Below are positions 1 to 64,000 of a stretch of 64,000 nucleotides of DNA, one piece after another (position 1 is the first letter of the stretch; each line of letters opens with the position of its first letter). The stretch lies in contig VGTH01000010.1 in assembly GCA_016874755.1 (NCBI GenBank), positions 62,001 to 126,000 of the forward strand. Direction: 5' to 3'. This DNA comes from Deltaproteobacteria bacterium. GTDB lineage: Bacteria > Desulfobacterota > Binatia > UBA9968. The notes under the pieces were generated by a model that did no database searches, was not told the DNA's origin, and saw only the letters and a program-made list of their open reading frames with translations. The translations under genes were made by a program, and so were the position numbers.

Positions 1-3000
1 TATTTAAACTGGCTCTATGTGAATTGCACGCGCAGCGCCGGCAGCGCGGCTGGCTCCGGGTCGTGTCCTGTGACCGTCCCTAGTTCCGTCGCCAACGGAT
101 CGTACGAACTACGCTTATTTGCCAGCAATAGTTATGGGCGATTGGCAGTCAGCAATTCCTTCACGGTGAGTCCGAACACCGGGCCGACGGTGAGCATCGG
201 TGTCCCGACCCCGAGTGTCGCGGAAAACGCTGCACCCGGCGTGAAGGGCGTCATTAGGGTCAATCGCACTGGCTCAACCACAGCGGCCGTGACCGTGTTC
301 TACAGCCGCGGCGGCAGCGCTACGAATGGCATCGACTACGTGGCGCTGCCGACCAGTATCACGATCCCCGCTGGATCGGCTTACGCCGATATTGAGGTCA
401 TACCACTCAACGATAGCAGCTCCGAAGGCGACGAAACGGTTGTTATCAGTTTGGCGAGCGACGCGTCCTATGCCTTAGGCACGCCTGCCGCCGGCACTGT
501 GACCATCGTCGACGATGATCCGCCTTTGCCCGTAGTAACGATAACCGCGACAGACGCCATTGCGACCGAAGGCACGCCAGCTACCGACACCGGGGCTTTT
601 ACGGTGACGCGGACGGGGAGCACCGCGCAGCCCCTAACCGTCGATTTCGCGATCTCCGGAACCGCGTTCAAAGATACCGATTATACGCTTGGCACCGGCG
701 CGAACACGAGTATTACCATACCAGCGACTTCGCTCACGGCGGTGATCACCGTGACACCCATCGATGACAACTTGGTGGAGCCCAATGAAACCGTCGCCAT
801 CACGCTGAGCCCGAAGGCCAACGTCTATACCCTCGGCGTGCAAACAGCGGCTACCGTCACCATAGTCGACAACGATGTTCCTGTGGGCCCGAGCATCGCT
901 GCCAGCCCCGGCAGTGTGGGCCAGGGAGGCGTTGTGACGGCGACCTGGAGCGGCATTATTAGCCCGACGTCGCGCGACTGGATTGGCCTCTATTCCACCG
1001 CGGGTGGCGGTTATCTCGCATGGATTTACGTGAGCTGCACCCAGAGTGCCGGCAACCCCATGGCAGCAGGCTCGTGTCCCATGACGGTGCCGAGTTCGGC
1101 ATCCCTCGGAAGCTACCAACTGCGGCTGTTTGCCAACAACAGCAATACGCTGCTCGCGACCAGCAATGCGTTCAACGTTATTGCGTTGCCCGTAGTCTCG
1201 ATCACTGCGAGCGACGGCACCACCACCGAAGGAACGCCTTCGGATACCGGCGTGTTTACGGTGAGCCGCACTGGTAGCACGGCAGCAGCACTAACCGTGA
1301 GTTATACAATCGGCGGAACCGCCACCAACGGCGGCGACTACGACGGCCTATCGGGAAGCGTCATTATTCCGATCGGTGCGGTCTCGGTGCCAATTACCGT
1401 GGTGCCTCGCGAAGATAACCTCGTCGAAGGCAACGAGACGGTCATCATCACCTTGACGTCTAGTTCTGCCTACACCGTGGGTGCACCGGGAAGCGCCGCT
1501 GTGACGATCGTCGACAACGACGTGCCGCCGGCCCCGAGCCTTACGGTGAGCCCTGGCATCGCGTCCTCCGGGAGCTCGGTCATGGTCAGTTGGAGCGGTA
1601 TCGTCAGTCCGAGCCACCGAGATTGGATGGGGCTTTATGCGGTCGGAGCGCCGGACGCGAATTATCTTAGCTGGATGTTTGTGAGCTGTAGCCAGAACGC
1701 CGGCAGTAGCGCCATCCCTTCCGGCGCCTGTGTTGCCGTCTTACCCGGAAATCTAGCCAACGGCCTTTATGGGTGGCGTTTGTTCGCCAACAGTGGCTAC
1801 ACTCGCCTGTCGACTAGCAACCAGATGCTGGTCACCCCACAAGCGACGAATATCGTGATTGTCGCTCCGGCACGCAATGTCCTAGCTGCTCCCAACGTGG
1901 CGACACTCAGCATCGCACGACAAGAATGCAACACGGCATTTTCAATTCCCTATATTCAAACGAGCAATTCACTTTCGGTGACTGCCATCTCGGGAACGCT
2001 GCCGAACGGCGGCGGAGTAAAATTTGTACTGAACGAAAACAGCGCCGGAGAGGTCGTTCAGTTTGCCATGGCGTCACCATACCGCGCGACTTTCGCCGGT
2101 TTGGCCAAGGGTGAATATCGAGTCGATGCCTATATTGTCGATTCAACGCAGAACGTTGTCGCGGGTGCTTTGAACCGCGATTTCCTGACGCAACTTGGCA
2201 TTGGCGATATCTACGTTGCAATTGGTGACTCGATCACCGAGGGGTACGATGGGGTTGCCTACAACGTTGCGCCGTATACGAGCTGGCTGGCGGCGCCGAT
2301 TGCCTCGATCGATCAGCGCAATTATCCTCAATGTGGCATAGCCAGCGGGGCCTACCGAGATCACTGGCAGGAAGCAAGCCACCATATTGCCCTCAACGAT
2401 AGGCTCGAAGCTTTTTTTGACTCTCCTAACTTCATTCTCAACGAAGGTGTGGCAGGTATTAACGCGGGCAACTACTTGTCGCGCATGTTGAGCGCGCAGT
2501 GGCAAAACCGCATGAACGCGCTGCGGCCGAACAAGTGGCTCATCCATCTAGGCAGCAACGACCCCGGTGGCTCGGCAACCTTTCAGAACACCATGCAAAG
2601 TATCATCAATGTGTTGAAGAATACTTATGGGGCTACTGGTTCCGATATCGTCCTGGCGGTGCCGCAAAATAAGACCAATTGGCAGCCTTACATCAATAAT
2701 CTCATCGCGGGCAACGGCCTGACAGCGGGCCCTGATTTCAATGCCTTTTATCTGAACCACCCGAGCTTGGTGAACGTCAATAATCCGGTGCACCCCAATC
2801 CTGCCGGCCATGCCGAGATGGCCCGCCTCTGGGCACCCTCTTTGATGGCGCCGGAGAACGTCGTCGCGCAGTCGGGGGGAACCGGTCAGGTGCAAGTCTC
2901 TTGGGATGACCTTAGGCTGCTCGAACCCACGATTGCCGGCTTCAGAGTGTTTTATGGATCCAGCCCGGCGGCGCTTACCAGCGTTGTTAACGTGGGTGCC

Positions 3001-3120
3001 GCCACTTCGACAGTTATCAATGTCGCTGGGGGAACTTACTACTTTTCAGTGCAGGCCTACGACAACGATGCGATCTTGGCGAACGTCACCGGCAAGTCGG
3101 TGCCGGTTAGTTTCCCCTAG
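1..3120 (+). CDS. Secreted Calx-beta / SGNH-hydrolase / FN3 protein (5' partial)
   Basis: The frame is open to base 1, so the start lies upstream; 1,039 codons are visible. In order there is the tail of an Ig-like module (its full copies, with a DWIGLY/DWMGLY motif, lie near codons 295-395 and 505-615). Three Calx-beta repeats (near 62-173, 178-293, 398-505) each end in a V-T-I-V-D-[DN]-D-type strand. Then come a linker, an SGNH/GDSL hydrolase domain (about 735-945) and a C-terminal FN3 domain. Block I GDSITEG gives Ser744, block III GSND gives Asn853 and block V gives His931. The usual Asp three residues before that His is Asn928, so the triad may be a dyad. Calx-beta domains bind calcium, so a surface or secreted esterase or adhesin is likely. 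The substrate is unknown. It ends in TAG 46 bp before another SGNH gene on the same strand. Confidence 0.85.
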   Translation, partial: YLNWLYVNCTRSAGSAAGSGSCPVTVPSSVANGSYELRLFASNSYGRLAVSNSFTVSPNTGPTVSIGVPTPSVAENAAPGVKGVIRVNRTGSTTAAVTVFYSRGGSATNGIDYVALPTSITIPAGSAYADIEVIPLNDSSSEGDETVVISLASDASYALGTPAAGTVTIVDDDPPLPVVTITATDAIATEGTPATDTGAFTVTRTGSTAQPLTVDFAISGTAFKDTDYTLGTGANTSITIPATSLTAVITVTPIDDNLVEPNETVAITLSPKANVYTLGVQTAATVTIVDNDVPVGPSIAASPGSVGQGGVVTATWSGIISPTSRDWIGLYSTAGGGYLAWIYVSCTQSAGNPMAAGSCPMTVPSSASLGSYQLRLFANNSNTLLATSNAFNVIALPVVSITASDGTTTEGTPSDTGVFTVSRTGSTAAALTVSYTIGGTATNGGDYDGLSGSVIIPIGAVSVPITVVPREDNLVEGNETVIITLTSSSAYTVGAPGSAAVTIVDNDVPPAPSLTVSPGIASSGSSVMVSWSGIVSPSHRDWMGLYAVGAPDANYLSWMFVSCSQNAGSSAIPSGACVAVLPGNLANGLYGWRLFANSGYTRLSTSNQMLVTPQATNIVIVAPARNVLAAPNVATLSIARQECNTAFSIPYIQTSNSLSVTAISGTLPNGGGVKFVLNENSAGEVVQFAMASPYRATFAGLAKGEYRVDAYIVDSTQNVVAGALNRDFLTQLGIGDIYVAIGDSITEGYDGVAYNVAPYTSWLAAPIASIDQRNYPQCGIASGAYRDHWQEASHHIALNDRLEAFFDSPNFILNEGVAGINAGNYLSRMLSAQWQNRMNALRPNKWLIHLGSNDPGGSATFQNTMQSIINVLKNTYGATGSDIVLAVPQNKTNWQPYINNLIAGNGLTAGPDFNAFYLNHPSLVNVNNPVHPNPAGHAEMARLWAPSLMAPENVVAQSGGTGQVQVSWDDLRLLEPTIAGFRVFYGSSPAALTSVVNVGAATSTVINVAGGTYYFSVQAYDNDAILANVTGKSVPVSFP

Positions 3121-3166
3121 TCAGTGAACCGGTCGACGCAGGTGACCCGGTGCCGACCGGTAGTTT

Positions 3167-4309
3167 ATGACGGATCGCGGCCGCAATCTTGCTAGTTGTT
3201 GGAGGATTGGCCGGATTGTCCCGGCTATTATCGCGGTCGCGTTCATATTAGACGTCGCTCTGCGCTTTTTGCCGCTGGATCATTTTTCCTTCCGAGCTTG
3301 GGAAGCGATGCTGCGCTTTCGCGGCCTTTGTGGTCCATTCCGAAGCGACACTTCGTACGATCGCGAAAGCACCTACGGGGATCTTGCCGCGATGGCCAAT
3401 CTGCCCGAGGCGAGACAATACCGCCGGGAAGTATTTACGACCGACAGCTTTGGCTATCGACAAAATCAGGTTAGCAAAAATCACGATCGACCTTATCGGA
3501 TTTTGCTGCTTGGCGACTCAATGGGTGTCGGGAGCGGGGTCAGCGATCACCAGACCTTGACCGCTCAATTGGAGCGGCAACTCGACGTCGGCACCTACAA
3601 TGCCGCCGCGCCAGATATTGCGTTTGTTCAAGCTAATCACATCGTGGCATTGGCGCGGCGACTGAAAATAACCGAAGGAACTGTGATGTTTCAGTATTTG
3701 GGGCGCGTGCCGTTGCCAACCCAGCAAGATGTTTCTGGCAATACCTTAGATACTTGCGGCCTTTGGCCGCGAGTTGCTTTGAGTTACTTTAGTGACTTCG
3801 TTAGGGTCTCACCCTTGGAAATTATCTCCCAACATACGCATAAACGGCTCCATAACGACGTCATTTTCCCCAATAGCTATAAAGACAACGTTGTGAAAAA
3901 AACTTTGACAAACGGCGAAAGGATGCTTTTTTACCCGCCGGATTTGAATGATTATCGCAGGCCCCGTGACTTGCAGGTTCACGGCGTTAAGCAGCTAGCG
4001 GAGAGATTAGCCAGCCACCGCCTTCGCTTGGTAGCAGTTCTGACGCCGGACAAATACACCGTCTATGAGCCGCTACTGAAGGACGCCGATCACCGTGGAC
4101 GGACTGAAGGAAACTACTTGGACCGCGTCGAAGCGGCTTTGAGGGAGGCCGATATCCCCGTTATCAACCTGACGGGGTTTCTGCAGCAAAAAGCCCGGGA
4201 GCTCTACGCGCGCAATACCTACATCTACTGGCATGACGATGTCCACTGGAACGCCTTGGGCATCGAGATCGCCGCGCAGGAAATCGTCCGCCACAAGCTG
4301 ATTCAGTGA
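3167..4309 (+). CDS. Membrane-anchored SGNH-hydrolase-like protein (AlgX/AlgJ-like)
   Basis: This is a 380-residue protein with one N-terminal hydrophobic segment (about residues 16-33) followed by an extracytoplasmic SGNH fold. Block I is GDSMGVGSG (Ser118) and the C-terminal block is W-H-D-D-V-H-W-N (Asp357, His360), as in AlgX/AlgJ-type polysaccharide O-acetyl transfer proteins. A long insertion between the blocks is also usual there. The likely role is acetylation or deacetylation of a surface glycan, inferred from fold only. It follows the large SGNH/Calx-beta gene on the same strand, so the two may work on the same surface polymer. Its 3' end overlaps the convergent MFS gene by 7 bp. 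Confidence 0.7.
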   Translation: MTDRGRNLASCWRIGRIVPAIIAVAFILDVALRFLPLDHFSFRAWEAMLRFRGLCGPFRSDTSYDRESTYGDLAAMANLPEARQYRREVFTTDSFGYRQNQVSKNHDRPYRILLLGDSMGVGSGVSDHQTLTAQLERQLDVGTYNAAAPDIAFVQANHIVALARRLKITEGTVMFQYLGRVPLPTQQDVSGNTLDTCGLWPRVALSYFSDFVRVSPLEIISQHTHKRLHNDVIFPNSYKDNVVKKTLTNGERMLFYPPDLNDYRRPRDLQVHGVKQLAERLASHRLRLVAVLTPDKYTVYEPLLKDADHRGRTEGNYLDRVEAALREADIPVINLTGFLQQKARELYARNTYIYWHDDVHWNALGIEIAAQEIVRHKLIQ

Positions 4310-5613
4310 TGCGATGAGGCTGAGCGTTTCGCGCTCGCAGTGGTGACTGCAGGGTTAACGGTTGTCTCTGCCGTATCCCAACGAAAGTTTGGGATGCCGG
4401 GCACGCGCCAGGCGCAAAGCACGGTGACCAGCGTGACAAACAGGCCGCCAAAAACGGTGGTTTCACGCGCGCCGATCAATGGAATCAACAAGCCCGATTC
4501 GACCTGGCCGAGCGGGTGCAGGCCGCGGTTGCTCAGTTGAAACACGCCCATCACACGGCCGCGATATTGGTCCGGCGTAATCATTTGCATGATCGTGCCG
4601 CGCGATGCGCCCCAGACCGTGTCGGTCATGCCGACAAAGGCCATCAAGATGAGCGAAAGCATAAATGACGGCGATACGCCAAAGAGGGCAAAGAACAATC
4701 CGTATAGAATTGCCGAGATCAAGAGAATCTTGCCTTGATAGGGCTTTTGGCCGACGGCGAGATAAAGACTAGAGCCGACCACCGCGCCCAGTCCGCGCGC
4801 CGATTGCAGCAGGCCGAAGCCGTGGGCGCCGACTTTTAGAATATCGCTGGCAAAGATCGTCAGCATCGTGTGGTCCAGGCCGAAGACTGAAGCGAATCCT
4901 TCCATGACCGTGATGCCGAGGATAATTGGTTTCGACTTGATGTACGCAAAGCCCTCTTTGGTCTCGGCAAAAAAGTCGCGCTGACGCGACTCTTTGGGTT
5001 TGGCCGATAGGCGCAACGTTAGCAGCGTTGCGACGACCACCAAGTAGCTCGCGGCGTTGGCGTAAAAGGCGCCGGCGGTGCCCATCATGCTGATGGCGAC
5101 GCCGCCAAGCGACGGGCCAATGAGCGCCGAGCCCTTCCACAAAAGTGAATTGAGGGCGACGGCATTGGGCAGCGCCGAGCGCGGCACGAGTGCTGGGAAC
5201 AGGGCTTGACGCGCCGGCCCATCGAATGAACCGACGGCGGCGCTTAGAAACGTGAACGTGTAAATGTGCCAGGGTTGGATGCGGCCGATGTGATCGAGCA
5301 GGCCGATGCTGAGCGAAAGCAAGCCCAATAGGACTTGCGTCAAAAGCATCAGACGGCGGCGATCGTAGCGATCGGCAAACGTGCCGCTAATTAAGCCGAG
5401 GCCGATGGCGGGCACCGCGCGGAAGATGCCGTTTAAACCGAGCAAAACCGGTGAGCCGGTGAGCTGGTAGAGCAGCCAGCTCGTGCCGGTCATCTGCATC
5501 CAGGTGCCGATGTTGGAAATCAGTTGGCCCGACCAGAAGATGCGAAAGTCGCGATATTGCAGTGCCGCGAGGCGTCCACCGGTTGGCGGTTGGTGGTTGG
5601 GTTCGTCGGACAT
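4303..5613 (-). CDS. MFS transporter (EntS/MFS_3 type)
   Basis: This 436-residue polytopic membrane protein has about 12 hydrophobic segments. It has the major-facilitator loop motif after TM2 (G-T-F-A-D-R-Y-D-R-R-R) and the MFS_3 N-terminal pattern F-R-I-F-W-S-G-Q-L-I-S-N-I-G-T-W-M. Members of this subfamily export siderophores, drugs or metabolites by proton antiport. It is the last gene of a minus-strand run (GGT-like, TPP alpha, binding protein, TPP beta, MFS), 38 bp after the TPP beta stop. Export of a product of that run is therefore plausible. The C-terminal tail is rich in Ser/Thr/Ala and unremarkable. Confidence 0.85.
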   Translation of the reverse strand: MSDEPNHQPPTGGRLAALQYRDFRIFWSGQLISNIGTWMQMTGTSWLLYQLTGSPVLLGLNGIFRAVPAIGLGLISGTFADRYDRRRLMLLTQVLLGLLSLSIGLLDHIGRIQPWHIYTFTFLSAAVGSFDGPARQALFPALVPRSALPNAVALNSLLWKGSALIGPSLGGVAISMMGTAGAFYANAASYLVVVATLLTLRLSAKPKESRQRDFFAETKEGFAYIKSKPIILGITVMEGFASVFGLDHTMLTIFASDILKVGAHGFGLLQSARGLGAVVGSSLYLAVGQKPYQGKILLISAILYGLFFALFGVSPSFMLSLILMAFVGMTDTVWGASRGTIMQMITPDQYRGRVMGVFQLSNRGLHPLGQVESGLLIPLIGARETTVFGGLFVTLVTVLCAWRVPGIPNFRWDTAETTVNPAVTTASAKRSASSHH

Positions 5614-5651
5614 GCGGTCGCTGCGCGGGTGGATTGGGCGTTGCGAGGTTG

Positions 5652-6251
5652 CTAACCTCTGCCCTTGAAGATAGGCTTGCCTTCGCTGCGTTCGAGGTAG
5701 CGGACGAACTGATACTTGTTTTCAAGCAAATCAACATTGGTGCGCTGGATTTGCCGATGGCCGCGGCTCTCTTCGACTTTGGCGACGATAAGACGCAGGC
5801 CTGGTTCGTGGACGGCACCATGGGCTTCATGTTTAAACGCGGCAACGTCGCGCACTGTCACTGCGTGCTCTATGCCTGCGCCCTTTGCCATGCCAGCTAG
5901 ATCGGTTCTACCTGCGGTGGCTGTGGGCTCGCTGATCTTGGTGCCGCTGTAGGCTTGATTGTCGAAAACGAACACCGCGAGATTGGCGGGATTCATATTG
6001 GCCACGGTGGGCAGATTGAACAGCGACAGGAGCAAACTGCCATCGGATTCGAGCACGATCACTTTCCTTTTTGGCAATGCCAGCGCGAGGCCAAGTCCGA
6101 CCGAGAGGGCGTTGCCCATGGAGCCGAGCAGCAGGTTGCCGTCGTGCTTCGACAGGTGGCCCCATTCGACGCGTTGCCCGCTCAGCGAGGTGACGACCAG
6201 TTGATCGGTGATCAACGGCGCCAGCTGCTCTAAACATTCGTAGCGGTTCAT
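5652..6251 (-). CDS. TPP-dependent decarboxylase, beta (pyrophosphate-binding) subunit, copy 1
   Basis: This 199-residue protein matches the C-terminal half of TPP decarboxylases, such as sulfopyruvate decarboxylase ComE and the C-half of phosphonopyruvate decarboxylase. The Mg/TPP motif is visible as S-D-G-S-L-L-L followed some 20 residues later by an F-D-N-Q stretch, with the G-S-M-G-N-A-L-S helix before it. The partner alpha subunit is at 7302-7808, but a binding-protein gene lies between them, an unusual split. The spacing to that gene is 4 bp, which argues for co-translation. The substrate is probably a 2-oxo acid with a sulfonate, phosphonate or similar group, by family only. Confidence 0.8.
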   Translation of the reverse strand: MNRYECLEQLAPLITDQLVVTSLSGQRVEWGHLSKHDGNLLLGSMGNALSVGLGLALALPKRKVIVLESDGSLLLSLFNLPTVANMNPANLAVFVFDNQAYSGTKISEPTATAGRTDLAGMAKGAGIEHAVTVRDVAAFKHEAHGAVHEPGLRLIVAKVEESRGHRQIQRTNVDLLENKYQFVRYLERSEGKPIFKGRG

Positions 6252-6255
6252 GGCG

Positions 6256-7221
6256 CTAGTCTTTCGGCGTCTCGCCCATCTCTTTGAGAATCTCGCGCAC
6301 CAGGCTCAGATCGAAGACGTCGTTCAGCGGCACATCGCGCTTCAAGTCGATGTTGAGCTTGGTGCTCTCGATGACTTTCTCCAGCGCGTCTCTGGGCGCG
6401 AGCAGGTTGCGCGCGAAGTTGCCGACGGTGGAAGCGTAGCTCTGCTCCGCAGTACTCTGCGACGTGCGGCTCCACTTCTGCAAAACATCAATGGCGCCCT
6501 TCTTGTCTTCGATGATGTAACGGTTGGCCTTGAGCAGGGCGCGCAGCACGCGCTTGACCTCGCCGCGGTTGTTTTTCAGCCGCTGCTCATGCAGCCCCAG
6601 GCCATTGACCGGGAACAGCAAAACATCGCTGGTGCGGACCAGGCTCTTGAAGCCGCGCGCTTGCGCGTGCAGGTCGGCGGGCGGCGAAACCACCGCCGCA
6701 TCGACCAGACCCGATTCCAGTTGCGTCAAGCGGCCTGAGCTGCTGCCGGCCGCGACAAACTGCACGTCTTTACTCGGGTTCAGCTTGAAATGCTCGACAG
6801 TGAGCCGCGCCAGGATGTCGGTGGCCGAGCCGAATGAACTGATGGCGATCTTGCGGCCCTTCAGATCGGCAAAGCGGGTGATCTTTGGATGGGTCATGAT
6901 CACGTGATTGGGGCGGTCGATCAATATCCCAGCGACTTTGACCGGCAAGCCGCGCAAATTCGCCGTCACCACCGATTGGAGAATGAGATTGTAGTCAATG
7001 TTCCCGCCGGCCAACGCCGCGATCGAAACGTTGGCGGTAATCTGCACCAGCTCGGCGTCGAGACCTTCTTCTTTAAAGAAACCTTTGAACTTGGCAACCC
7101 CGCCGCTGAGAAAAGACATGTCGGGGTTGGACACCGCGATGGTAATCTTTTGCGCGGAAGCTAAGCCGGGCAGCATCCCGGCTAAGGTGAGGGCCAGACA
7201 GATTTGTTTGATAGTTTTCAT
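6256..7221 (-). CDS. SsuA/THI5-like ABC substrate-binding protein A
   Basis: This is a periplasmic NMT1/SsuA-type binding protein. I chose the ATG at 7221 because it begins M-K-T-I-K-Q followed by a clean signal peptide cleaved near Ala-Ser-Ala (residue 23); an upstream in-frame extension of 28 residues has no such feature. The family pattern is present: an early G-G-V-A-K-F-K-G-F-F-K-E-E-G-L-D segment, then D-L-K-G-R-K-I-A-I-S-S-F-G-S. The gene lies between the alpha (7302) and beta (6251) halves of a TPP decarboxylase, so its ligand is probably that enzyme's substrate or a precursor. No cognate permease or ATPase is in the window. Confidence 0.85.
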   Translation of the reverse strand: MKTIKQICLALTLAGMLPGLASAQKITIAVSNPDMSFLSGGVAKFKGFFKEEGLDAELVQITANVSIAALAGGNIDYNLILQSVVTANLRGLPVKVAGILIDRPNHVIMTHPKITRFADLKGRKIAISSFGSATDILARLTVEHFKLNPSKDVQFVAAGSSSGRLTQLESGLVDAAVVSPPADLHAQARGFKSLVRTSDVLLFPVNGLGLHEQRLKNNRGEVKRVLRALLKANRYIIEDKKGAIDVLQKWSRTSQSTAEQSYASTVGNFARNLLAPRDALEKVIESTKLNIDLKRDVPLNDVFDLSLVREILKEMGETPKD

Positions 7222-7301
7222 GCAACTAGTGATAGTGCTCCTTCGCTCAAAAATTTCCCGCGTATCCGAATTTCCCCTTTCCGTTCTCCGCGTTTCATAC
7301 T

Positions 7302-7808
7302 TCACACCGTGAATTCCCCAGTAAACAACAGCGCCACCGGCTGCTTCAAGCCATGCATCATGCGCACGGCGTTCTTGATCTTTGTGTCAATCTCGTCGTC
7401 ATTCCTCAAAATCTCGTGCTCGATGCCGAGCGCTTGCAGCTGCGGCACCATGTGCGTGCCATAGTGAGAATAAAGAAAGGTGCTGCGCCGGTCCTCCATG
7501 CTGCCGATGTAGCTGACCAGCAGCAGCATTGGCACCCCGTAGCGCTCACCCAGCGTGAGCAGGTTGTACGATGAGACGAAGAGTCCGGTTCCTTCCATGT
7601 ACACCGCCGGCTGCTTGCCGCCCAGGGAAGCACCAGCGGCGATGCCGACTGCTTCGGCCTCGCTGGCAACCGGCACGAGTGTAAAGGAATTGTCCTTCTT
7701 GAGCACAGAAAGTATTTCACTCAAACGTGTCTCCGGTAAGTATGTTACAAAGTCGATAGCCGCTGCTTTGAGCGCGGCGACGAGTTTCTCCGCAGATTCA
7801 GGCTTCAT
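7302..7808 (-). CDS. TPP-dependent decarboxylase, alpha (PYR) subunit, copy 1
   Basis: This 168-residue protein matches the N-terminal PYR domain of sulfopyruvate/phosphonopyruvate decarboxylases (ComD-like). The conserved glutamate that activates the thiamine aminopyrimidine is Glu50 in S-E-A-E-A-V-G-I-A-A-G. The domain is complete and ends near residue 165. It starts 21 bp after the GGT-like gene and is followed by binding protein A after about 80 bp, then by the beta subunit. The active site should form between this chain and the product of 5652-6251. It is a paralogue of 20346-20843, with the same length and the same position of the key Glu. Confidence 0.8.
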   Translation of the reverse strand: MKPESAEKLVAALKAAAIDFVTYLPETRLSEILSVLKKDNSFTLVPVASEAEAVGIAAGASLGGKQPAVYMEGTGLFVSSYNLLTLGERYGVPMLLLVSYIGSMEDRRSTFLYSHYGTHMVPQLQALGIEHEILRNDDEIDTKIKNAVRMMHGLKQPVALLFTGEFTV

Positions 7809-7829
7809 GGTTGTTGAGCAGGGTAGGAA

Positions 7830-9413
7830 CTAAAAGCCCAATGCGCAACCCCCCTTGCGCGGATCGGAACCGCCGATGAAGGCGCCGGATTCGGGATGGA
7901 TCATGATCATATGCGCGCCGCCGAAGCTTTCGGGATTGCCGCCGACGACCTGGTGACCGCGGCGGGTTAGCTCGTCTTTCACGGGCTGTGGTACTGCCGG
8001 TTCCAAGCCGACTTTCGTTGCTTCGATGTGGTTAAAGCGCGCGGAAGAGATCGCCTGTTGCGGTGTCATGCCGTGATCGATGAGATTGGAAATGATCTGC
8101 GTCTGCACCTGCGGCTGCACATGGCCGCCTTTTAGACCTAGCGCAGCGTAAGGCTTGCCGTCCTTGAACATGAGTCCGGGCATCAGCGTATGCACGCAGC
8201 GCTTGTGCGGCGCGATGCAGTTGGGATGATTTTCATCGAGGGAAAACAGATGGCCGCGGTTCTGCAGGATGATTGCGGTCTCAGGCTCGACCACGCAGGA
8301 ACCAAAACCCATGAAGTTGCTTTGAATGAACGACACTAGATTACCTTGGCTGTCCGCCACGGCCATGTACTCGGTGTCCGTTCCACTTGGCGCATTCGGA
8401 TACGCGGCGGCCGCTTTGTTCATATCGATGAGCGAGCGTAACTTCTGTGCGCGCTTGCTTGCGAATAGATCAGCGACCGCCACTTTCATAGAGTCGCGGT
8501 CTGCCAAATGGCGATCGCGATCGGCAAACGCCAATTTTTTCGCCTCTATCATCGCGTGCAGCGCATCCGCGGAGTTCGGTCCCATCGATCTTAAGTCGAA
8601 GCCTTCGAGAATCTTGAGCACCTCCAGCGTAACAAACCCCTGCGTCGTGGGTGGCATCTGGTAGATTTCAAAGCCGCGATAGTTGGCGTCGATCGGTTCG
8701 ACCCAGTCGGAGCGATGCTCGGCAAAGTCTTTAAGCGTTAACAAACCACCGAGCTTTTCCGAGTGGCGCACGATCCGCTTGGCGACATCGCCCTTGTAAT
8801 AATAGTCTGCGCCATCAGCGGCGATCCGCTTCAGCGTTGCCGCCATGCGCGGGTTGCGAAATAGCTCACCCGCTTTCGGCGCGCGGCCATTGATCAAATA
8901 ATTGGTCGCGCCGCCTTCGTCGGGTTTCAGCCGCGCTTCCGATTCTTTCCACTGCTCAGAGGTCAACTCGGCGACTGGAAATCCTTCTTCCGCGTGGCGA
9001 ATCGCCGCCTGCAACACATCACGCAATTTCATCGACCCATGCGAATCCAACAAGGCCTGCCAACCATGGACAGCACCGGGGACGGTGACGGAATAAATGC
9101 CGCGCTGCGGCATCTCCTTGAAGCCACTTCTACGGCAGACCTCCAAGTTCGCCGCATAGGGCGAGCGCCCGCTGGCGTCGAGCGCTATGATCTTTTTTTC
9201 TCTGGCGGAATAGAAAAGACAAAACGCATCGCTGCCGATGCCAATCGAAGAAGGCTCGACCACACCGAGCACCGCCGCCGTGGCGATCGCCGCGTCGATG
9301 GCGTTGCCACCGCCCATTAGAACGTCTACGCCGGCCAAAGTCGCCAGCGGCTGGCTGGAAGCGACCATGCCGTTCTTGGCTATAACCGAAAAATTTTCAG
9401 CCATAGAAATCAA
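7830..9413 (-). CDS. Gamma-glutamyltransferase family Ntn-hydrolase
   Basis: This 527-residue protein has the whole GGT fold: the N-terminal G-G-N-A-I-D-A-A-I-A-T motif and G-I-G-S-D-A-F near residue 60. The self-processing nucleophile site is G-T-D-T-E-Y-M-A-V-A-D, with Thr347 the likely nucleophile. No signal peptide is visible, so it should be cytoplasmic, unlike classical periplasmic GGT. Cytoplasmic GGT-like proteins act on gamma-glutamyl amides and related acylated metabolites as hydrolases. Here it heads a run with TPP decarboxylase subunits and a binding protein, which suggests a catabolic amide hydrolysis step. ATG at 9404 is an alternative start. Confidence 0.85.
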   Translation of the reverse strand: MISMAENFSVIAKNGMVASSQPLATLAGVDVLMGGGNAIDAAIATAAVLGVVEPSSIGIGSDAFCLFYSAREKKIIALDASGRSPYAANLEVCRRSGFKEMPQRGIYSVTVPGAVHGWQALLDSHGSMKLRDVLQAAIRHAEEGFPVAELTSEQWKESEARLKPDEGGATNYLINGRAPKAGELFRNPRMAATLKRIAADGADYYYKGDVAKRIVRHSEKLGGLLTLKDFAEHRSDWVEPIDANYRGFEIYQMPPTTQGFVTLEVLKILEGFDLRSMGPNSADALHAMIEAKKLAFADRDRHLADRDSMKVAVADLFASKRAQKLRSLIDMNKAAAAYPNAPSGTDTEYMAVADSQGNLVSFIQSNFMGFGSCVVEPETAIILQNRGHLFSLDENHPNCIAPHKRCVHTLMPGLMFKDGKPYAALGLKGGHVQPQVQTQIISNLIDHGMTPQQAISSARFNHIEATKVGLEPAVPQPVKDELTRRGHQVVGGNPESFGGAHMIMIHPESGAFIGGSDPRKGGCALGF

Positions 9414-9508
9414 AAAGAAGGGCGCAATGAATTACGCCCCGACAAAATCAAACGGAAGAACCTACCGTTCCAGAACCTTGAACATTGAACGGCGAGCAGC
9501 GCGCTCCA

Positions 9509-10207
9509 TTACGCCGCCGCCGATTCCTCGATGCGCGCCATGGCCGTCGCCAACGCGCTGCGATAGGCGCGATCGACGGCAAGACTATCTTGCGCCGCGC
9601 GAATCACTGCCTGAGCCGTTATCTCATCGACGATGTACTTGTCATAAATTGGCTCGAACATATCCGAGTGATCTTCATCGGCGACCATGTGGACTTTGGT
9701 GTTGATGTCGAGTCCTTCGATCGTTCCGCCTTGGTCTGCCACGCGTTTGTGCGCGAAGCGCGCCGTGAAACCGCCGCCCTTGACGATGGCCGGGTTGTTT
9801 TTTCTTTCAGTGATGTGATTGACTGTCAGCGCTTCGATCCAGGATCGAGTGGTCGCCAGATACATCCAGGCCATTAACGCTGCGCGCACACCCGGCAGCA
9901 ACGAGGCTTCCGCCGCGGCGACGGCCATTTGTTCGTCGGTAAGATGGGCCGACCCCATGCGCTTGTCGAAGATTAATTCGTCTTTTTCATGCTCCCAGAT
10001 CGCCCGCTTGACGTCGAGCGGCGCGAACGACGCGGCTGTCGCCCAACCATCGCGCCGGCTTTTGATATAGTGCGGATAATGCATGTCCCAGATCGCCTGG
10101 CGCGCCGGGGTTAGCTTGACGCTAAAGAGTTGCTTGTACTCCGGCGTCTCGAAATGTTTGTTCACCATGGTATTTAGTTCTTCACGAACTTTGGGCCAAA
10201 GACTCAT
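9509..10207 (-). CDS. Heme-oxygenase-like diiron (HDO/TenA-like) protein 1
   Basis: This 232-residue all-helical protein belongs to the iron-containing redox enzyme family (CADD/PqqC/TenA fold). The start at 10207 is set by a strong GGGAGGT ribosome site just upstream; a start six codons earlier would put that site inside the gene. Candidate metal ligands are Glu77 (E-H-E-K-D-E-L), His88, Glu125 (W-I-E-A-L) and H173-x3-D177-x2-H180. The last motif has the spacing of H174/D178/H181 in chlamydial CADD. It is the most divergent of five paralogues in this tract, lacking the W-x-N-D-D-R-L-L segment. It follows paralogue 2 after 28 bp. The substrate is unknown. Confidence 0.75.
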   Translation of the reverse strand: MSLWPKVREELNTMVNKHFETPEYKQLFSVKLTPARQAIWDMHYPHYIKSRRDGWATAASFAPLDVKRAIWEHEKDELIFDKRMGSAHLTDEQMAVAAAEASLLPGVRAALMAWMYLATTRSWIEALTVNHITERKNNPAIVKGGGFTARFAHKRVADQGGTIEGLDINTKVHMVADEDHSDMFEPIYDKYIVDEITAQAVIRAAQDSLAVDRAYRSALATAMARIEESAAA

Positions 10208-10235
10208 TGGTACCTCCCGAATCATCGTTCCATCT

Positions 10236-10946
10236 TTATAACGGAATTTTTTCCTGCGCCAGGGCGATCCCCTTGCGGTACATGGCGTTAAACGCGAGCG
10301 AATCTTTAGCGGCCTGAATGACCGCTGCTTCTTTGGCGCCGGTTACGTGTTCCGCGATAAACGGCAAAAACATATCGCTGTGCTTCTCATCCGCCTGGCT
10401 ATGCGCCTGCATGTTGGGGATCTGCTTCCAGCTAAAGCCCATGTCCTCCATCCATTTTTTTGCCATTCGTGTCGATTGGCCGCCGCCCAGGTCGCCGAGC
10501 AAACGATCGTCGTTGCACCATTCTGTGATCGTCATGCCGGTGAGTGACTCCACCCACGGCATTTCACTGGTCATCCACGACCAGGCGTAGAGCGCCGCGC
10601 GGGTTTCCGGCGTCGGCTCCGCGTTGAGAATATCGTCCGGCTCCAAATCCACCGATTTGCCTTGGCGAATAATCAGATGCAAATGGCCGTAGTCGGAGTA
10701 GTCGTCGCGGATGATTTCTTCGTACTCATGCTCAAGAATGCGTTGCTTCACACCCATCACCGGACAAGCCGCCGATACATGGGCCCAACACTCGCGCCGA
10801 TGGCGCACGAACAGGCTTTGCTGTTTGACCATCACGGCGGCCCTGGGCTTGTTCATCTTGATGGAAAAATAAAAATCCATCTCGGGTGAACGCATATAAT
10901 CGCGCACCAGCTCGCCGAGACACTCGCGCCACTGTTTTTCGGTCAT
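10236..10946 (-). CDS. Heme-oxygenase-like diiron (HDO/TenA-like) protein 2
   Basis: This 236-residue helical protein carries a full candidate diiron site: Glu77 in E-H-E-Y-E-E, His88 in Y-G-H-L, Glu133 in W-V-E-S-L, and H182-x3-D186-x2-H189. Family members use two irons and O2 to cut or oxidise small amines, acids or amino acids (CADD, UndA, SznF). Its ATG overlaps the stop of binding protein B as ATGA, so the two are translationally coupled. This coupling is the best evidence that the ligand of B feeds this enzyme. Paralogues 3, 4 and 5 keep every ligand at the same residue number. Confidence 0.8.
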   Translation of the reverse strand: MTEKQWRECLGELVRDYMRSPEMDFYFSIKMNKPRAAVMVKQQSLFVRHRRECWAHVSAACPVMGVKQRILEHEYEEIIRDDYSDYGHLHLIIRQGKSVDLEPDDILNAEPTPETRAALYAWSWMTSEMPWVESLTGMTITEWCNDDRLLGDLGGGQSTRMAKKWMEDMGFSWKQIPNMQAHSQADEKHSDMFLPFIAEHVTGAKEAAVIQAAKDSLAFNAMYRKGIALAQEKIPL

Positions 10947-11980
10947 GACTTTGCTCGCTTGTAAAGTTTATCGGTGAAGCCGTCGCGGGCTAGCCGATCG
11001 ACGATGGAGTTATCGAACAGATTGCTCTTTGCTGCGCCCTTGGAGCCAACCATTTCCAAGACCGTGTCCACCGCCGCAGGATCGACGCGCGGTGTGGCGT
11101 CGAGATATCTTGTGACGAATTCGTAGTGGCCCTCGGCGCTGCCGCCACGCGCACCCATGTATTTTTCGAGAAGTTTGAGCGCCTGCGGCTTGCGAGTTTT
11201 CAACGCCGCGATGCCTTCAATATACGCTGCGACAATCGCTTCCACCGATTTCGGCGAGCGTTTTAGATAGTCGTTGCTGACGGTGAGCAAATTCATCGAA
11301 AAAGGAATTCCTAACTCCGCCGCGTCCACGAGCATCTTTGCCTGCGGCCCGGGCGCCTGTGACGACACCCGCCCTTCCGCCTGTCGCGCTCGAAAACCTA
11401 AATCGGCCTCGACCACGCCGCCAAACTGGCGCAGTTCGGTTTTGCCTTCGAGATTGAGCTTGCGCAAAATCAATCGCGTCACGAAATCGCTGGTGGAACC
11501 GAAGCGCGTGATCGCCAAAGTTTTGCCCGCCAACTGGTCGGCGCGCTGAATTTCCGGCTGCACCCAGAGCTGCATGCCGGGCCGGCTGGTGTTGCTGCCG
11601 ACGGCGATCATCGGCGCGCCTTTGAGCGCCGCTGCGACCACCGCGTTGCTCGCACCCAGCGCCGCCTGCACGCTGCCGCCGACTAAGGCTTGAATCGCCG
11701 TGGCGCCGGAGCTGATGTAGACCAGCTCGGCGTTCAGGCCATGGCGCTCGAACGCGCCAATTTCTTTCGCCATCCAGACACCGGACATGCTCGGGCTGAT
11801 GGCGGCGTAGGCGAAGGCGATTTTTTCTCGGGGAGGTTCGGCGGCGTAAACGAGACAAGGGTAAATGATCGCTGTGATCAGTACCAGACAGCTACGACTC
11901 GAAAAGAAACTCCGGTAGTTCCCTAGCCCTCTGGGAGAGGGTAAGGGTGAGGGCGATTCGAAGCGCGACGACTCAGCCAC
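10943..11980 (-). CDS. SsuA/THI5-like ABC substrate-binding protein B
   Basis: This 345-residue NMT1/SsuA-type periplasmic binding protein has the hydrophobic signal core C-L-V-L-I-T-A-I-I-Y-P at residues 32-42, and the family pattern G-V-W-M-A-K-E-I-G-A-F-E-R-H-G-L-N then T-L-A-I-T-R-F-G-S-T-S-D. The only in-frame ATG is at 11980. The first 20 or so codons run through a dispersed inverted repeat (S-P-L-P-S-P-R-G is the typical translation of that repeat), so the N-terminus is repeat-derived or the true start is a non-standard codon. It overlaps HDO2 by 4 bp. Confidence 0.85.
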   Translation of the reverse strand: MAESSRFESPSPLPSPRGLGNYRSFFSSRSCLVLITAIIYPCLVYAAEPPREKIAFAYAAISPSMSGVWMAKEIGAFERHGLNAELVYISSGATAIQALVGGSVQAALGASNAVVAAALKGAPMIAVGSNTSRPGMQLWVQPEIQRADQLAGKTLAITRFGSTSDFVTRLILRKLNLEGKTELRQFGGVVEADLGFRARQAEGRVSSQAPGPQAKMLVDAAELGIPFSMNLLTVSNDYLKRSPKSVEAIVAAYIEGIAALKTRKPQALKLLEKYMGARGGSAEGHYEFVTRYLDATPRVDPAAVDTVLEMVGSKGAAKSNLFDNSIVDRLARDGFTDKLYKRAKS

Positions 11981-12013
11981 CTTGTGCCCTTACCTCAGTG
12001 CTCTCCCAGAGGG
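11927..12013. repeat. Dispersed inverted repeat, CCCTCTGGGAGAG type
   Basis: The 13-bp ends CCCTCTGGGAGAG (11927-11939) and CTCTCCCAGAGGG (12001-12013) are perfect reverse complements. Inside are GGGTAAGGGTGAGGG on one arm and CCCTTACCTC on the other. Elements of this kind are scattered in many environmental genomes and produce spurious S-P-L-P-S-P-R-G peptides. This copy covers the start of binding protein B. Confidence 0.75.
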
Positions 12014-12094
12014 AGAGGAAGTAAGACGCCGCTCGCAATGCATTTGTCTTTTGCTGCTTCATCAAGCCGCTCAACAAACTACCCCCGACAACCG

Positions 12095-12802
12095 TCACTC
12101 CACCGCCAACATCGCATCCGCCAACCCCGCTTGATACACCCGGTACAACTCCTCGGATTCCTTCGCCGCCTGCAAAATCAATTGCTCATTCTCACTTTTG
12201 CCGTGCTCTTCCCACACCGGCAAAAACATATCGACGTGTCCTTTGTCCGCTTCGCGGTGCGCTTTCCAATTGGGCAGATCGTCCCAGGTAATTCCCAAAT
12301 GATCGACCCAGCGCTGGCCCATGCGATAGGCGTGGCCGCCGCCGATGTCGCCAAGCAGCCTGTCATCCTGATTCCACTCGGTCATCGATATCGCCGACAA
12401 GCCTTCGAGCCAGTGTTTCTTTTTACAGATCCAGCCCCAGGAGTAGAGCGTCGCCGTGGTCGTGGGAAGCGGCTTGGCGTTTAGAATGTCGTCAGCGCCG
12501 AGACCGATACATTTGCCTTGGCGGATGATCAGGTCAAGGTGGCCATGCTCGGAGTGCTGATCGCGGATCATCTCTTCATACTCATGAGCGAGAATCTTCT
12601 GCTTGATTGCCAAGACCGGCGTGTTGCCTGAGACAAACGCCCAGCAATCGCGCCGGTGGCGCACGTAGAGCGAGAGCTGCTGCAAAATTATTTGCGCTCG
12701 GGGTATAGTAATCGGTATGGAGAAGTAACGCTCCAACTCCGGTGAAATCATTGTTTCCCGCGCCAGGCCGCCGAAAGTATCGGCCCAACTTTTAGCGGCC
12801 AT
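12095..12802 (-). CDS. Heme-oxygenase-like diiron (HDO/TenA-like) protein 3
   Basis: This 235-residue paralogue of HDO2, 4 and 5 starts at an ATG with a strong GAGGAGGAG ribosome site. The ligand set is intact: Glu77 (H-E-Y-E-E), His88 (H-G-H-L), Glu133 (W-L-E-G-L), H182-x3-D186-x2-H189 (A-H-R-E-A-D-K-G-H). The strongly conserved family segments R-H-R-R-D-C-W-A and T-E-W-N-Q-D-D-R-L-L are present. It lies 39 bp after binding protein C on the same strand, repeating the binding protein then HDO order seen for B/HDO2 and D/HDO5. It is a likely diiron oxygenase or oxidase; substrate unknown. Confidence 0.8.
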   Translation of the reverse strand: MAAKSWADTFGGLARETMISPELERYFSIPITIPRAQIILQQLSLYVRHRRDCWAFVSGNTPVLAIKQKILAHEYEEMIRDQHSEHGHLDLIIRQGKCIGLGADDILNAKPLPTTTATLYSWGWICKKKHWLEGLSAISMTEWNQDDRLLGDIGGGHAYRMGQRWVDHLGITWDDLPNWKAHREADKGHVDMFLPVWEEHGKSENEQLILQAAKESEELYRVYQAGLADAMLAVE

Positions 12803-12841
12803 TTGGTTGTTCTCCTCCTCTAACCGGATCAGCTACTTCTC

Positions 12842-13834
12842 TCACGGCCATGGCCACGCGAGATTTTTTCTTGCCTCGCGCAGTTGTGTATAATCCACGA
12901 GGTCGCTGACGCTTGGCTTCTTTTCTATCTTCTCCCGGGCGTTAATCATGTCCGCGGTCAGCAGAACCCCGCGATCATCCACTTCGCCATTTCGACTATA
13001 AGATTTTAACGCCAAGTCATAGGTCAGAGATGCAATTTTCTTGTCAAGCTTGAGCCAATTCTCGATCACGTCTACGGTCCCGATCTTGTTTTCCAAGACG
13101 TAACGAAGACCTTTCATCGATCCCCGCAATATGCGCCTAACTTGTTCCGGGTTTTCCTTAACTTTCTTGACCGTAGTCGCAAGCCCGGAAAACGCCAGGC
13201 TTTCTACCACATCGGCGCCAGCGACAATCATTTTCAGGCCGGCCCTTTCACCTTGAATGACTCCCTGGGAACCGAGCAGCGCCGCTTGCACAATACCGCT
13301 TTCCAGCGCCTGGAGTCTTAAATCCTCTCCGCCGATGGGCCTGATCGTCACATCCGTCGATGGGTTCAGTCCGATGCCCTCCAAAAGCCGTAGAGTCAAG
13401 AGATGAGTCACGCTTCCCACGGCGCTGATCCCCACTACTTTACCTTTGAGCTCGCGTGCAGAGCTGATGCCCTTTGCGCCGACCAGGAAATCCATCGGCT
13501 TGGCGGCATAAAAACCGATAACGACCACCGGCAGCCCTTGCATCCTCGCCGAAATGCTCGCGGTCGACGTTGTCACATAGTCGACGCTACCAGCCGTGAG
13601 CGCGTGAATAATCACAGATATGTTCGTCCTCACAAAATCTGCTTGAAAATTTTCCTCCTCAAGAAAGCCCCTTTTTTGCGCGACAATCAGGGGCAAAAAA
13701 CTCGTCGACGGACTCGGATAAGCGATGACAACTCGTTCAGCCTGTGCCGGGCTCGAGCCAAAATCGGTAACGAAAAAACAGGCCAGAAACCCTGACAATC
13801 GAGCGAGCCAAACATTCTTGCGGCGACGTGGCAT
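12842..13834 (-). CDS. SsuA/THI5-like ABC substrate-binding protein C
   Basis: This is a 330-residue periplasmic binding protein. I chose ATG 13834 because AAGGAGG stands 6 bp upstream and the product begins with a basic N-region (M-P-R-R-R-K) and a signal peptide ending in S-S-P-A-Q-A (residue 32). A 50-residue upstream extension is the reverse reading of the UbiD 3' end and can be dropped. Family features are the A-Y-P-S-P-S-T-S-F-L-P strand and E-L-K-G-K-V-V-G-I-S-A-V-G-S. It is more divergent from A, B, D and E than they are from one another, so it may bind a different ligand. It sits between UbiD (upstream) and HDO3 (downstream). Confidence 0.85.
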   Translation of the reverse strand: MPRRRKNVWLARLSGFLACFFVTDFGSSPAQAERVVIAYPSPSTSFLPLIVAQKRGFLEEENFQADFVRTNISVIIHALTAGSVDYVTTSTASISARMQGLPVVVIGFYAAKPMDFLVGAKGISSARELKGKVVGISAVGSVTHLLTLRLLEGIGLNPSTDVTIRPIGGEDLRLQALESGIVQAALLGSQGVIQGERAGLKMIVAGADVVESLAFSGLATTVKKVKENPEQVRRILRGSMKGLRYVLENKIGTVDVIENWLKLDKKIASLTYDLALKSYSRNGEVDDRGVLLTADMINAREKIEKKPSVSDLVDYTQLREARKNLAWPWP

Positions 13835-13892
13835 GGGGGGCCTCCTTCTGTGGCATGACGCTGCACGAGCGGTAATTGTTCCTTTCGCATCC

Positions 13893-15338
13893 CTATGCCC
13901 AATAAGTTGTCCGGTCCAAAGGGATATGCTGCAAAACTTCACCGGGCACGTAATTTTCCAACTTGATCCGCAGCATGGCCTCATCTGGACACTTCGACAC
14001 CGGTGAGAACGGCCGGTCCAGCGGCCGGGTGGCGTCGACGATCATGCAGGAAGTCTTGATGTAGTCGACCAGCGACGGGTCCAGCGTGTTGCCGCGAAAA
14101 ATCGGCTGGGTAATCGAAATTTGCAGGTGCGGCTGCACCCGGGTTGCCAAGGCCCAGAGAATATCCGTTGGGTTAAACACGTCGATGTCTTCATCAAAAA
14201 CAAAAACGTTTTTTGTGTGATCGATGGTCAAGGCCGCCGCGGCAGCTCGGCCGGCGTCTCCCTCCGACAACTTTTTCATCGAGATAAAAACATTGTAGTG
14301 CGCATGGCGACCAGCCTTACAGACCGCCGTCACTCCGGGAACGGCTTCACGAACCCGCCTGAGATAAGCTCCTTCTCTAGGCAGATCCATCCACGGCTTG
14401 TCACCTTCCGGAGTGATAACCGACTGACACATCGCGCCCTTGCGGTACGTGATCGCGCGCACCTCGTAGTGCGGCGACCGGATGTAGCTCTGCGGCCCCA
14501 GATAACCCGGCGCTTCTCCGAAGGGTCCTTCGACTATGCGTTTACCGGGGAGCAGCGCGCCTTCGACCACAACCTCGGCATCCGCCGGCACGAGTAAGCC
14601 GTCGCCCCAGGTTTCCGACGGTACGAGCCGCAAAGGTTCGCCAAGATAACCGCCGATCACTTCATATTCGTCGACTTCGAAGGCGCCGGTGTAACAGGCG
14701 CCCATGTTGAAGGCAGGATGGTGACCGAGAACCGTCGCCACCGGGCATTCGAGATTATTGTCTTCGTAGTCGCGGTAGATCTTCCACAGGTGGCGCGGCG
14801 ACGCCGAACAACCGGTGGTGTTGCGCGACTTGATCTCCATGCGGTGATAGGAGCAATTGTGAATCCCCGATTTGCGGTCCCGGGTGACGGTGACCATGAC
14901 AATGTAAGGCCCGCCGTCCATCTCGTGATGGCGCATCACCGGCAGGTCGAGGAGATCGACATCCGCGCCGACTTTGACGACTTCTTTAACCGGCGCCGAT
15001 TTTTTATCGACAATGATCGGGGCAATGCGCCGTTCCTCCATCTTCAGACAAGCCTCGGCCATATCCGTACGACTCATCTCCTTTGGCAGTCCCAAGGCAA
15101 TCTGGGTCTTGCGCTGGGAGATCTCGCAATTCATCACCATCTTGAGACCGTTGACTTTGCCATGCAGGTTCAAGGGATTTTCGAAGATCAAAATCGGAAA
15201 TTTCTTCATCGCACCGAGGTGCTTGATGATCGCGGTTACATCGTAATGAGCAGGATCGACCTCCTTCGTGATGCGCACGACTTCGTTGGGAATTTCTCTT
15301 TGACAGTCCTCTAAGAAACTTCGCAAACTCTTCGGCAT
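13893..15338 (-). CDS. UbiD-family prenyl-FMN decarboxylase
   Basis: This is a full-length 481-residue UbiD-fold enzyme. Such enzymes use prenylated FMN to add or remove CO2 on aromatic or alpha,beta-unsaturated acids. The catalytic pair of glutamates is visible in E-G-P-F-G-E (Glu270 and Glu275), with Arg166 in N-C-S-Y-H-R-M completing the Glu-Arg-Glu set known from Fdc1. The cofactor-maker UbiX is not in the window. A strong GGGAGGAG ribosome site fixes the ATG. It is the only gene of its kind in the HDO/binding-protein tract and is followed after 58 bp by binding protein C, which suggests that C imports an acid decarboxylated here. Confidence 0.9.
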   Translation of the reverse strand: MPKSLRSFLEDCQREIPNEVVRITKEVDPAHYDVTAIIKHLGAMKKFPILIFENPLNLHGKVNGLKMVMNCEISQRKTQIALGLPKEMSRTDMAEACLKMEERRIAPIIVDKKSAPVKEVVKVGADVDLLDLPVMRHHEMDGGPYIVMVTVTRDRKSGIHNCSYHRMEIKSRNTTGCSASPRHLWKIYRDYEDNNLECPVATVLGHHPAFNMGACYTGAFEVDEYEVIGGYLGEPLRLVPSETWGDGLLVPADAEVVVEGALLPGKRIVEGPFGEAPGYLGPQSYIRSPHYEVRAITYRKGAMCQSVITPEGDKPWMDLPREGAYLRRVREAVPGVTAVCKAGRHAHYNVFISMKKLSEGDAGRAAAAALTIDHTKNVFVFDEDIDVFNPTDILWALATRVQPHLQISITQPIFRGNTLDPSLVDYIKTSCMIVDATRPLDRPFSPVSKCPDEAMLRIKLENYVPGEVLQHIPLDRTTYWA

Positions 15339-15412
15339 AGCTCCTCCCTATGTATGGGTAGTCCCCGTTACTTGATCATTCCCTCCTTTAGCCGCTTCAG
15401 TTCTGACTTAAA

Positions 15413-16120
15413 CTAGCTCAACCGTTCCATCTCGCGGGCGATGCCGTGACGAAACATCACCAGCAATTGCATAGACTCTTTCGCCGCCTGATAGGCCTGG
15501 GCTTCCTTCTCCCCGGTGGCAAAATTTTCCAAATCGCCAAGGAACATGTCGCTATGCTCTTCATCTGCCTCTGCGTGCACGGCAAAATTGGGCATCTGCT
15601 CCCAGCCAAAGCCTAGATCGTCCATCCAGCGCTTGGCCATACGCCGGGACAGCCCGCCGCCCAAGTCCTGCAGCAAGCGGTCGTCGTTGGCCCATTCGGT
15701 GATCGTCAGTGACGCCAAACCTTCCAGCCAACTCTTCTCGCGCGTGATCCACGCCCAGGCGTAGAGAGTAGCCATGGTCGACGGCAGCGGCGGCACGTTC
15801 AGCACTTGCTCGGGCGACAAACCGAGGGCTTTCCCCTGGCGCACGATCAACTCCATGTGACCATGTTCGGTGTAGTTGTCTTTGATCACTTCGCCGTATT
15901 CATGCTGGAGAATTTTCTGCTTCACCGACATGTGCGGGCAGTTGCCCGACACATGGGCCCAGCAGTCGCGCCGGTGGTGAATGAACAAACCAAGCTGTGT
16001 GATTAACGCCTGCGCCCCGGGCTTGGTAATTTTGACTTTGAAATAGTGCTCCATCTCCGGCGTGCGCATAGCATCGCGCACCAGCTCGCCTAACTCTTTG
16101 CGCCACTCAGTTTGCTTCAT
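15413..16120 (-). CDS. Heme-oxygenase-like diiron (HDO/TenA-like) protein 4
   Basis: This 235-residue paralogue of HDO2, 3 and 5 has every candidate ligand at the same position: Glu77 (H-E-Y-G-E), His88, Glu133 (W-L-E-G-L), H182-x3-D186-x2-H189. The sequence before the ATG has no Shine-Dalgarno site and is taken up by a GCGCAAAG-type dispersed repeat, so its native leader may have been lost. Its downstream neighbour is UbiD, 74 bp away. Unlike the other copies it has no binding-protein gene directly upstream. That place is held by repeats and the VOC gene. Confidence 0.8.
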   Translation of the reverse strand: MKQTEWRKELGELVRDAMRTPEMEHYFKVKITKPGAQALITQLGLFIHHRRDCWAHVSGNCPHMSVKQKILQHEYGEVIKDNYTEHGHMELIVRQGKALGLSPEQVLNVPPLPSTMATLYAWAWITREKSWLEGLASLTITEWANDDRLLQDLGGGLSRRMAKRWMDDLGFGWEQMPNFAVHAEADEEHSDMFLGDLENFATGEKEAQAYQAAKESMQLLVMFRHGIAREMERLS

Positions 16121-16144
16121 ATGCAGACTCGTCTACTGGATGGG

Positions 16145-16463
16145 CCTCGCGCAAAGCATGTCCTGAGCACGGTCGAAGGGGCGCAAAGATCGCAAAGTAA
16201 GATTCTCACCAAAATGCGGAGGGCGGGTCCTAGACCCGCCCCTACAAATGCCGACTCGTTTGCGCCATTGAAGCCTCGCCGCATCGCCTGGCGCACACGG
16301 CGCACCCTACAAAAATCTGTCGCTGCGTTTTTTGCGGCTATGCTTCTCTGCGGTTGCGGCTTCGGAGGGCGGGTCCGAGACCCACCCCTACAAAGATCGG
16401 ATACGCTGTGCGCCATCTTTTTTCCCGAACTTTGCGCCCCTGCGCCTCTGCGCGAGATATTCC
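16145..16463. repeat. Nested dispersed repeats (GCGCAAAG inverted repeat enclosing two CGGAGGGCGGGT copies)
   Basis: This noncoding gap holds outer arms with CTCGCGCAAAG, GGCGCAAAG and TCGCAAAG (16145-16198) facing GAACTTTGCG and CTCTGCGCGAG (16427-16463). Inside are two direct copies of a palindromic unit around GGAGGGCGGGTCC[TG]AGACCC: 16216-16250 and 16363-16395, each continuing into CCCCTACAAA. I see no gene between 16121 and 16466. Confidence 0.7.
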
Positions 16464-16466
16464 GAG

Positions 16467-16805
16467 CTAGATCGGCCAGCCGTGTTTCGAGACGTCGACG
16501 CGGTTGCCTTCGACGTCTTTGATCCAGCTCTCAGCGATCGCCCCGTAGGTGTTTTCTTCGGCTTTGGTGTTGGCGATCTTTTCGATTTCCTCCACGCTGT
16601 CAACCTTAAAACCAAAGTGATGAATGCCCCAAGGATATTTGTCGGTATGAATCAGCGCCAGGTCCATGTGACCGTCGGAAAGATAAATCGTACCGCCGGG
16701 ACGGCGGTGCTTAATCTCCATGCCAAACACTTTCACGTAGTACTCAGCGGTCTCGTCAAGCTTTTCCACATTGATGGCGATATGTCTAATTCTAGGTTTT
16801 TCCAT
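16467..16805 (-). CDS. VOC-fold (glyoxalase/dioxygenase superfamily) protein
   Basis: This 112-residue single-module VOC protein has I-R-H-I-A-I-N-V at the start (His8), W-G-I-H-H-F-G-F-K-V-D in the middle (His61/62) and a C-terminal V-E-G-N-R-V-D-V in which the Glu is the usual last metal ligand. Such proteins use a divalent metal for isomerisation, epimerisation or oxygenation. One module of this size must dimerise to form a site. It lies between HDO5 and HDO4, flanked on both sides by dispersed repeats, with AGGGGGA upstream of its ATG. Its role in the tract is unknown; isomerising an intermediate is a reasonable guess. Confidence 0.75.
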   Translation of the reverse strand: MEKPRIRHIAINVEKLDETAEYYVKVFGMEIKHRRPGGTIYLSDGHMDLALIHTDKYPWGIHHFGFKVDSVEEIEKIANTKAEENTYGAIAESWIKDVEGNRVDVSKHGWPI

Positions 16806-16884
16806 GGGATCCCCCTAATTTCTGATACGATGAACTCTAAATAGCAGTTAAACCTTCTAATAAGACAAGTTGTCGCATATGGCA

Positions 16885-16970
16885 GTGTCATCCTGAACGG
16901 AGGGAAGGAAATCGACCGAAGTTTCGAGAACGGACGAGATTCCTCGTCGCTGCGCTCCTCCGGATGACAC
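16885..16970. repeat. Dispersed inverted repeat, GTGTCATCC...GGATGACAC type
   Basis: Perfect 9-bp ends GTGTCATCC (16885-16893) and GGATGACAC (16962-16970) enclose the usual body (C-T-G-A-A-C-G-G-A ... T-C-G-T-C-G-C-T-G-C-G-C-T-C). Its minus-strand translation gives the familiar spurious peptide H-P-E-E-R-S-D-E-E-S-R. It fills the gap between VOC and HDO5. Confidence 0.8.
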
Positions 16971-16993
16971 ACTTTTTACCAACGAACCAGCCC

Positions 16994-17707
16994 TCAATTG
17001 AGCGGTATCTTCTCCATCTCCCGCGCCACCCCTTCACGATACACGCCGAATAAATCCAACGACTCCTTCACTGCGTCGAGCGCCATCTGTTCTTTTTCAC
17101 CGGTCGCATACTTCTCCAGAAACGGCAGGAACATATCGCTGTGCTCTTCGTCTGCCTGCGAGTGGACCACGAAGTTGGGCATGTCCTTCCAGGGGATGCC
17201 CATGTCATCAGTCCAGCGTTTGCCCATGCGGGTGGAGTGGCCACCGCCGACGTCCTTCAGTAAACGGTCGTCGTTGGTCCATTCGGTCACGGTCAAAGCG
17301 GACAAACCTTCGATCCAGTGCTTTGCGTGGGTCAACCAGGCCCAGGCGTAGAGCGTTGCCGTGGTCGTTGCAAGCGGTTTAGTTTCGACGACCTGCTGCC
17401 CTGTCAAGCCAAGCTTTTCGGCCTGCTTGATGATCAGATACAAATGGCCAAAATCGGAAAAATCATCTTTGATCACCTCGCCATACTCATGCTGCAAGAT
17501 CGCCTGCTTGACACCCATCACCGGGCAGTTGGCCGACACATGGGCCCAGCAGTCGCGCCGGTGGCGGATGTAGAGCCCCAACTGCGTGATCATAAGCTGC
17601 GCCCGCGCTTTGTTCATCTTGACCGAGAAATAATGTTCCACCTCGGGGGAGCGCATGTGATCGCGCACCATCTCGCCGATCGCTGTGCGCCATTCGGGTA
17701 CCTGCAT
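16994..17707 (-). CDS. Heme-oxygenase-like diiron (HDO/TenA-like) protein 5
   Basis: This 237-residue paralogue has an AAGGAGG site before its ATG. The ligand set is intact at identical positions: Glu77 (H-E-Y-G-E), His88 (F-G-H-L), Glu133 (W-I-E-G-L), H182-x3-D186-x2-H189 (V-H-S-Q-A-D-E-E-H). It is visibly closest to HDO4 and HDO2. It follows binding protein D by only 11 bp, so the pair is probably one transcript and co-translated. It should bind two irons; the reaction is not known. A plain TenA thiaminase role is less likely because the TenA catalytic Cys is not evident. Confidence 0.8.
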   Translation of the reverse strand: MQVPEWRTAIGEMVRDHMRSPEVEHYFSVKMNKARAQLMITQLGLYIRHRRDCWAHVSANCPVMGVKQAILQHEYGEVIKDDFSDFGHLYLIIKQAEKLGLTGQQVVETKPLATTTATLYAWAWLTHAKHWIEGLSALTVTEWTNDDRLLKDVGGGHSTRMGKRWTDDMGIPWKDMPNFVVHSQADEEHSDMFLPFLEKYATGEKEQMALDAVKESLDLFGVYREGVAREMEKIPLN

Positions 17708-17718
17708 AAAGGTCCTCC

Positions 17719-18663
17719 TTATTTATAGAGGCTGTCGAAAAACTTTTCTTGTACGAGACGATCGATGATCGCGTTATCGTAGAATCTGGCTGGAGCTATA
17801 TCCGATTTGCCTTCCCATGCCAACACGGTTTGGATGGCGGCTGGATCGACCCGTGGCACCCGTTCCAGGTAGCGTGCCGCGTATTCGTAGGAGTCCTCGA
17901 CGTCGGTTTTGCGTAAATACTTTCGGATGATTTCTACAGCGACTTCTTTGCGCCGCATGATCGTCGCGACACCGTCGCTGTAGGCCTTTAGCATGCCCTC
18001 TACGACTTTCGGTGAAGTCTTTAGATAGTCGCGGTTGACACCGAACAAGTCCATGGGAAAGGGAATCTTGAGCTCGGCAAGATCCGCCAACGCATGCGCC
18101 TTGGGATCGGGCTTGACCGAGCGCACCGCGCCTTGTATCAGCCCTGCGCGAAACGAAGCATCGGTTTCCGGCGCGCCGCCGAGGGCTTGCAACTTGACCT
18201 TGTCCTTGAGGCCGATTCTTTCGAGAGCGACGAGTGTTAGATAGTGAGTGGTCGAGCCATGACGCGAAATGCCGAGCACTTTCCCTTGCAACTGCTCGGG
18301 CCGCTTGATGTCGGGCTGTACCCACAATGTCATCGCTGCGAGATTCGCTACCGAGCCAACGGAAACGAGTGGCGCGCCTTGAAGCGTGGCCGCGATCACC
18401 GCGTTGCCGGCGCCGCCCACCACTTCGACTTCTCCCCCTACCATCGCCTGGACGGCGACGCTACCGGAGCCAATGTAAAGCAGCTCGCCGCGCACGCCGT
18501 ATTTTTCGAAGGCGCCGGTCTCTTTGGCGACCCACAGGCCGGCGAAGATCGAGCTGATCGAAGAGTAGGCTATGCGCACCCGCGGGAGTTGTGGCGCGGC
18601 AGCGTGTGAGGATGAGACGGACAGCCACAAACAAATAATGGCCAAGACAGTAGTTTTCTTCAT
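17719..18663 (-). CDS. SsuA/THI5-like ABC substrate-binding protein D
   Basis: This 314-residue periplasmic protein starts at ATG 18663 with GGGGAG upstream. The signal peptide M-K-K-T-T-V-L-A-I-I-C-L ends near A-A-A (residue 23); a 25-residue upstream extension is not signal-like. Family segments are A-Y-S-S-I-S-S-I-F-A-G-L-W-V-A-K-E-T-G and V-L-G-I-S-R-H-G-S-T-T. It is strongly alike to B and E, including the D-N-A-I-I-D-R-L-V type C-terminus. It is paired with HDO5 downstream. No transport permease is nearby. Confidence 0.87.
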   Translation of the reverse strand: MKKTTVLAIICLWLSVSSSHAAAPQLPRVRIAYSSISSIFAGLWVAKETGAFEKYGVRGELLYIGSGSVAVQAMVGGEVEVVGGAGNAVIAATLQGAPLVSVGSVANLAAMTLWVQPDIKRPEQLQGKVLGISRHGSTTHYLTLVALERIGLKDKVKLQALGGAPETDASFRAGLIQGAVRSVKPDPKAHALADLAELKIPFPMDLFGVNRDYLKTSPKVVEGMLKAYSDGVATIMRRKEVAVEIIRKYLRKTDVEDSYEYAARYLERVPRVDPAAIQTVLAWEGKSDIAPARFYDNAIIDRLVQEKFFDSLYK

Positions 18664-18758
18664 GGTCTCCCCGTGCGCCGAATATTCTAACCGCGAACTT
18701 ATTGTCGAGTTCCGATTCCGCCTTTGGAAAATCGCCATTTCAAAGGGGGATGTCTGGA

Positions 18759-19724
18759 CTACGGCTTCTTGTACAACCGCTCGACAAACCCTTCGCGCGC
18801 CATCTTATCGGTAATCGTCGCGTCGGCAAAGGTTTCGAACGGGACGCCCTTCTTGCCCGCGAATTCCAAAATCGTCGCCATCGCCTCCGGCTCGGCGCGC
18901 GGCATGCGGTCGAGGAATTTGGCCGAGTCTTGATAATGATCCTCGATGTGTCTGGGATCGGTGAGACGAGAATATTTCGCAATCACTTTTAGCGTTCGCT
19001 CTTTTTGCAGGTTCATTGCCGCCACGCCCTCGGCGTAGGCGCGCACCATGCCTTCGACTTTGTCGGGATGACGCCGGTAAAAATCCTTCGACACTGGCAG
19101 ACTGTTCATCGAATAAGGAATGCCCATATCGATCAGATTGAGCAGAATCTTAGCCGGCGCGCTAGCCGTCGGTCGTAAATCCGAAGTCACCGCCCCGGCA
19201 ATGACCTTCTGTGCATAGGCGGCGCCTACTTCCGTTGTGCCCCCGAGTTGGCGCACCTGGACCGCACCCTCCAGCCCGTAGCGACGCAAGACGATGCGGG
19301 TGAGATTATCGGTGATCGAACCAAAGCGGGTGACGCCCAGTGTCTTGCCGCGCAGGTCTTCCATTCGGTTGATATCGGGCTGGACGAACAAGCGATGATA
19401 AGGCCGGTCGGCTGTGGCGCCGACGCCGATGATCGGCGCGCCGCTCAAGATCGCGTTGACCAGCGCATTGGTGGCTGCCACGCCGCCATGGAGATCACCG
19501 CCGATCAGCGCTTGCACCACCACCGGTCCCGAGGAGATGAAAATCAGATCGGCATCGATGCCATATTTCTGATAGGCGCCGCTCTCTTTGGCCATCCACA
19601 CGCCCGTCGCCATGGACGACAGCGACGAATAGGCGATCTTTAGTTTCATCGGCTGCGCGCCCACCGGCGCGCTGCACGCGATCGATATGACGAAAAGCAG
19701 AAAAACTATTGCTGCGTGACCCAT
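18759..19724 (-). CDS. SsuA/THI5-like ABC substrate-binding protein E
   Basis: This 321-residue periplasmic protein starts at ATG 19724, one base after the stop of TPP beta copy 2, which gives tight translational coupling. The signal core is A-I-V-F-L-L-F-V-I-S-I-A ending near V-G-A-Q. Family segments are A-Y-S-S-L-S-S-M-A-T-G-V-W-M-A-K-E-S-G and T-L-G-V-T-R-F-G-S-I-T-D. It is a close paralogue of B and D. The coupling to the TPP decarboxylase pair suggests that it captures that enzyme's substrate, as proposed for binding protein A and copy 1. Confidence 0.87.
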   Translation of the reverse strand: MGHAAIVFLLFVISIACSAPVGAQPMKLKIAYSSLSSMATGVWMAKESGAYQKYGIDADLIFISSGPVVVQALIGGDLHGGVAATNALVNAILSGAPIIGVGATADRPYHRLFVQPDINRMEDLRGKTLGVTRFGSITDNLTRIVLRRYGLEGAVQVRQLGGTTEVGAAYAQKVIAGAVTSDLRPTASAPAKILLNLIDMGIPYSMNSLPVSKDFYRRHPDKVEGMVRAYAEGVAAMNLQKERTLKVIAKYSRLTDPRHIEDHYQDSAKFLDRMPRAEPEAMATILEFAGKKGVPFETFADATITDKMAREGFVERLYKKP

Positions 19725-19725
19725 C

Positions 19726-20352
19726 TCACCCCCCGCCCAAGCCGCTGCCGAGTATCTCCACGCCCTCGGTTTTTTGGATGTAGCCGGCGAACTGATATTT
19801 GTTCTCGCGCGGGTCGGGTACCCGTTTGGATTTCTTCGGGCCGTCGGTGTCGAGCGGCTCGACGCGGGCCCGGATGAAATGCGGTCCATTACTCGATAGC
19901 GCTACTTGGAGTTTGCTCCGAAACGTCGCGACATCTTCGATGGTGCAGGCGCTCTCGATGCCGCAGCCTTTAGCGACCGCTTCTAAATTCATTTTTCCCG
20001 CTGTGGCCGTCGGCATGCCCGGCTCGTCTTTGTGACTGCCAAGATAATTCTGGTTGTCCATGAGCACGATAGTCAAATTCTTCGGCGCCTCGTTGGCAAT
20101 TGTCCCGAGCACGCCCAGGTTCAAGGTGAGATTGCCGTCGGAATCGACGGCGACAATTTTACGATTGGGCAGCGCCAGCGAGAGTCCCAGCGCCGTAGAA
20201 CTGCACATCCCCATCGTTAGATGAAAGAGATTGGCCTCACGTTCTTTTAGTTGCCCCCAGAAGCCGCTGTTGTTGCCGATGCTAGTCAACACCAGCACAT
20301 CGTCAGGCACGATGGACGATAATTCTTTCAGTAAAGTAAAGCGAGTTACCAT
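19726..20352 (-). CDS. TPP-dependent decarboxylase, beta subunit, copy 2
   Basis: This 208-residue protein starts at ATG 20352 with a GAGGAGG site; the gene begins 7 bp inside the alpha subunit gene. The TPP/Mg motif is D-S-D-G-N-L-T-L-N followed by M-D-N-Q-N-Y. It corresponds to the C-terminal half of sulfopyruvate/phosphonopyruvate decarboxylase (ComE-like) and is a paralogue of 5652-6251, with a shared C-terminal E-N-K-Y-Q-F-x-x-Y signature. The N-halves G-N-N-S-G-F-W-G and G-Q-R-V-E-W-G differ, so substrate choice may differ. Confidence 0.82.
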   Translation of the reverse strand: MVTRFTLLKELSSIVPDDVLVLTSIGNNSGFWGQLKEREANLFHLTMGMCSSTALGLSLALPNRKIVAVDSDGNLTLNLGVLGTIANEAPKNLTIVLMDNQNYLGSHKDEPGMPTATAGKMNLEAVAKGCGIESACTIEDVATFRSKLQVALSSNGPHFIRARVEPLDTDGPKKSKRVPDPRENKYQFAGYIQKTEGVEILGSGLGGG

Positions 20353-20843
20353 AAAGCCTCCTCGTTGAGCAGGACGGCGACAGGTTTGAGCCACGCGCGC
20401 GCCGACTCATTGCAATCCTTGATCGTGCGAACAATGTCTTCTGAGCGGCTGACGATGCGATAAGGAATATCCATCGCTTTGAGCCCAGGCTCGGTGGTCT
20501 TCTTGTAGAGCCCAAGCCAGCGCGGGTCGCCAATGTCGCCGCGATAGGGGATTACGACGAGCACGGGCACCTCGTGCAGCAGGTTGATGCGCGCCAGATG
20601 ATAGGTCGCGACCAGCAGCCCGGAAGTCGCCAGGATCAAAGCCGGCTTCTTGCCGCCGAACCAGGCACCGAAACCGATACCGGTCGCCTCGGCTTCGTTG
20701 GCCGCGCCGACATAGTGAATATCGCGGTCCTCGGCGAGCATCTTGTAGACTTCGATAAACTGGGCGTCGGGCACACCGGCAGCGAAATCGATGCCGGCCT
20801 CCTTGAGCCCGCGAATGACCAGCTGGGCTTTCTCCGGTTTCAT
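20346..20843 (-). CDS. TPP-dependent decarboxylase, alpha subunit, copy 2
   Basis: This 165-residue PYR-domain protein is a paralogue of 7302-7808. The thiamine-activating Glu is Glu50 in N-E-A-E-A-T-G-I-G. Here alpha and beta are adjacent and overlapping, the standard ComD-ComE order, in contrast to copy 1 where a binding-protein gene splits them. It is the first gene of an alpha-beta-binding protein E operon. The gap upstream carries a CACGAAG-type repeat. The reaction is probably decarboxylation of a 3-carbon 2-oxo acid. Confidence 0.82.
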   Translation of the reverse strand: MKPEKAQLVIRGLKEAGIDFAAGVPDAQFIEVYKMLAEDRDIHYVGAANEAEATGIGFGAWFGGKKPALILATSGLLVATYHLARINLLHEVPVLVVIPYRGDIGDPRWLGLYKKTTEPGLKAMDIPYRIVSRSEDIVRTIKDCNESARAWLKPVAVLLNEEALW

Positions 20844-20870
20844 CCTTCCTCCTTCACGCGAAAGTCATTT

Positions 20871-20962
20871 TTCACCACGAAGACACGAAGTACACGAAGT
20901 TCGGAGCAGACTATTTTGATTTTCTTCTCTTGTCTTCATGCCCTTCGTGCCTTCGTGGTGAA
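20871..20962. repeat. Dispersed inverted repeat, TTCACCACGAAG type, copy 1
   Basis: The arms TTCACCACGAAG (20871-20882) and CTTCGTGGTGAA (20951-20962) are perfect reverse complements, with inner CACGAAG/CTTCGTG echoes and a central A-A-G-T-T-C-G-G-A. It is the same family as 22063-22136, about 1.2 kb away. It lies in the gap between TPP alpha copy 2 and the TctC-type gene. Confidence 0.8.
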
Positions 20963-21052
20963 TATTTCCTCGGCGATCTTGGCGTCCTTTGCGCGGCTCA
21001 AGTTCCTTCGCTTCGCTCAGGGCAAGCTTTGCGGTTATTTCCTCCGAGCATT

Positions 21053-22168
21053 TCACCGCGCTGGCAGTGGCTGGGTCGTGCCGAACAATTTGTAAAAATC
21101 GATGGTTTCCGGATCGCGGGGCAGCTCTTTGATCGCCTTGTCGTTGGCTTCAGGCAAGAGCGGCGTGGCTTCTTCGCCTGTTAACTTTAAATACTCGGCG
21201 AGAAATTCGCGGTCGGCGTAAATTTTGCGCATCGCTTCGCGCAGGATATCGGCGCGGTCTTTGGCCGTGCCGGGAGGGAGAATGAACGGCGAGCCGGCGA
21301 GCCGAAAGTTGCGGTGCAGCGCCAAGAGCTTGCGCTCCCGGTCCGATTTCACGAAGCTGTCGAGCTCGGGCAGCTGGGCGAAGCGCGGATGTTTGTCGCC
21401 GCGGGGAATTTCGATGATGCTGTGAAAGTCCATTAACCCTTTGTCGAGAAACTCCGGGTTTTGCTTGACGAGACTGCTGGCCACGCCGGCGCCGGCGTCG
21501 AGCTCGCCATTCAATATGGCGACGTCCAACTCGGGCGACGAATAGCCGACGACGAACTTGGGCTCCTTCAAACCGTGAATGTAAGCGAACAGCCGCCCGG
21601 TTAAATAAACCGGGTGGCCGACGGTCTGCGCGCCGATGCGCAAACCCGAGTGCGCCCGCAGTTTGTCTAAGTTGCCGAGACCCAGCTTGCGGTGGGTGAA
21701 GAACACATAATGCGACTCGCTGATTGGCGAGCCCAGATAGATAAACTTGTCGAGATCGTATTGCACCCCGGCTTCGCCCAGGATCGCCGACGAGATCATG
21801 CCGCTCGGCACGCTGCCGATCACCAGTCCATCGGCGCGCGCGCCGCGAAACAGATGATTCGCGGCTTTGGTGCCGCCGGCGCCGGGCATGAACTCGATGA
21901 CCACGGTGGGATTGCCCGGCACATACTTCCTGAGATAGTTCGCCACCGATCGGGTGCGCGCCTCGCCGACGCCGCCAGGCGCGCTGCCGCGAATGATGGT
22001 GATGGTTTTCCCCTGGAAGAATGGCGCCTGGGGAAACGCAAAGGCCGGAAAAAGGAGACTGCTCACCACGAAGGAAAGAAAAGAAAAAAAACAACTTCTT
22101 TTCCGAACTTCGTGTGCTGCGTGTCCTTCGTGGTGAAGGCTCCTAGCGCTTTTGATCCTGCCGCTCAT
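21053..22168 (-). CDS. TctC/Bug-type tripartite tricarboxylate transporter binding protein 1
   Basis: This 371-residue extracytoplasmic binding protein has F-Q-G-K-T-I-T-I-I near residue 52 and the Bug signature P-G-N-P-T-V-V-I-E-F-M-P-G-A-G-G near 85-100. Such proteins deliver carboxylates to TctA/TctB permeases. A TctAB protein is encoded at the right end of the window. The only ATG start that leaves a signal peptide is 22168, inside the 3' end of the molybdenum hydroxylase gene (26-bp overlap). Residues 11-36, including the charged N-region and most of the hydrophobic core, are read from a CACGAAG-type inverted repeat. It is a paralogue of 27311-28339. Confidence 0.85.
   Translation of the reverse strand: MSGRIKSARSLHHEGHAAHEVRKRSCFFSFLSFVVSSLLFPAFAFPQAPFFQGKTITIIRGSAPGGVGEARTRSVANYLRKYVPGNPTVVIEFMPGAGGTKAANHLFRGARADGLVIGSVPSGMISSAILGEAGVQYDLDKFIYLGSPISESHYVFFTHRKLGLGNLDKLRAHSGLRIGAQTVGHPVYLTGRLFAYIHGLKEPKFVVGYSSPELDVAILNGELDAGAGVASSLVKQNPEFLDKGLMDFHSIIEIPRGDKHPRFAQLPELDSFVKSDRERKLLALHRNFRLAGSPFILPPGTAKDRADILREAMRKIYADREFLAEYLKLTGEEATPLLPEANDKAIKELPRDPETIDFYKLFGTTQPLPAR
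22063..22136. repeat. Dispersed inverted repeat, CACGAAG type, copy 2, inside a coding start
   Basis: Perfect 13-bp arms TCACCACGAAGGA (22063-22075) and TCCTTCGTGGTGA (22124-22136) enclose a purine-rich centre. The element lies wholly inside the 5' part of the TctC-type gene and supplies codons of its signal peptide. It shares arms and the central AACTTCG/CGAAGTT motif with 20871-20962. Confidence 0.8.
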
Positions 22169-24389
22169 TGGCAGCCTCCTTGATCGCTCGCCAAACTTTT
22201 TCCGGCGTCAGCGGGAGCGACTTGACGCGTGCGCCGGTGCTCCAAAAAACCGCATTGGCAATGGCCGGTGCCACGGGAATAATCCCGCCTTCGCCCAAAC
22301 CTTTGGCGCCGTAGGGCCCTGGCCCGTTGGCGTCTTCGATGAGAATCGATTCGAATTCATCTGGCACGTCGTCGAAGGTCGGCACTTTGTAGTCGACGAG
22401 TGACGAATTAATAATCTGCCCGCCGTCCCATTGATACGCTTCGTAAAACGTGTGGCCGATGCCCATCATCGCCGAGCCTTCGTCTTGTCCTTCGCATTGT
22501 AATGGATGAATCGCCTTGCCGGCGTCGGCGGCGGTGACATATTTCTCGACGTGGACTTTGCCGGTCTCTTCGTCGACTTTGACTTCGACGGCGCCGATGC
22601 CGATCTCCCAAAAGAGGGGATTGGCCGGCGTCGGCGCCATGCCGCTGTGGGCGTAGCCGGTGCCGACCAGCTCGCCGCCCTGGTCGGCGAAGTGTTTGTT
22701 GATCAACGCGCCGTAGGTCACTTTCTTGCCGCCCGCGATGGCTTCGCCGTTTTCCAAAGTGATGGCGTCTTCGGGGCACTCGAAATGTTCCATGGCTAGT
22801 TCGACAATCTGCCGGCGTGCGTCGCTGCCGGCCAGTTCCACCGCTTTCCCCATGACGGTCGTCGAGCGGCTCGAACCTGTAGATCGATCGAAGGGCGTGA
22901 ACGCGGTATCGATGGGACGGATGGTCACGCGATCGAGCGGCACGCGCAATTCTTCGGCGATGATCTGGCTCATGATCGTCTTGGCGCCCTGACCCAGCTC
23001 TGCGGTGCCGCACATGAAGGTCACGCTGCCGTCGGCCAGCACATGCACCGTCGAAGTGGACGCCAGCGGCGCCCCCGGATCGGTGGTGCCAAAGCCGCAG
23101 CCGCGGCCGTGGCCCTCTTTCGAGCGCGCGCCGTCCCAGCCGAGCTTGTCGGTGACCAATTTGAATCCCTTCGCGAGATCCGCGTCGAGCGGCTTGTAGC
23201 CCGGGCGCAGCTCTTCGTCTTTCTTCACGAGGTTTTTGCGCCGCAGCTCGACGGGGTCGATGCCAAGCTTGTTTGCGATGATGTCCATTTGCGACTCGGT
23301 GGCCCAAGAAGTCTGCGGTCCGCCGATGGAGCGAAACGACGCGGCAGAAACCGTGTTGGTGTAAACGCAATAGGAATTAAGTTTCAGATTGGGATAGCGA
23401 TAGGGCCCAAGAATGCGCGTCAGTGTGCGCCCGGTCACCGTCGGCCCAGTCTCGGCGTAGGCGCCGGTGTTGAGATACATCTCCGCCTCTTTTGCCACCA
23501 GCGTGCCGTCCTTCTTCACGCCGGTTCTAACGCGGCACTTGAGCGCATGGCGCCGGCAGGTGGCCATCGCCTCGGCGACGGAAGTCACGACGCGCACCGG
23601 CCGCTTGGCTTTGCGTGCCAGCGCCGCCACCAGCGGCTCGATCTTGCCGCCCGACTTGCTGCCGTAGGCGCCGCCGACGAAGTTGGTGTGCACGCGAATT
23701 CTTGACAGCGGCATGTGAAAGACCTGGGCGACGTCGGCGCGCACGCCAAACGGATGGCCGGTCGAGGTCCAGACCGTGATGCCGTCGCTGTCGAACTGGG
23801 CGATCGCAGTGTGCGGCTCCATCGAGTAGTGGTAGATCATCGGGAACTCAAATTCGTCTTCGACGATCAAATCCGACTCGGCGAAACCTTTTTCGACGTC
23901 GCCTTTGTTCAATTGATGATGGGCGCAAATATTTTTCTCGGCGAAGTCATGCAGCCGAGGCGCGCCGTTGGCCATCGCTTCGTCGACCGTGATGACTGCC
24001 GGCAGCTCTTCATAGTCGACGTGAATCTTGGTCAACGCCTCTGCGGCCGTCGCTCGATCTGCTGCCGCGACGGCCGCCACGGGCTGCCCCGCGAAGATCA
24101 CGCGGCCGGTGGCGATGATCGGCTGGTCTTTGTTTTTGCCGCGCCCCATATAGTGGCCGATATCGTCCAAATCTTTGCTAGTCAGCACGGCGACGACACC
24201 GGGCAGCGCTTCTGCTTCGCGCGTGTCAATCGAGCGAATACGCGCATGGGCGTAGGGGCTGCGGAGAAATTTTCCTTCCAACGCGCCGGGAACAATGAGA
24301 TCGGCGACGTATTTGGCGCCGCCGGTGACTTTCGCGACACCGTCAACACGGGGCACCGATTGGCCGACGATCGTGAACGTGGTGGTCAT
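22143..24389 (-). CDS. Xanthine dehydrogenase-family molybdenum hydroxylase large subunit 1
   Basis: This 748-residue protein has the aldehyde-oxidase a/b hammerhead domain (about 18-130) and then the two Mo-pterin-binding domains. Family marks are R-S-P-Y-A-H-A-R near 43, G-G-A-Y-G-S-K-S-G-G, and the C-terminal G-L-G-E-G-G whose Glu700 is the expected general base. Such subunits hydroxylate N-heterocycles, aldehydes or CO and normally pair with FAD and 2Fe-2S subunits. Neither partner is adjacent; the gene downstream is a TctC-type binding protein overlapping by 26 bp. The partners may be encoded elsewhere, or this may be a homologue with a different electron acceptor. Confidence 0.87.
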   Translation of the reverse strand: MTTTFTIVGQSVPRVDGVAKVTGGAKYVADLIVPGALEGKFLRSPYAHARIRSIDTREAEALPGVVAVLTSKDLDDIGHYMGRGKNKDQPIIATGRVIFAGQPVAAVAAADRATAAEALTKIHVDYEELPAVITVDEAMANGAPRLHDFAEKNICAHHQLNKGDVEKGFAESDLIVEDEFEFPMIYHYSMEPHTAIAQFDSDGITVWTSTGHPFGVRADVAQVFHMPLSRIRVHTNFVGGAYGSKSGGKIEPLVAALARKAKRPVRVVTSVAEAMATCRRHALKCRVRTGVKKDGTLVAKEAEMYLNTGAYAETGPTVTGRTLTRILGPYRYPNLKLNSYCVYTNTVSAASFRSIGGPQTSWATESQMDIIANKLGIDPVELRRKNLVKKDEELRPGYKPLDADLAKGFKLVTDKLGWDGARSKEGHGRGCGFGTTDPGAPLASTSTVHVLADGSVTFMCGTAELGQGAKTIMSQIIAEELRVPLDRVTIRPIDTAFTPFDRSTGSSRSTTVMGKAVELAGSDARRQIVELAMEHFECPEDAITLENGEAIAGGKKVTYGALINKHFADQGGELVGTGYAHSGMAPTPANPLFWEIGIGAVEVKVDEETGKVHVEKYVTAADAGKAIHPLQCEGQDEGSAMMGIGHTFYEAYQWDGGQIINSSLVDYKVPTFDDVPDEFESILIEDANGPGPYGAKGLGEGGIIPVAPAIANAVFWSTGARVKSLPLTPEKVWRAIKEAANERQDQKR

Positions 24390-24521
24390 GGAGAAATCCT
24401 TTTGGTCGATTCCATCGCCCGTGAGGACGAAGACATTCCCTGCTTATGCTGGTGATTGGTACCTGTCAAGGAGATTTTCTGCGTACTTGAGCATTGCTAT
24501 TTGCGGTGCCATCATCGCTCA

Positions 24522-25556
24522 GTGATTATTTCTATTTTGCGCAAGGGTTGGCTTCGGTCGCGCGTGCTGACGCTCATCTTTTTTCTGTTATGTATTGGCT
24601 GCGCTGGCCAGGCCCCGGTGGGCGCAGCGGTTCCGCAGCGGCTCGTCGAGTTGGTGCCCACCGACGTCGATGGCACAGACAGCGAGCGGCGCGACTTTGG
24701 CAAAATGCGGTTGTTGAGCGCTTATGAGCTCCGCTCCAAGGATCGCCGCTTCGGCGGATTATCCGGTCTGTCCATCGGCGCGGACGGCTTTCTATACGCC
24801 GTTTCCGACCGGGGCTATTGGCTCTCGGCGCGGATGGTTTTGAATTCCACCGGAAAGTTGGCCGATCTTGTCGATTGGCAAATCGAGCCCTTATTGTCTC
24901 CCCAAGGAGCAGCCGTGACGGATGCATGGACCGACGCCGAGGCGCTGACTCGAACGGCCGACGGTTCGTTTATCGTTGCCTTTGAGCAGAGGCACCGGCT
25001 GTGGCGCTATCCGGGGCCAGCCAAAGCGTTCGCATCGGCACCCACGACAATCTCGTTGCCAGAGGCGATCTCTCAAGCGCCGATCAACGGCGGTATGGAA
25101 TGTCTCGCGGCGTTGCCTGATGATCGTTTGTTGACTCTTACCGAAGAGTTGAAGAATCCGGATGGCAGCTTTGCCGGCTGGGTCCAGGAAAACGGACGCT
25201 TTGAGCGGCTGGCCTATTTCCCTGCGAGCGGGTATCGCGTCGCCGATTGCGCCGCGCTCCGCAATGGCGATCTGATCGTCCTTGAACGGCGCTTCACGCT
25301 GATCACCTTTTGGGGGGCGCGGCTGACCCTGGTGCCCGCGCAGCAGTTGCGCGGTGGAGCGAAACTCAGAGGTGTTGAGCTACTCAGGCTGGAATCGCCG
25401 CTCTTCGCGGATAATTTTGAGGGGGTTGCTGTGCAGGAAATAAACGACGGCACCGCCGTCTATATGGTCTCGGACGACAACTACCATTCGCTGCAGCGCA
25501 CGCTGATCTATCAATTTCTCCTGCCGAAAACCCATGCTCATGGTCCCCAGCAATAG
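24522..25556 (+). CDS. Phytase-like esterase domain protein, secreted
   Basis: This 344-residue protein is of the 'esterase-like activity of phytase' type (a beta-propeller). It has F-G-G-L-S-G-L-S-I near 57, D-A-E-A-L near 123, N-G-G-M-E-C-L-A, and a C-terminal N-F-E-G-V-A then V-S-D-D-N-Y-H. I prefer the GTG at 24522, which places R-K-G-W-L-R-S-R before a strong hydrophobic core. The frame is open further upstream to a TTG at 24456. A Cys in C-I-G-C-A-G may be lipidated, though the lipobox is not ideal. It is divergent from the molybdenum hydroxylase gene and 18 bp before the Ldh-family gene. The substrate is unknown. Confidence 0.7.
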   Translation: MIISILRKGWLRSRVLTLIFFLLCIGCAGQAPVGAAVPQRLVELVPTDVDGTDSERRDFGKMRLLSAYELRSKDRRFGGLSGLSIGADGFLYAVSDRGYWLSARMVLNSTGKLADLVDWQIEPLLSPQGAAVTDAWTDAEALTRTADGSFIVAFEQRHRLWRYPGPAKAFASAPTTISLPEAISQAPINGGMECLAALPDDRLLTLTEELKNPDGSFAGWVQENGRFERLAYFPASGYRVADCAALRNGDLIVLERRFTLITFWGARLTLVPAQQLRGGAKLRGVELLRLESPLFADNFEGVAVQEINDGTAVYMVSDDNYHSLQRTLIYQFLLPKTHAHGPQQ

Positions 25557-25574
25557 TCGATTTCAGGTAATCCC

Positions 25575-26675
25575 ATGAAACAAGAAGCTGCTGAAATTAT
25601 TTTTAGCGCCGACGCACTACGAGATTTCTCGACCCAAGTCTTCGTGCATTTCGGTGTGCCGCGTGCCGACGCAGAGCTGGCTGCCGACGTCTTGGCCAGA
25701 AGCGATCTACGCGGCATCGACTCCCACGGCGTGGCGCGGCTGCACACCTATTTTGAAATGCTGGAATTGGGACGTATCAATCCCAAACCGAAAATCAAAA
25801 TCATCCGCGAAAAGGCCAGCGTTGCCAGCGTCGACGGCGACAACGGCTTAGGCTTGGTCGTCGGTCCGAAAGCGAACGAGATTGCCATGGACAAAGCCGA
25901 GCAGCACGGCTCGGGCTGGGTCAGCGTGTCGAATACCAACCATTTCGGCATCGCCGGCTACTATCCTTTGAAAGCCTTGGAGCGCGACTTAATCGGCTGG
26001 GCGATGACCAACACAACGAAACTCGTCGCGCCGCTCTGGGGCGCCGAGAGAATGCTCGGCACAAATCCGCTTGCCATCGCCTTTCCCGGTTTGAAGGAAC
26101 CGCCCATCGTCATCGATATGGCCACCAGCGCCGTCGCCTACGGCAAGATCGAAATCGCACTGAGAAAAAATGAACCGGTGCCCAAAGGTTGGATCGTCGA
26201 CAAACATGGTGCCGACACGACCGATCCAAAACACATGATCGACGGCGGCGCGCAACTGCCGCTGGGGTCAGAAAGAGAAATGGGCGGCCACAAAGGCTAC
26301 GGCCTGGCATCCATGGTCGACATCCTCTGCTGCGTGTTGAGCGGCGCCAACTGGGGACCCTTTGCGCCGCCGTTTGCGCTGCGCCAAGAAATCCCCGAGC
26401 GCAGCGTCGGCAAAGGCATCGGCCACTTCTTCGGCGCGATGGAGATCGACGGCTTCATCGATAAAGACGAATTCAAACGACAGATCGATGACTGGATTCA
26501 GGTTTTTAGAAAGACGAAGCCCGCGCCAGGAACAAGCGGCCCGCTCATCCCCGGCGATCCGGAACGAGAAGCCGAAGCGATCCGCAGCAAGGAAGGGATA
26601 CCACTCTTGAAGCCGGTGGTGGATGATTTGCTGGATATTTCGAAGAAGACCGGGGTGCGGTTGGAGATGAAGTGA
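25575..26675 (+). CDS. Ldh-family (malate/L-sulfolactate type) NAD(P)-dependent dehydrogenase
   Basis: This 366-residue member of the Ldh_2 family is distinct from classical Rossmann lactate dehydrogenases. It has D-L-R-G-I-D-S-H-G-V (His51), the S-N-T-N-H-F-G-I-A-G-Y-Y motif (His123), L-G-T-N-P-L-A-I-A-F-P and G-H-K-G-Y-G-L-A. The family oxidises 2-hydroxy acids such as malate, sulfolactate and ureidoglycolate. A sulfolactate substrate would yield sulfopyruvate, which is what the ComDE-like TPP enzymes decarboxylate. That link is suggestive, not proven. It is followed by a long noncoding gap with palindromes. Confidence 0.88.
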   Translation: MKQEAAEIIFSADALRDFSTQVFVHFGVPRADAELAADVLARSDLRGIDSHGVARLHTYFEMLELGRINPKPKIKIIREKASVASVDGDNGLGLVVGPKANEIAMDKAEQHGSGWVSVSNTNHFGIAGYYPLKALERDLIGWAMTNTTKLVAPLWGAERMLGTNPLAIAFPGLKEPPIVIDMATSAVAYGKIEIALRKNEPVPKGWIVDKHGADTTDPKHMIDGGAQLPLGSEREMGGHKGYGLASMVDILCCVLSGANWGPFAPPFALRQEIPERSVGKGIGHFFGAMEIDGFIDKDEFKRQIDDWIQVFRKTKPAPGTSGPLIPGDPEREAEAIRSKEGIPLLKPVVDDLLDISKKTGVRLEMK

Positions 26676-26732
26676 GAAAGGTATTCATCAGAATTTCTCC
26701 GGCGTCGGATGGCGAAGTTTCTCCCGATGCAA

Positions 26733-26755
26733 TTGTGCCGCAGTCTGCGGCACAA
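26733..26755. repeat. Palindrome P1, 11-bp arms
   Basis: TTGTGCCGCAG and CTGCGGCACAA are exact reverse complements separated by one T. It is the first of a cluster of palindromes in this gap. Confidence 0.8.
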
Positions 26756-26773
26756 GTTATTTCGACTTCAAAA

Positions 26774-26791
26774 GTGCAACCACGGTTGCAC
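26774..26791. repeat. Palindrome P2, 8-bp arms
   Basis: GTGCAACC and GGTTGCAC are exact reverse complements around a 2-nt centre. The arm sequence is unrelated to P1 but keeps the outer GTGC/GCAC. Confidence 0.75.
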
Positions 26792-26861
26792 AATTTCACA
26801 GCCAAGGATTTGGTCGAATGTTTCCAAGTAGGCTCACTTGGCAGCATCTTACCTACCCTGG

Positions 26862-26888
26862 AATGTGGCAGTCACTGACTGCCACATT
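26862..26888. repeat. Palindrome P3, 13-bp arms
   Basis: AATGTGGCAGTCA and TGACTGCCACATT are exact reverse complements around a single C. It is the longest and most perfect of the cluster. Confidence 0.85.
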
Positions 26889-27013
26889 TCCTAGCCCGCC
26901 GTGCGCCTTGACCCGGTCAAATCACGTAATCGCAAATCGCCTGCGGATTCTAAACGCTTGTGTCCCGCCTCGCGTTTACGCATCTGGCAGCATTGATCGC
27001 AGTCGAGGAGAAA

Positions 27014-27032
27014 GTGCGGACACCGTCCGCAC
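27014..27032. repeat. Palindrome P4, 8-bp arms
   Basis: GTGCGGAC and GTCCGCAC are exact reverse complements around a 3-nt centre. A weaker fifth palindrome, GTTGTT-C-AACAAC, follows near 27056-27068. Confidence 0.75.
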
Positions 27033-27310
27033 AATTCGGAAGGGCCATCGAAAAGTTGTTCAACAACCTCTCGTGCAACGGCGGAAAAATCTCGCGGCGG
27101 CGGGTTGAGACTATAAAGTCAGGACTTAAAAAATTAACCCTTCGCTGACCCTAGTCCGTAACCAACAACCAGCGTTCCGCGTAGTCAACTCCGTAAGTAC
27201 GTCCCGGTTGGGGTTCCCCTCGGGAGAGGCGACTCCTTTTCCGTAGTCTAAGCAAGATTACAAGGCTGGATCTCAGCTGCCTCACGCAAGCGTCTCTTCA
27301 CCCAGCTCTC

Positions 27311-28339
27311 TTACCGCGGTGGAAGCGCGTCCGGGCCGGCGATTTTTTGAAACAGCTCCGCAATCTCGCGCTCCCGCGGCAACTCCCTGATGGCCGTTTC
27401 CATTCCCTCAGGTAGAAGCGGTGCAGCGTCGTCACCCGTTAGCTTCTTGTACTCCTTGTGGAACTCCGGATCTCGAAGTGTCTTGCGAAACGCCTCCCGC
27501 AAAGTCTCCGCCCTCTCCTGGGGTGTGCCCGGCGGGAGAATGTACGGTGTGCCTACCAGGCGAAAGGCGCGAAACATTGCCAGTGCTTTGCTCTCCTTGT
27601 CGCTCCGGGCAAATCTCTCGACCTCTGGCAGCGACGCGAAGCGGGGGTGGGGGTGCTTATCCCCCTTGGGAATTTCGAGAATGGCGTGGACGTGAACCTG
27701 GCCCTTGGTCAGTAGCTCGGCATTTCGCTGCAGCACCGTATCGGCGATGTTAGCGCGCGAGTCAATCTCTCCGCGCTGCAGATTCACGTCGAGTTCTACT
27801 CCGGAGCAGCCGGTCACGAATCGTGGGTCCTTGAGCCCGATGAGCCAGGCAAAGAACCGACCGGTTATGTAAACGAAATGGCCTACTGCGTGGGCGCGCA
27901 GTTTCTCTATTGAGTTGAGGCCAAGTTCGCCGCGGGTCACGAAAACGTAATGGCTTGAGGCGTTGGAGGCGCCCAAGTAGATGAACTTGTCGAGATCGTA
28001 CTGCACCCCAGTCTGCCCCAGGACGGCACTAGTGACGATGCCTCCCACGTTGGCGACGGTGAGACCGTCCGGGCGGGCCGAAGCGAAAAGATAGTTGCCC
28101 GCTTTGCGCCCGCCGGCCCCTGGCATGTACTCCAACAAGATGTTCGGGTTGCCGGGAATGTGCTTGCGCAAAAAGGGGACTACCGCCTTGACGCGCATGT
28201 CCCCCGTTCCTCCAGCTTCCCCGCCTTGGATCAGAGTGATCGTTTTACCTTGGTAGAAAGGTGCCTGGCCACGGACGTCGCGGCCAAGCAAAAGAGTCAG
28301 AAGAATGCCTCCCACAAGCAGACAGGTTTTGAATTTCAT
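27311..28339 (-). CDS. TctC/Bug-type tripartite tricarboxylate transporter binding protein 2
   Basis: This 342-residue protein has an ordinary signal peptide (M-K-F-K-T-C-L-L-V-G-G, cleaved near V-R-G-Q) and a GGGAGGG ribosome site. The Bug signature P-G-N-P-N-I-L-L-E-Y-M-P-G-A-G-G is present. It is clearly a paralogue of 21053-22168 (shared G-V-Q-Y-D-L-D-K-F-I-Y-L-G and I-L-P-P-G-T). It keeps a normal signal peptide where the other uses repeat-derived sequence, which makes it a good control for that oddity. The region around residues 150-155 is slightly shorter than in the paralogue. The ligand is probably a carboxylate. It is a stand-alone gene between two noncoding gaps. Confidence 0.87.
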   Translation of the reverse strand: MKFKTCLLVGGILLTLLLGRDVRGQAPFYQGKTITLIQGGEAGGTGDMRVKAVVPFLRKHIPGNPNILLEYMPGAGGRKAGNYLFASARPDGLTVANVGGIVTSAVLGQTGVQYDLDKFIYLGASNASSHYVFVTRGELGLNSIEKLRAHAVGHFVYITGRFFAWLIGLKDPRFVTGCSGVELDVNLQRGEIDSRANIADTVLQRNAELLTKGQVHVHAILEIPKGDKHPHPRFASLPEVERFARSDKESKALAMFRAFRLVGTPYILPPGTPQERAETLREAFRKTLRDPEFHKEYKKLTGDDAAPLLPEGMETAIRELPREREIAELFQKIAGPDALPPR

Positions 28340-28624
28340 TTGCCCTCCCGCAGGATGCGCTGAGTTCTATTCTTCGAACCTTCTCTTTGTCAAACTCCAC
28401 GAAGAGATCAGAACGCCTTCTGCCCGCGAAAACGAGCGACGGTTTTTTCCCAGATCATGCACGCACGGGATTTCCTCATCACCGAAACGATTGGAATGAG
28501 CGTAGCGATGGAACTACTGGAACCGCTTGTGCCAGAAATGGCGCCAGGCTTTAATTGTTTGCTTGTTGGATAGGAGGCGACACGAATATCAAATAAGCAA
28601 AGCCTGGCATGTACTCCGCGGTAC
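28340..28624. other. Noncoding gap without recognised gene
   Basis: The gap lies between the start of TctC-type gene 2 and the terminator of the thiolase operon. A short plus-strand frame from ATG at about 28457 to a TAG near 28574 has protein-like composition (R-D-F-L-I-T-E-T-I-G-M-S-V-A-M) but no upstream continuation, ribosome site or recognised family. I do not call it a gene. Confidence 0.4.
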
Positions 28625-28664
28625 AAAAAAAGAAAGCCCCAGGATTCCGGGGCTTTCTTTTTTT
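28625..28664 (-). terminator. Rho-independent terminator of the DUF35-thiolase operon
   Basis: A hairpin with stem AAAGCCCC/GGGGCTTT and a short loop is flanked by A-tracts on the left and a T-run on the right. It can therefore work in both directions. It lies 18 bp beyond the DUF35 stop on the minus strand. Confidence 0.85.
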
Positions 28665-28681
28665 ACGCTGCTCACGGGCTA

Positions 28682-29113
28682 TTACTTCTGAATCGGGCGG
28701 AACTTCGGTAGGCTGATCTCGGGCGTGACGTCGTCCCAGGCGACTTCAACGCGCATGCCGATCTTGACTTCTTTCGGATCGATGCCGACCACGTTGGTGT
28801 GCATGCGCACGCCCTCGTCCAGCTCGACGATGGCGAGCACGTAGGGCACGTCGCCGGCGAACGACGGGTGGGCCGGCTGGTAGGAGATCGAGCAAGCGTA
28901 GATCCAACCCTTCCCGGTAGACTCGACCCACTCCAGCGTGCCGACACCGAAACACTCAGGCCCAGGGCAGATGTCGCGCGGGTAGAACACGCGCGTCCCA
29001 CATGCGCTGCAGCGTTGGTAGGTGAGGCGATGCTCCTTGGCGGCATTCCAGAATGGCTGGCTGACATGGGATGGTGTAGGAAGAGGCTTTTTGTATTCGC
29101 TCGTAGTGGCCAT
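28682..29113 (-). CDS. DUF35 zinc-ribbon/OB-fold protein (thiolase partner)
   Basis: This 143-residue protein has an N-terminal rubredoxin-like zinc ribbon (C35-x2-C38 and C49-x4-C54) and a C-terminal OB fold (about 62-140). Such proteins bind acyl-CoA and form complexes with SCP2-type thiolases, channelling substrate. It lies 57 bp after the thiolase gene on the same strand with a good AAGGAG site and is followed by a strong terminator, so the two form a short operon. Confidence 0.9.
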   Translation of the reverse strand: MATTSEYKKPLPTPSHVSQPFWNAAKEHRLTYQRCSACGTRVFYPRDICPGPECFGVGTLEWVESTGKGWIYACSISYQPAHPSFAGDVPYVLAIVELDEGVRMHTNVVGIDPKEVKIGMRVEVAWDDVTPEISLPKFRPIQK

Positions 29114-29170
29114 CTCGGTGACTCCTTGGTTAGGGGCTTTTCAGGTTTACGGACGCTTCGCCAGCGGGCA

Positions 29171-30361
29171 CTACAGTGCCGCGTCGCTCGCGAGCAATAG
29201 CGCCGACTGCTGGGAGAAGGTGCCGCCGGAGCCGGTCACGTAGATCAAATCGGTGGGACCCGGCACCTGGTGCGCGCCGGCGTCGCGACGGATCTGGCGC
29301 ACCGCCTCGGTGACTTGGGCACAACCCCCCGCGGTTGACGCCTGGCCATAGGAAAGCTGACCGCCGTGCGTGTTCAGTGGCTTATCGCCTTTAAAGGTCA
29401 AATCATGCTCCTGCACCCAGTCGGCAGCGGTGCCCTTCGGGCAGAAGCCGGACTCTTCCAGCTCACACATCACGGTGATGGTGAATGAGTCGTAAATCTC
29501 CATGACCTGGACATCGGACGGGCCGTAGCCCGCCATGGCGAACGCTCTGCGCGCGGCCCGGCCCACTGGAGAAATGGTGATCTCACCGACGTGCGTCAAG
29601 TTGCCGCGCGACACGCCGTTGGCGCCGCCGAGCACGTAGGCTGGCTTATGGCGCATACCGCGCGCGATGTCCGCCCGGGTCACGACGAACGCGCACGCCC
29701 CGGCGCAGGGCATGACGCATTCCAAGAGATGCAGCGGATCGGCGACGATGCGCGACTTAATCACGTCATCGACGGTGATCGGAGTGTCGTGCCAGATGGC
29801 CATCGGATTGTGGTTGGCGTTGTAGCGCAGGTCGACGCTGATCTTGGCGCGCTTCTCGACGGTAGCGCCGTACAGCTTCTCGTAGCGCTTGGCGATCATG
29901 GCGTACCAGCCATTGGCCCCCACGGTTGGGCCGAAGGGTACGGCGAACTCAGAGGTAGCCGTGTCGGTGCCACCTGGCCCGGCTGGGCGTCGCGGCCGCG
30001 AGCCGTCGATCGCCGCACTCATGCCGCAGAGCACATAGTCACACAAGCCGGCGTTGATGTAGGCCGCCGCCTGCAGCGCCATCGTGACGCCCGCCGCGCC
30101 TTGGGCATCGCAGCCGGTGGCGAAGGTTGGGAAGATGCCCATGTATTCGGCCATCTTTGTGTTGTAGCCGCTGCCGGTGGGCGTCATGCCCTCTTCCAGG
30201 ATCATCCCGTCGATGTCGGCTTTCATCAGCCCAGCATCTTGAATCGCCAGATACGCCGCCTCGGCCAGCAAGCTCATCGCATCGCGGCCCGGCCGCGTGC
30301 GCTCTGGCTTTAGCTCACCAATTCCGACGATCGCGGCCGCGCCGCGCATGTTGTCGCTCAT
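29171..30361 (-). CDS. SCP2-type thiolase family protein
   Basis: This 396-residue protein is a lipid-transfer (SCP-x) class thiolase. The nucleophile is Cys84 in T-G-C-D-A-Q-G-A-A-G and the C-terminal T-H-G-G-Q-L-S-Y-G gives His332. The downstream C-x-G motif of biosynthetic thiolases appears only as G-S-G-G near 378-381, normal for this subfamily. With DUF35 it probably condenses or cleaves acyl-CoA, for example in fatty or aromatic acid breakdown. GAGGAG precedes the ATG. Confidence 0.88.
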   Translation of the reverse strand: MSDNMRGAAAIVGIGELKPERTRPGRDAMSLLAEAAYLAIQDAGLMKADIDGMILEEGMTPTGSGYNTKMAEYMGIFPTFATGCDAQGAAGVTMALQAAAYINAGLCDYVLCGMSAAIDGSRPRRPAGPGGTDTATSEFAVPFGPTVGANGWYAMIAKRYEKLYGATVEKRAKISVDLRYNANHNPMAIWHDTPITVDDVIKSRIVADPLHLLECVMPCAGACAFVVTRADIARGMRHKPAYVLGGANGVSRGNLTHVGEITISPVGRAARRAFAMAGYGPSDVQVMEIYDSFTITVMCELEESGFCPKGTAADWVQEHDLTFKGDKPLNTHGGQLSYGQASTAGGCAQVTEAVRQIRRDAGAHQVPGPTDLIYVTGSGGTFSQQSALLLASDAAL

Positions 30362-30782
30362 ATCCGCTCCTCAGCTCGTAAGAAGATAATTTGCCGGCTC
30401 TTTGCGCCAGCGTCGGCATTCTTTCATTGCCTGTTCGCGGTAGTCAAGGGAAAAAAGGGTCGATAAGGTGGTCGCAGACGCTGCTACGGGTGCGCTCTCG
30501 CCCGCGCGATCGCCACGGCGGAGTCGGCAGGGTTTGCCGAGCCGCACCGCGCCACATATTGATCTGTTCGCACCAGCACGAGTCGCGATTCATAGCCCTG
30601 CGTTCGTCCTCGTAGCCATCGCGAACCACCGAGAGAGACACCTGCTGCGAGTGGCCGCGGACTCAAGAGCCCGCACATCCGCAGCATCGGCGCCGAGAGG
30701 GATTGAAGGAAAGGGGCTGGGAAATGGATGGCAGGCCGTGTTGACGCATGTTCGCAATAATACGCACATAGGTTCAAAGGTT
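30362..30782. other. Noncoding gap of 420 bp with a possible flavin-hydroxylase remnant
   Basis: No intact gene is seen. On the minus strand around 30484-30600 a frame reads L-V-L-V-R-T-D-Q-Y-V-A-R, which resembles the C-terminal strand (L-V-R-P-D-x-x-V-A-W-R) of FAD-binding aromatic hydroxylases, followed by a short tail and stop. An adjacent frame holds Y-E-D-E-R-R. I regard this as a possible decayed 3' end only. Confidence 0.3.
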
Positions 30783-30919
30783 ATGCCGGAAACGCCTGTC
30801 GTTTTCTATCAAGACGATTGGTAAAGGAAAGCGAAGTCCCAAAGCGCGACATCGAGCTCGCGATCCAAAGAAAAGGGCAGTTCGAACGCAATCCCGAACG
30901 ACATACATTCAAGGAGTAA
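30783..30919 (+). pseudogene. HigB-type toxin remnant with internal deletion
   Basis: The first 13 codons read M-P-E-T-P-V-V-F-Y-Q-D-D-W, the usual start of phage Gp49/HigB-like toxins, then hit TAA. In a different frame, from about 30825 to the TAA at 30917, the text V-P-K-R-D-I-E-L-A-I-Q-R-K and F-E-R-N-P-E-R-H-T-F matches the usual C-terminus of that family. The middle of the protein is missing and the ends are out of frame. The antitoxin follows 5 bp later. Confidence 0.7.
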
Positions 30920-30924
30920 AAGTC

Positions 30925-31257
30925 ATGGCACAAGCAAAAAGACACGAAACCATAGACGCGGTCGATATTCTTTACCGTCGCTATTACGCGGGCAAACCGC
31001 ACCGTCTCGCCGATCTGGAAAAAGCACGCGCGGAGGATCAGGTCGCTCGCAAGTTGACAGCTCTAAGAATTGCCCATGGCTTGACTCAACGTCAACTGGT
31101 AAAGCTGATCGGCACCAGCGCATGGGTGATCTGCCGCCTCGAAGACGCAAATTATGAAGGGCACTCGCTAGCGATGCTGAACCGCATTGCGGCCGCGCTG
31201 AAGCAGCGCGTTGAAATGCGTTTTGTGCCGGCGCAGCGACGGCGGAAATCGGCGTGA
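30925..31257 (+). CDS. HigA-like XRE-family antitoxin (orphan)
   Basis: This 110-residue protein has a central helix-turn-helix (L-R-I-A-H-G-L-T-Q-R-Q-L-V-K-L-I-G-T, about 48-70) and a basic C-terminus. AAGGAG sits inside the end of the toxin remnant. In HigBA modules the antitoxin neutralises a ribosome-dependent RNase and represses its own operon. Here the toxin is wrecked, so the antitoxin stands alone and may survive only as a regulator or as a shield against related toxins. The reading frame itself looks intact. Confidence 0.85.
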   Translation: MAQAKRHETIDAVDILYRRYYAGKPHRLADLEKARAEDQVARKLTALRIAHGLTQRQLVKLIGTSAWVICRLEDANYEGHSLAMLNRIAAALKQRVEMRFVPAQRRRKSA

Positions 31258-31466
31258 GGCTCTACCCTCTGCCACTTGTGTTTCCTTAAAGCGCTACGCT
31301 TGCCTGCTGGATTCGTTCGCGTCAAGAAACGTTTTGATCAAACAACCAAAGTTCCGCAGAGTTAGTCAACTCCGTCAAGTCCAAAGAACCAGAAGCGCAA
31401 ACGAAAGAAGCTGCGCAATGCCGATCCGGATTGCGGGCGGTTAAGGGGTGCTCAATGGGCAGCCGC

Positions 31467-32273
31467 TCACGAAAAATACCGGTACACCAGTCGCCCCGGA
31501 TGGGTGATCGCCAGCCAGAGCGCGCGCATCTTTCCGGCGATGCCACAGCGTGGCGTGAATAGGTCTTTCAGCATCAAACCCAATGGGATTTTGTGCTTGG
31601 GAAATTTCTCGGCGCCGATGTTGCGCACACCGTATTTTTCTTTGCCTTCTTTCAACACATAGATGACGCTGCCGCCGCCGGCTTCCTTGTCACCGTAGGT
31701 ATAGCCGCCCACCGCTTGGGCTTGTTTAGCAGCTTTGTCGGCGATTTCTTCCGTGAGGCCGAAAGCGAGGGCGTCGGCAGGGCAGGCTTGCACGCAAAAC
31801 GGCTGCTTATCTTCGCTGATGCGGTCGCTGCACATGGTGCACTTGCTGGCTTTGCCGGTGATGTCGTTTTTGGCGATCACTTCCCAGGGGCAGGCGTGAA
31901 TGCAGTATTCGCAGCCGATGCAGACATCCTTGTTGATGACCACGGGGCCTTCTTCGTATTTCGTGATCGCTTCCACCGGGCAGACCGCGGCGCAGGCGGC
32001 GAAGTTGCAGTGCATGCAGCTATTTCTCGCCCAGATCGGCGCCATGCCTTCGAGCACTGGTGGCTCCATGGTGATCCAGTTGGTGCTCGACAATTCGTAC
32101 AGACTGGTGCGCTCGTGCTCGTTCCAGTCCTTGCAGGCCTGCACGCAGTGGCGGCAGCCGATGCATTTAGTCGCGTCGAAGAGAATGCTGCGCGGTTTGC
32201 CGTCGAGCAGACGGCCGGTGGGCACGAGGTTGCCGTATTCTTGAGTCAAAGTTTCCGTCGGTTTGGTCGCCAT
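31467..32273 (-). CDS. Four-cluster [4Fe-4S] electron-transfer subunit (FdhB/DmsB/AorA type)
   Basis: This 268-residue ferredoxin-like protein has four cysteine groups: C-I-G-C-R-H-C-V-Q-A-C (about 37-47), C-M-H-C-N-F-A-A-C-A-A-V-C, C-I-G-C-E-Y-C-I-H-A-C, and C-T-M-C ... C-V-Q-A-C. The pattern is that of the beta subunits of DMSO reductase/formate dehydrogenase complexes and of AorA, partner of tungsten aldehyde oxidoreductase in Aromatoleum. Because the AOR gene lies 1 kb away on the same strand, it is probably its electron acceptor. No C-terminal membrane anchor is evident. Confidence 0.88.
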   Translation of the reverse strand: MATKPTETLTQEYGNLVPTGRLLDGKPRSILFDATKCIGCRHCVQACKDWNEHERTSLYELSSTNWITMEPPVLEGMAPIWARNSCMHCNFAACAAVCPVEAITKYEEGPVVINKDVCIGCEYCIHACPWEVIAKNDITGKASKCTMCSDRISEDKQPFCVQACPADALAFGLTEEIADKAAKQAQAVGGYTYGDKEAGGGSVIYVLKEGKEKYGVRNIGAEKFPKHKIPLGLMLKDLFTPRCGIAGKMRALWLAITHPGRLVYRYFS

Positions 32274-32443
32274 GCGGGTCCTTTCCGATCTACGTTCAGC
32301 GTGGATGTACCACTGTGAATTGAAAATTAAAAATGGAAAGTTGAAAATTTCGGACCGGTTCTGGTTTGCCGCGCTTGTGTTTTCTAGGCGATATTGAATA
32401 GCATGAATCTGCCCGGATTTGAGAATTCGGAAGGAGAACGGTT

Positions 32444-33172
32444 ATGGCTTCAGGAACATGGCGCGGCATCGTTGGAGTAGTTAAGCCAACCTATGGTTCA
32501 GGCTCGCTGGTGGAGTTCATTCGGCTGCTGCCGGAGGGCGTCGGTTGCATTCCGATGTATGCCGGCGTCAAGGAGCACTCGGAGCGCGGTTATCTAGAGT
32601 CGATGGAGAACTACCACGCGAAAATTGCCGAGCTGGCGCGGATCGGCGTCGATATCATGCATCCGGAGGGCGGACCGCCGTTCATGGTGCGCGGCCACAA
32701 AGCCGAGCGTGAGATCGTTGGTGCTTGGGAGAAGAAATATAAAGTGCCGATCTTCACCTCCGGTATGTCACAGGCCGAGGCGTTGCGCGCGTTAGGCATC
32801 AAGAAATTTGTCGGCTGCACGTACTATCGCGATCAGAAGATGAACGACGTTTTTACCCGCTATTTCACCGACTGCGGCTTTGAAGTGCTCGGCATGGAAG
32901 GCATGGACACGTCGCCGGATGAAGCCGACGCGATCTCCACCGAAACGATCTACCGGCATCTCAAGGCATCGTTCAACAAGCACCCGACGGCGCAGGGAAT
33001 TTATTTGCTGGGTTCTGGCGCGTGGGGCATCAAAGACATTACGACGGCGGAAAACGATCTGGGTGTGCCGGTGGTACATCCCGTGGCAGCGCGCTTGTGG
33101 ATGGTGCAGAAACTCTTGCGGATCAAAAATCCATTGAAAGGGCAGAGCCGATTGTTGGAGGCGTTGCCGTGA
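32444..33172 (+). CDS. Asp/Glu-racemase superfamily protein (maleate isomerase/arylmalonate decarboxylase-like)
   Basis: This 242-residue protein is in two similar halves, as in maleate cis-trans isomerase and arylmalonate decarboxylase. In those enzymes each half gives one catalytic Cys. Here the matching segments read M-H-P-E-G-G-P-P-F-M-V (about 66-76) and Y-L-L-G-S-G-A-W-G (about 187-195), with no Cys in either. Acid-base chemistry of the classical kind is therefore unlikely; a decarboxylase or ligand-binding role is possible. AAGGAGAA precedes the ATG. It stands between the AOR gene and its iron-sulfur partner, on the opposite strand. Confidence 0.75.
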   Translation: MASGTWRGIVGVVKPTYGSGSLVEFIRLLPEGVGCIPMYAGVKEHSERGYLESMENYHAKIAELARIGVDIMHPEGGPPFMVRGHKAEREIVGAWEKKYKVPIFTSGMSQAEALRALGIKKFVGCTYYRDQKMNDVFTRYFTDCGFEVLGMEGMDTSPDEADAISTETIYRHLKASFNKHPTAQGIYLLGSGAWGIKDITTAENDLGVPVVHPVAARLWMVQKLLRIKNPLKGQSRLLEALP

Positions 33173-33230
33173 CAACAAATGAGGTTCAGTCCGGAAATTG
33201 AGCCCTGAATAGCATGGTTTGGTTCCCCAA

Positions 33231-35078
33231 CTAGAGCTGCGCCGCCTCTTGGCTCCACGGCAAAAATTCTTGCAGTTCCAGTCTTTCCAATGTTTCCTTG
33301 AACGGCCTTCCCGTCCGCTCATGCCGTCCCGACATTTTGTAGTAATCCCAAATCATATCCGGCAGCCATTTGGCGATGGTGAAACCTTTGTATTTGCCGT
33401 CCTGAATCGGCTCCAGAAATCTTGGGCCGACGTCTTGCCAGTCGAAGTCAGCGATCCAGCCGCGTTGGGTGCCGAAGAGGCTTTGCAGGATCATGCTGCG
33501 GTGGCCGGCGGCGAGGGCTTCCTCCATCGAGAAGTTCCAGCCGGTGATGGCGTTAAAGGCATCGACGATGGAGTTCAGGCCGTCTTTCCTGTGCGCCTCC
33601 TGCGCAAACCAGCAGCCGCCGAAGATGCCGGTGAATTGGCGGTACTGTTCCGACAGCACGTGGGACCAAACCCAACCTTCGGGGTTGTCCATTTCTAGCG
33701 GTCCCCATTTTTCGTTCTCGCGCAGATCGGGCGGTGGATTTTTCGAGCCACCGCCCTGCGGCTTCATGCCGCCGCTGGAGACCAATTCCCTTAACATTTG
33801 ACCAAGCAGAGGGCGCCACTCGTGCATCGCCGGCGTGCCGCCTTTGGTATGCACCGCCCATTTGGGCGCGTCGCCGCCGAGCGCTTCGGCGAGTTGTTTC
33901 GGACCTTCGGCGAGCAGGTTGCCGAGCCAACCTTCGCGGCGCGCGGCCATGTCGAGCAATTTATCGACCGCTTCGACGTTGCCCCATTCGAGCTTCAAGC
34001 CATTGGTGCGATCAGGTCCGAGCAAGCCTTTCTCCCAGGCTTCGAAGGCGACGCCGGCACCGCAGGAGAAATGGCTGCACTCGATGCCGAGATTATTAAT
34101 TTTCTCGGCGAGGTAAAGAACCGCGTTGCCTTTGATGCCGAGATTGAAAAACGTATCGAGCCACTCACCGCCGGCGTTGAAGTGCACGACGGTGCCTTTG
34201 AACTCGCCGCTGCCCAGTTTGGCGTCCCACGGACACATGCGGGCGCACTGAAAGCAGGGGCGCAGCACGACGTCGTTGTCGCCGAAGCCGGCGATATGCG
34301 CCGGTTGAATGTCGGTGCTGCGCCAGTTCAAGTTATTCAACGCGCCCCAGGCGTCGCCGTGGCCGCACTTGGTTTTCTTTTTCTTGACGTCGTGTTGTTG
34401 CAAGACGCCGCGCCAGCGCGCACCGGCGTCGGCGAGTTTTTCTTTGTTTCGGTGGCTCGGCCGCAGCCTGCCGCTGACGACGATCGCCTTGAGTTTCTTC
34501 GAGCCCAGGATGGCGCCGCCGCTGTGGGCGGCGAAATGGTTGTAGTCGTTGGCAAGCATGGCGCCGCGATTCAAATTCTCTCCCGCCGGGCCGATGCAGA
34601 GCACGCGGGCGTCGCGGTTACTGACGATCTCGCGCAGGCGGTCTTCTGTTTCTCTCGTGCCAAGGCCCCAGACCTGGGCGCCATCGCGCAGCTCGGCTTT
34701 GCCGTCTTTGATGTAGAGATAGACTGGCTTTGGTGACACGCCCTCCACGATGATGCCGTCGTAGCCAGCGGCTTTGAGATAGGTCGCCCAGTAGCCGCTG
34801 GTGGCGCCGCGGCCCAGCGTTCGTTCCGTCAATGGACTTAGATACACGGCGGTCATCTTCGTGCCGCCGGGCGTGAAGCCGTTACCGGTAAGCGGGCCGG
34901 TCATCATGACGACTTTGTTCTCCGGCCCAAACGGTGTGGCGTTGAGCGGCAGCTCGTTCATTAAGATATAGAGCGCCAGCGCCTGGCCGCCGATGAATTT
35001 TTTCAGAATCGGTTCTTCCAGAAGGTTCTCATCGGTGAGCTTGCCGCTGCTGAGATCGACGCGCAGGATCTTGCCCAT
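33231..35078 (-). CDS. Tungsten aldehyde:ferredoxin oxidoreductase
   Basis: This 615-residue AOR counted from ATG 35078 begins with the canonical M-G-K-I-L-R-V-D-L-S-S-G. The [4Fe-4S] ligands are Cys275, Cys278 and Cys282 (C-F-Q-C-A-R-M-C) and probably Cys489 (G-G-C-W-F-A). The bis-tungstopterin-binding N-domain has G-R-G-A-T-S-G-Y-W and A-A-H-S-G-G-A-I-L-G. It oxidises aldehydes to acids, or reduces acids with low-potential donors. The frame stays open 80 codons upstream (ATG 35132, ATG 35297, TTG 35318), so a longer protein is possible. I prefer 35078 on family grounds, though its ribosome site is weak. Confidence 0.9.
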   Translation of the reverse strand: MGKILRVDLSSGKLTDENLLEEPILKKFIGGQALALYILMNELPLNATPFGPENKVVMMTGPLTGNGFTPGGTKMTAVYLSPLTERTLGRGATSGYWATYLKAAGYDGIIVEGVSPKPVYLYIKDGKAELRDGAQVWGLGTRETEDRLREIVSNRDARVLCIGPAGENLNRGAMLANDYNHFAAHSGGAILGSKKLKAIVVSGRLRPSHRNKEKLADAGARWRGVLQQHDVKKKKTKCGHGDAWGALNNLNWRSTDIQPAHIAGFGDNDVVLRPCFQCARMCPWDAKLGSGEFKGTVVHFNAGGEWLDTFFNLGIKGNAVLYLAEKINNLGIECSHFSCGAGVAFEAWEKGLLGPDRTNGLKLEWGNVEAVDKLLDMAARREGWLGNLLAEGPKQLAEALGGDAPKWAVHTKGGTPAMHEWRPLLGQMLRELVSSGGMKPQGGGSKNPPPDLRENEKWGPLEMDNPEGWVWSHVLSEQYRQFTGIFGGCWFAQEAHRKDGLNSIVDAFNAITGWNFSMEEALAAGHRSMILQSLFGTQRGWIADFDWQDVGPRFLEPIQDGKYKGFTIAKWLPDMIWDYYKMSGRHERTGRPFKETLERLELQEFLPWSQEAAQL

Positions 35079-35515
35079 GTAGCCGCCCGGCAGCGGCGTG
35101 GTGCGTTTAGCAGGGAATAGTTGGGTCGACATAAGGACATCGCAGCAAGTGGCAATGGCTTCCTTTGTGGTCGTTTTGGATTTCAAAATCAACCCTGGGT
35201 CGACGCTGCGCGCGGCCATGCGCCAGCCGCCGGTGCGCGCTGCGGCGTCGAGCACGGTGGCGCGGTTTTTCGCGTTGGCGACCAAAGAGCCGAACATAGC
35301 CGCGACGCGCGGATTCAACCCGAAGCGGGCGGCGCCGGATCGTTGGAAAAGGAATCGAGCGACATCAAAGGCGAGTTCGAGATGGCAAACATCGCGGAAC
35401 GACGCTGGTCGACGAAGTTCTGCGGGAGATAGGAAAGTGCGGCGGAAATGAAACGGCCGCCCTACGAATCTTTGAGGCGCAGGACGGCCGGGTCGTAAAA
35501 TACGAGGGGCAAAGT

Positions 35516-35845
35516 TTACTTCGTTGCGTCGACCTTGAGGTTGTGTTTTTTACGCGCGATCTTGCGGCTTTGTTTGTCCTGGGCGTGCTCGATGCGGGCT
35601 TTCTCACGCTTGGTGACTTTGCCGTCGGCCACTGCTTTGTCTTCCAGGTTCTGTACATGCTCCTGGCCTTTTTCTAACCGGAGCGCTTCTTTCTCGGTGA
35701 ATTTGCCGGTCTCGACGCCTTTGTCGATGCGCTTATCCTGATTTTCCTGGCGCTTGTCGATGCGCTTGGTCGACTCGGCCGCCAGCGCTAAACCTGGCCC
35801 GATAAAAGCTGCCACAATGGCAACTGCGAGAATTCTCTTAACCAT
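35516..35845 (-). CDS. Small secreted basic coiled-coil protein
   Basis: This 109-residue protein has a signal peptide (M-V-K-R-I-L-A-V-A-I-V-A, cleaved near L-A-L-A-A) and then a highly charged helical chain. It contains two similar units, G-V-E-T-G-K-F-T-E-K-E-A near 43 and A-V-A-D-G-K-V-T-K-R-E-K near 71, each like a degenerate EF-hand pair. AAGGAG stands 7 bp before the ATG. Related periplasmic proteins of unknown function occur in many proteobacteria. It is a stand-alone gene upstream of and divergent from cysD. Confidence 0.75.
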   Translation of the reverse strand: MVKRILAVAIVAAFIGPGLALAAESTKRIDKRQENQDKRIDKGVETGKFTEKEALRLEKGQEHVQNLEDKAVADGKVTKREKARIEHAQDKQSRKIARKKHNLKVDATK

Positions 35846-36102
35846 CAAATTGCTCCTTCTGTTTGAGGTCTTTTTTTGGCGCCTTCCTCACCTGTAGGTA
35901 TTGCCACGAGTGAGCAGTTGCAAGCCTATCTTGCACCTTAAGGCCCGATTTATCTAATTTTTGTACATTAAGGGACTCTGTGTGTCCAATGTCCAGTTAG
36001 ACGGCGGAAGCACCAGTTGGTTTACGCAATCTTTAAAATAGCCGGCTAGCCATATCAGGCCTAGTGGGATATTAGAATTCAAACAAATCTGAAGGTCAGA
36101 TC

Positions 36103-37020
36103 ATGAAGATAATCCCAATGGGCGAAGACGCATTCCTAAACGAAATCGAAGCTGAAGCGATCGAGATTATCCGCGAAGTGGCGGCGACGGCGGCCAAGCC
36201 GGTGATGTTGTATTCGATCGGCAAGGACTCCTCGGTCATGCTGCGCCTGGCGCAGAAGGCGTTCTATCCGGGGCCGATTCCATTTCCGCTGCTGCACATC
36301 GATACGGGCTGGAAGTTTCGCGAGATGATCGCCTTTCGTGACCGCACGGCGGCGAGCGTTGGCGTTACGCTGTTGACCCACACCAACCCGCGCGGCGCCG
36401 CGGAGGGCATCGGCCCAATCACACATGGCTCGGCCTATCACACCGACGTCATGAAAACCGAGGCGTTGAAGCAGGCGCTCGACATGCACGGCTTCGACGT
36501 GGCGTTCGGCGGCGCGCGGCGCGACGAAGAGAAATCGCGCGCCAAGGAACGAATATTCTCTTTCCGTGCCCCAGGCCATCGCTGGGAGCCGAAAGCGCAG
36601 CGGCCTGAGCTGTGGAATCTTTACAACACGCGCATCAACCCCGGCGAGACCATTCGAGTCTTTCCGCTTTCCAATTGGACCGAGGCGGATATCTGGGCCT
36701 ACATCCGCCAAGAGAGTATCCCCATCGTTCCGTTGTACTTTGCCAAGGAGCGGCCGGTGGTACAGCGCTATGGCCAGTTGATCATGGTGGATGATCGGCG
36801 CTTGCCCCTGGAGCCAGGCGAAAAACCGCAAATGATCAGCGTGCGTTTCCGCACTTTGGGTTGTTATCCGCTGACCGCGGCAGTCGAGAGCAACGCGACG
36901 ACGTTGGATGAAATCGTTGCTGAAACCCTGGGCGCGACGACTTCGGAGCGACAAGGACGGATCATCGATCACGACGGTGCCGGATCGATGGAGCGCAAAA
37001 AGCAGGAAGGTTACTTCTGA
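36103..37020 (+). CDS. cysD: Sulfate adenylyltransferase subunit 2
   Basis: This 305-residue PP-loop ATP pyrophosphatase has the S-I-G-K-D-S-S loop near residues 37-43, the [16 protein letters not shown] segment, and a C-terminal [11 protein letters not shown]. It makes adenosine-5'-phosphosulfate from ATP and sulfate with the CysN GTPase. Its TGA overlaps the ATG of cysNC by one base (TGATG). A 250-bp leader upstream has no neighbouring gene on this strand and should carry the promoter. Confidence 0.97.
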
Positions 37021-38843
37021 TGGATACGTTGCGCTTCATCACTTGCGGCAGTGTCGATGATGGCAAATCGACGTTGATTGGCCGCTTGCTTTATGAGACT
37101 AAACTGATTTTCGAGGATCAGCTCGAGGCCCTCAAAGCAGACTCGAAAAAGTTTGGCACCCAAGGCGAGCGGTTGGATTTCGCGCTGCTGGTTGACGGCC
37201 TGCAGGCCGAGCGCGAGCAGGGGATTACCATCGACGTCGCCTACCGTTTCTTTGCCACACCCGAACGGCGCTTCATCGTCGCCGACACACCGGGCCACGA
37301 GCAATACACCCGCAATATGGCCACTGGCGCATCGACGGCGCAGGCGGCGGTGCTGTTGATCGACGCGCGCAAGGGGGTGCTGGTTCAAACCAAACGCCAC
37401 AGTCGGATCGTCTCTATGTTGGGGATCCGCCACGTCGTGCTGGCGGTGAACAAGATGGACCTCGCGGGCTGGTCGCAAACGCGTTTCGATGACATCAAAC
37501 GTGCGTACCTGCGATTTGCCGAGGAATTAAATTTCGAGAGCATCACGACCATTCCCATATCAGCCCTGGAAGGTCATAACGTCGTCGAGCGCGATCAAAA
37601 TACGATCTTGTGGTATCGCGGCCAGAGTTTGCTTGAGTGGTTGGAATCGGTCGCGGTGCAAGACCGCGAAGCGGGGCTACCGTTTGCCATGCCGGTGCAA
37701 TGGGTTAACCGGCCTAATCTCGACTTCCGCGGCTTTGCCGGTCGCGTCGCCAGCGGCACGGTAAAGCCGGGCGACGTGGTGCGTATCAGTCCATCGGGAG
37801 CCACCAGCCGGATCAAAGAGATCTCGGTTTGGGGCGGTGCCATCGCGAAGGCAAATGCCGGCGCAGCGGTAACCTTGGTGCTGGAGGATGAAGTCGATGC
37901 CAGCCGCGGCGATGTCATTGCCATCAATTCGCATCCTGTCGAAGCGGCCAATCAGTTCGAAGCCGACCTAATCTGGATGAGCGAGCACGCGCTCTTGCCG
38001 GGACGCTCGTATGCGGCGCTGATTCACGCGAAAGCAGCGAGCCTGGTGGTGACGCATATCAAGCATCGCGTTGACATCAATAGCGGTGCCCATCTCGCCG
38101 CGAAGAGCTTGAGCTTGAATGAAATCGGCCGAGTGACCATCAGCTTCGATCGCCTCGTGCCGTTTGCACCCTATAACGAGAACCGGCGGCTGGGCGCCTT
38201 TATCGTCATCGATAAGCTGACCAACGAGACCGTCGGTGCGGGCATGATTCACTTCGCTTTGCGGCGCGCGGTCAACGTGCATTGGCAAGCCATTGAACTG
38301 AGCAAGAACGCGCGCGCTGGGCTCAAAAATCAACAGCCGCGCTGCCTATGGTTCACCGGGCTTTCCGGCTCCGGCAAATCGACCATCGCCAACTTACTTG
38401 AGAAGCGGCTCCACGCCGAAGGCAAGCATACTTACATTCTCGACGGCGACAACGTGCGCCATGGGCTCAATCGTGATTTGGGATTTACCGAAGCTGATCG
38501 AGTCGAGAACATTCGCCGAGTGGCCGAAGTTGCGAAGTTGATGGTGGATGCCGGGCTATTGGTGATCGTCGCGTTCATCTCGCCGTTTCGTGCCGAGCGG
38601 CAAATGGCGCGCAATCTTTTCGAGGCGGGCGAGTTTGTCGAAGTGTTCGTCGATACGCCTCTCGAAGAGTGCGAGCGGCGCGATGTCAAAGGGTTGTATG
38701 CCAAAGCGCGGCGCGGCGAGCTAAAAAATTTCACCGGCATTGACAGCGCTTACGAAGCTCCGGAGGCGGCGGAGATCCATCTCGCAACAATCGAGCTTAG
38801 ACCCGAAGCTCGTGTCGAACAGGTGCTGCGCGCGTTGTTATAG
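37020..38843 (+). CDS. cysNC: Bifunctional sulfate adenylyltransferase subunit 1 / APS kinase
   Basis: This is a 607-residue fusion. Residues 1-430 are the CysN GTPase with P-loop G-S-V-D-D-G-K-S-T (10-18), D-T-P-G-H-E and N-K-M-D motifs. Residues 435-607 are the CysC APS kinase with a second P-loop G-L-S-G-S-G-K-S-T (446-454) and D-G-D-N-V-R-H-G-L. Together with CysD it makes PAPS from sulfate in two steps, for cysteine synthesis or for sulfating other molecules. The NodQ-like fusion is common in proteobacteria. It is translationally coupled to cysD. Confidence 0.97.
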
Positions 38844-38862
38844 GGCGATTCATCAATCGCCG

Positions 38863-39621
38863 CTACCGTTCACCTACCACGCGCTGCGGCCGCCAGTGCG
38901 TCGAACGATGCGCTTCGACATAGTCTTCGCGGGCAAAAAGTTTGATCAACACGACGCCGGCGACGAAGCCGCCGACATGGGCCCAAAAGGCGGTGCCCCC
39001 CGCTTCACCTTGAGAGAAAAATCCGCTGACGGTTTGGATTAGGAACCAATAGCCCAGCATGACCCACGCGGGCAGGGCGATGGACGTGATAAAAATAACA
39101 ATCGGCACGATGGCATAGACTTTCACACGCGGGTAGAGAATCAGATAGGCGCCCATGACACCGCTGATGGCGCCGGACGCGCCGACCATGGGAATGCCCG
39201 ATGCGGGATTGGTAAGGACTTGGCCGAGCGCCGCGGCGAGGCCGGTGACCAAATAGAAAATCACGAAGCGCAGCCGGCCCATGGAATCTTCCACGTTGTT
39301 GCCAAAAATCCAGAGGAACCACATGTTGCCGAGGAGATGCATCCAGCCGCCATGCAGAAACATCGAAGTGATCAAATGCGACATCTGCCGTCCGGGATCG
39401 GTCTCGCAAACCAAGCCGGGACCGAGTGGCATGCGCGTGCCGGCGGGAAGCGCGCCGGTGAGCTCGCCGGGAATGAGGCCGAGGTTGCATATGGACGTCG
39501 CCAATGGCAAATCGCTGCCAGCGCCTTGGACTGCCAGCCAGCTTAGGACATTCAAGCCGATGATGGCGCCGGTGACGATCGCCGGGCGTTGGGTTTCGTT
39601 TTCATCGCGGTAGGGAAACAT
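38863..39621 (-). CDS. Rhomboid-family intramembrane serine protease
   Basis: This 252-residue protein has about six or seven membrane segments. The catalytic dyad is Ser149 in V-G-A-S-G-A-I-S-G and His215 in W-A-H-V-G-G-F. H-G-G-W-M-H-L-L-G-N-M marks the L1 loop and TM2. A soluble loop of about 50 residues between TM1 and TM2 holds two Cys. The substrate is unknown. It is convergent with cysNC, with 19 bp between stops. Confidence 0.93.
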   Translation of the reverse strand: MFPYRDENETQRPAIVTGAIIGLNVLSWLAVQGAGSDLPLATSICNLGLIPGELTGALPAGTRMPLGPGLVCETDPGRQMSHLITSMFLHGGWMHLLGNMWFLWIFGNNVEDSMGRLRFVIFYLVTGLAAALGQVLTNPASGIPMVGASGAISGVMGAYLILYPRVKVYAIVPIVIFITSIALPAWVMLGYWFLIQTVSGFFSQGEAGGTAFWAHVGGFVAGVVLIKLFAREDYVEAHRSTHWRPQRVVGER

Positions 39622-39666
39622 GCGATCTCCTTCGTTGGGGTCGATGGTGCGCGATGGTGGAGACGC

Positions 39667-40671
39667 TTACTTAGAGGCGTAGAGCTTATCGATAAAACCG
39701 CTGTCGTCCAGTTCTTTGATGAAACGCATCTCGGCGAAGTCCTGCGGTTTGGCCGTTTTCGCCTTGGGTTCTTTGTCGGCGATGGAATCGAGAATCATCT
39801 TGATGCCGTCCAGGGTCGGATACTGCTTGCGCGGCAGAATATTTTCCGCCACCGCGCGATCGTAAGTCTTCTCCAAGACCTCTCGGTCTTTCAAACCACC
39901 CATGTACTTGGCCAACACGCGGATGCCGCCTTCGCGGTCGGTTTTCAGGCGATGCACCGCTTCGACATGGGCGCGAATGTAGGCGCGCACGACTTCGGGA
40001 CGCTCGCGAATAAACTTTCTCGTCGTCGCCACACCGGTGTGTTGGTAAGGCAGGCCTAGAGCCGCAACGTCCGCCAACACATGAAAGCCTTTTTTCTGCG
40101 CCGCAAAGGTGCTCGGCGGCACGTGCACGGTGGCTTGCACGCGGTTGGTCTCCAAGCCGGCTTGGCGCGTAGTCGGGTTGCCAAGCTGGACAAACGAAAT
40201 ATCTTTATCGGGGTTCAAGCCGATACTTTGCAGCGCAAAGCGCGCGACGAATTCGCTCGCCGTGCCGAAGCTGCTGATCGCCACCGCGCCGCCTTTGAGC
40301 TGCGCGGCAGTTTTGATGTCGGGCCGGCTCATCAGCCACCAATCGAGCGTGACCGTGCCGCCGGCGACCATCGCGGTGTCCGAACCGCCGAGAGCGCTAT
40401 TGATGATGCCGATGCCGGCAATCTGCGAGATCGGTGTGTCGCCGGCCACCAGCGCCATGATCGGCGTGTTGCCGGTGAGCATGACAATCTGCGGATCGAG
40501 GCCGTTCTTGGCGAACAGGCCCATGTCCTTGGCCACCCAGATCGGCAGGTGCGCCGAGCTGATCGAGGCGTAGCCGGCGTTGAGCTTGGTTGGCGCTTGG
40601 CCGTACGCGTGACCTGCGGTTAACAACAGCGTCATGCAATAAGCAAAAATTGGAAGAGAAGCACGCCTCAT
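39667..40671 (-). CDS. SsuA/THI5-like ABC substrate-binding protein F
   Basis: This 334-residue periplasmic binding protein has a signal peptide ending near H-A-Y-G-Q (25). It has A-Y-A-S-I-S-S-A-H-L-P-I-W-V-A-K-D-M-G and V-A-I-S-S-F-G-T-A-S, the same family as A to E in the 20-kb tract but 20 kb away. Neighbours on the same strand are a formyltransferase-like gene and a gamma-carbonic-anhydrase-like gene upstream; no HDO gene is near. As with the others, no cognate permease or ATPase is adjacent. Confidence 0.87.
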   Translation of the reverse strand: MRRASLPIFAYCMTLLLTAGHAYGQAPTKLNAGYASISSAHLPIWVAKDMGLFAKNGLDPQIVMLTGNTPIMALVAGDTPISQIAGIGIINSALGGSDTAMVAGGTVTLDWWLMSRPDIKTAAQLKGGAVAISSFGTASEFVARFALQSIGLNPDKDISFVQLGNPTTRQAGLETNRVQATVHVPPSTFAAQKKGFHVLADVAALGLPYQHTGVATTRKFIRERPEVVRAYIRAHVEAVHRLKTDREGGIRVLAKYMGGLKDREVLEKTYDRAVAENILPRKQYPTLDGIKMILDSIADKEPKAKTAKPQDFAEMRFIKELDDSGFIDKLYASK

Positions 40672-40716
40672 GGGCAGTCCTCCAGAAGAAATTTGTCGTC
40701 GATCGCTGTGTCGGGC

Positions 40717-41631
40717 TTAGCCCAAACGGTCGCCGACTTTCAAACTGAGCTGCTTGGCAACCTCGGCACCGCTAACCTTGGCCGCTTCACCTCGGGCCTT
40801 CTTTGCCGTGAGCGTCCCACCGTTGAGCGCGATGGCAATTTCTTCGGCGCCGATATTGGTAACTTGTCCTGCAGGCGTTGAGCTGTTGCCAAGCTGCATA
40901 CGCGCCTCGAACAGGCGCACCATCTTGCCGTTGAACGTCGCATGCGCGCCCGGCTGCGGATCGCAGCCGCGGATCATGTTGTAGACTTCCTGCGCCGGTT
41001 TGGACCAATCGATCTTGGCGTGCTCGTCGCGACAGATCGGATCGTAGTTGGCCTTCGATTCGTCTTGCACGACGCGCGGCGGGTTGCCGGATTTGATCAA
41101 GTCGAGGCACTCGCCGATGGCTTCGACGCCGAGCGGGAAAATCTTGTTGAAGTAGAGCGAACCGGTGGTGTCGTCGGGCTCGATGGTGACGGTTTTTTGC
41201 AAAAGGATTGGACCCGTGTCGATGCCGGGATCGACCCAGAAGTAGGTGAGGCCGGTGATCGTTTCGCCTTTCATGATCGCCCAATTGAGCGCGCTGGCGC
41301 CGCGATACTTGGGTAAGATCGACGGGTGGAAACAGATGCTGCCGAGTTTGGGCACGGTAAAGACTTGCTCGGGGACGATTTGGGTGACGAAGGCGAGAAC
41401 AGCGAGGTCGGCATTGTAGCCGATAAACTCCTCGCGCACCTCCGGGCCTTTGAGATTTTTGTGTTGACGCACCGCAATGCCAAGCGACAAAGCCTTTTGC
41501 TTGACCGGATCGAACTTGCCGCTGGGCGGATCGAGCGGGCAGTAGACCGCGACGACTTCATCGCCTTTGCTGAGAATTTTTTCCAAAGTTTTTTCCGCAA
41601 AGGCCGCCTGGCCGATTAGAATGATTCTCAT
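40717..41631 (-). CDS. Formyltransferase-fold protein (10-formyl-THF hydrolase/Fmt-like)
   Basis: This 304-residue protein has an N-terminal formyltransferase Rossmann domain and a C-terminal Fmt OB-like domain (about 203-300). Catalytic His102 lies in C-F-H-P-S-I-L-P and Asp138 in D-P-G-I-D-T-G. The Asn two residues before the His in E. coli Fmt (N106-x-H108) is Cys100 here. The H-P-S-x-L-P ... W-x-D-x-G-x-D-T-G pattern resembles the formyl-THF hydrolase domain of ALDH1L more than Fmt. It probably acts on a formyl or related one-carbon group and is not necessarily the housekeeping Met-tRNA formyltransferase. Confidence 0.82.
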   Translation of the reverse strand: MRIILIGQAAFAEKTLEKILSKGDEVVAVYCPLDPPSGKFDPVKQKALSLGIAVRQHKNLKGPEVREEFIGYNADLAVLAFVTQIVPEQVFTVPKLGSICFHPSILPKYRGASALNWAIMKGETITGLTYFWVDPGIDTGPILLQKTVTIEPDDTTGSLYFNKIFPLGVEAIGECLDLIKSGNPPRVVQDESKANYDPICRDEHAKIDWSKPAQEVYNMIRGCDPQPGAHATFNGKMVRLFEARMQLGNSSTPAGQVTNIGAEEIAIALNGGTLTAKKARGEAAKVSGAEVAKQLSLKVGDRLG

Positions 41632-41676
41632 CTCTTATGCTCCTACGATCACGAGCCACGAGCACGAAGCATGATC

Positions 41677-42204
41677 TTAACCGATAACTTTATAGTTGCC
41701 GCCGAGGTAGCTTTGCGTCAAGCCGACATAGGCTGACGGCGCCATGTCGATCCATTTGCGCGCGTCACCGGCGATTTCTTTTTTTACCTGCGCTGGGCTG
41801 CCGGCGGCCAGGACATGGGCGGGGATTTTTGTGTGCGGCACGACTACGCTGCCGGCGGCGATCAGCGAACCTTCGCCAATTTCCGTGTCTTCTAAAATTG
41901 TGCAGTTCATGCCGACAATGACCCCGCGTTTGATGTCGCAGCCTTCCATAATCGCGCCATGGCCGATGGTGCACTCGTCGCCGACGATGGTGGTCTGTTC
42001 GCCGGAATGGATAACGCAGTTATCCTGAATGCTGGTGCGGGCGCCGACGAGAATCGGATAGCCGCCCATATCGGCGCGCAGCACCGCGCCCCACCAGACA
42101 CTGGAATCGTCGCCGACGCGCACGTCGCCGATCAACACTGCAGTTGGCGCGATGAAGGCCTTAGGCGATACGGTCGGTCGTTTGCCTTGGTATTCTACGA
42201 GCAT
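41677..42204 (-). CDS. Gamma-carbonic-anhydrase-like left-handed beta-helix protein
   Basis: This 175-residue protein has hexapeptide repeats through residues 15-130 and a C-terminal helix. ATG 42204 is chosen because GGAGGAAAG precedes it; a 30-residue upstream extension lacks any. Two of the three zinc histidines of the family are present, His66 (V-I-H-S-G) and His82 (I-G-H-G), but the third, expected five residues after His82, is Glu87 (G-A-I-M-E-G). Carbonic anhydrase activity is therefore doubtful; a metal-dependent hydratase or CoA-transferring role as in PaaY/CaiE relatives is possible. The neighbour downstream is the formyltransferase-like gene. Confidence 0.85.
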   Translation of the reverse strand: MLVEYQGKRPTVSPKAFIAPTAVLIGDVRVGDDSSVWWGAVLRADMGGYPILVGARTSIQDNCVIHSGEQTTIVGDECTIGHGAIMEGCDIKRGVIVGMNCTILEDTEIGEGSLIAAGSVVVPHTKIPAHVLAAGSPAQVKKEIAGDARKWIDMAPSAYVGLTQSYLGGNYKVIG

Positions 42205-42333
42205 GAAAACTTTCCTCCAAAAATGTGCCGCCACGATATGGGAGCGTGCTCGGGAAATCAAGTTTCCGTCCCGTTGATTGACTCGTATGGGCAAAGCCGC
42301 TAAAGAATTTTGACCCGATGGGTTGCTTGGTGA

Positions 42334-42591
42334 GGGATACGGATCTCCAAAGTCGGCGCCGCGATCACCAGCGCCGGCAGCAATCCTGACACCTCCGCGC
42401 TGTTCTACGATTTTCTCTTATCGCGCGCCGGCATGGAAACCATCCGCGCCAGCCGGCGTATTCCGACCCGCCCTGACGTTACGGCGCCTTATCTTAAGCC
42501 TTACAAGCAGATTCCCTTCGAGCCGCAGGCGATCGAAGAATTCGACAAACACGTGGCGACGTTTCGGGAAGTGTTCAAGCCGGGGAATTAG
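42334..42591 (+). pseudogene. 3' remnant of an extracellular solute-binding protein gene
   Basis: A plus-strand frame of 85 codons ending in TAG at 42589 has no usable start and opens right after a stop. It reads N-P-D-T-S-A-L-F-Y-D-F-L-L-S, then R-I-P-T-R-P-D-V and F-D-K-H-V-A-T-F-R-E-V-F. This is the typical C-terminus of iron/thiamine-type ABC solute-binding proteins (N-A-A-x-L-F-x-D-F-x-L-S ... R-x-P-x-R-x-D-V). Everything N-terminal is missing. A related intact gene is at 46285. Confidence 0.65.
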
Positions 42592-42597
42592 AACAAA

Positions 42598-42673
42598 TTC
42601 TCGCGCAAAACGGCAAAGGACGCAAAGTTCGGAAAATTTTTTCCTCTGCGCTCTCAGCGACTCTGCGCGAGAC
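42598..42673. repeat. Dispersed inverted repeat, CTCGCGCAAA type
   Basis: TTCTCGCGCAAA on the left faces CTCTGCGCGAGAC on the right, with GCAAAG...GCAAAGTTCGGA inside. It is the same family as 16145-16463 and 63064-63142. It separates the solute-binding remnant from lhgO. Confidence 0.7.
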
Positions 42674-42688
42674 TTTTCCCAGGTCCTA

Positions 42689-43945
42689 CTAAGCGCTCAG
42701 CCCGAAATTCTTCTCAGCCATTTCGCAGATCTGCTGGCCGATCGCTAGCGACGCGGTGGCGCCGGGGGATGGGGCGTTAAGGATGTGGATGGCGTTTTTG
42801 CTGGCCTTGATGACGAAGTCGTCCACCAGTCCGCCGCTGGCGGAGACGGCTTGCGCGCGCACGCCGGAGCCACCGGGGGCGAGATCGTTGGATTGGATTT
42901 CCGGCAGGAGCTTTTGCAAGGCGCGCACGAAGGCTGCTTTGCTGAGCGAGCGGTAGAGCTCGCCGAAGCCGGTCTGCCAATATTTTCCGGTCATGGCCCA
43001 GAAGCCTTTGAACGTCACCGTGCGCATGACGTCAGCGATATTGATATCGGTGTGGCGATAACCTTCGCGGGCGTAGGCGAACACGGCGTTGGGGCCGGCT
43101 TCGACACCGCCGCGCGCCATGCGCGTAAAATGGACGCCGAGAAATGGGAAAGTCGGATCGGGAACTGGATAAATCAAGTTGCGCACCAGCGACTCCTTCT
43201 CCGGCGCGATTTTATAGTACTCGCCGCGGAAGGGGATGATCTTATGCTCTTCTTCGCCGGGCGTGTGTTCGGCACCCGCCAATTTGGCGATGATATCGGA
43301 TTGTAGGCCGCAGCAGTTGATCAGGTTCTTTGTGCGGTAATCGCCTTGGGAAGTTTGCACGACGGTCTCACCGTCGCGCGACAGAAATCCGATCACTTTA
43401 TGTGACAGACGGATGTCGCCGCCGGCATTGCGTACTTTGTTCGCGTAGGCTTCGGAGACTTTGATGTAGTCGACGATGCCGGTCTCCGGCACCCAAAGAG
43501 CTTTGATGCCGGTGGCGTGCGGCTCGATTTCGCGCAACCGCTCCGGGCCGATGACTTCGACGCCCTGCAAACCGTTGGCGGCGCTGCGCTTATGGAGCTC
43601 TTCCAAACGCGGGATTTCCGCTTGGCTGGTGGCGACAACAACCTTGCCGCAGATCTCAAAAGGAATGTTGTGTTCTTCCAGGAATGCGATCAACTCTTTG
43701 CGCCCGCTGACGCAATTGCGCGCTTTCGCTGACCCCGGCCGATAATACAATCCCGAGTGAATGACGCCGCTATTGTGGCCGGTCTGATGGCGCGCTATTC
43801 CAGCTTCTTTTTCCAAAATTAGCAGCCGCGTGCGCGGCTGGCGCGCGAGAATCTTCATGCCGGTGGCGAGACCGAGAATGCCGCCGCCGAGGATGGTTAG
43901 ATCGTATTGGGAAGCCATCGTTAGAAATAATTCGAGCTGTTCCAT
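42689..43945 (-). CDS. lhgO: L-2-hydroxyglutarate oxidase
   Basis: This 418-residue FAD-dependent DAO-fold enzyme has the dinucleotide motif G-G-G-I-L-G-L-A-T-G near 20-29. It also has the family segments R-H-Q-T-G-H-N-S-G-V-I-H-S-G-L-Y-Y and A-R-E-G-Y, with a C-terminal G-A-T-A-S-L-A-I-G. It oxidises L-2-hydroxyglutarate to 2-oxoglutarate and passes electrons to the quinone pool. ATG 43945 has a GAAGGAAAGG site; ATG 43918 lacks one. The promoter side carries a copy of an 87-bp inverted repeat. Confidence 0.92.
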   Translation of the reverse strand: MEQLELFLTMASQYDLTILGGGILGLATGMKILARQPRTRLLILEKEAGIARHQTGHNSGVIHSGLYYRPGSAKARNCVSGRKELIAFLEEHNIPFEICGKVVVATSQAEIPRLEELHKRSAANGLQGVEVIGPERLREIEPHATGIKALWVPETGIVDYIKVSEAYANKVRNAGGDIRLSHKVIGFLSRDGETVVQTSQGDYRTKNLINCCGLQSDIIAKLAGAEHTPGEEEHKIIPFRGEYYKIAPEKESLVRNLIYPVPDPTFPFLGVHFTRMARGGVEAGPNAVFAYAREGYRHTDINIADVMRTVTFKGFWAMTGKYWQTGFGELYRSLSKAAFVRALQKLLPEIQSNDLAPGGSGVRAQAVSASGGLVDDFVIKASKNAIHILNAPSPGATASLAIGQQICEMAEKNFGLSA

Positions 43946-43952
43946 CCTTTCC

Positions 43953-44039
43953 TTCGATACGCGCTGCGGCTACTCAGGATGACCGGTGTTTTCTTAAACA
44001 CCGATTCCCCGAGTAAGACCGCAGGGCTGTATCGAGGGC
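43953..44039. repeat. 87-bp imperfect inverted repeat, TCGATACG type, copy 1
   Basis: It begins TTCGATACGCGCTGCGGC, has CTACTCAGGAT ... CCGATTCCCCGAGTA in the stem and ends GTATCGAGGG. It shares layout and most of its sequence with 45029-45115. The two copies flank the amidohydrolase gene. Confidence 0.8.
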
Positions 44040-44045
44040 GAACAG

Positions 44046-44978
44046 CTACAGACGCAGCAACTCCCGAGAGTTACGCTCAGTAAACTTTTTAAAATGCTCC
44101 GGATTGGCCAATCCCGAGAGGCCGTTTAAGCCGCGCGCCAGCGGGCCGAGGCCGCCGCAATAGTCGGAGCCGAAGACGATATTTTTCTCGCCCATTTTGT
44201 GAATCAGGAACTGCAGGGTGACAGATTCCGAGCCGGCGCAATCGATCAAGAAATGTTCGAGAAAGATTTCTGAATATTTTTTCTGCTCGCCTTGCGGGCC
44301 TTTGTGCTTCCAATAAAAGCGGTGCATGAGCAGCGGGATGCCGCCGCCGGAGCTGCGAATGATGATCTTCAAATTGGGATGGCGGTCGAAGACGCCGCTG
44401 GCAATCATGCGCAGGCAGCACTCCGCCACTTCGCCGTCGGAGAGCACGGCGTAGGCGACGCCGGCGCCGCCGTCTTCGAGTTTTTTCAGCGATGGGCTCT
44501 GCGCCGTCCCGGCGCCGTGCAGAAAGATCGGCAGTTTCAGTTCGTTGATCTTAGAATAGAGCGGTTCCATCGCCGGTGTGTCGACCAGCATCTCACCGTC
44601 GACGTGGGGATACATGAGCACGGCGCGAAAACCTTGCTTGGCCATGCGGTCGATTTCGTTTACCGACGCAGGGATGTTTTTCAGCGACAGCGCGATGATG
44701 CCGCCCAAGCGATCTTTGTGCGGACCGACTCGGCTCGCAAGTACGTCGTTGGACGCGCGTGCGACTTCCATCGCTTGGTCGGCGGGCAATTGATCGGCGT
44801 AGACGCCGGCGCCCTGGCAGACGAGCTGCAAGTCGATGCCGACTTCGTCCATCTCTTTGACGCGTTTGCCAAGATCCGGGGAGTCGTAGGGATCGATGTT
44901 CGGCTTTTTGCCGGTGAGCTGGTTGATCTTTTCGGTGATCTCAGGAGCGGTGTGGTGGGCATGCCAATCGATGATCAT
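44046..44978 (-). CDS. Amidohydrolase-family (ACMSD-like) metal-dependent hydrolase/decarboxylase
   Basis: This 310-residue TIM-barrel protein of the amidohydrolase-2 family has an N-terminal D-W-H-A-H-H metal motif (His5, His7), a mid-barrel L-H-G-A (about 154) and a C-terminal F-G-S-D-Y (Asp near 270). The family includes 2-amino-3-carboxymuconate-semialdehyde decarboxylase and resorcylate/vanillate-type decarboxylases. A non-oxidative decarboxylation or hydrolysis of a ring-cleavage product is likely. It is bracketed by two copies of an 87-bp inverted repeat, a layout that hints at movement as a unit. Confidence 0.85.
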   Translation of the reverse strand: MIIDWHAHHTAPEITEKINQLTGKKPNIDPYDSPDLGKRVKEMDEVGIDLQLVCQGAGVYADQLPADQAMEVARASNDVLASRVGPHKDRLGGIIALSLKNIPASVNEIDRMAKQGFRAVLMYPHVDGEMLVDTPAMEPLYSKINELKLPIFLHGAGTAQSPSLKKLEDGGAGVAYAVLSDGEVAECCLRMIASGVFDRHPNLKIIIRSSGGGIPLLMHRFYWKHKGPQGEQKKYSEIFLEHFLIDCAGSESVTLQFLIHKMGEKNIVFGSDYCGGLGPLARGLNGLSGLANPEHFKKFTERNSRELLRL

Positions 44979-45028
44979 AATTCCCTCCTTAAGCGGAATG
45001 TCGTAACTTTAGACTTGACGTGTTTGCT

Positions 45029-45115
45029 CCCTCGATACGCGCTTCGCGCTACTCGGGACATCGGAGTTTTCTGGTTCCGATTCCCCGAGTAGGCCCAAAG
45101 GGCCGTATCGAGGGG
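45029..45115. repeat. 87-bp imperfect inverted repeat, TCGATACG type, copy 2
   Basis: The left arm CCCTCGATACG and the right arm CGTATCGAGGG are perfect, with inner GCTACTCGGG / CCCCGAGTAG. The sequence CCGATTCCCCGAGTA is shared exactly with copy 1. It lies between the amidohydrolase and SDR genes. Confidence 0.82.
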
Positions 45116-45148
45116 TAGTTTCGTTCAACTTGTCAACGCGATCAAGGG

Positions 45149-46093
45149 CTATGCGACGCCATCGATGCGCAGCTCAGTCATATAGTCCCGCAGCGCGTCA
45201 GCCAAGTGAAACCGCGGCGTGTAGCCCAGCTCGGCTTTGGTGACGCCGATGTCCATGGGAATGCTGCGGCTCCTATCGGTGCTCGCGGCACCGGTGGTTT
45301 TTACATCGAGCGTCGGCAGCACTTCTCGGACGGCCTGCGCTAACTGTTCGTGATTGGTTACCACGCCAGTGCCGGCGTTATAGATGCGCTGCTTGGGGTT
45401 TTCGGCTTTGCATGCCAGAGCCAGCACTTGGCCAACGTCCTTGCCGTAAACGTATTCATTGGGTCCGTAGGTTTTGGCCTCAATCGTGATGGACTGGCCT
45501 TTGATCATGTTGACGGCAAGGTCGCGCATGACCATGCCAACGGTTGATCCACCGACATAAAAGCCGCGGCCAAAAACTCCGCCCGGGCGAATAATAATGG
45601 TGTCCAGATTGTACATGCTGGCGTAGGCGTGGACCAAATGTTCCGAGCAGACTTTAGTGGTCGCGTACAAATTGTGTCCGCCAATGGGATGAGTTTCTTT
45701 GACAACACTATCGTTGATTTTGCCGCGCTCGTAAACGCCGAAGGTGCTGACGTAGACGACCCGGCGCAGCTTGCGCAGACGCGCCGCTTCGAGCACGTTG
45801 ATCGTGCCGTTTATATTGTTGGTCGCGCCGGTGTAAGAATTTTCTTGCACTCGCCCGCCGATCAAGCCGGCGGTGTGGACCATCGTGTCGATGTTGTATT
45901 TTCCCAAAGCGGTGAGCAGCGCCGGCAGATCGAGCATGTTGGCGGCGACGACTTCGGCTTTACCCTGGCCGACGACTTTGGCGATGTAGTCGCGGTTGGG
46001 CGACAAATCGAACAGCGTTATGTTGCCAGCGTCGACCAGTTGCTGCGCTGCGTGGGCGCCGATCAAGCCGGCTCCTGTGATGAGAACGTTCAT
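45149..46093 (-). CDS. NAD(P)-dependent epimerase/dehydratase (extended SDR)
   Basis: This 314-residue Rossmann protein has nucleotide motif G-A-G-L-I-G-A-H (7-14) and active site Y-A-T-T-K with Ser upstream in V-S-T-F-G-V-Y. The C-terminal substrate domain is complete. The extended SDR family includes sugar-nucleotide epimerases and also catabolic hydroxy-acid dehydrogenases. With an amidohydrolase and lhgO beside it, a catabolic role is at least as likely as cell-wall sugar synthesis. The AGGAGG-like site just before the ATG is clear. Confidence 0.87.
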   Translation of the reverse strand: MNVLITGAGLIGAHAAQQLVDAGNITLFDLSPNRDYIAKVVGQGKAEVVAANMLDLPALLTALGKYNIDTMVHTAGLIGGRVQENSYTGATNNINGTINVLEAARLRKLRRVVYVSTFGVYERGKINDSVVKETHPIGGHNLYATTKVCSEHLVHAYASMYNLDTIIIRPGGVFGRGFYVGGSTVGMVMRDLAVNMIKGQSITIEAKTYGPNEYVYGKDVGQVLALACKAENPKQRIYNAGTGVVTNHEQLAQAVREVLPTLDVKTTGAASTDRSRSIPMDIGVTKAELGYTPRFHLADALRDYMTELRIDGVA

Positions 46094-46284
46094 TGTCTAG
46101 CCTCCTGATATCAGTGGACTCAGATTAGGCGCGTGGGCCTTGCGTGTCAATCCAAATGGCGCTGGGCCAGAGCTATTGGCTTGCTGACGCAAGCGGCCGC
46201 GATCCAGATTTTCACGGAACCGTCACGTTTCACTCTTGACACGAACCTTTGCGCGTGGTGACTGTTGTGAACATCGGAGGTTTT

Positions 46285-47601
46285 ATGAAGCGGCTTCTTT
46301 TAGTTTTTCTGCTGGCAGCGTTTTGTTCTATGGCCGATTCTGCGGCGGCGCGCGACGTGGTCATCGTCACGTCGTTTCCCAAAGAGCTTTTTGAAACCTA
46401 CAAGAAAGCGTTCGAAGCGAAGCATCCGGGCACAACCGTCGTCATTAATAGCAAGCAGACCAACGCGGGTGTGACTTACCTGCGTGAGACCCGCGCCAAG
46501 CCGGAGGCGGACATTTTCTGGGTCAGCGCGCCCGACGCGTTTCAGACTTTGGATTCCGATGGGCTCCTGGAAAAATATGCGCCGCCGAAGGAGATCCTGG
46601 CGCGCATTCCGGCCAAGATCGGCAATTTTCCGATTCACGATCCCGAGGGCAAGTATTTTGGCTTTGCCATCAGCGGCTACGGCCTGATGTGGAACAAAAA
46701 TTATCTGCGCGCACACAAAATGCCGGCGCCGAAAGAGTGGACCGACTTGGCGCACTCGCGCTACTACAATCACATCGCCATTAGCGCGCCGTCGCGCAGC
46801 GGCACCACCCACCTGACCGTCGAGACCATCTTGCAAGCCTACGGCTGGGAAAAGGGCTGGGCGCTTTTGCTTAACTCCGGCGGCAACATGGGCACGATAA
46901 CCGAGCGCAGCTTCGGTGTGCCCGAAGCGGTGATCAGCGGGCAATATGGCATCGGTGTGGTGATCGATTTCTTTGGTCTATCCGCCATCGCCAGCGGCCA
47001 GCCGGTGGAGTTCGCTTATCCTTCGTTGACTTCGGTGGTTCCGGCTAGCGTCGGTATCGTCAAGGGCGGGCCCAATCCGCAGGAAGCGCGGGCTTTCGTT
47101 AACTATCTGCTGAGCGAAGCGGGGCAGACCGTGCTGTTCTCGCCTGAGATCGCTCGTCTGCCGGTCATCCCGGATCTGTACGCTAAAGCGCCCAAGGACT
47201 ATCCCAATCCGTTCAAGAAAAAATTGGGCGGCGTAGAGTTCAACGATCAGCTTTCGTCGGGCCGCCGCGACGTCGTCAATTCGCTCTACGACCACATCAT
47301 CACCTTTCGCCACAAAGAGCTGCGCGAAGCATGGAAGAGCATCTACACGGCCGAGGAGGCGTTGGCAAAAAGCAAGAGCGCCAACGCCGCCCAAGCGAAA
47401 AACTTGATCGCCGAGGCGAGAAAGCTGGCGACACAGATTCCGATCAACGACAAGCGCGCCGGCGATAAGGAAGTGACCGGCGCTTTCCGTTCCAAGTCGG
47501 GCCTGAAAGCGCAGATCGAAACCGAGTGGGAGAACTTCGCCAAGGGCAACTATCTAAAAGCGAAGGAATCGGCCGAAAAGGCGCTGTCCATGGTCCGGTA
47601 G
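46285..47601 (+). CDS. Iron-type ABC transporter solute-binding protein
   Basis: This 438-residue periplasmic protein starts at ATG 46285 with GGAGG upstream and a signal peptide cleaved near D-S-A-A-A (residue 23). The fold is that of Fe(III)/thiamine/phosphonate type binding proteins: V-V-I-V-T-S-F-P-K-E at the mature start and E-A-R-A-F-V-N-Y-L-L-S-E-A-G-Q near 280. It is longer than usual because of a C-terminal helical extension of about 100 residues rich in Ala/Lys. It heads an operon with permease and ATPase. The ligand may be iron or an organic anion. Confidence 0.88.
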   Translation: MKRLLLVFLLAAFCSMADSAAARDVVIVTSFPKELFETYKKAFEAKHPGTTVVINSKQTNAGVTYLRETRAKPEADIFWVSAPDAFQTLDSDGLLEKYAPPKEILARIPAKIGNFPIHDPEGKYFGFAISGYGLMWNKNYLRAHKMPAPKEWTDLAHSRYYNHIAISAPSRSGTTHLTVETILQAYGWEKGWALLLNSGGNMGTITERSFGVPEAVISGQYGIGVVIDFFGLSAIASGQPVEFAYPSLTSVVPASVGIVKGGPNPQEARAFVNYLLSEAGQTVLFSPEIARLPVIPDLYAKAPKDYPNPFKKKLGGVEFNDQLSSGRRDVVNSLYDHIITFRHKELREAWKSIYTAEEALAKSKSANAAQAKNLIAEARKLATQIPINDKRAGDKEVTGAFRSKSGLKAQIETEWENFAKGNYLKAKESAEKALSMVR

Positions 47602-47713
47602 GGGCGATTCATGAATCGCCCTGACGTCTAATCAGGTCGCCACCAAACATGATCCCAGCCATCGCGTCAGTCGGGAGCCGCGTTCGCCAGCGTGTCGATT
47701 TTGGCAGGGCGGC

Positions 47714-49337
47714 GTGATGGCGTTGCTGCTGGCGGTTCTCGTCGTTTTTATCCTCTATCCGGTTTTGAGCGTCCTGTGGATTGCGCTGTCGGACGACCAA
47801 GGCAATCTGACGCTGGTGCATTTCGCCAACTTCTTTCGCCGGCCGTTGTTTCGTGAAGCGCTGTGGAACACGCTGTGGAGCGGTCTGTTGGTGGTGTTCT
47901 TCGGCGCGTTGATCGGCGTGCCGCTGGCTTACATCGTTGCGCGCTATGAGTTTCGCGGCAAGTTGCTCTTGCAAACGGCGGCGACGCTGCCGCTGGTGAT
48001 TCCGCCGTTTGTCGGCGCGGTGGCGCTGCAATTGATCCTCGGCCGCAGCGGCGCGGTGAATCTGCTCTTGATGGAATGGTTCGATCTTTCGATTCCCTTC
48101 ATGGAAGGGTTGACCGGCGTGGTGCTGGTGCAGACGCTGCACTTTTTCCCCTTCATCATGCTCAACACACTGGTGTCGTTGTCTAACATCGACGCGTCGC
48201 TCGAAGAGATGGCGCAGAACCTGGGCTGCCACGGCTGGCGATTGTTTCGCCGGGTGACGCTGCCGCTCATGCTGCCAGGCTTTATCGCCGGCTCGCTGTT
48301 GACGTTTATTCGCGCCATCGACGATCTTGGCACGCCGCTGATGCTCAATTACAAGAATCTGCTCGCGCCGCAGGCTTATTTGCGCATCACGACCATCGGC
48401 ATGGACGACGTCGACGGTTACGTCGTCTGTGTGGTCTTGGTTGTTCTATCGCTGGCGGCGTTGTTGGCGGCGCGCAAATATTTAGGCTTAGCCGAATACG
48501 CCACCGTGCAGCGGCCGGCTGCGGCGATGGAGAAACTACGCGGCGCCAAGCTGGCGCTGGTCTGGCTCATCATCGCTGTCACATTGGGCGTGAGTCTTTT
48601 GCCGCATATCGGCATTGTCGTCTTGTCCTTTGCCAAGGTCTGGAGCTTCAGCTTGCTGCCGACCAGCTACACGTTGGCGCACTACAATGAAATCCTTTTT
48701 CGCGTGCCCCATTTTGTGCTCAACACGCTGCTCTATACATTGATCGCCGCCGGCCTCGACATCGTCCTCGGCGCGGCGATCGCGTTTTTACTGCTGCGCA
48801 GCCGGGTGCCGGGGCGCAACCTGCTCGACGCCATCGCCAGCATGCCGCTGGCGATCCCCGGTGTGGTGTTGGCGGTGGGCTATCTGCGCGTGTTTCACGG
48901 CTGGGAGTTCCCTGGTCTCGGCGCGCCGCTGACGTCGTCTTGGATCATTCTGGTCGTCGCCTACACCATGCGCCGTCTGCCCTACACGGTGCGGGCCTGC
49001 TATGCGGCGTTGCAGCAGGTGCACATCAGTTTGGAAGAGTCGGCGCAAAACCTCGGCGCTAATCGGCTGCGAACAATTATTAGAATTACCTTGCCGCTGA
49101 TCGGCGGCGGCCTGGTTGCCGGCGGTTTGATCGCGTTCATCACTTCTTGCGTCGAACTGGCGTCGACGATCATGCTGGTACCGCGCATCGAGCTGGGACC
49201 GATCTCCTACGGCATTTATCTTTATATGCAGAGTCCCTTGGGACGCGGTGCCGGGGCGGCGCTGGGTGTGGTGGCGATCTTGTTGGTTTCGATCGGAACC
49301 TATCTGACGCACCGGATTTTCGGCGGCCGCGCCGGCA

Positions 49338-49354
<17 letters not shown>
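47714..49354 (+). CDS. Iron-type ABC transporter permease (two fused MetI domains)
   Basis: This is a 546-residue permease with about 12 membrane segments in two halves. Each half has an EAA loop: E-E-M-A-Q-N-L-G near 160 and E-E-S-A-Q-N-L-G near 443. It works as FbpB-type single-chain permease. The visible start (GTG 47714 or ATG 47717) is almost at TM1 with no cytoplasmic N-terminus and a weak ribosome site. A frame one step off, from ATG 47649, reads a plausible basic N-terminus up to 47717, so a single-base indel may have split off the real start. It overlaps the ATPase gene by 17 bp. Confidence 0.87.
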
Positions 49355-50441
<1,087 letters not shown>

Positions 50442-50512
50442 ATTTAAGCGGACGAAAACGGTTTCGCAGCTGCGGTTTGGATCTAGAGGCGTTGAGGGGC
50501 TCGTAAGCCGAG

Positions 50513-51646
50513 CTAGCCGTAACGGCGCTGCTCTTCGAGCACCGGCGTTTGTTGCGCCGGAAGGGGTGCCGAGGGTTGCGATGGGAAGTGCATCAGGACG
50601 CGGGTGCCCTGGTTCGGCTCGCTGGTAATCTCGATCTCGGCGCCGACCAGCTCCGCCATGCGGCGCGCCACGGCGAGACCTAAATCGAGCCCGGCGGAGG
50701 CGCGGTGGGCGAGGCTATCGAGGTGCTGAAACGGTTCGTAAAGGGTAGCCAGCTTGTTGGCCGGGATGCCGACACCGGTGTCGGTGATTTCGAGATTCAC
50801 GCCGCCGCGGTCGGCGCAGGGACTGAGGCCGATGCAGATTTCGCCCTGCTGGGTAAATTTTACCGCGTTGCTGAGAATATTTTGGATGATGCGCTCAACT
50901 TTGTTACGATCGTTGGAAACCGTCAGACGAAAGTCGGGCACGTCGACGGTGATCTTCAGCCCCTTGTCTTGGGCGAGTTTCTGATAGCGCTTCAGCGTTT
51001 CTTGCAGCAGTTGCCGCACCTCAAACTCGTCGACTAGGGTGCTCGAGTCGCCGGCGTTGAGGGAGGTCATCCACAGGACGTTGTCGACCAGTTCCAACAG
51101 CTCTTCCGAGTTGCGGTAAACCGTCTCCAGAATTTTCTGTTGGTCGTCGGACAGTTTGCCAATCACCTGATTGAGCAACAGGTAGACAAAACCAACGACG
51201 ACGCTCAGCGGCGTGCGCAGCTCGTGGGAGATGTTCGAAATAAAATCCGATTTCACCTGGCGTAACTTGGCTTTGGCGTGACGCCGCTCCAGGCCCCTTT
51301 TGACCAGCGACAGAATGTGATTTACGTCGAAAGGTTTGGAAATATAGTCGAAAGCGCCCAGGCGCAGGCCTTCGATGGCGGTATCGAGGGAGCCATAGCC
51401 GGTAATGATAATCGCTTCGATGTCGGGGTCTTTTTGTTTGACCAGTTCAAGGACATTGATGCCGTTTAAACCCGGCATCTTCAGGTCCAGCGTGACTAAA
51501 TCGATGGGGAACTTATCGAGAATTTCGGTGACTTGGGTGCCACGCTCCGCGATGTGAATGGTGTAGTAGGGGTTGAGAATCATCTTGAGAGATTCTCGCG
51601 GACCCATCTCGTCGTCTACAACCAAGATATGCGGCTTACTGCCCAT
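50513..51646 (-). CDS. Receiver-histidine kinase hybrid signalling protein
   Basis: This 377-residue protein has an N-terminal receiver domain (about 5-120) with phospho-acceptor Asp54 (T-L-D-L-K-M-P) and Lys near 106. Then come a HisKA helix with His141 in N-I-S-H-E-L-R-T-P and an HATPase_c domain (about 250-365; N-box N-I-L-S-N-A-V-K, D-T-G-V-G-I-P). The order receiver-then-kinase marks it as a cytosolic relay protein that receives phosphate from another kinase. ATG 51646 is preferred: a 38-residue upstream extension is not family-like. It lies 123 bp after the broken sigma-54 regulator on the same strand. Confidence 0.88.
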   Translation of the reverse strand: MGSKPHILVVDDEMGPRESLKMILNPYYTIHIAERGTQVTEILDKFPIDLVTLDLKMPGLNGINVLELVKQKDPDIEAIIITGYGSLDTAIEGLRLGAFDYISKPFDVNHILSLVKRGLERRHAKAKLRQVKSDFISNISHELRTPLSVVVGFVYLLLNQVIGKLSDDQQKILETVYRNSEELLELVDNVLWMTSLNAGDSSTLVDEFEVRQLLQETLKRYQKLAQDKGLKITVDVPDFRLTVSNDRNKVERIIQNILSNAVKFTQQGEICIGLSPCADRGGVNLEITDTGVGIPANKLATLYEPFQHLDSLAHRASAGLDLGLAVARRMAELVGAEIEITSEPNQGTRVLMHFPSQPSAPLPAQQTPVLEEQRRYG

Positions 51647-51769
51647 GCTGCCAAGCTTTTTCAGCAAGGTGCATGCCAGCCACCCATGCCCCGTTAACCC
51701 GCTGATTTTGTTTAAAATTGTTTTAGCAAGGAAACGGTAGCGCGGTCGCTCTGGAGACAAAATTGTGAA

Positions 51770-52264
51770 CTATGGGGATAATTTTGGCTCGTCCGGTGAA
51801 GTATTGGTGTCAATGATATTCAGCTTCTCGATACGGTACTTGAGTATGCGCCGGCTGGTGCCGAGCATCATGGCGGCCTTGGTTTGATTGAAGCCGGTGC
51901 GCTGCAGCGCTTTGACGATCAATTCGCGCTCGAACTCATCGACGGCATCGCTCAGCGGCCGAGTGCCATTGAGCACGTCTTCTTTCAGGGTCGCGGTATG
52001 ATCCACGGAGCGCATGTTGACCGGCAGGTCACGCAAGGTGATGGTCTCATGGGGTGTCAGGATGGTGAGCCGTTCAATCAGGTTCTCAAGCTCGCGAATG
52101 TTGCCCGGCCAATGATAGGCGGTAAAAAAGTCGACCACCTCGGGCGACAGAATCCGCGGTGCCATGTTGTGTTCCTGGGCCTTGAGTCGCAAGAAATGGT
52201 CTAACAGCAACGCAATATCCTCGGGCCGTTCGCGCAGCGGCGGCAGATAAAGGCCGACGACCAT
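51770..52264 (-). pseudogene. Sigma-54 activator, 3' fragment (after frameshift)
   Basis: This fragment of 164 codons continues the AAA+ domain (P-P-L-R-E-R-P-E-D-I-A-L-L; W-P-G-N-I-R-E-L-E-N) and ends in a Fis-type DNA-binding domain (T-K-A-A-M-M-L-G-T-S-R-R-I-L). It is out of frame with the 5' part. At the join the minus strand reads AATGGTCGTCGG, where family alignment expects AATGTCGTCGG, so one extra G explains the break. Taken together the two parts would make one NtrC-type regulator. Confidence 0.85.
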
Positions 52265-52988
52265 TCAAGCGGTAAAAGAGGTCGAGGCGGAATTCTTTGT
52301 TCATGGCCATGGTTTCGAGATCGCGGTTGCTGGCGGCGATGAGCCGGACGTCAACTTTGATCTCTTCGGTGCCGCCCAGGCGGGTAAAAGTCTCTTGCTC
52401 GATGGCGCGGAGAAACTTCGCTTGGGTGCCGAGGTTCAGCTCGCCGATCTCGTCGAGGAAAAGCGTGCCGGTGTTGGCCAGCTCGAAGCGGCCGGCCTTG
52501 CGTTGGCTGGCATTGGTGAAGGCGCCTTTTTCGTAGCCGAACAGTTCACTTTCAATCAATGTATCGGGCAGGGCGGCGCAATTGACGACGATAAACGGTT
52601 TGGCCCGGCGGTCGCTGTTGTAATGAATCGCCCGGGCGATCAGCTCTTTGCCGGTGCCGCTTTCGCCGGTGATCAACACAGGGCTTTTCTTTGCGGCCAC
52701 CATACTGACCGCTTTGAAGACGTCGATGATCTGTTTTGATTTGCCGACAACGTTGTCGACGCCGTACTTGCGCCCGACTTCTTCCTTGAGCCGCTCGAGC
52801 TCCTGGGCCATCTGGACCTTTTCCAAGGCGTGATCGACTCGGATGCGCAGCTCCTCGACGTCTCCACTACTGTGGCTTTGTACCTTAGACGCAAGGAATG
52901 TCAATGTAATTGCCGGCAGTTTCAGAAAGTTTACGAAATTTTTCGAGCGATCTTGGCCAAAATATGACAACTCGACACAGGAGAACAT
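52086..52988 (-). pseudogene. Sigma-54 activator, 5' fragment, receiver lost and frameshifted
   Basis: The real homology covers residues 42-242: a linker that looks like the last receiver helix (D-V-E-E-L-R-I-R-V-D-H-A-L-E) then AAA+ with Walker A G-E-S-G-T-G-K-E (108-115), the sigma-54 contact loop as G-A-F-T-N-A (155-160; G-A-F-T-G-A is usual) and Walker B G-T-L-F-L-D-E (174-180). After F-Y-R-L-N near 52272 the frame is wrong and the rest is noise. The first 40 residues are not receiver-like, so the receiver domain has been lost. It is divergent from the FadL-like gene, its likely former target or neighbour. Confidence 0.85.
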
Positions 52989-53093
52989 TTCTTGATTTTG
53001 TCTCGGTGCTGTGGCAGTTTCAGCCGAGTATTTTTCACCTGCGCCCGCGACAACTCAAAATTTCACTCACCGTTCGCAAGCAGAAGGAAAACT

Positions 53094-54407
53094 ATGATCT
53101 TGGCGCTTCGCCGGTTGCTCGCGCTAGTGACGTTTGTCCTCGGCGCGTATTCTTTTTACTATTCCTCGCCGGTGCTTGCCGGCGGTTTCATGCTGCCGCA
53201 TCAGTCGGCGCGCGCGCTGGCCTTGAGCAGCGCGATCAACGCCGGCGTCAGCGACGCCTCTGCCGTCTACTAGAATCCGGCGGCGCTGGGCGAAGTCGAC
53301 GGCAATAATATTCTCGTCAATGGCAGCTATATTAATGTCATTAGCTCGGTGGAGAACAGCGGCCGCAAAGCGGACAACGAACACGACGATAACTTTCTCG
53401 CCACCTTGTTTGCCAACTACCATATTCCCAATAGCGATTTCAGCCTTGGCATTGGCACCTACACACCGTTTGGTTTAGCGACGACTTACGAGCGCGACTT
53501 CACGCGCTTTGCCGCCCAGCGCACCGAGCTCCGAACCCTCTACGTGACGGCGGCGGCGGCGTGGCATCCGTCGCGGTTTTTTTCGATTGGCGCTGGCTTG
53601 AGTTTCGTGCATGCCTCGGGGCTATTCACCCGCGGCCTCTGCCTCGATCCCTTTGCCGCCTGCACCACACCGGGCGGGCCGTTGGAGGGGCGGCTGCGGC
53701 TGACCGACACGGCGAATGCGTTTGCTTACAATCTTGGCGTGCTGGTGAAACCCCGTGACAATTTGAAATTGGCGTTCACCTATCGCTCGCGCGTCGATCT
53801 GCGCTTCGATAGCGCCGACGTCAAACTCGGCGGGGCTTTTTCGACTGCCAATGTCAAAGCCCAGGTGCGGCCGTTGCCATTGCCAGCAGTCATCGACGTC
53901 GGCGCGTTCTGGCGCGTCAATGACAGCTGGGCGCTGGAGCTCGTCTACGAACACACCCGCTGGGGCGATTTTAAGAATTTCACTGCGAGCTTTTCGCCGG
54001 TGCCGACGTTTGTGCCATTGAGTTTGCCGGTTGCCGGCTTCGCTTTGCCGGAGCGTTGGAAAAATACCAGCGCGCTGCGTGTTGGCACGAGCTATCGGCC
54101 CAACGCGACTTGGGAATTGCGCGGCGGTATGGTGCTCGAAGAAGGGCCGATTCCGGCCAAGACGCTGAACATAGCGATCCCAGGAGCCGACCTGCTGGCA
54201 CTGAGCGGTGGGGTCGGTTACCAATGGCAAAAACTTTCCATCGACCTCGGTTACATGGCGGTGTTTTACAAGACCCGTAAGGTCAATAACGGCGAGCTCG
54301 AAGGTTTGCCTGCCACCAACCCGCTGTTTTTCGCCGGCGCGCCGGGCAAAGATAAATATCGCACGTTCAATAACCTGGCGCTGTTGTCTTTCAATTACCG
54401 TTTTTAG
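53094..54407 (+). pseudogene. FadL/TodX-type outer membrane channel with in-frame amber codon
   Basis: It starts at ATG 53094 after AAGGAAAAC, with a signal peptide ending in V-L-A-G-G and the family N-terminus G-G-F-M-L-P-H-Q-S-A-R-A. At D-A-S-A-V-Y the next codon is TAG (53271-53273), after which the same frame continues N-P-A-A-L-G and runs to 54407. The family normally has a second aromatic residue (Y/F-N-P-A) at that point, so TAT or TAC to TAG is the simplest cause. The beta-barrel part (352 residues from 53349) is otherwise intact. FadL-type channels import fatty acids and hydrocarbons. Confidence 0.87.
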
Positions 54408-54474
54408 CAATTCTCAACTTCTCGCGGATTTGTTATTCTTTCGAGTGGACCCGAGTTCGGGTCCGCAATCATTC

Positions 54475-55224
54475 ATGGCGCAAAAATTTTATGTTGTCTG
54501 GGCGGGACGGCAGACCGGTATCTTCACCGATTGGCCGACAGCGCAAAAGTCGGTCGATAAGTTTGCCGGCGCGCGCTTCAAGTCTTTCGCAACCCGAGCC
54601 GAAGCCGAGCAGGCTTTTCACGGCGGCAATGCTGCGCCGCGCCAGACCGCGGGCGGACCAGCCGCCGGCCGAGCCGTCAACGGACGCAACGGCCACGTCG
54701 CGCACCGCTTCGAGGTCAGCATCTACTGCGACGGCGCCTGCGATCCGAACCCGGGGCATGCGGGCTCGGGCATCGCAGTTTATCGAAACGGTGGGCTCAC
54801 TGAGTTGTGGTACGGGCTTTACAACCCGAGGGGAACCAATAACACGGCTGAGCTAAACGCGCTGTTTCATGCGCTGCGTATGGCCGAAGCGGAAATCCAA
54901 AGCGGCCACACCGTTGAGATCTGCAGCGACTCCGCCTATTCGATCAACTGCATCCGCACCTGGGCACCGAGCTGGGAAAAGAAAGGTTGGAAAAGAGCCG
55001 ATGGCGAGATCAAGAACTTGGAGATCATCCAGGCCTGCTACGAGATTTATCAGCGCATCAAGAAAGAGCTAACCCTCACCCACGTCGCCGGCCACGTCGG
55101 CCACGAAGGCAACGAGCTCGCCGACCGCATGGCCATGCTGGCGGCGCAGCGGCGCGAAAAGGAGCTGCGCTTGTTCGAAGAAACCAAGGACATTCCGGCA
55201 CTGCTGAAGATGCGGGCGGGGTGA
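54475..55224 (+). CDS. rnhA: Ribonuclease HI with N-terminal hybrid-binding domain
   Basis: This 249-residue protein has an N-terminal RNase H1 hybrid-binding (viroplasmin-like) domain (F-Y-V-V-W-A-G-R-Q-T-G-I-F, F-K-S-F-A-T-R-A-E-A-E, residues 3-45). A Gly/Ala-rich linker follows, then the RNase HI domain. The catalytic acids are Asp86 (Y-C-D-G-A-C), Glu126 (N-T-A-E-L), Asp152 (C-S-D-S-A-Y) and Asp217 (E-L-A-D-R-M). It degrades the RNA of RNA-DNA hybrids. The layout is that of eukaryote-type RNase H1, which many bacteria also have. Its TGA overlaps the ATG of the AbiEi remnant. Confidence 0.93.
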   Translation: MAQKFYVVWAGRQTGIFTDWPTAQKSVDKFAGARFKSFATRAEAEQAFHGGNAAPRQTAGGPAAGRAVNGRNGHVAHRFEVSIYCDGACDPNPGHAGSGIAVYRNGGLTELWYGLYNPRGTNNTAELNALFHALRMAEAEIQSGHTVEICSDSAYSINCIRTWAPSWEKKGWKRADGEIKNLEIIQACYEIYQRIKKELTLTHVAGHVGHEGNELADRMAMLAAQRREKELRLFEETKDIPALLKMRAG

Positions 55225-55568
55225 TGTGTTTCCTATGCTTTCGGATACAGATTCTCCCCAGCGCAATCCACTTCATTGTACCGCCGAATTTTCGCAAAGT
55301 GCCACCCAAAGGCGTAGCGCTTCACAAAGATGAACTTAGGTCATCCGATGTCGAAAAGCGCGATGGCCTGCCGGTTACCAAGGCGCTGCGGACAGTGTTT
55401 GATCTTGCCGGATCAAACTTGGACGAAGAGAGACTAGCTGCCGTGACAGAAGATGCAATCAAAAAAGGACTGATCAGAACATCGGAATTGCTCAGTCTAC
55501 TAGCCGCGGTCCCGGCAGATATCGATCCAGCAAACCAGGCAATTCTTCAACTGGTTGCGAGAGAATAG
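55224..55568 (+). pseudogene. AbiEi-type antitoxin, 3' remnant
   Basis: The frame reads I-H-F-I-V-P-P-N-F, V-A-L-H-K-D-E-L, D-G-L-P-V-T-K-A-L-R-T-V-F-D-L-A and A-I-K-K-G-L-I-R-T-S-E-L, the second half of AbiEi antitoxins of type IV toxin-antitoxin systems. The N-terminal winged helix is missing and the fragment starts right at the rnhA stop. It is followed after 2 bp by the start of an AbiEii-like toxin, the normal gene order. Confidence 0.7.
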
Positions 55569-55570
55569 AG

Positions 55571-55624
55571 ATGACCTACAAAACCGACACCGACTTTCGC
55601 AAAGCACTAGAAGAGCAATTGCGA
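55571..55624 (+). pseudogene. AbiEii-type toxin, 5' remnant
   Basis: ATG 55571 begins [18 protein letters not shown], the usual first helix of AbiEii nucleotidyltransferase toxins, 2 bp after the antitoxin stop. From about 55610 on, the sequence is the 3' end of glnS on the other strand, so the rest of the toxin is gone. The frame runs to a chance stop at 55735. Confidence 0.6.
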
Positions 55625-57352
55625 CTTCTTCCCCGCTTTCTCAATCTTGGCCCAGCTGTCGCGCAGGGTCACGGTGCGGTTGAAGACCAACTTCGAAGGC
55701 GACGAGTCGACCGCATCGACACAAAAATAACCTAAACGTTCGAATTGAAAGCGCTCGCCGGGTTTGGCGTTGGCGAGATAGGGTTCGACTTTGCACGTCG
55801 GCAAGACTTCCAGCGAATTGAGGTTTAGGCCGCTGAGCCAGTTGACGCCTTCGGGTACGTCGTCGGGGTCTTCTTTGTTGAAGAGTTGTTCGTAGAGGCG
55901 CACCTCGGCGACGCGGGCGTGGGTGGCGGAGACCCAGTGGATGGTCGCTTTGACTTTGCGGCTGGCTTGCGCTGAGCCGCTTTTGGTTTCGGGGTCGTAC
56001 GTGCAGCGCAACTCGGTGATCGCGCCGCTCGGGTCTTTGACGACTTCGGTGCATTTGATGATGTAGGCGTAGCGCAGCCGCACCTCTTTGCCGGGGGAGA
56101 GCCGGAAAAATCCTTTGGGTGGCTCTTCGCGGAAGTCGTCCTGTTCAATGTAGAGCGTCTTCGAGAAGGGCACTTTACGCGTGCCGGCGGCGGGATCTTC
56201 GGGATTATTGACCGCTTCCAACTCTTCGACTTTGTCGTCGGGACAATTCTCCAAAACGACTTTGATCGGCCGCAACACCGCCATGACACGCGGCGCGCGC
56301 TTGTTTAGGTCTTCGCGCACGCTGTGTTCGAGCATGGCGATATCGACGGTGCTGTTGCGTTTGGCGACGCCGATGCGCTCGCAAAAGTTGCGGATCGCTT
56401 CGGCCGGGTAACCGCGGCGGCGAATGCCGCTCAACGTCGGCATGCGCGGGTCGTCCCAGCCGTTGACGTGTTTGTCCCTGACGAGCTGCAAGAGTTTGCG
56501 CTTGCTCAAAACCGTGTAGGTCAGGTTCAAGCGGGCAAACTCGATCTGCTGCGGATGATGAATCTTTAACTCGTCGAGGAACCAATCGTAGAGCGGCCGG
56601 TGGTCTTCGAATTCCAGTGTGCAGATCGAGTGCGTGATGCCTTCGATGGAATCCGACTGGCCGTGGGCGAAGTCGTAGGTCGGATAAATGCACCATTTGT
56701 CGCCGGTGCGATGGTGCGTGGCGCGCAAAATACGATACAGCACCGGATCGCGCATGTTGATATTCGGCGACGCCATATCGATCTTGGCGCGCAATGTCCG
56801 GCTGCCGTCGAGAAATTCACCGGCGCGCATGCGCGCGAACAACTCCATGTTCTCCTCGACATTGCGCTCTCGGTAGGGGCTATTTTTGCCCGGCTCGGTG
56901 AGGGTGCCGCGGTGCTCGCGCATTTGCTCGGCCGTGAGATCGCAGATGAACGCTTTGCCGGCTTTGATCAGGTCAACGGCAAAATCGTAGAGCCGCTCAA
57001 AATAATCTGAAGCGTAGAACTCGCGCCCCTCCCAGTCGAAACCGAGCCAGCGGACGTCTTGCTTGATCGATTCGACGTATTCGACTTCTTCTTTGCTCGG
57101 GTTGGTGTCGTCAAATCGTAAGTTGCACTTGCCGCCGAATTCTTGCGCCAAGCCAAAGTTCAGACAGATCGATTTGGCATGGCCGATGTGCAGGTATCCG
57201 TTCGGTTCAGGCGGGAAGCGGGTGTGCACGCGGCCGTTGTTTTTATTTTGCTTGAGATCGTCGCTGACGATGTTGCAAATAAAATGCGAGGGTGCCGCCT
57301 CCGGCGGCGCGCTGTTGCCAGAGGATCTATCCGACAGTACTTTTGTGTCCAC
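55607..57352 (-). CDS. glnS: Glutaminyl-tRNA synthetase
   Basis: This is a full-length 581-residue class I synthetase. H-I-G-H lies at residues 55-58 within [12 protein letters not shown], the KMSKS equivalent is V-L-S-K-R-K-L near 265, and the two C-terminal anticodon-binding beta-barrels are present (from about 345). It charges tRNA-Gln directly, so the organism need not use the transamidation route. It is divergent from gltX with 97 bp between starts. Its 3' end runs to the break point of the AbiE toxin remnant. The N-terminal 20 residues are low-complexity and variable in the family. Confidence 0.97.
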
Positions 57353-57449
57353 AACCGCTGCTCCTTGGAATCTACCACTCTATCACATCTCGGGTGCGCG
57401 GCTAAAGTGCCGTTTGACGCTCAGAAACCGCCCTGTTACCTTGACTCGC

Positions 57450-58862
57450 ATGGCTGAGATTCGCACCCGTTTCGCGCCCAGCCCGACCGGTTACTTGCAC
57501 ATCGGCGGGGCGCGCACGGCGTTATTCAACTACTTATTTGCGCGCCATCACGGCGGCAAATTCATTCTGCGCATCGAAGACACCGATCGCGAGCGTTCGA
57601 CGCCGGAAGCGATCAAGGCGATTCTCGACGCGATGGCATGGCTTGAGCTCGACTACGATGAAGGGCCGTTTTATCAAACCGAGCGCTTTGCGATCTATCG
57701 GCAGCGCATTCAAGAGCTGCTTGCCAAGGGGCGCGCGTATCCGTGCACTTGCACAAGCGCAGAGCTCGACGCAAAGCGACAAGCCGCGCTCAAAGAGAAG
57801 CGCAAGCCGGCGTATGACGGCACCTGCCGGCCGCCCGAAGGCGTAGCGCCTTCGCTGCCCACGGATAAGCTCTACACGATTCGTTTTCGCTCGCCGAGCG
57901 CTGGCACGACCGTGGTTCACGATTTGATCAAGGGCGACGTGGTTTTCGACAATCGCGAGTTGGACGATTTGATTCTCGCCCGTTCGGACGGCACGCCGAC
58001 GTACAATTTCTGCGTGGTCTGCGACGATATCGACATGCGCGTGAGCCATGTCATTCGCGGCGACGATCACCTCGCCAATACGCCGCGGCAGATTCAGCTT
58101 TATCAAGCACTGGACCACGCGCTGCCGCAGTTTGGCCACGTGCCGCTAATCCTGGGCACTGACAAAGCGCGCTTGAGCAAGCGCCATGGCGCCACTTCAG
58201 TGACCGCCTATCGCGACATGGGCTACTTGCCGGAAGCGGTAAATAATTACCTCGTGCGCTTGGGCTGGTCGCACGGCGATCAGGAGATCTTTTCACGCGC
58301 CGAATTGATCGAAAAATTTTCGCTGGAGTCGGTGGGCAAAGCGGCGGGTGTATTCAATCCGGAGAAATTTCTCTGGCTGAACACGCACTATCTGAAAGCG
58401 CGGCCGCTTAGCCAGTTGGCGCAGGATATCGTGCCGTTTCTCCAGGCCAAGGGTTTGACGGTGCCCACGGATAAGAGCTGGCTCGAAAAAATGATCGCGA
58501 CGTTGATCGAGCGCGCCAAGACTTTGGCGGAGCTGGCTGACAAGGCGGAGTTCTATCTCGTCGGTGAGCTAACCATCGACGCAAAAGCCGCGCAGAAATT
58601 TCTAACCGCCGAGGCCAGAGAGCCAATGCGTGCCTTGACGGCGAAGCTGGATCAGCTAAGTGATTTCTCCGAGGTTGCCATCGAGCGAGTTCTCAACCAG
58701 ACGTTGCAGGAGCAAAATCTACAGATGGGGAAACTCGCCCAGCCGGTGCGGGTCGCGCTCACCGGAACCACCGTCAGTCCCGGCATTCATGAAGTCATCT
58801 CTGTCCTTGGCAAAGAGCGGACACTGAAGCGTTTGCAAAGCGCGCTGACGCAGATCGCCTGA
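57450..58862 (+). CDS. gltX: Glutamyl-tRNA synthetase
   Basis: This 470-residue class I synthetase begins M-A-E-I-R-T-R-F-A-P-S-P-T-G at ATG 57450. A 129-codon upstream opening is the reverse of glnS and is not coding. The HIGH-like motif is H-I-G-G (17-20) and the KMSKS equivalent is L-S-K-R-H near 241-245. The C-terminal anticodon-binding helical domain is complete. A C-x-C pair near 103-105 (Y-P-C-T-C-T) recalls the partial zinc site of the family. With GlnRS present, this should be the discriminating form. Confidence 0.96.
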   Translation: MAEIRTRFAPSPTGYLHIGGARTALFNYLFARHHGGKFILRIEDTDRERSTPEAIKAILDAMAWLELDYDEGPFYQTERFAIYRQRIQELLAKGRAYPCTCTSAELDAKRQAALKEKRKPAYDGTCRPPEGVAPSLPTDKLYTIRFRSPSAGTTVVHDLIKGDVVFDNRELDDLILARSDGTPTYNFCVVCDDIDMRVSHVIRGDDHLANTPRQIQLYQALDHALPQFGHVPLILGTDKARLSKRHGATSVTAYRDMGYLPEAVNNYLVRLGWSHGDQEIFSRAELIEKFSLESVGKAAGVFNPEKFLWLNTHYLKARPLSQLAQDIVPFLQAKGLTVPTDKSWLEKMIATLIERAKTLAELADKAEFYLVGELTIDAKAAQKFLTAEAREPMRALTAKLDQLSDFSEVAIERVLNQTLQEQNLQMGKLAQPVRVALTGTTVSPGIHEVISVLGKERTLKRLQSALTQIA

Positions 58863-58934
58863 TCGCGAACTCTTCTTGACAGTTCTGCAAACGCTGAGGC
58901 ATATTGCGCTGTACCCGCAGCGAGCCCCAAGCGC

Positions 58935-59318
58935 ATGAAAAAAATCCTGATCGTCGAAGATCACGCCGATATGCGCGAACTGCTGGTTTGGCAGATCGAG
59001 CTGATGGGGTTCGTTGCCATTCCTGCGAAAAACGGCAAGGAAGGTCTGGAAAGAGCGCTAGTAGAAAAGCCGGACCTGGTCTTGATGGATATCATGATGC
59101 CGCAGATGGATGGTTGGGAGGCGACGCGGGCGCTGCGCGCGCATGCCGACACGAAAGATATTCCGATTCTTGCCGCCACCGCGCTGTTCCGCGACGCCGA
59201 CCTCAAAGCCTGCATCGATGCCGGCTGCACCGGCTACATCGTCAAGCCGTTTACTTTTCAAGAGCTGCAGGGGCGCGTGCGCGAGCTGTTGCCCGACAAT
59301 GCCAAGCTGCCGACTTAG
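58935..59318 (+). CDS. Single-domain response regulator (CheY-like)
   Basis: This 127-residue receiver domain has no output domain. It has the acidic pair E-D-H (7-9), phospho-acceptor Asp52 in L-M-D-I-M-M-P, Thr in A-A-T-A-L and Lys104 in V-K-P-F. Such proteins work in phosphorelays or bind a partner protein. It lies 72 bp after gltX, with no kinase beside it; the receiver-kinase at 50513-51646 is the nearest signalling protein. No clear ribosome site is seen apart from a purine stretch. Confidence 0.92.
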   Translation: MKKILIVEDHADMRELLVWQIELMGFVAIPAKNGKEGLERALVEKPDLVLMDIMMPQMDGWEATRALRAHADTKDIPILAATALFRDADLKACIDAGCTGYIVKPFTFQELQGRVRELLPDNAKLPT

Positions 59319-59414
59319 GGAGTTTCGCGTTGCGGGTTTCGCGTTTCGCGTTCTAAGCGCAGCCTTGGTTCTTCGATTGCTCGGGTGCGAGATTCAGGTA
59401 TCTTGTCTTTCGTC

Positions 59415-60734
59415 ATGCCTGCCAAGGACAAAGCGGTTGCGATCGTGAGACGTTTGCGCGCGGCGGGCTACGAAAGTCTGCTCGCCGGCGGCTGCGTGCG
59501 CGACCTTTTGCTCGGCAAAAATCCCAAAGACTACGACGTCACCACCAGTGCCAAGCCAGCGGAGATTGCGCAGATCTTTGCCGAGACCGTGCCGGTGGGC
59601 GCCCACTTTGGTGTGATGCTGGTAATGGTCGACGGCGAGCCCTTCGAAGTCGCGACCTTTCGCCACGACGGGCCCTATCTTGACGGCCGCCATCCGACCC
59701 ATGTGCGCTTTGGCAGTCTGGAAGAGGACGTCCAGCGCCGCGACTTCACGATCAACGGCATGGTGTACGATCCGATCGACGACCGCGTGATCGATCTAGT
59801 CGGCGGCCAAGAAGACCTCAAACGGAAGTTGGTGCGCGCCATCGGCAACGCCCATGAACGGTTCGTCGAAGATCGCCTGCGCATGATACGCGCCGTGCGC
59901 TTTGCCGCGACTCTCGATTTTGCGATCGAAGATCAAACCATGACGGCGCTGCAAGAGTTGGCAGCGACCATCGGCATGGTTTCTTGGGAGCGCATCGGCG
60001 ACGAAGTCACGCGCATCCTCACCGAGGGCAGGGCGCAGCGCGGGTTTGCGCTGCTCGAGGAGAGCGGACTGTTGCCGGCGATCTTGCCGGAGATTAGCGC
60101 GATGAAGGGGGTCGAGCAGTCGCCGGACTATCACCCTGAAGGCGATGTTTTCGTTCACACCTTGCTGCTGCTGAGTCATTTGCGAAATCCGTCGGAGACG
60201 CTGGCCTACGGCTGTCTACTGCACGATGTCGCGAAGCCGCCGTGCTTTCGCAAAGAAGGTGAGAAGATCACCTACTACGGCCACACCGAGCAAGGCGCGG
60301 CGATGGCGGAGGATATCTTGAAGCGCTTGAAGCGCAGCCGCGCCACGTGGGAGCGCGTCGCCTATCTGGTGCGCAACCATTTGCGCCACATGCAGGTGGC
60401 GCAGATGCGGGCGAGCACATTCAAGCGCTTTGTCCGCGAAGATGGGTTTGACGAATTGCTCGAACTGACTCGCATTGACGCACTGTCCTCCAATGGCGAT
60501 TTACAATACTATCGCTATTGCCTGGACAAGCGCGCCGAATTAAAGGAAGAAGAGATTCATCCGGAGCCGCTTTTGCGCGGCCGCGATTTGATTGAGATGG
60601 GTTTTGCTCCGGGGCCGACATTTGGCGAGTTGCTCAAGCAAGTCGAAGAGGCGCAGCTAAACGGCGAGCTGCGCAGCCGCGCGGAAGCGCTCGGATGGGT
60701 CGAGAAAAACTTTCGTAGCCGAGGTTTACGTTGA
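59415..60734 (+). CDS. cca: CCA-adding enzyme / poly(A) polymerase family nucleotidyltransferase with HD domain
   Basis: This 439-residue class II nucleotidyltransferase has G-G-C-V-R-D (25-30), metal-binding D-Y-D (39-41), R-R-D-F-T-I-N-G and R-M-I-R-A-V-R-F-A. An HD phosphohydrolase-like domain follows with L-H-D-V-A-K-P near 270. The HD domain favours a CCA-adding or repair enzyme over PcnB. ATG 59415 (M-P-A-K-D-K) is preferred over an upstream start at 59385. Its TGA overlaps the ATG of the molybdenum hydroxylase gene by one base. Confidence 0.9.
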   Translation: MPAKDKAVAIVRRLRAAGYESLLAGGCVRDLLLGKNPKDYDVTTSAKPAEIAQIFAETVPVGAHFGVMLVMVDGEPFEVATFRHDGPYLDGRHPTHVRFGSLEEDVQRRDFTINGMVYDPIDDRVIDLVGGQEDLKRKLVRAIGNAHERFVEDRLRMIRAVRFAATLDFAIEDQTMTALQELAATIGMVSWERIGDEVTRILTEGRAQRGFALLEESGLLPAILPEISAMKGVEQSPDYHPEGDVFVHTLLLLSHLRNPSETLAYGCLLHDVAKPPCFRKEGEKITYYGHTEQGAAMAEDILKRLKRSRATWERVAYLVRNHLRHMQVAQMRASTFKRFVREDGFDELLELTRIDALSSNGDLQYYRYCLDKRAELKEEEIHPEPLLRGRDLIEMGFAPGPTFGELLKQVEEAQLNGELRSRAEALGWVEKNFRSRGLR

Positions 60735-63046
60735 TGAAGAAGGCTCAAGCTTACCAAGTGATCGGTCAACCGCAGTTACGCAACGACGGCGAAGAAAAGG
60801 CCACGGGCAAAGGACTATACACGGTGGACGTCAAGCTGCCGGGCATGGCCCATGGCAAGATTCTGCGCAGCCCCTACGCCCACGCTCGGTTAGTCAAAGT
60901 CGACGCCGCCAAGGCGGAGAAGGTGCCCGGCGTGTTGGCCGTGATCACCCGCGACGATCAACGCGGCATCGCCATGTTCGGCGCCGCCTACAAAGACCAA
61001 ACCATCGTGGCCGTCGACAAGGTGCGCTATGTCGGCGATCCGGTGGCGGCGGTGGCGGCGATCGACGAAGCGACGGCGGAGGCGGCGCTGGCGGAGATCG
61101 AAGTGGAATATGAGGGACTGCCGGCGGTGACTTCCATTGAGGGGGCCCTGGCGCCCGGCGCCGTGCTTGTGCATGAGTCGTCGTCGAGCGGCGGCGAATT
61201 GATGGGGCAGCACTACGAGACGCCGAAAGAGTTTGCTGGCAGCAATCTTTGTTACCGTTTTAGCTATAACAAGGGCGACGTCGAAGACGGCTTCAAGAAG
61301 TCGGATCATGTTTTCGAAGATACCTTCACGTTTCAGCGGGTGCAGCATTTTTCCATGGAGCCGCACGCCACGGTGGCGCAGGTCGACGGCGAGCATATTA
61401 CTTTATGGGCTAGCACGCAGGAGCCGTTTACGCTGCGCGAGCATGTCGCTGAAATTTTTCATGTGCCGCTCAACAAAGTGCGCGTGATCGTGCCCTATCT
61501 CGGCGGCGGCTACGGCGGGAAACTAGCGGTCAAGACCGAACCGCTGGCCGTGGCGTTGGCGAAGAAAGCCAAGCGGCCGGTGCGGCTGGCGCACACCATT
61601 GAAGAGAGTTTCAAGACCGTGACGCGCCATCCGGCGCGGGTGCAAATCAAAACCGGCGTCAGCAAGGACGGCAAGTTGATCGCCCGGCGGTGCCTGATTC
61701 ACATGGAAACCGGCGCCTACGCCGACGCCGGGCCGCGGGTCACACAGAAGGCCGGCTATCGCTGCTTCGGTCCTTATAAGCTCGCGCATATGAAGACCGA
61801 CGCCTATACGGTCTACACCAACACCGTGCCGGCGGGCGCCTATCGCGGCTTCGGCACGCTGCAGGTGACCTGGGCTTACGAGTCGCAGATGGACATCATC
61901 GCCGCCAAGCTCGGCCTCGATCCGCTGCAATTTCGCATCAAAAATCTTTTGAAGAAGGGCGATCTCTACACGCCCGGCGACACGCCGGTGGACTGCGATC
62001 TCAGAGCCGGCCTAATGCAAGCGGCCGAGGAGATCGGCTGGAACGTCAAGAGCAAAAAAGCCGCGCAGGGTAACAAGGCGGTGGGCAAAGGTCTCGCGGT
62101 GTGCATGAAAGACGGCGGCGGGACCTACAAAGTATCGTCCGCCGCGGTGAAGATGAACGCTGATGGCAGCGTCGTCCTGCTGACCGGCACCGTGGAAGTC
62201 GGACAGGGGGCGCGCACGGCGCTAAGCCAAGTGGTGGCGGAAGAGTTGGCCGTCCCCTTCGACGCCGTCACCGTGGCGCAGCTCGACACTGATGTGACGC
62301 CCTACGATGTCAACACCAACGCCAGCAGCTCGATGGTCGTCATGGGTTTGTCGGTGCAGCGCGCAGCGCAGGATTTAAAAAAGCAGATCCTGCGCCATGC
62401 GGCCAGGGTGCTTAAAACCAAACCGGAAAAACTTGCGCTCGGCGGCGGCAAGGTTGTCGACGGCAAAGGCGCAGGCTTGGCGTTTAACCAACTGATGCAG
62501 AAAGTTTTTCTATCCAAGGCCGGCGAGATGATCGGTCGCGGCGCCTATCAATCGGTCAAGAGTCCCAAGGCCGCGCTCGGTTCGCCGACCAATTTTTGGG
62601 AGATCAGTTGGGGCGCAGCGGAAGTGGAAGTCGATCGCGACACGGGTGAAATTCAACTGCGCAAATATGTTTCACTGGCCGACGTCGGCCAAGCGATTCA
62701 TCCGGTGCTATGCGAGGGGCAAGACGAAGGCGGAGTCATGAATGCCATCGGCCATACGCTGGTCGAAGAGATGGTTTACAAAGACGGCCAGCTGCTCAAT
62801 CCCAACCTGGTCGATTATCGGATTCCGTCGTTTGCCAATTTGCCTAAGGACTTCGAAACGATTCTCGTCGAGAGCCACAATGGCCCGGGGCCATTTGGCT
62901 CCAAGGGCACGGGCGAAGGCGGCTTGTTGCCGGTCGCCGCGGCGATCGGTAACGCGGTCTATCATGCGACGGGATTACGGATGCATAACTTGCCGCTTAC
63001 ACCGGAGAAGGTCTGGCGCGGTCTGCAAGCTCGCAAAGCTGAGTAA
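60734..63046 (+). CDS. Xanthine dehydrogenase-family molybdenum hydroxylase large subunit 2
   Basis: This 770-residue paralogue of 22143-24389 has the hammerhead domain (about 20-125) with R-S-P-Y-A-H-A-R and then the Mo-pterin domains with G-G-G-Y-G-G-K and the C-terminal G-T-G-E-G-G (Glu728, expected base). A K-A-G-Y-R-C-F-G-P-Y segment lies in the usual substrate loop. It is coupled to cca by a TGATG overlap, an unexpected partner, and has no FAD or 2Fe-2S subunit beside it. Downstream and convergent is a tricarboxylate transporter gene. The substrate is not predictable from the sequence. Confidence 0.88.
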   Translation: MKKAQAYQVIGQPQLRNDGEEKATGKGLYTVDVKLPGMAHGKILRSPYAHARLVKVDAAKAEKVPGVLAVITRDDQRGIAMFGAAYKDQTIVAVDKVRYVGDPVAAVAAIDEATAEAALAEIEVEYEGLPAVTSIEGALAPGAVLVHESSSSGGELMGQHYETPKEFAGSNLCYRFSYNKGDVEDGFKKSDHVFEDTFTFQRVQHFSMEPHATVAQVDGEHITLWASTQEPFTLREHVAEIFHVPLNKVRVIVPYLGGGYGGKLAVKTEPLAVALAKKAKRPVRLAHTIEESFKTVTRHPARVQIKTGVSKDGKLIARRCLIHMETGAYADAGPRVTQKAGYRCFGPYKLAHMKTDAYTVYTNTVPAGAYRGFGTLQVTWAYESQMDIIAAKLGLDPLQFRIKNLLKKGDLYTPGDTPVDCDLRAGLMQAAEEIGWNVKSKKAAQGNKAVGKGLAVCMKDGGGTYKVSSAAVKMNADGSVVLLTGTVEVGQGARTALSQVVAEELAVPFDAVTVAQLDTDVTPYDVNTNASSSMVVMGLSVQRAAQDLKKQILRHAARVLKTKPEKLALGGGKVVDGKGAGLAFNQLMQKVFLSKAGEMIGRGAYQSVKSPKAALGSPTNFWEISWGAAEVEVDRDTGEIQLRKYVSLADVGQAIHPVLCEGQDEGGVMNAIGHTLVEEMVYKDGQLLNPNLVDYRIPSFANLPKDFETILVESHNGPGPFGSKGTGEGGLLPVAAAIGNAVYHATGLRMHNLPLTPEKVWRGLQARKAE

Positions 63047-63063
63047 AAAACCGCCGGAACTTT

Positions 63064-63142
63064 CTCGCGCAAAGTCGCAAAGCTCGCCAAGAGCAACGAA
63101 ACTATCGTTCCGAACTTTGCGCTCTTTGCGCCTTTGCGCGAG
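63064..63142. repeat. Dispersed inverted repeat, CTCGCGCAAAG type
   Basis: CTCGCGCAAAGTCGCAAAG (63064-63082) faces CTTTGCGCTC and CTTTGCGCGAG (63115-63142), with a CGTTCCGAAC centre. It may also act as a bidirectional hairpin between the two convergent genes. It is the same family as 42598-42673. Confidence 0.75.
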
Positions 63143-63157
63143 GTGATCTAAATCCTC

Positions 63158-64000
63158 TTACGAGCCGCCTTTGATCATGCTGATCAGCAGTCCCTCGGGG
63201 AAGGGCACGTTCAACAGCTTTTCAAACAGACCCCAGAAAAATAGCCAGACGCAGACGGTCACGGTGACTGAAATGGCCCAGCTTTCTTTGCTGCCCACCT
63301 TCAAATAGAGAAAAATCACCAAGGGCACGGCGATCGAGAAGCCAAAAATCCAGATCGCCAGAAAACACCCGATTATCCAGATGGCGATGGCAATCGTTCT
63401 CTGCCAAGCCAATTTCGGGTCGACTTGGGCATGAGGATCGAACCCTTCTGCGCCTGTTTTGGCTTTCCTGCTGGCGAGATCGCGAAACAGCTGGCCGATG
63501 GCGAGGATCAGGGTGGGAATGCCAATGACCCAGGGAAACAGGCCGGCGCGAAAGCCGAAATTGCGGCTCTGCCAGAGTGCGAGGGCGAGCATGACGATGA
63601 TGACAATAGTGAAAATCGCCGCCGGAGTTAGCTTGAACTCGCGGGGGCCTACGACCGGGGCTGGCGCGTCGCTAGAGATTTTTGCGCGGGCTGCGCGGCG
63701 CGCTGCGATCGTGGGGTAAAAGATGCCGAAAAGGGTGATGGCAAATATGGCGAGCACGGCCGGCCGCGCGGTCCACGCCAAGCCATAGTTGTCGGTCGAC
63801 AAAAACAGCCGGTTCTCCGCCAGCGGGCCGAGCACGAGGCCCAGCAAAACCGGCGGGCGCGGCCAATCGAACTTTTCCATGACCCAGCCAAGGGCGCCGA
63901 AGAAAATCACCACGAGCATGTCTTCGAAGGCGTTTTTCTCGGCGAAGGAACCGAGAAAGATGAGCACTAGAATGATCGGAATGATGATGCTGCCGCGCAC
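63158..64000 (-). CDS. TctA-TctB fusion of a tripartite tricarboxylate transporter (5' partial)
   Basis: The gene runs off the right edge; 280 codons are visible. The first 95 or so residues are the C-terminal end of a TctA permease (S-F-A-E-K-N-A-F-E-D-M, P-P-V-L-L-G-L-V-L-G-P-L-A-E). After a charged linker the rest is a TctB-like four-helix membrane protein (about 125-275). Most systems encode TctA and TctB as separate genes; here they are fused in the order A-B. It is the likely permease for TctC-type binding proteins such as those at 21053 and 27311. Confidence 0.85.
   Translation of the reverse strand: MRGSIIIPIILVLIFLGSFAEKNAFEDMLVVIFFGALGWVMEKFDWPRPPVLLGLVLGPLAENRLFLSTDNYGLAWTARPAVLAIFAITLFGIFYPTIAARRAARAKISSDAPAPVVGPREFKLTPAAIFTIVIIVMLALALWQSRNFGFRAGLFPWVIGIPTLILAIGQLFRDLASRKAKTGAEGFDPHAQVDPKLAWQRTIAIAIWIIGCFLAIWIFGFSIAVPLVIFLYLKVGSKESWAISVTVTVCVWLFFWGLFEKLLNVPFPEGLLISMIKGGS

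Follow-up and report, generated by a model that had tools for sequence, protein, structure and literature searches.

A Binatia gene array built on several HDO-family proteins and set among catabolic genes

About a dozen heme-oxygenase-like dimetal oxidases (HDOs) have validated functions, and most of these act on fatty or amino acids (PMC13108848). The CADD-type p-aminobenzoate synthase is self-sacrificing in that a conserved tyrosine of its active site gets cleaved (PMC11965152). A lineage-specific expansion of orphan binding proteins (SBPs) has been described for Rhodoplanes, which has 434 TTT SBPs (PMC5994714), and likewise for Bordetella. Among the matches listed in the literature, mainly openly readable papers, none combined "heme oxygenase-like" with "gentisate", and the text of the Binatota genome paper (PMC8262859) contains none of the terms "aromatic", "UbiD", "transporter", "heme oxygenase" and "amidohydrolase". 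A role of HDOs in aromatic-acid breakdown would be new for this family.

The locus described here lies in a window of 64,000 nucleotides (the whole stretch of DNA that was analysed) from a genome of the Candidatus Binatia lineage, in which 33 HDO matches were found. The evidence supports a catabolic cluster with several proteins of the HDO family at its core. That the array is a Binatia catabolic cluster whose paralogous HDOs oxidise related aromatic-type acids with O2 is the reading favoured here, tentatively and as a serious possibility.

The HDO proteins and their predicted fold

The inventory given in the original prediction (five HDOs, four binding proteins, a UbiD-family decarboxylase, a VOC protein and two TPP-decarboxylase pairs) was borne out: every named gene is an open frame on the minus strand at the position claimed, and Pfam and NCBIfam are consistent with the family names given. 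HDO2 (10236..10946), HDO3 (12095..12802), HDO4 (15413..16120) and HDO5 (16994..17707) match PF14518 with 45, 33.9, 47.2 and 45 bits, respectively, and share 50–63% identity; HDO3 forms a clade of its own. Pfam labels the family just as "iron-containing redox enzyme". HDO1 (9509..10225) has no Pfam match at E 0.1 and is 30–35% identical to HDO2–5; its ligand columns are conserved. It belongs to a clade of 15 rows, an orthologous clade that it shares with families f2 and f3. Plasmid records searched with HDO1 and HDO5 gave no match.

Among the five window HDOs, no substitution occurs in the columns E77, H88, E142, H182, D186 and H189, and these three histidines and three carboxylates are also invariant across 27 aligned HDO members. 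In an alignment of 107 rows, E77, H88 and H189 are present in 107, E142 in 106, H182 in 105 and D186 in 103 (Glu in the other 4). Judged from these alignments, the window HDOs have the same carboxylate/histidine set as dimetal HDOs, and their metal content and O2 chemistry are presumed to correspond. Either E77 or D81 may be the first ligand; in the PDB profile alignment, D81 faces a Glu of a p-aminobenzoate synthase. No tyrosine was found among the invariant or near-invariant columns of the 27 members, in contrast to the cleaved tyrosine conserved in CADD-type synthases. The subfamily carries the signature RR-x2-W ... HE-x2-E-x3-D-x6-H ... GG ... H-x2-AD-x2-H, and the distance from E77 to H88 is 11 residues in all of its 78 rows, as opposed to 3 to 16 in the remaining rows.

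The AF2 model of HDO5 (pLDDT 95.8) is a heme-oxygenase-like helical bundle. It aligns best with a TENA/THI-4 protein from Sulfolobus (Z 24.5), followed by CADD (Z 24.2, rmsd 2.2 Å over 209 residues), and also with HrmI (Z 22.0), BesC, FlcD, UndA and PolF; SznF is absent from the matches listed. Metal-free PqqC aligns too, at Z 22.4, so that similarity of fold is not decisive by itself.

TenA thiaminase has a metal-free active site with catalytic residues of its own, and THI5 HMP-phosphate synthase is a cytosolic enzyme. Both bear on one of the substrate classes originally proposed, thiamine-pyrimidine-like compounds, which TenA-like HDOs would salvage together with THI5/ThiY-like proteins. The presence of TenA and Thi5 among the fold matches, and of PF03070 on HDO4 (39 bits), is in keeping with such salvage, but TenA-type chains match HDO5 at fold level only (Z 20.6 and below, with CADD and HrmI somewhat higher, although fold scores alone are not decisive), and the HDO sequences carry the dimetal ligand set. 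The signal-like N termini of the SBPs and the absence of any thiamine gene among the array genes scanned further reduce the idea to one that is barely credible.

Binding proteins and TPP decarboxylases beside the HDO genes

The NMT1-type binding proteins A (6256..7305), B (10943..11980; NMT1/SsuA-type), C (12842..13984), D (17719..18738) and E (18759..19889) match PF09084 with 77.7, 50, 74, 53.4 and 63.3 bits, respectively. Judged by their signal-like N termini (threshold 1.9), A, B, D and E are predicted to be exported; the N terminus of C is weaker in this respect (1.72), and the HDO, UbiD and VOC proteins have no such signal. A THI5 identity of these SBPs was considered and rejected on account of their N termini. 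The true start of SBP B probably lies downstream of the first GTG, that of E likely near 19724; the open frame of C overlaps the UbiD gene at its start, so the real start is internal.

The distances between the genes are as first noted, with a 4-bp overlap for SBP B/HDO2, 39 bp for C/HDO3 and 11 bp for D/HDO5. From this recurring order, modules of capture protein and oxidase had been proposed, in which each SBP would be dedicated to the adjoining HDO. The proposal stood for SBP B, which lies directly 5′ of HDO2 in 11/11 genomes, but not for the other two pairs. SBP C adjoins HDO3 in just one of eight loci, that of the window genome. Some binding protein is found 5′ of HDO5 in six of the eight f1 loci, which favours modules, but its identity varies (D in three, E in two and an SBP_bac_6-type protein in one; the remaining two loci have a ferritin-like and a VOC gene). 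SBP D is 5′ of HDO4 in 4/6, and D, E and a third, unrelated binding-protein type interchange between HDO4 and HDO5. In the f3 core array the binding protein is of TctC type and NMT1 genes are absent, which again argues against modules; some f3 loci (L091, L096 and L129) have an NMT1 gene just upstream, on the opposite strand.

How often HDO and binding-protein genes pair depends on the scale. With a binding-protein profile threshold loosened to take in weak members, 10 of the 33 HDO genes in the fetched host stretches directly adjoin a binding-protein gene on the same strand compared with 30/289 other genes of these stretches (p=0.003), and 6/218 genes do in 16 other host stretches. Host-wide, an HDO locus is found within 1 kb for 6/150 NMT1 genes (2.6 expected, p=0.05) and for 9/150 within 3.3 kb (5.9 expected, p=0.13), both for the best 150 NMT1 matches, a list that leaves out the lower-scoring window SBPs B and D. 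Pairing above chance, as the proposed modules would imply, is therefore observed locally, whereas genome-wide it is just marginal. At the domain level (same strand, within 1 kb), NMT1 adjoins HDO in 5/33 and amidohydrolases in 17/150 (p=0.56), with start positions entered with mean gene lengths and the best 150 amidohydrolases. UbiD genes of the host stretches also often adjoin binding proteins (5/11), which means that HDOs are not alone in this pairing.

Binding proteins of the NMT1 type number at least 150 in the host (332 candidates at first look) as against 79 permease-domain matches, and a permease domain lies within 5 kb of only 16/150 of the former. Not one of the 79 ABC permease matches is within 1 kb of an HDO locus, and six are within 5 kb, which equals chance expectation. 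As the SBPs are of exported type and the HDOs have no signal, the lack of a permease within 1 kb makes a direct hand-over from capture protein to enzyme unlikely. Dedicated capture-plus-oxidase modules are, taken together, improbable.

The AF2 model of SBP B (pLDDT 92.8) resembles TauA, SsuA, ThiY-type, PqqT and Thi5 structures. TauA is the best PDB match, but the TM-scores to TauA, pyrimidine-binding, SsuA and PqqT entries are similar, and the predicted structure does not tell the ligand.

TPP pair 1 comprises a half with the TPP-binding domain (19726..20394) and an N-terminal-type half (20346..20843), and pair 2 the halves at 7302..7808 (PF02776) and 5652..6251 (PF02775). The TPP halves are nearest to sulfopyruvate/phosphonopyruvate decarboxylase models, and the best PDB match of the half at 19726-20394 is a putative phosphonopyruvate decarboxylase beta subunit. 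Together with the TauA match and the TauE- and DASS-type transporter genes that adjoin the f3 array, this would fit the other substrate class originally named, in the form of a sulfonate (or phosphonate) pathway with SsuA-like capture, a ComDE-like decarboxylase and an Ldh-like ComC. The scores, however, are far below the cut-offs, both for SsuA (TIGR01728, cut-off 163.5; 53.4, 78.4 and 75.4 for the scanned SBPs B, C and E) and for the two ComDE models (pair 1; TIGR03845, 84.1 against 147.95 for the N-terminal-type half; TIGR03846, 105.2 against 221.5 for the half with the TPP-binding domain). Neither are the TPP pairs a conserved part of the array, since their labels occur just five times over the fetched loci (two in the window, one at host locus L042 and one in a G014 array present twice), and the Ldh2 gene is on the opposite strand about 5 kb away. 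A sulfonate pathway is accordingly very unlikely.

Beyond pair 1, also on the minus strand, lie a TctC/Bug-like binding protein (21053-22168; itself without a Pfam match, but sharing 53% identity with the gene at 27311) and a molybdenum hydroxylase large subunit (22143-24389). In genome G014 (L121) both precede the TPP pair in the same order as in the window.

Array conservation, sister operons and catabolic neighbours

The gene labels of the neighbourhoods stem mostly from our own gene caller and profiles, part of them checked by Pfam, NCBIfam or PDB. The most constant partner of the array is the single-domain VOC protein (16467..16805; PF00903, 39.3 bits), whose PDB matches are weak. Its gene is present in nine f1 array loci (the window, L089, L116-L119, L121, L122 and L124) and beside the HDOs in 9/9 f3 genomes, the f3 orthologue being about 62% identical where the contig covers that side; the lone HDO5 of L120 has no VOC. 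The f3 array also includes the GGT-family acylase, and its core has no UbiD, TPP pair or cupin. In the window, the UbiD protein (13893..15338) has all three UbiD Pfam domains (PF01977 with 170.6 bits, UbiD_N and UbiD_C) and exceeds the cut-off of TIGR00148 (248 versus 244.85 bits).

The GGT-like gene (7830..9413) likewise exceeds the cut-off of its model, TIGR00066 (398.1 versus 357.85 bits). The closest solved structure is 2nlz, "cephalosporin acylase" (430.7 bits), compared with 243.3 bits for the E. coli-type GGT 2e0w. In the alignment with the latter, read by eye, Ser faces the glutamate-binding Arg of E. coli GGT (in DFREMAP), and the two Asp of NNQMDDF, which includes the glutamate-binding Asp, face His and Leu, so these binding residues are not retained. 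It is not obvious what such an acylase would do in an aromatic pathway.

Sister operons supply the link to aromatic compounds. In the HDO7 operon, the HDO is directly followed by a relative of gentisate/5-aminosalicylate dioxygenases in 12 of 15 loci (14 fetched loci and host locus L039; a further match, G034:C624, was left out), and in 11 of these 12 by a 4,5-dihydroxyphthalate-decarboxylase relative and UbiD, the contig of the twelfth ending there. The three loci without an adjacent gentisate-type gene are L148, whose contig ends at the HDO, and L155 and L156, both of G019. Families f1 and f3 have the same HDO7 gene set in a different order. Another subfamily member heads the order HDO-Amidohydrolase-Amidohydrolase-GDO-UbiD-SBP (host and G004), and in six of seven loci a cupin comes after a tandem HDO pair, with a gentisate-type gene between pair and cupin in L157; the seventh, L159, has a single HDO beside the cupin in another order. 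Six dioxygenase genes beside HDOs score 270–317 bits in NCBIfam, one such dioxygenase matches gentisate dioxygenase in the PDB with 241 bits, and two decarboxylase genes of the HDO7 operon match PDB 9jp7 (E 3e-39 and 1e-44). The window array itself has neither a gentisate-type dioxygenase nor a dihydroxyphthalate-decarboxylase relative, and the aromatic link runs through the sister clades and two relatives, G007 and G019, in which a cupin and a dihydroxyphthalate-decarboxylase relative (219 bits to 9jp7 in G007) stand ahead of a window-type array.

Of the gentisate-type genes of the host, 3/13 have an HDO locus within 1 kb (0.25 expected, p=0.0018), 13 of 16 model matches having been used and three weaker ones dropped, among them the cupin beside the host tandem pair. 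UbiD genes are enriched within 5 kb (7/43, 2.4 expected, p=0.0085) but not within 1 kb (2/43, p=0.17), and no enrichment near host HDO loci was seen for amidohydrolases (best 150, as for NMT1), SDRs (51 of 58 matches, seven partial ones dropped) or ABC permeases. Of the four host HDO loci near gentisate-type genes, two (L009 and L010) are of other HDO subfamilies, and the link may thus concern HDOs as a whole. A VOC, cupin or GDO neighbour is found for 5/9 subfamily HDOs versus 9/215 control genes (p=5e-5), while the difference to other HDOs (3/19) is not significant (p=0.07); after relabelling, this test counted 28 HDOs in the fetched host stretches, compared with 33 in that of binding-protein neighbours.

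Because characterised HDOs act mostly on fatty or amino acids (PMC13108848), the array might also be a biosynthetic cluster whose HDOs modify amino acids by N-oxygenation or desaturation. Carrier-protein, peptide-synthetase and ligase families are absent among the array genes scanned, and the gentisate-type dioxygenases, dihydroxyphthalate-decarboxylase relatives and UbiD of the sister operons point to catabolism, which leaves a biosynthetic role decidedly improbable. From these same three gene types, we infer an O2-dependent oxidation step in aromatic-acid catabolism.

Proposed role and comparison with described systems

In the catabolic cluster favoured here, the core would be a cytosolic HDO subfamily with a VOC-fold protein and, in many genomes, a GGT-family acylase. 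Each HDO paralogue may serve one substrate variant and would, with O2, hydroxylate the ring or side chain of aromatic-type acids, or decarboxylate or demethylate these acids oxidatively. Ring-cleaving enzymes (in the sister operons cupin gentisate-type dioxygenases, in the window possibly the VOC protein) and decarboxylating ones (UbiD, and in the window genome also the TPP decarboxylases) would next open and shorten the products. The exported SBPs, mostly exchangeable accessories, may gather substrates in the periplasm for uptake by transporters whose genes lie elsewhere, or may serve in sensing. Both the aromatic nature of the substrate and this order of steps are presumptive.

Set against its 33 HDO matches and 13 strong gentisate-type dioxygenase relatives, the host has only five Rieske-type matches and about four long FAD_binding_3 matches, these being the hydroxylase families counted. 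It is conceivable, if doubtful, that the HDOs make up a hitherto overlooked class of oxygenases for aromatic acids, which in Binatia would partly replace Rieske and flavin hydroxylases in activating the ring ahead of gentisate-type or VOC ring cleavage, tandem paralogues providing one enzyme per substrate variant. If true, this would add an oxygenase class to environmental aromatic turnover and give a role to an uncultured lineage. The link of the HDO subfamily to gentisate-type dioxygenases, dihydroxyphthalate-decarboxylase relatives and UbiD provides a concrete, testable substrate class.

With the known dimetal HDOs (reviewed in PMC13108848), the window proteins have in common the predicted fold (Z about 18–24) and the carboxylate/histidine ligands; they differ in their own signature, tandem arrays and catabolic neighbours. 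Pathways of gentisate 1,2-dioxygenase and 5-aminosalicylate dioxygenase resemble the HDO7 operons, which carry a relative of these enzymes together with UbiD, but the HDO-adjacent dioxygenases remain below the equivalog cut-offs (442 and 650 bits), and an HDO would stand in as the upstream oxygenase. Phthalate catabolism has a parallel in the relative of 4,5-dihydroxyphthalate decarboxylase (PDB 9jp7), a cytosolic protein of SBP fold and candidate decarboxylase encoded in HDO operons (132–219 bits, four genes); unlike that pathway, the window itself has no such relative. Finally, the Binatia host resembles Rhodoplanes and Bordetella in combining many exported SBPs with few membrane partners, here within the NMT1/SsuA family.

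HDO paralogues of the array and their relatives

The gene inventory originally predicted for the array was borne out by open frames, Pfam, and NCBIfam. Among its five heme-oxygenase-like dimetal oxidase (HDO) paralogues, HDO2 to HDO5 are mutually 50–63% identical, and HDO1 shares 30–35% identity with them. All five agree at six aligned positions (E77, H88, E142, H182, D186, and H189; HDO2 numbering), and the same columns are invariant in 27 aligned relatives, to which R50-R51-x2-W54, H73-E74, D81, and G154-G155 are also common. In structure comparison, the predicted model of HDO5 (pLDDT 95.8) matched a Sulfolobus TENA/THI-4 protein (Z 24.5), the HDO-fold p-aminobenzoate synthase CADD (Z 24.2; rmsd 2.2 Å over 209 residues), PqqC (Z 22.4), and further HrmI, BesC, FlcD, UndA, and PolF. 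When an HDO sequence profile was compared with solved structures, the Sulfolobus protein was matched at E 5e-12 and 4-aminobenzoate synthase at 6e-4. As judged from alignment and model, the window HDOs are HDO-fold proteins with a predicted dimetal ligand set.

The 34 named loci from a search with the HDO alignment belong mostly to Candidatus Binatia and "Deltaproteobacteria" metagenome genomes, and some to Alphaproteobacteria and others. Of 35 genomes of the order that were searched, 25 had a match to the HDO subfamily of the window paralogues at E 1e-40 or better (15/25 in the host's family, f1; 1/1 in f2; 9/9 in f3). HDO1 to HDO5 form separate clades in a tree of 71 rows, where the grouping of HDO5 with the closest f3 copy has only 83% SH-aLRT support.

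Binding proteins beside HDO genes

The original prediction of recurrent binding protein–HDO pairs held for B/HDO2: wherever the gene 5′ of HDO2 could be seen (11 genomes), it is that for B, directly adjacent at a distance of −4 to +32 bases. It did not hold as a rule for the other two pairs. C precedes HDO3 in only one of eight loci, that of the window. In the eight f1 loci where the gene 5′ of HDO5 could be seen, it is D in three, E in two, and an SBP_bac_6-type, a 178-aa ferritin-like, and a VOC gene in one each. D also precedes HDO4 in 4/6 loci. The f3 array reads TctC-type binding protein, VOC, HDO1, GGT-like, HDO5-like, HDO6, VOC (L131 lacks the GGT-like gene), and no NMT1, TPP, or UbiD gene was found inside it; in three loci (L091, L096, and L129) an NMT1 gene lies just 5′ on the opposite strand. 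On these counts, the constant core of the array is VOC plus HDOs, often with a GGT-family acylase, and the binding proteins, B excepted, are exchangeable.

A hydrophobicity test (rows include duplicate loci) called signal-like N termini in 87% of NMT1-type (n = 150), 89% of TctC-type (n = 36), and 91% of SBP_bac_6-type (n = 35) binding proteins, in 1% of HDO proteins (n = 245), and in none of the UbiD (0/43), gentisate-type (0/25), or dihydroxyphthalate-decarboxylase-like (0/27) proteins.

Whether pairing in the host exceeds chance depended on the scale. Within local stretches, HDOs adjoin binding proteins about three times as often as other genes do (10/33 versus 30/289, p = 0.003), as do UbiD genes in the same kind of stretches (5/11). 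Over the whole genome, NMT1 genes were only marginally in excess around HDO loci: among the 150 listed of at least 150 NMT1 proteins, six lay within 1 kb, against 2.6 expected (p = 0.05), and nine within 3.3 kb (p = 0.13).

The host genome (5.56 Mb, 101 contigs; window on contig C10) holds 31 PF14518 matches plus two more HDOs found by family alignment, at least 150 NMT1 proteins (332 first-look candidates), and matches to ABC permease domains (79), UbiD (43), Amidohydro_2 (154; 150 scored candidates), the gentisate model (16, 13 of them above 150 bits), Rieske alpha-type proteins (5), and FAD_binding_3 (13, about four of them long). In the list of 150 NMT1 proteins, 16 have a permease domain no more than 5 kb away. 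Families of catabolic enzymes and orphan receptors (NMT1, UbiD, and Amidohydro_2, against 79 permease-domain matches) are thus heavily expanded in this single genome; an orphan binding-protein family of large size has been described before, in Rhodoplanes (434 TTT SBPs; PMC5994714).

Further genes were noted around the arrays. The letters of the sequence alone suggest Calx-beta-like repeats and an SGNH-hydrolase-like part in a long, repeat-rich-looking open frame at window positions 19–3120. The stretch 21053–28339 encodes a pair of TctC/Bug-like binding proteins, 53% identical to each other; between them lie genes for a molybdenum hydroxylase subunit, a phytase-like protein, and an Ldh2-type dehydrogenase. 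Genome G014 repeats the XDH-Bug-TPP order of the window. TauE-type and DASS-type transporter genes lie beside f3 arrays on the opposite strand (L128–L131), and in f2 (L127) HDO1 is flanked by a TauE-like fragment, just under the Pfam cut-off, and a CitMHS-type gene.

Sister operons with dioxygenase-like and decarboxylase-like genes

The signal as to function appears to lie in sister operons, where relatives of gentisate/5-aminosalicylate dioxygenase (GDO), 4,5-dihydroxyphthalate decarboxylase (DHPD), and UbiD stand beside subfamily HDOs. HDO7, whose host copy is on contig C8, is a sister clade of HDO2 to HDO5. GDO directly follows it in 12/15 loci (the exceptions being one contig end and two loci of genome G019 without GDO), and DHPD and UbiD then follow in 11 of these 12. 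The f3 operon is rearranged (DHDPS-HDO-GDO-UbiD-DHPD-UbiD); the host proteins and their counterparts in two f3 genomes are 72% (HDO), 60–61% (GDO), 50–52% (DHPD), and 66% (UbiD) identical. DHPD proteins of two HDO7 loci (E 3e-39 and 1e-44) and of one tandem-pair locus (2e-37) matched 4,5-dihydroxyphthalate decarboxylase (PDB 9jp7). When scored with the gentisate and 5-aminosalicylate models, six HDO-adjoining dioxygenase relatives reached 270–317 bits, under the equivalog cut-offs.

Other arrangements recur. The host and G004 share a second subfamily operon, HDO-Amid-Amid-GDO-UbiD-SBP (Amid, amidohydrolase); G001 has HDO-Amid-Amid-SBP with no GDO or UbiD adjoining, and G019 SBP-HDO-GDO. In 6/7 loci a cupin gene comes after a tandem HDO pair, with a gentisate-type gene in between in one, and a EutA relative lies immediately 5′ of the pair in four of these. 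The window-type arrays of G007 and G019 have a cupin and a DHPD relative (219 bits against 9jp7 in G007) on their 5′ side, and two alphaproteobacterial loci (L098 and L100) carry a TctC-type binding protein, an HDO, and a 374-aa gene, a cupin in L098.

Genome-wide in the host, gentisate-type genes were enriched near HDO loci (3/13 within 1 kb, p = 0.0018; 4/13 within 3.3 kb, p = 0.0015), two of the four HDO loci concerned being outside the subfamily. UbiD was enriched within 5 kb (7/43, p = 0.0085) but not within 1 kb (2/43, p = 0.17); amidohydrolases, SDRs, and permeases showed no excess beyond chance.

The EutA relative (ethanolamine ammonia-lyase reactivase) at L044:9864-11330 scores 377 bits in Pfam and has a His-rich N terminus; with those of L160, L161, and L162, assigned by profile label, the order EutA-tandem HDO pair-cupin occurs in four genomes. 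Cytosolic, periplasmic-binding-protein-fold relatives of 9jp7 (L039:10427-11428, L118:7944-8909, L150:4307-5311, and L161:5175-6116) are easily mistaken for transport receptors in HDO loci. At L153:1-3145, gentisate-type dioxygenase genes and a DHPD relative, with no adjoining HDO, lie some kilobases from an HDO7 operon.

Possible chemistry and characterized HDO enzymes

From the gene content observed, we infer a pathway in which HDOs would oxidize aromatic-type acids using O2, cupin or VOC enzymes would open the ring, and UbiD and TPP enzymes would decarboxylate the products, with the binding proteins as putative exported accessories. The GGT-family enzyme is closest to "cephalosporin acylase" (2nlz), and in an alignment read by eye it lacks the Arg and Asp that bind glutamate in Escherichia coli GGT; another kind of amide hydrolase is therefore a likelier identity for it than an enzyme of glutathione.

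Among the open-access papers listed, none linked heme-oxygenase-like enzymes with gentisate or UbiD. Characterized HDOs, according to a review, function mostly on fatty and amino acids (PMC13108848). The array and its sister operons place enzymes of the HDO fold in a conserved setting that appears catabolic.
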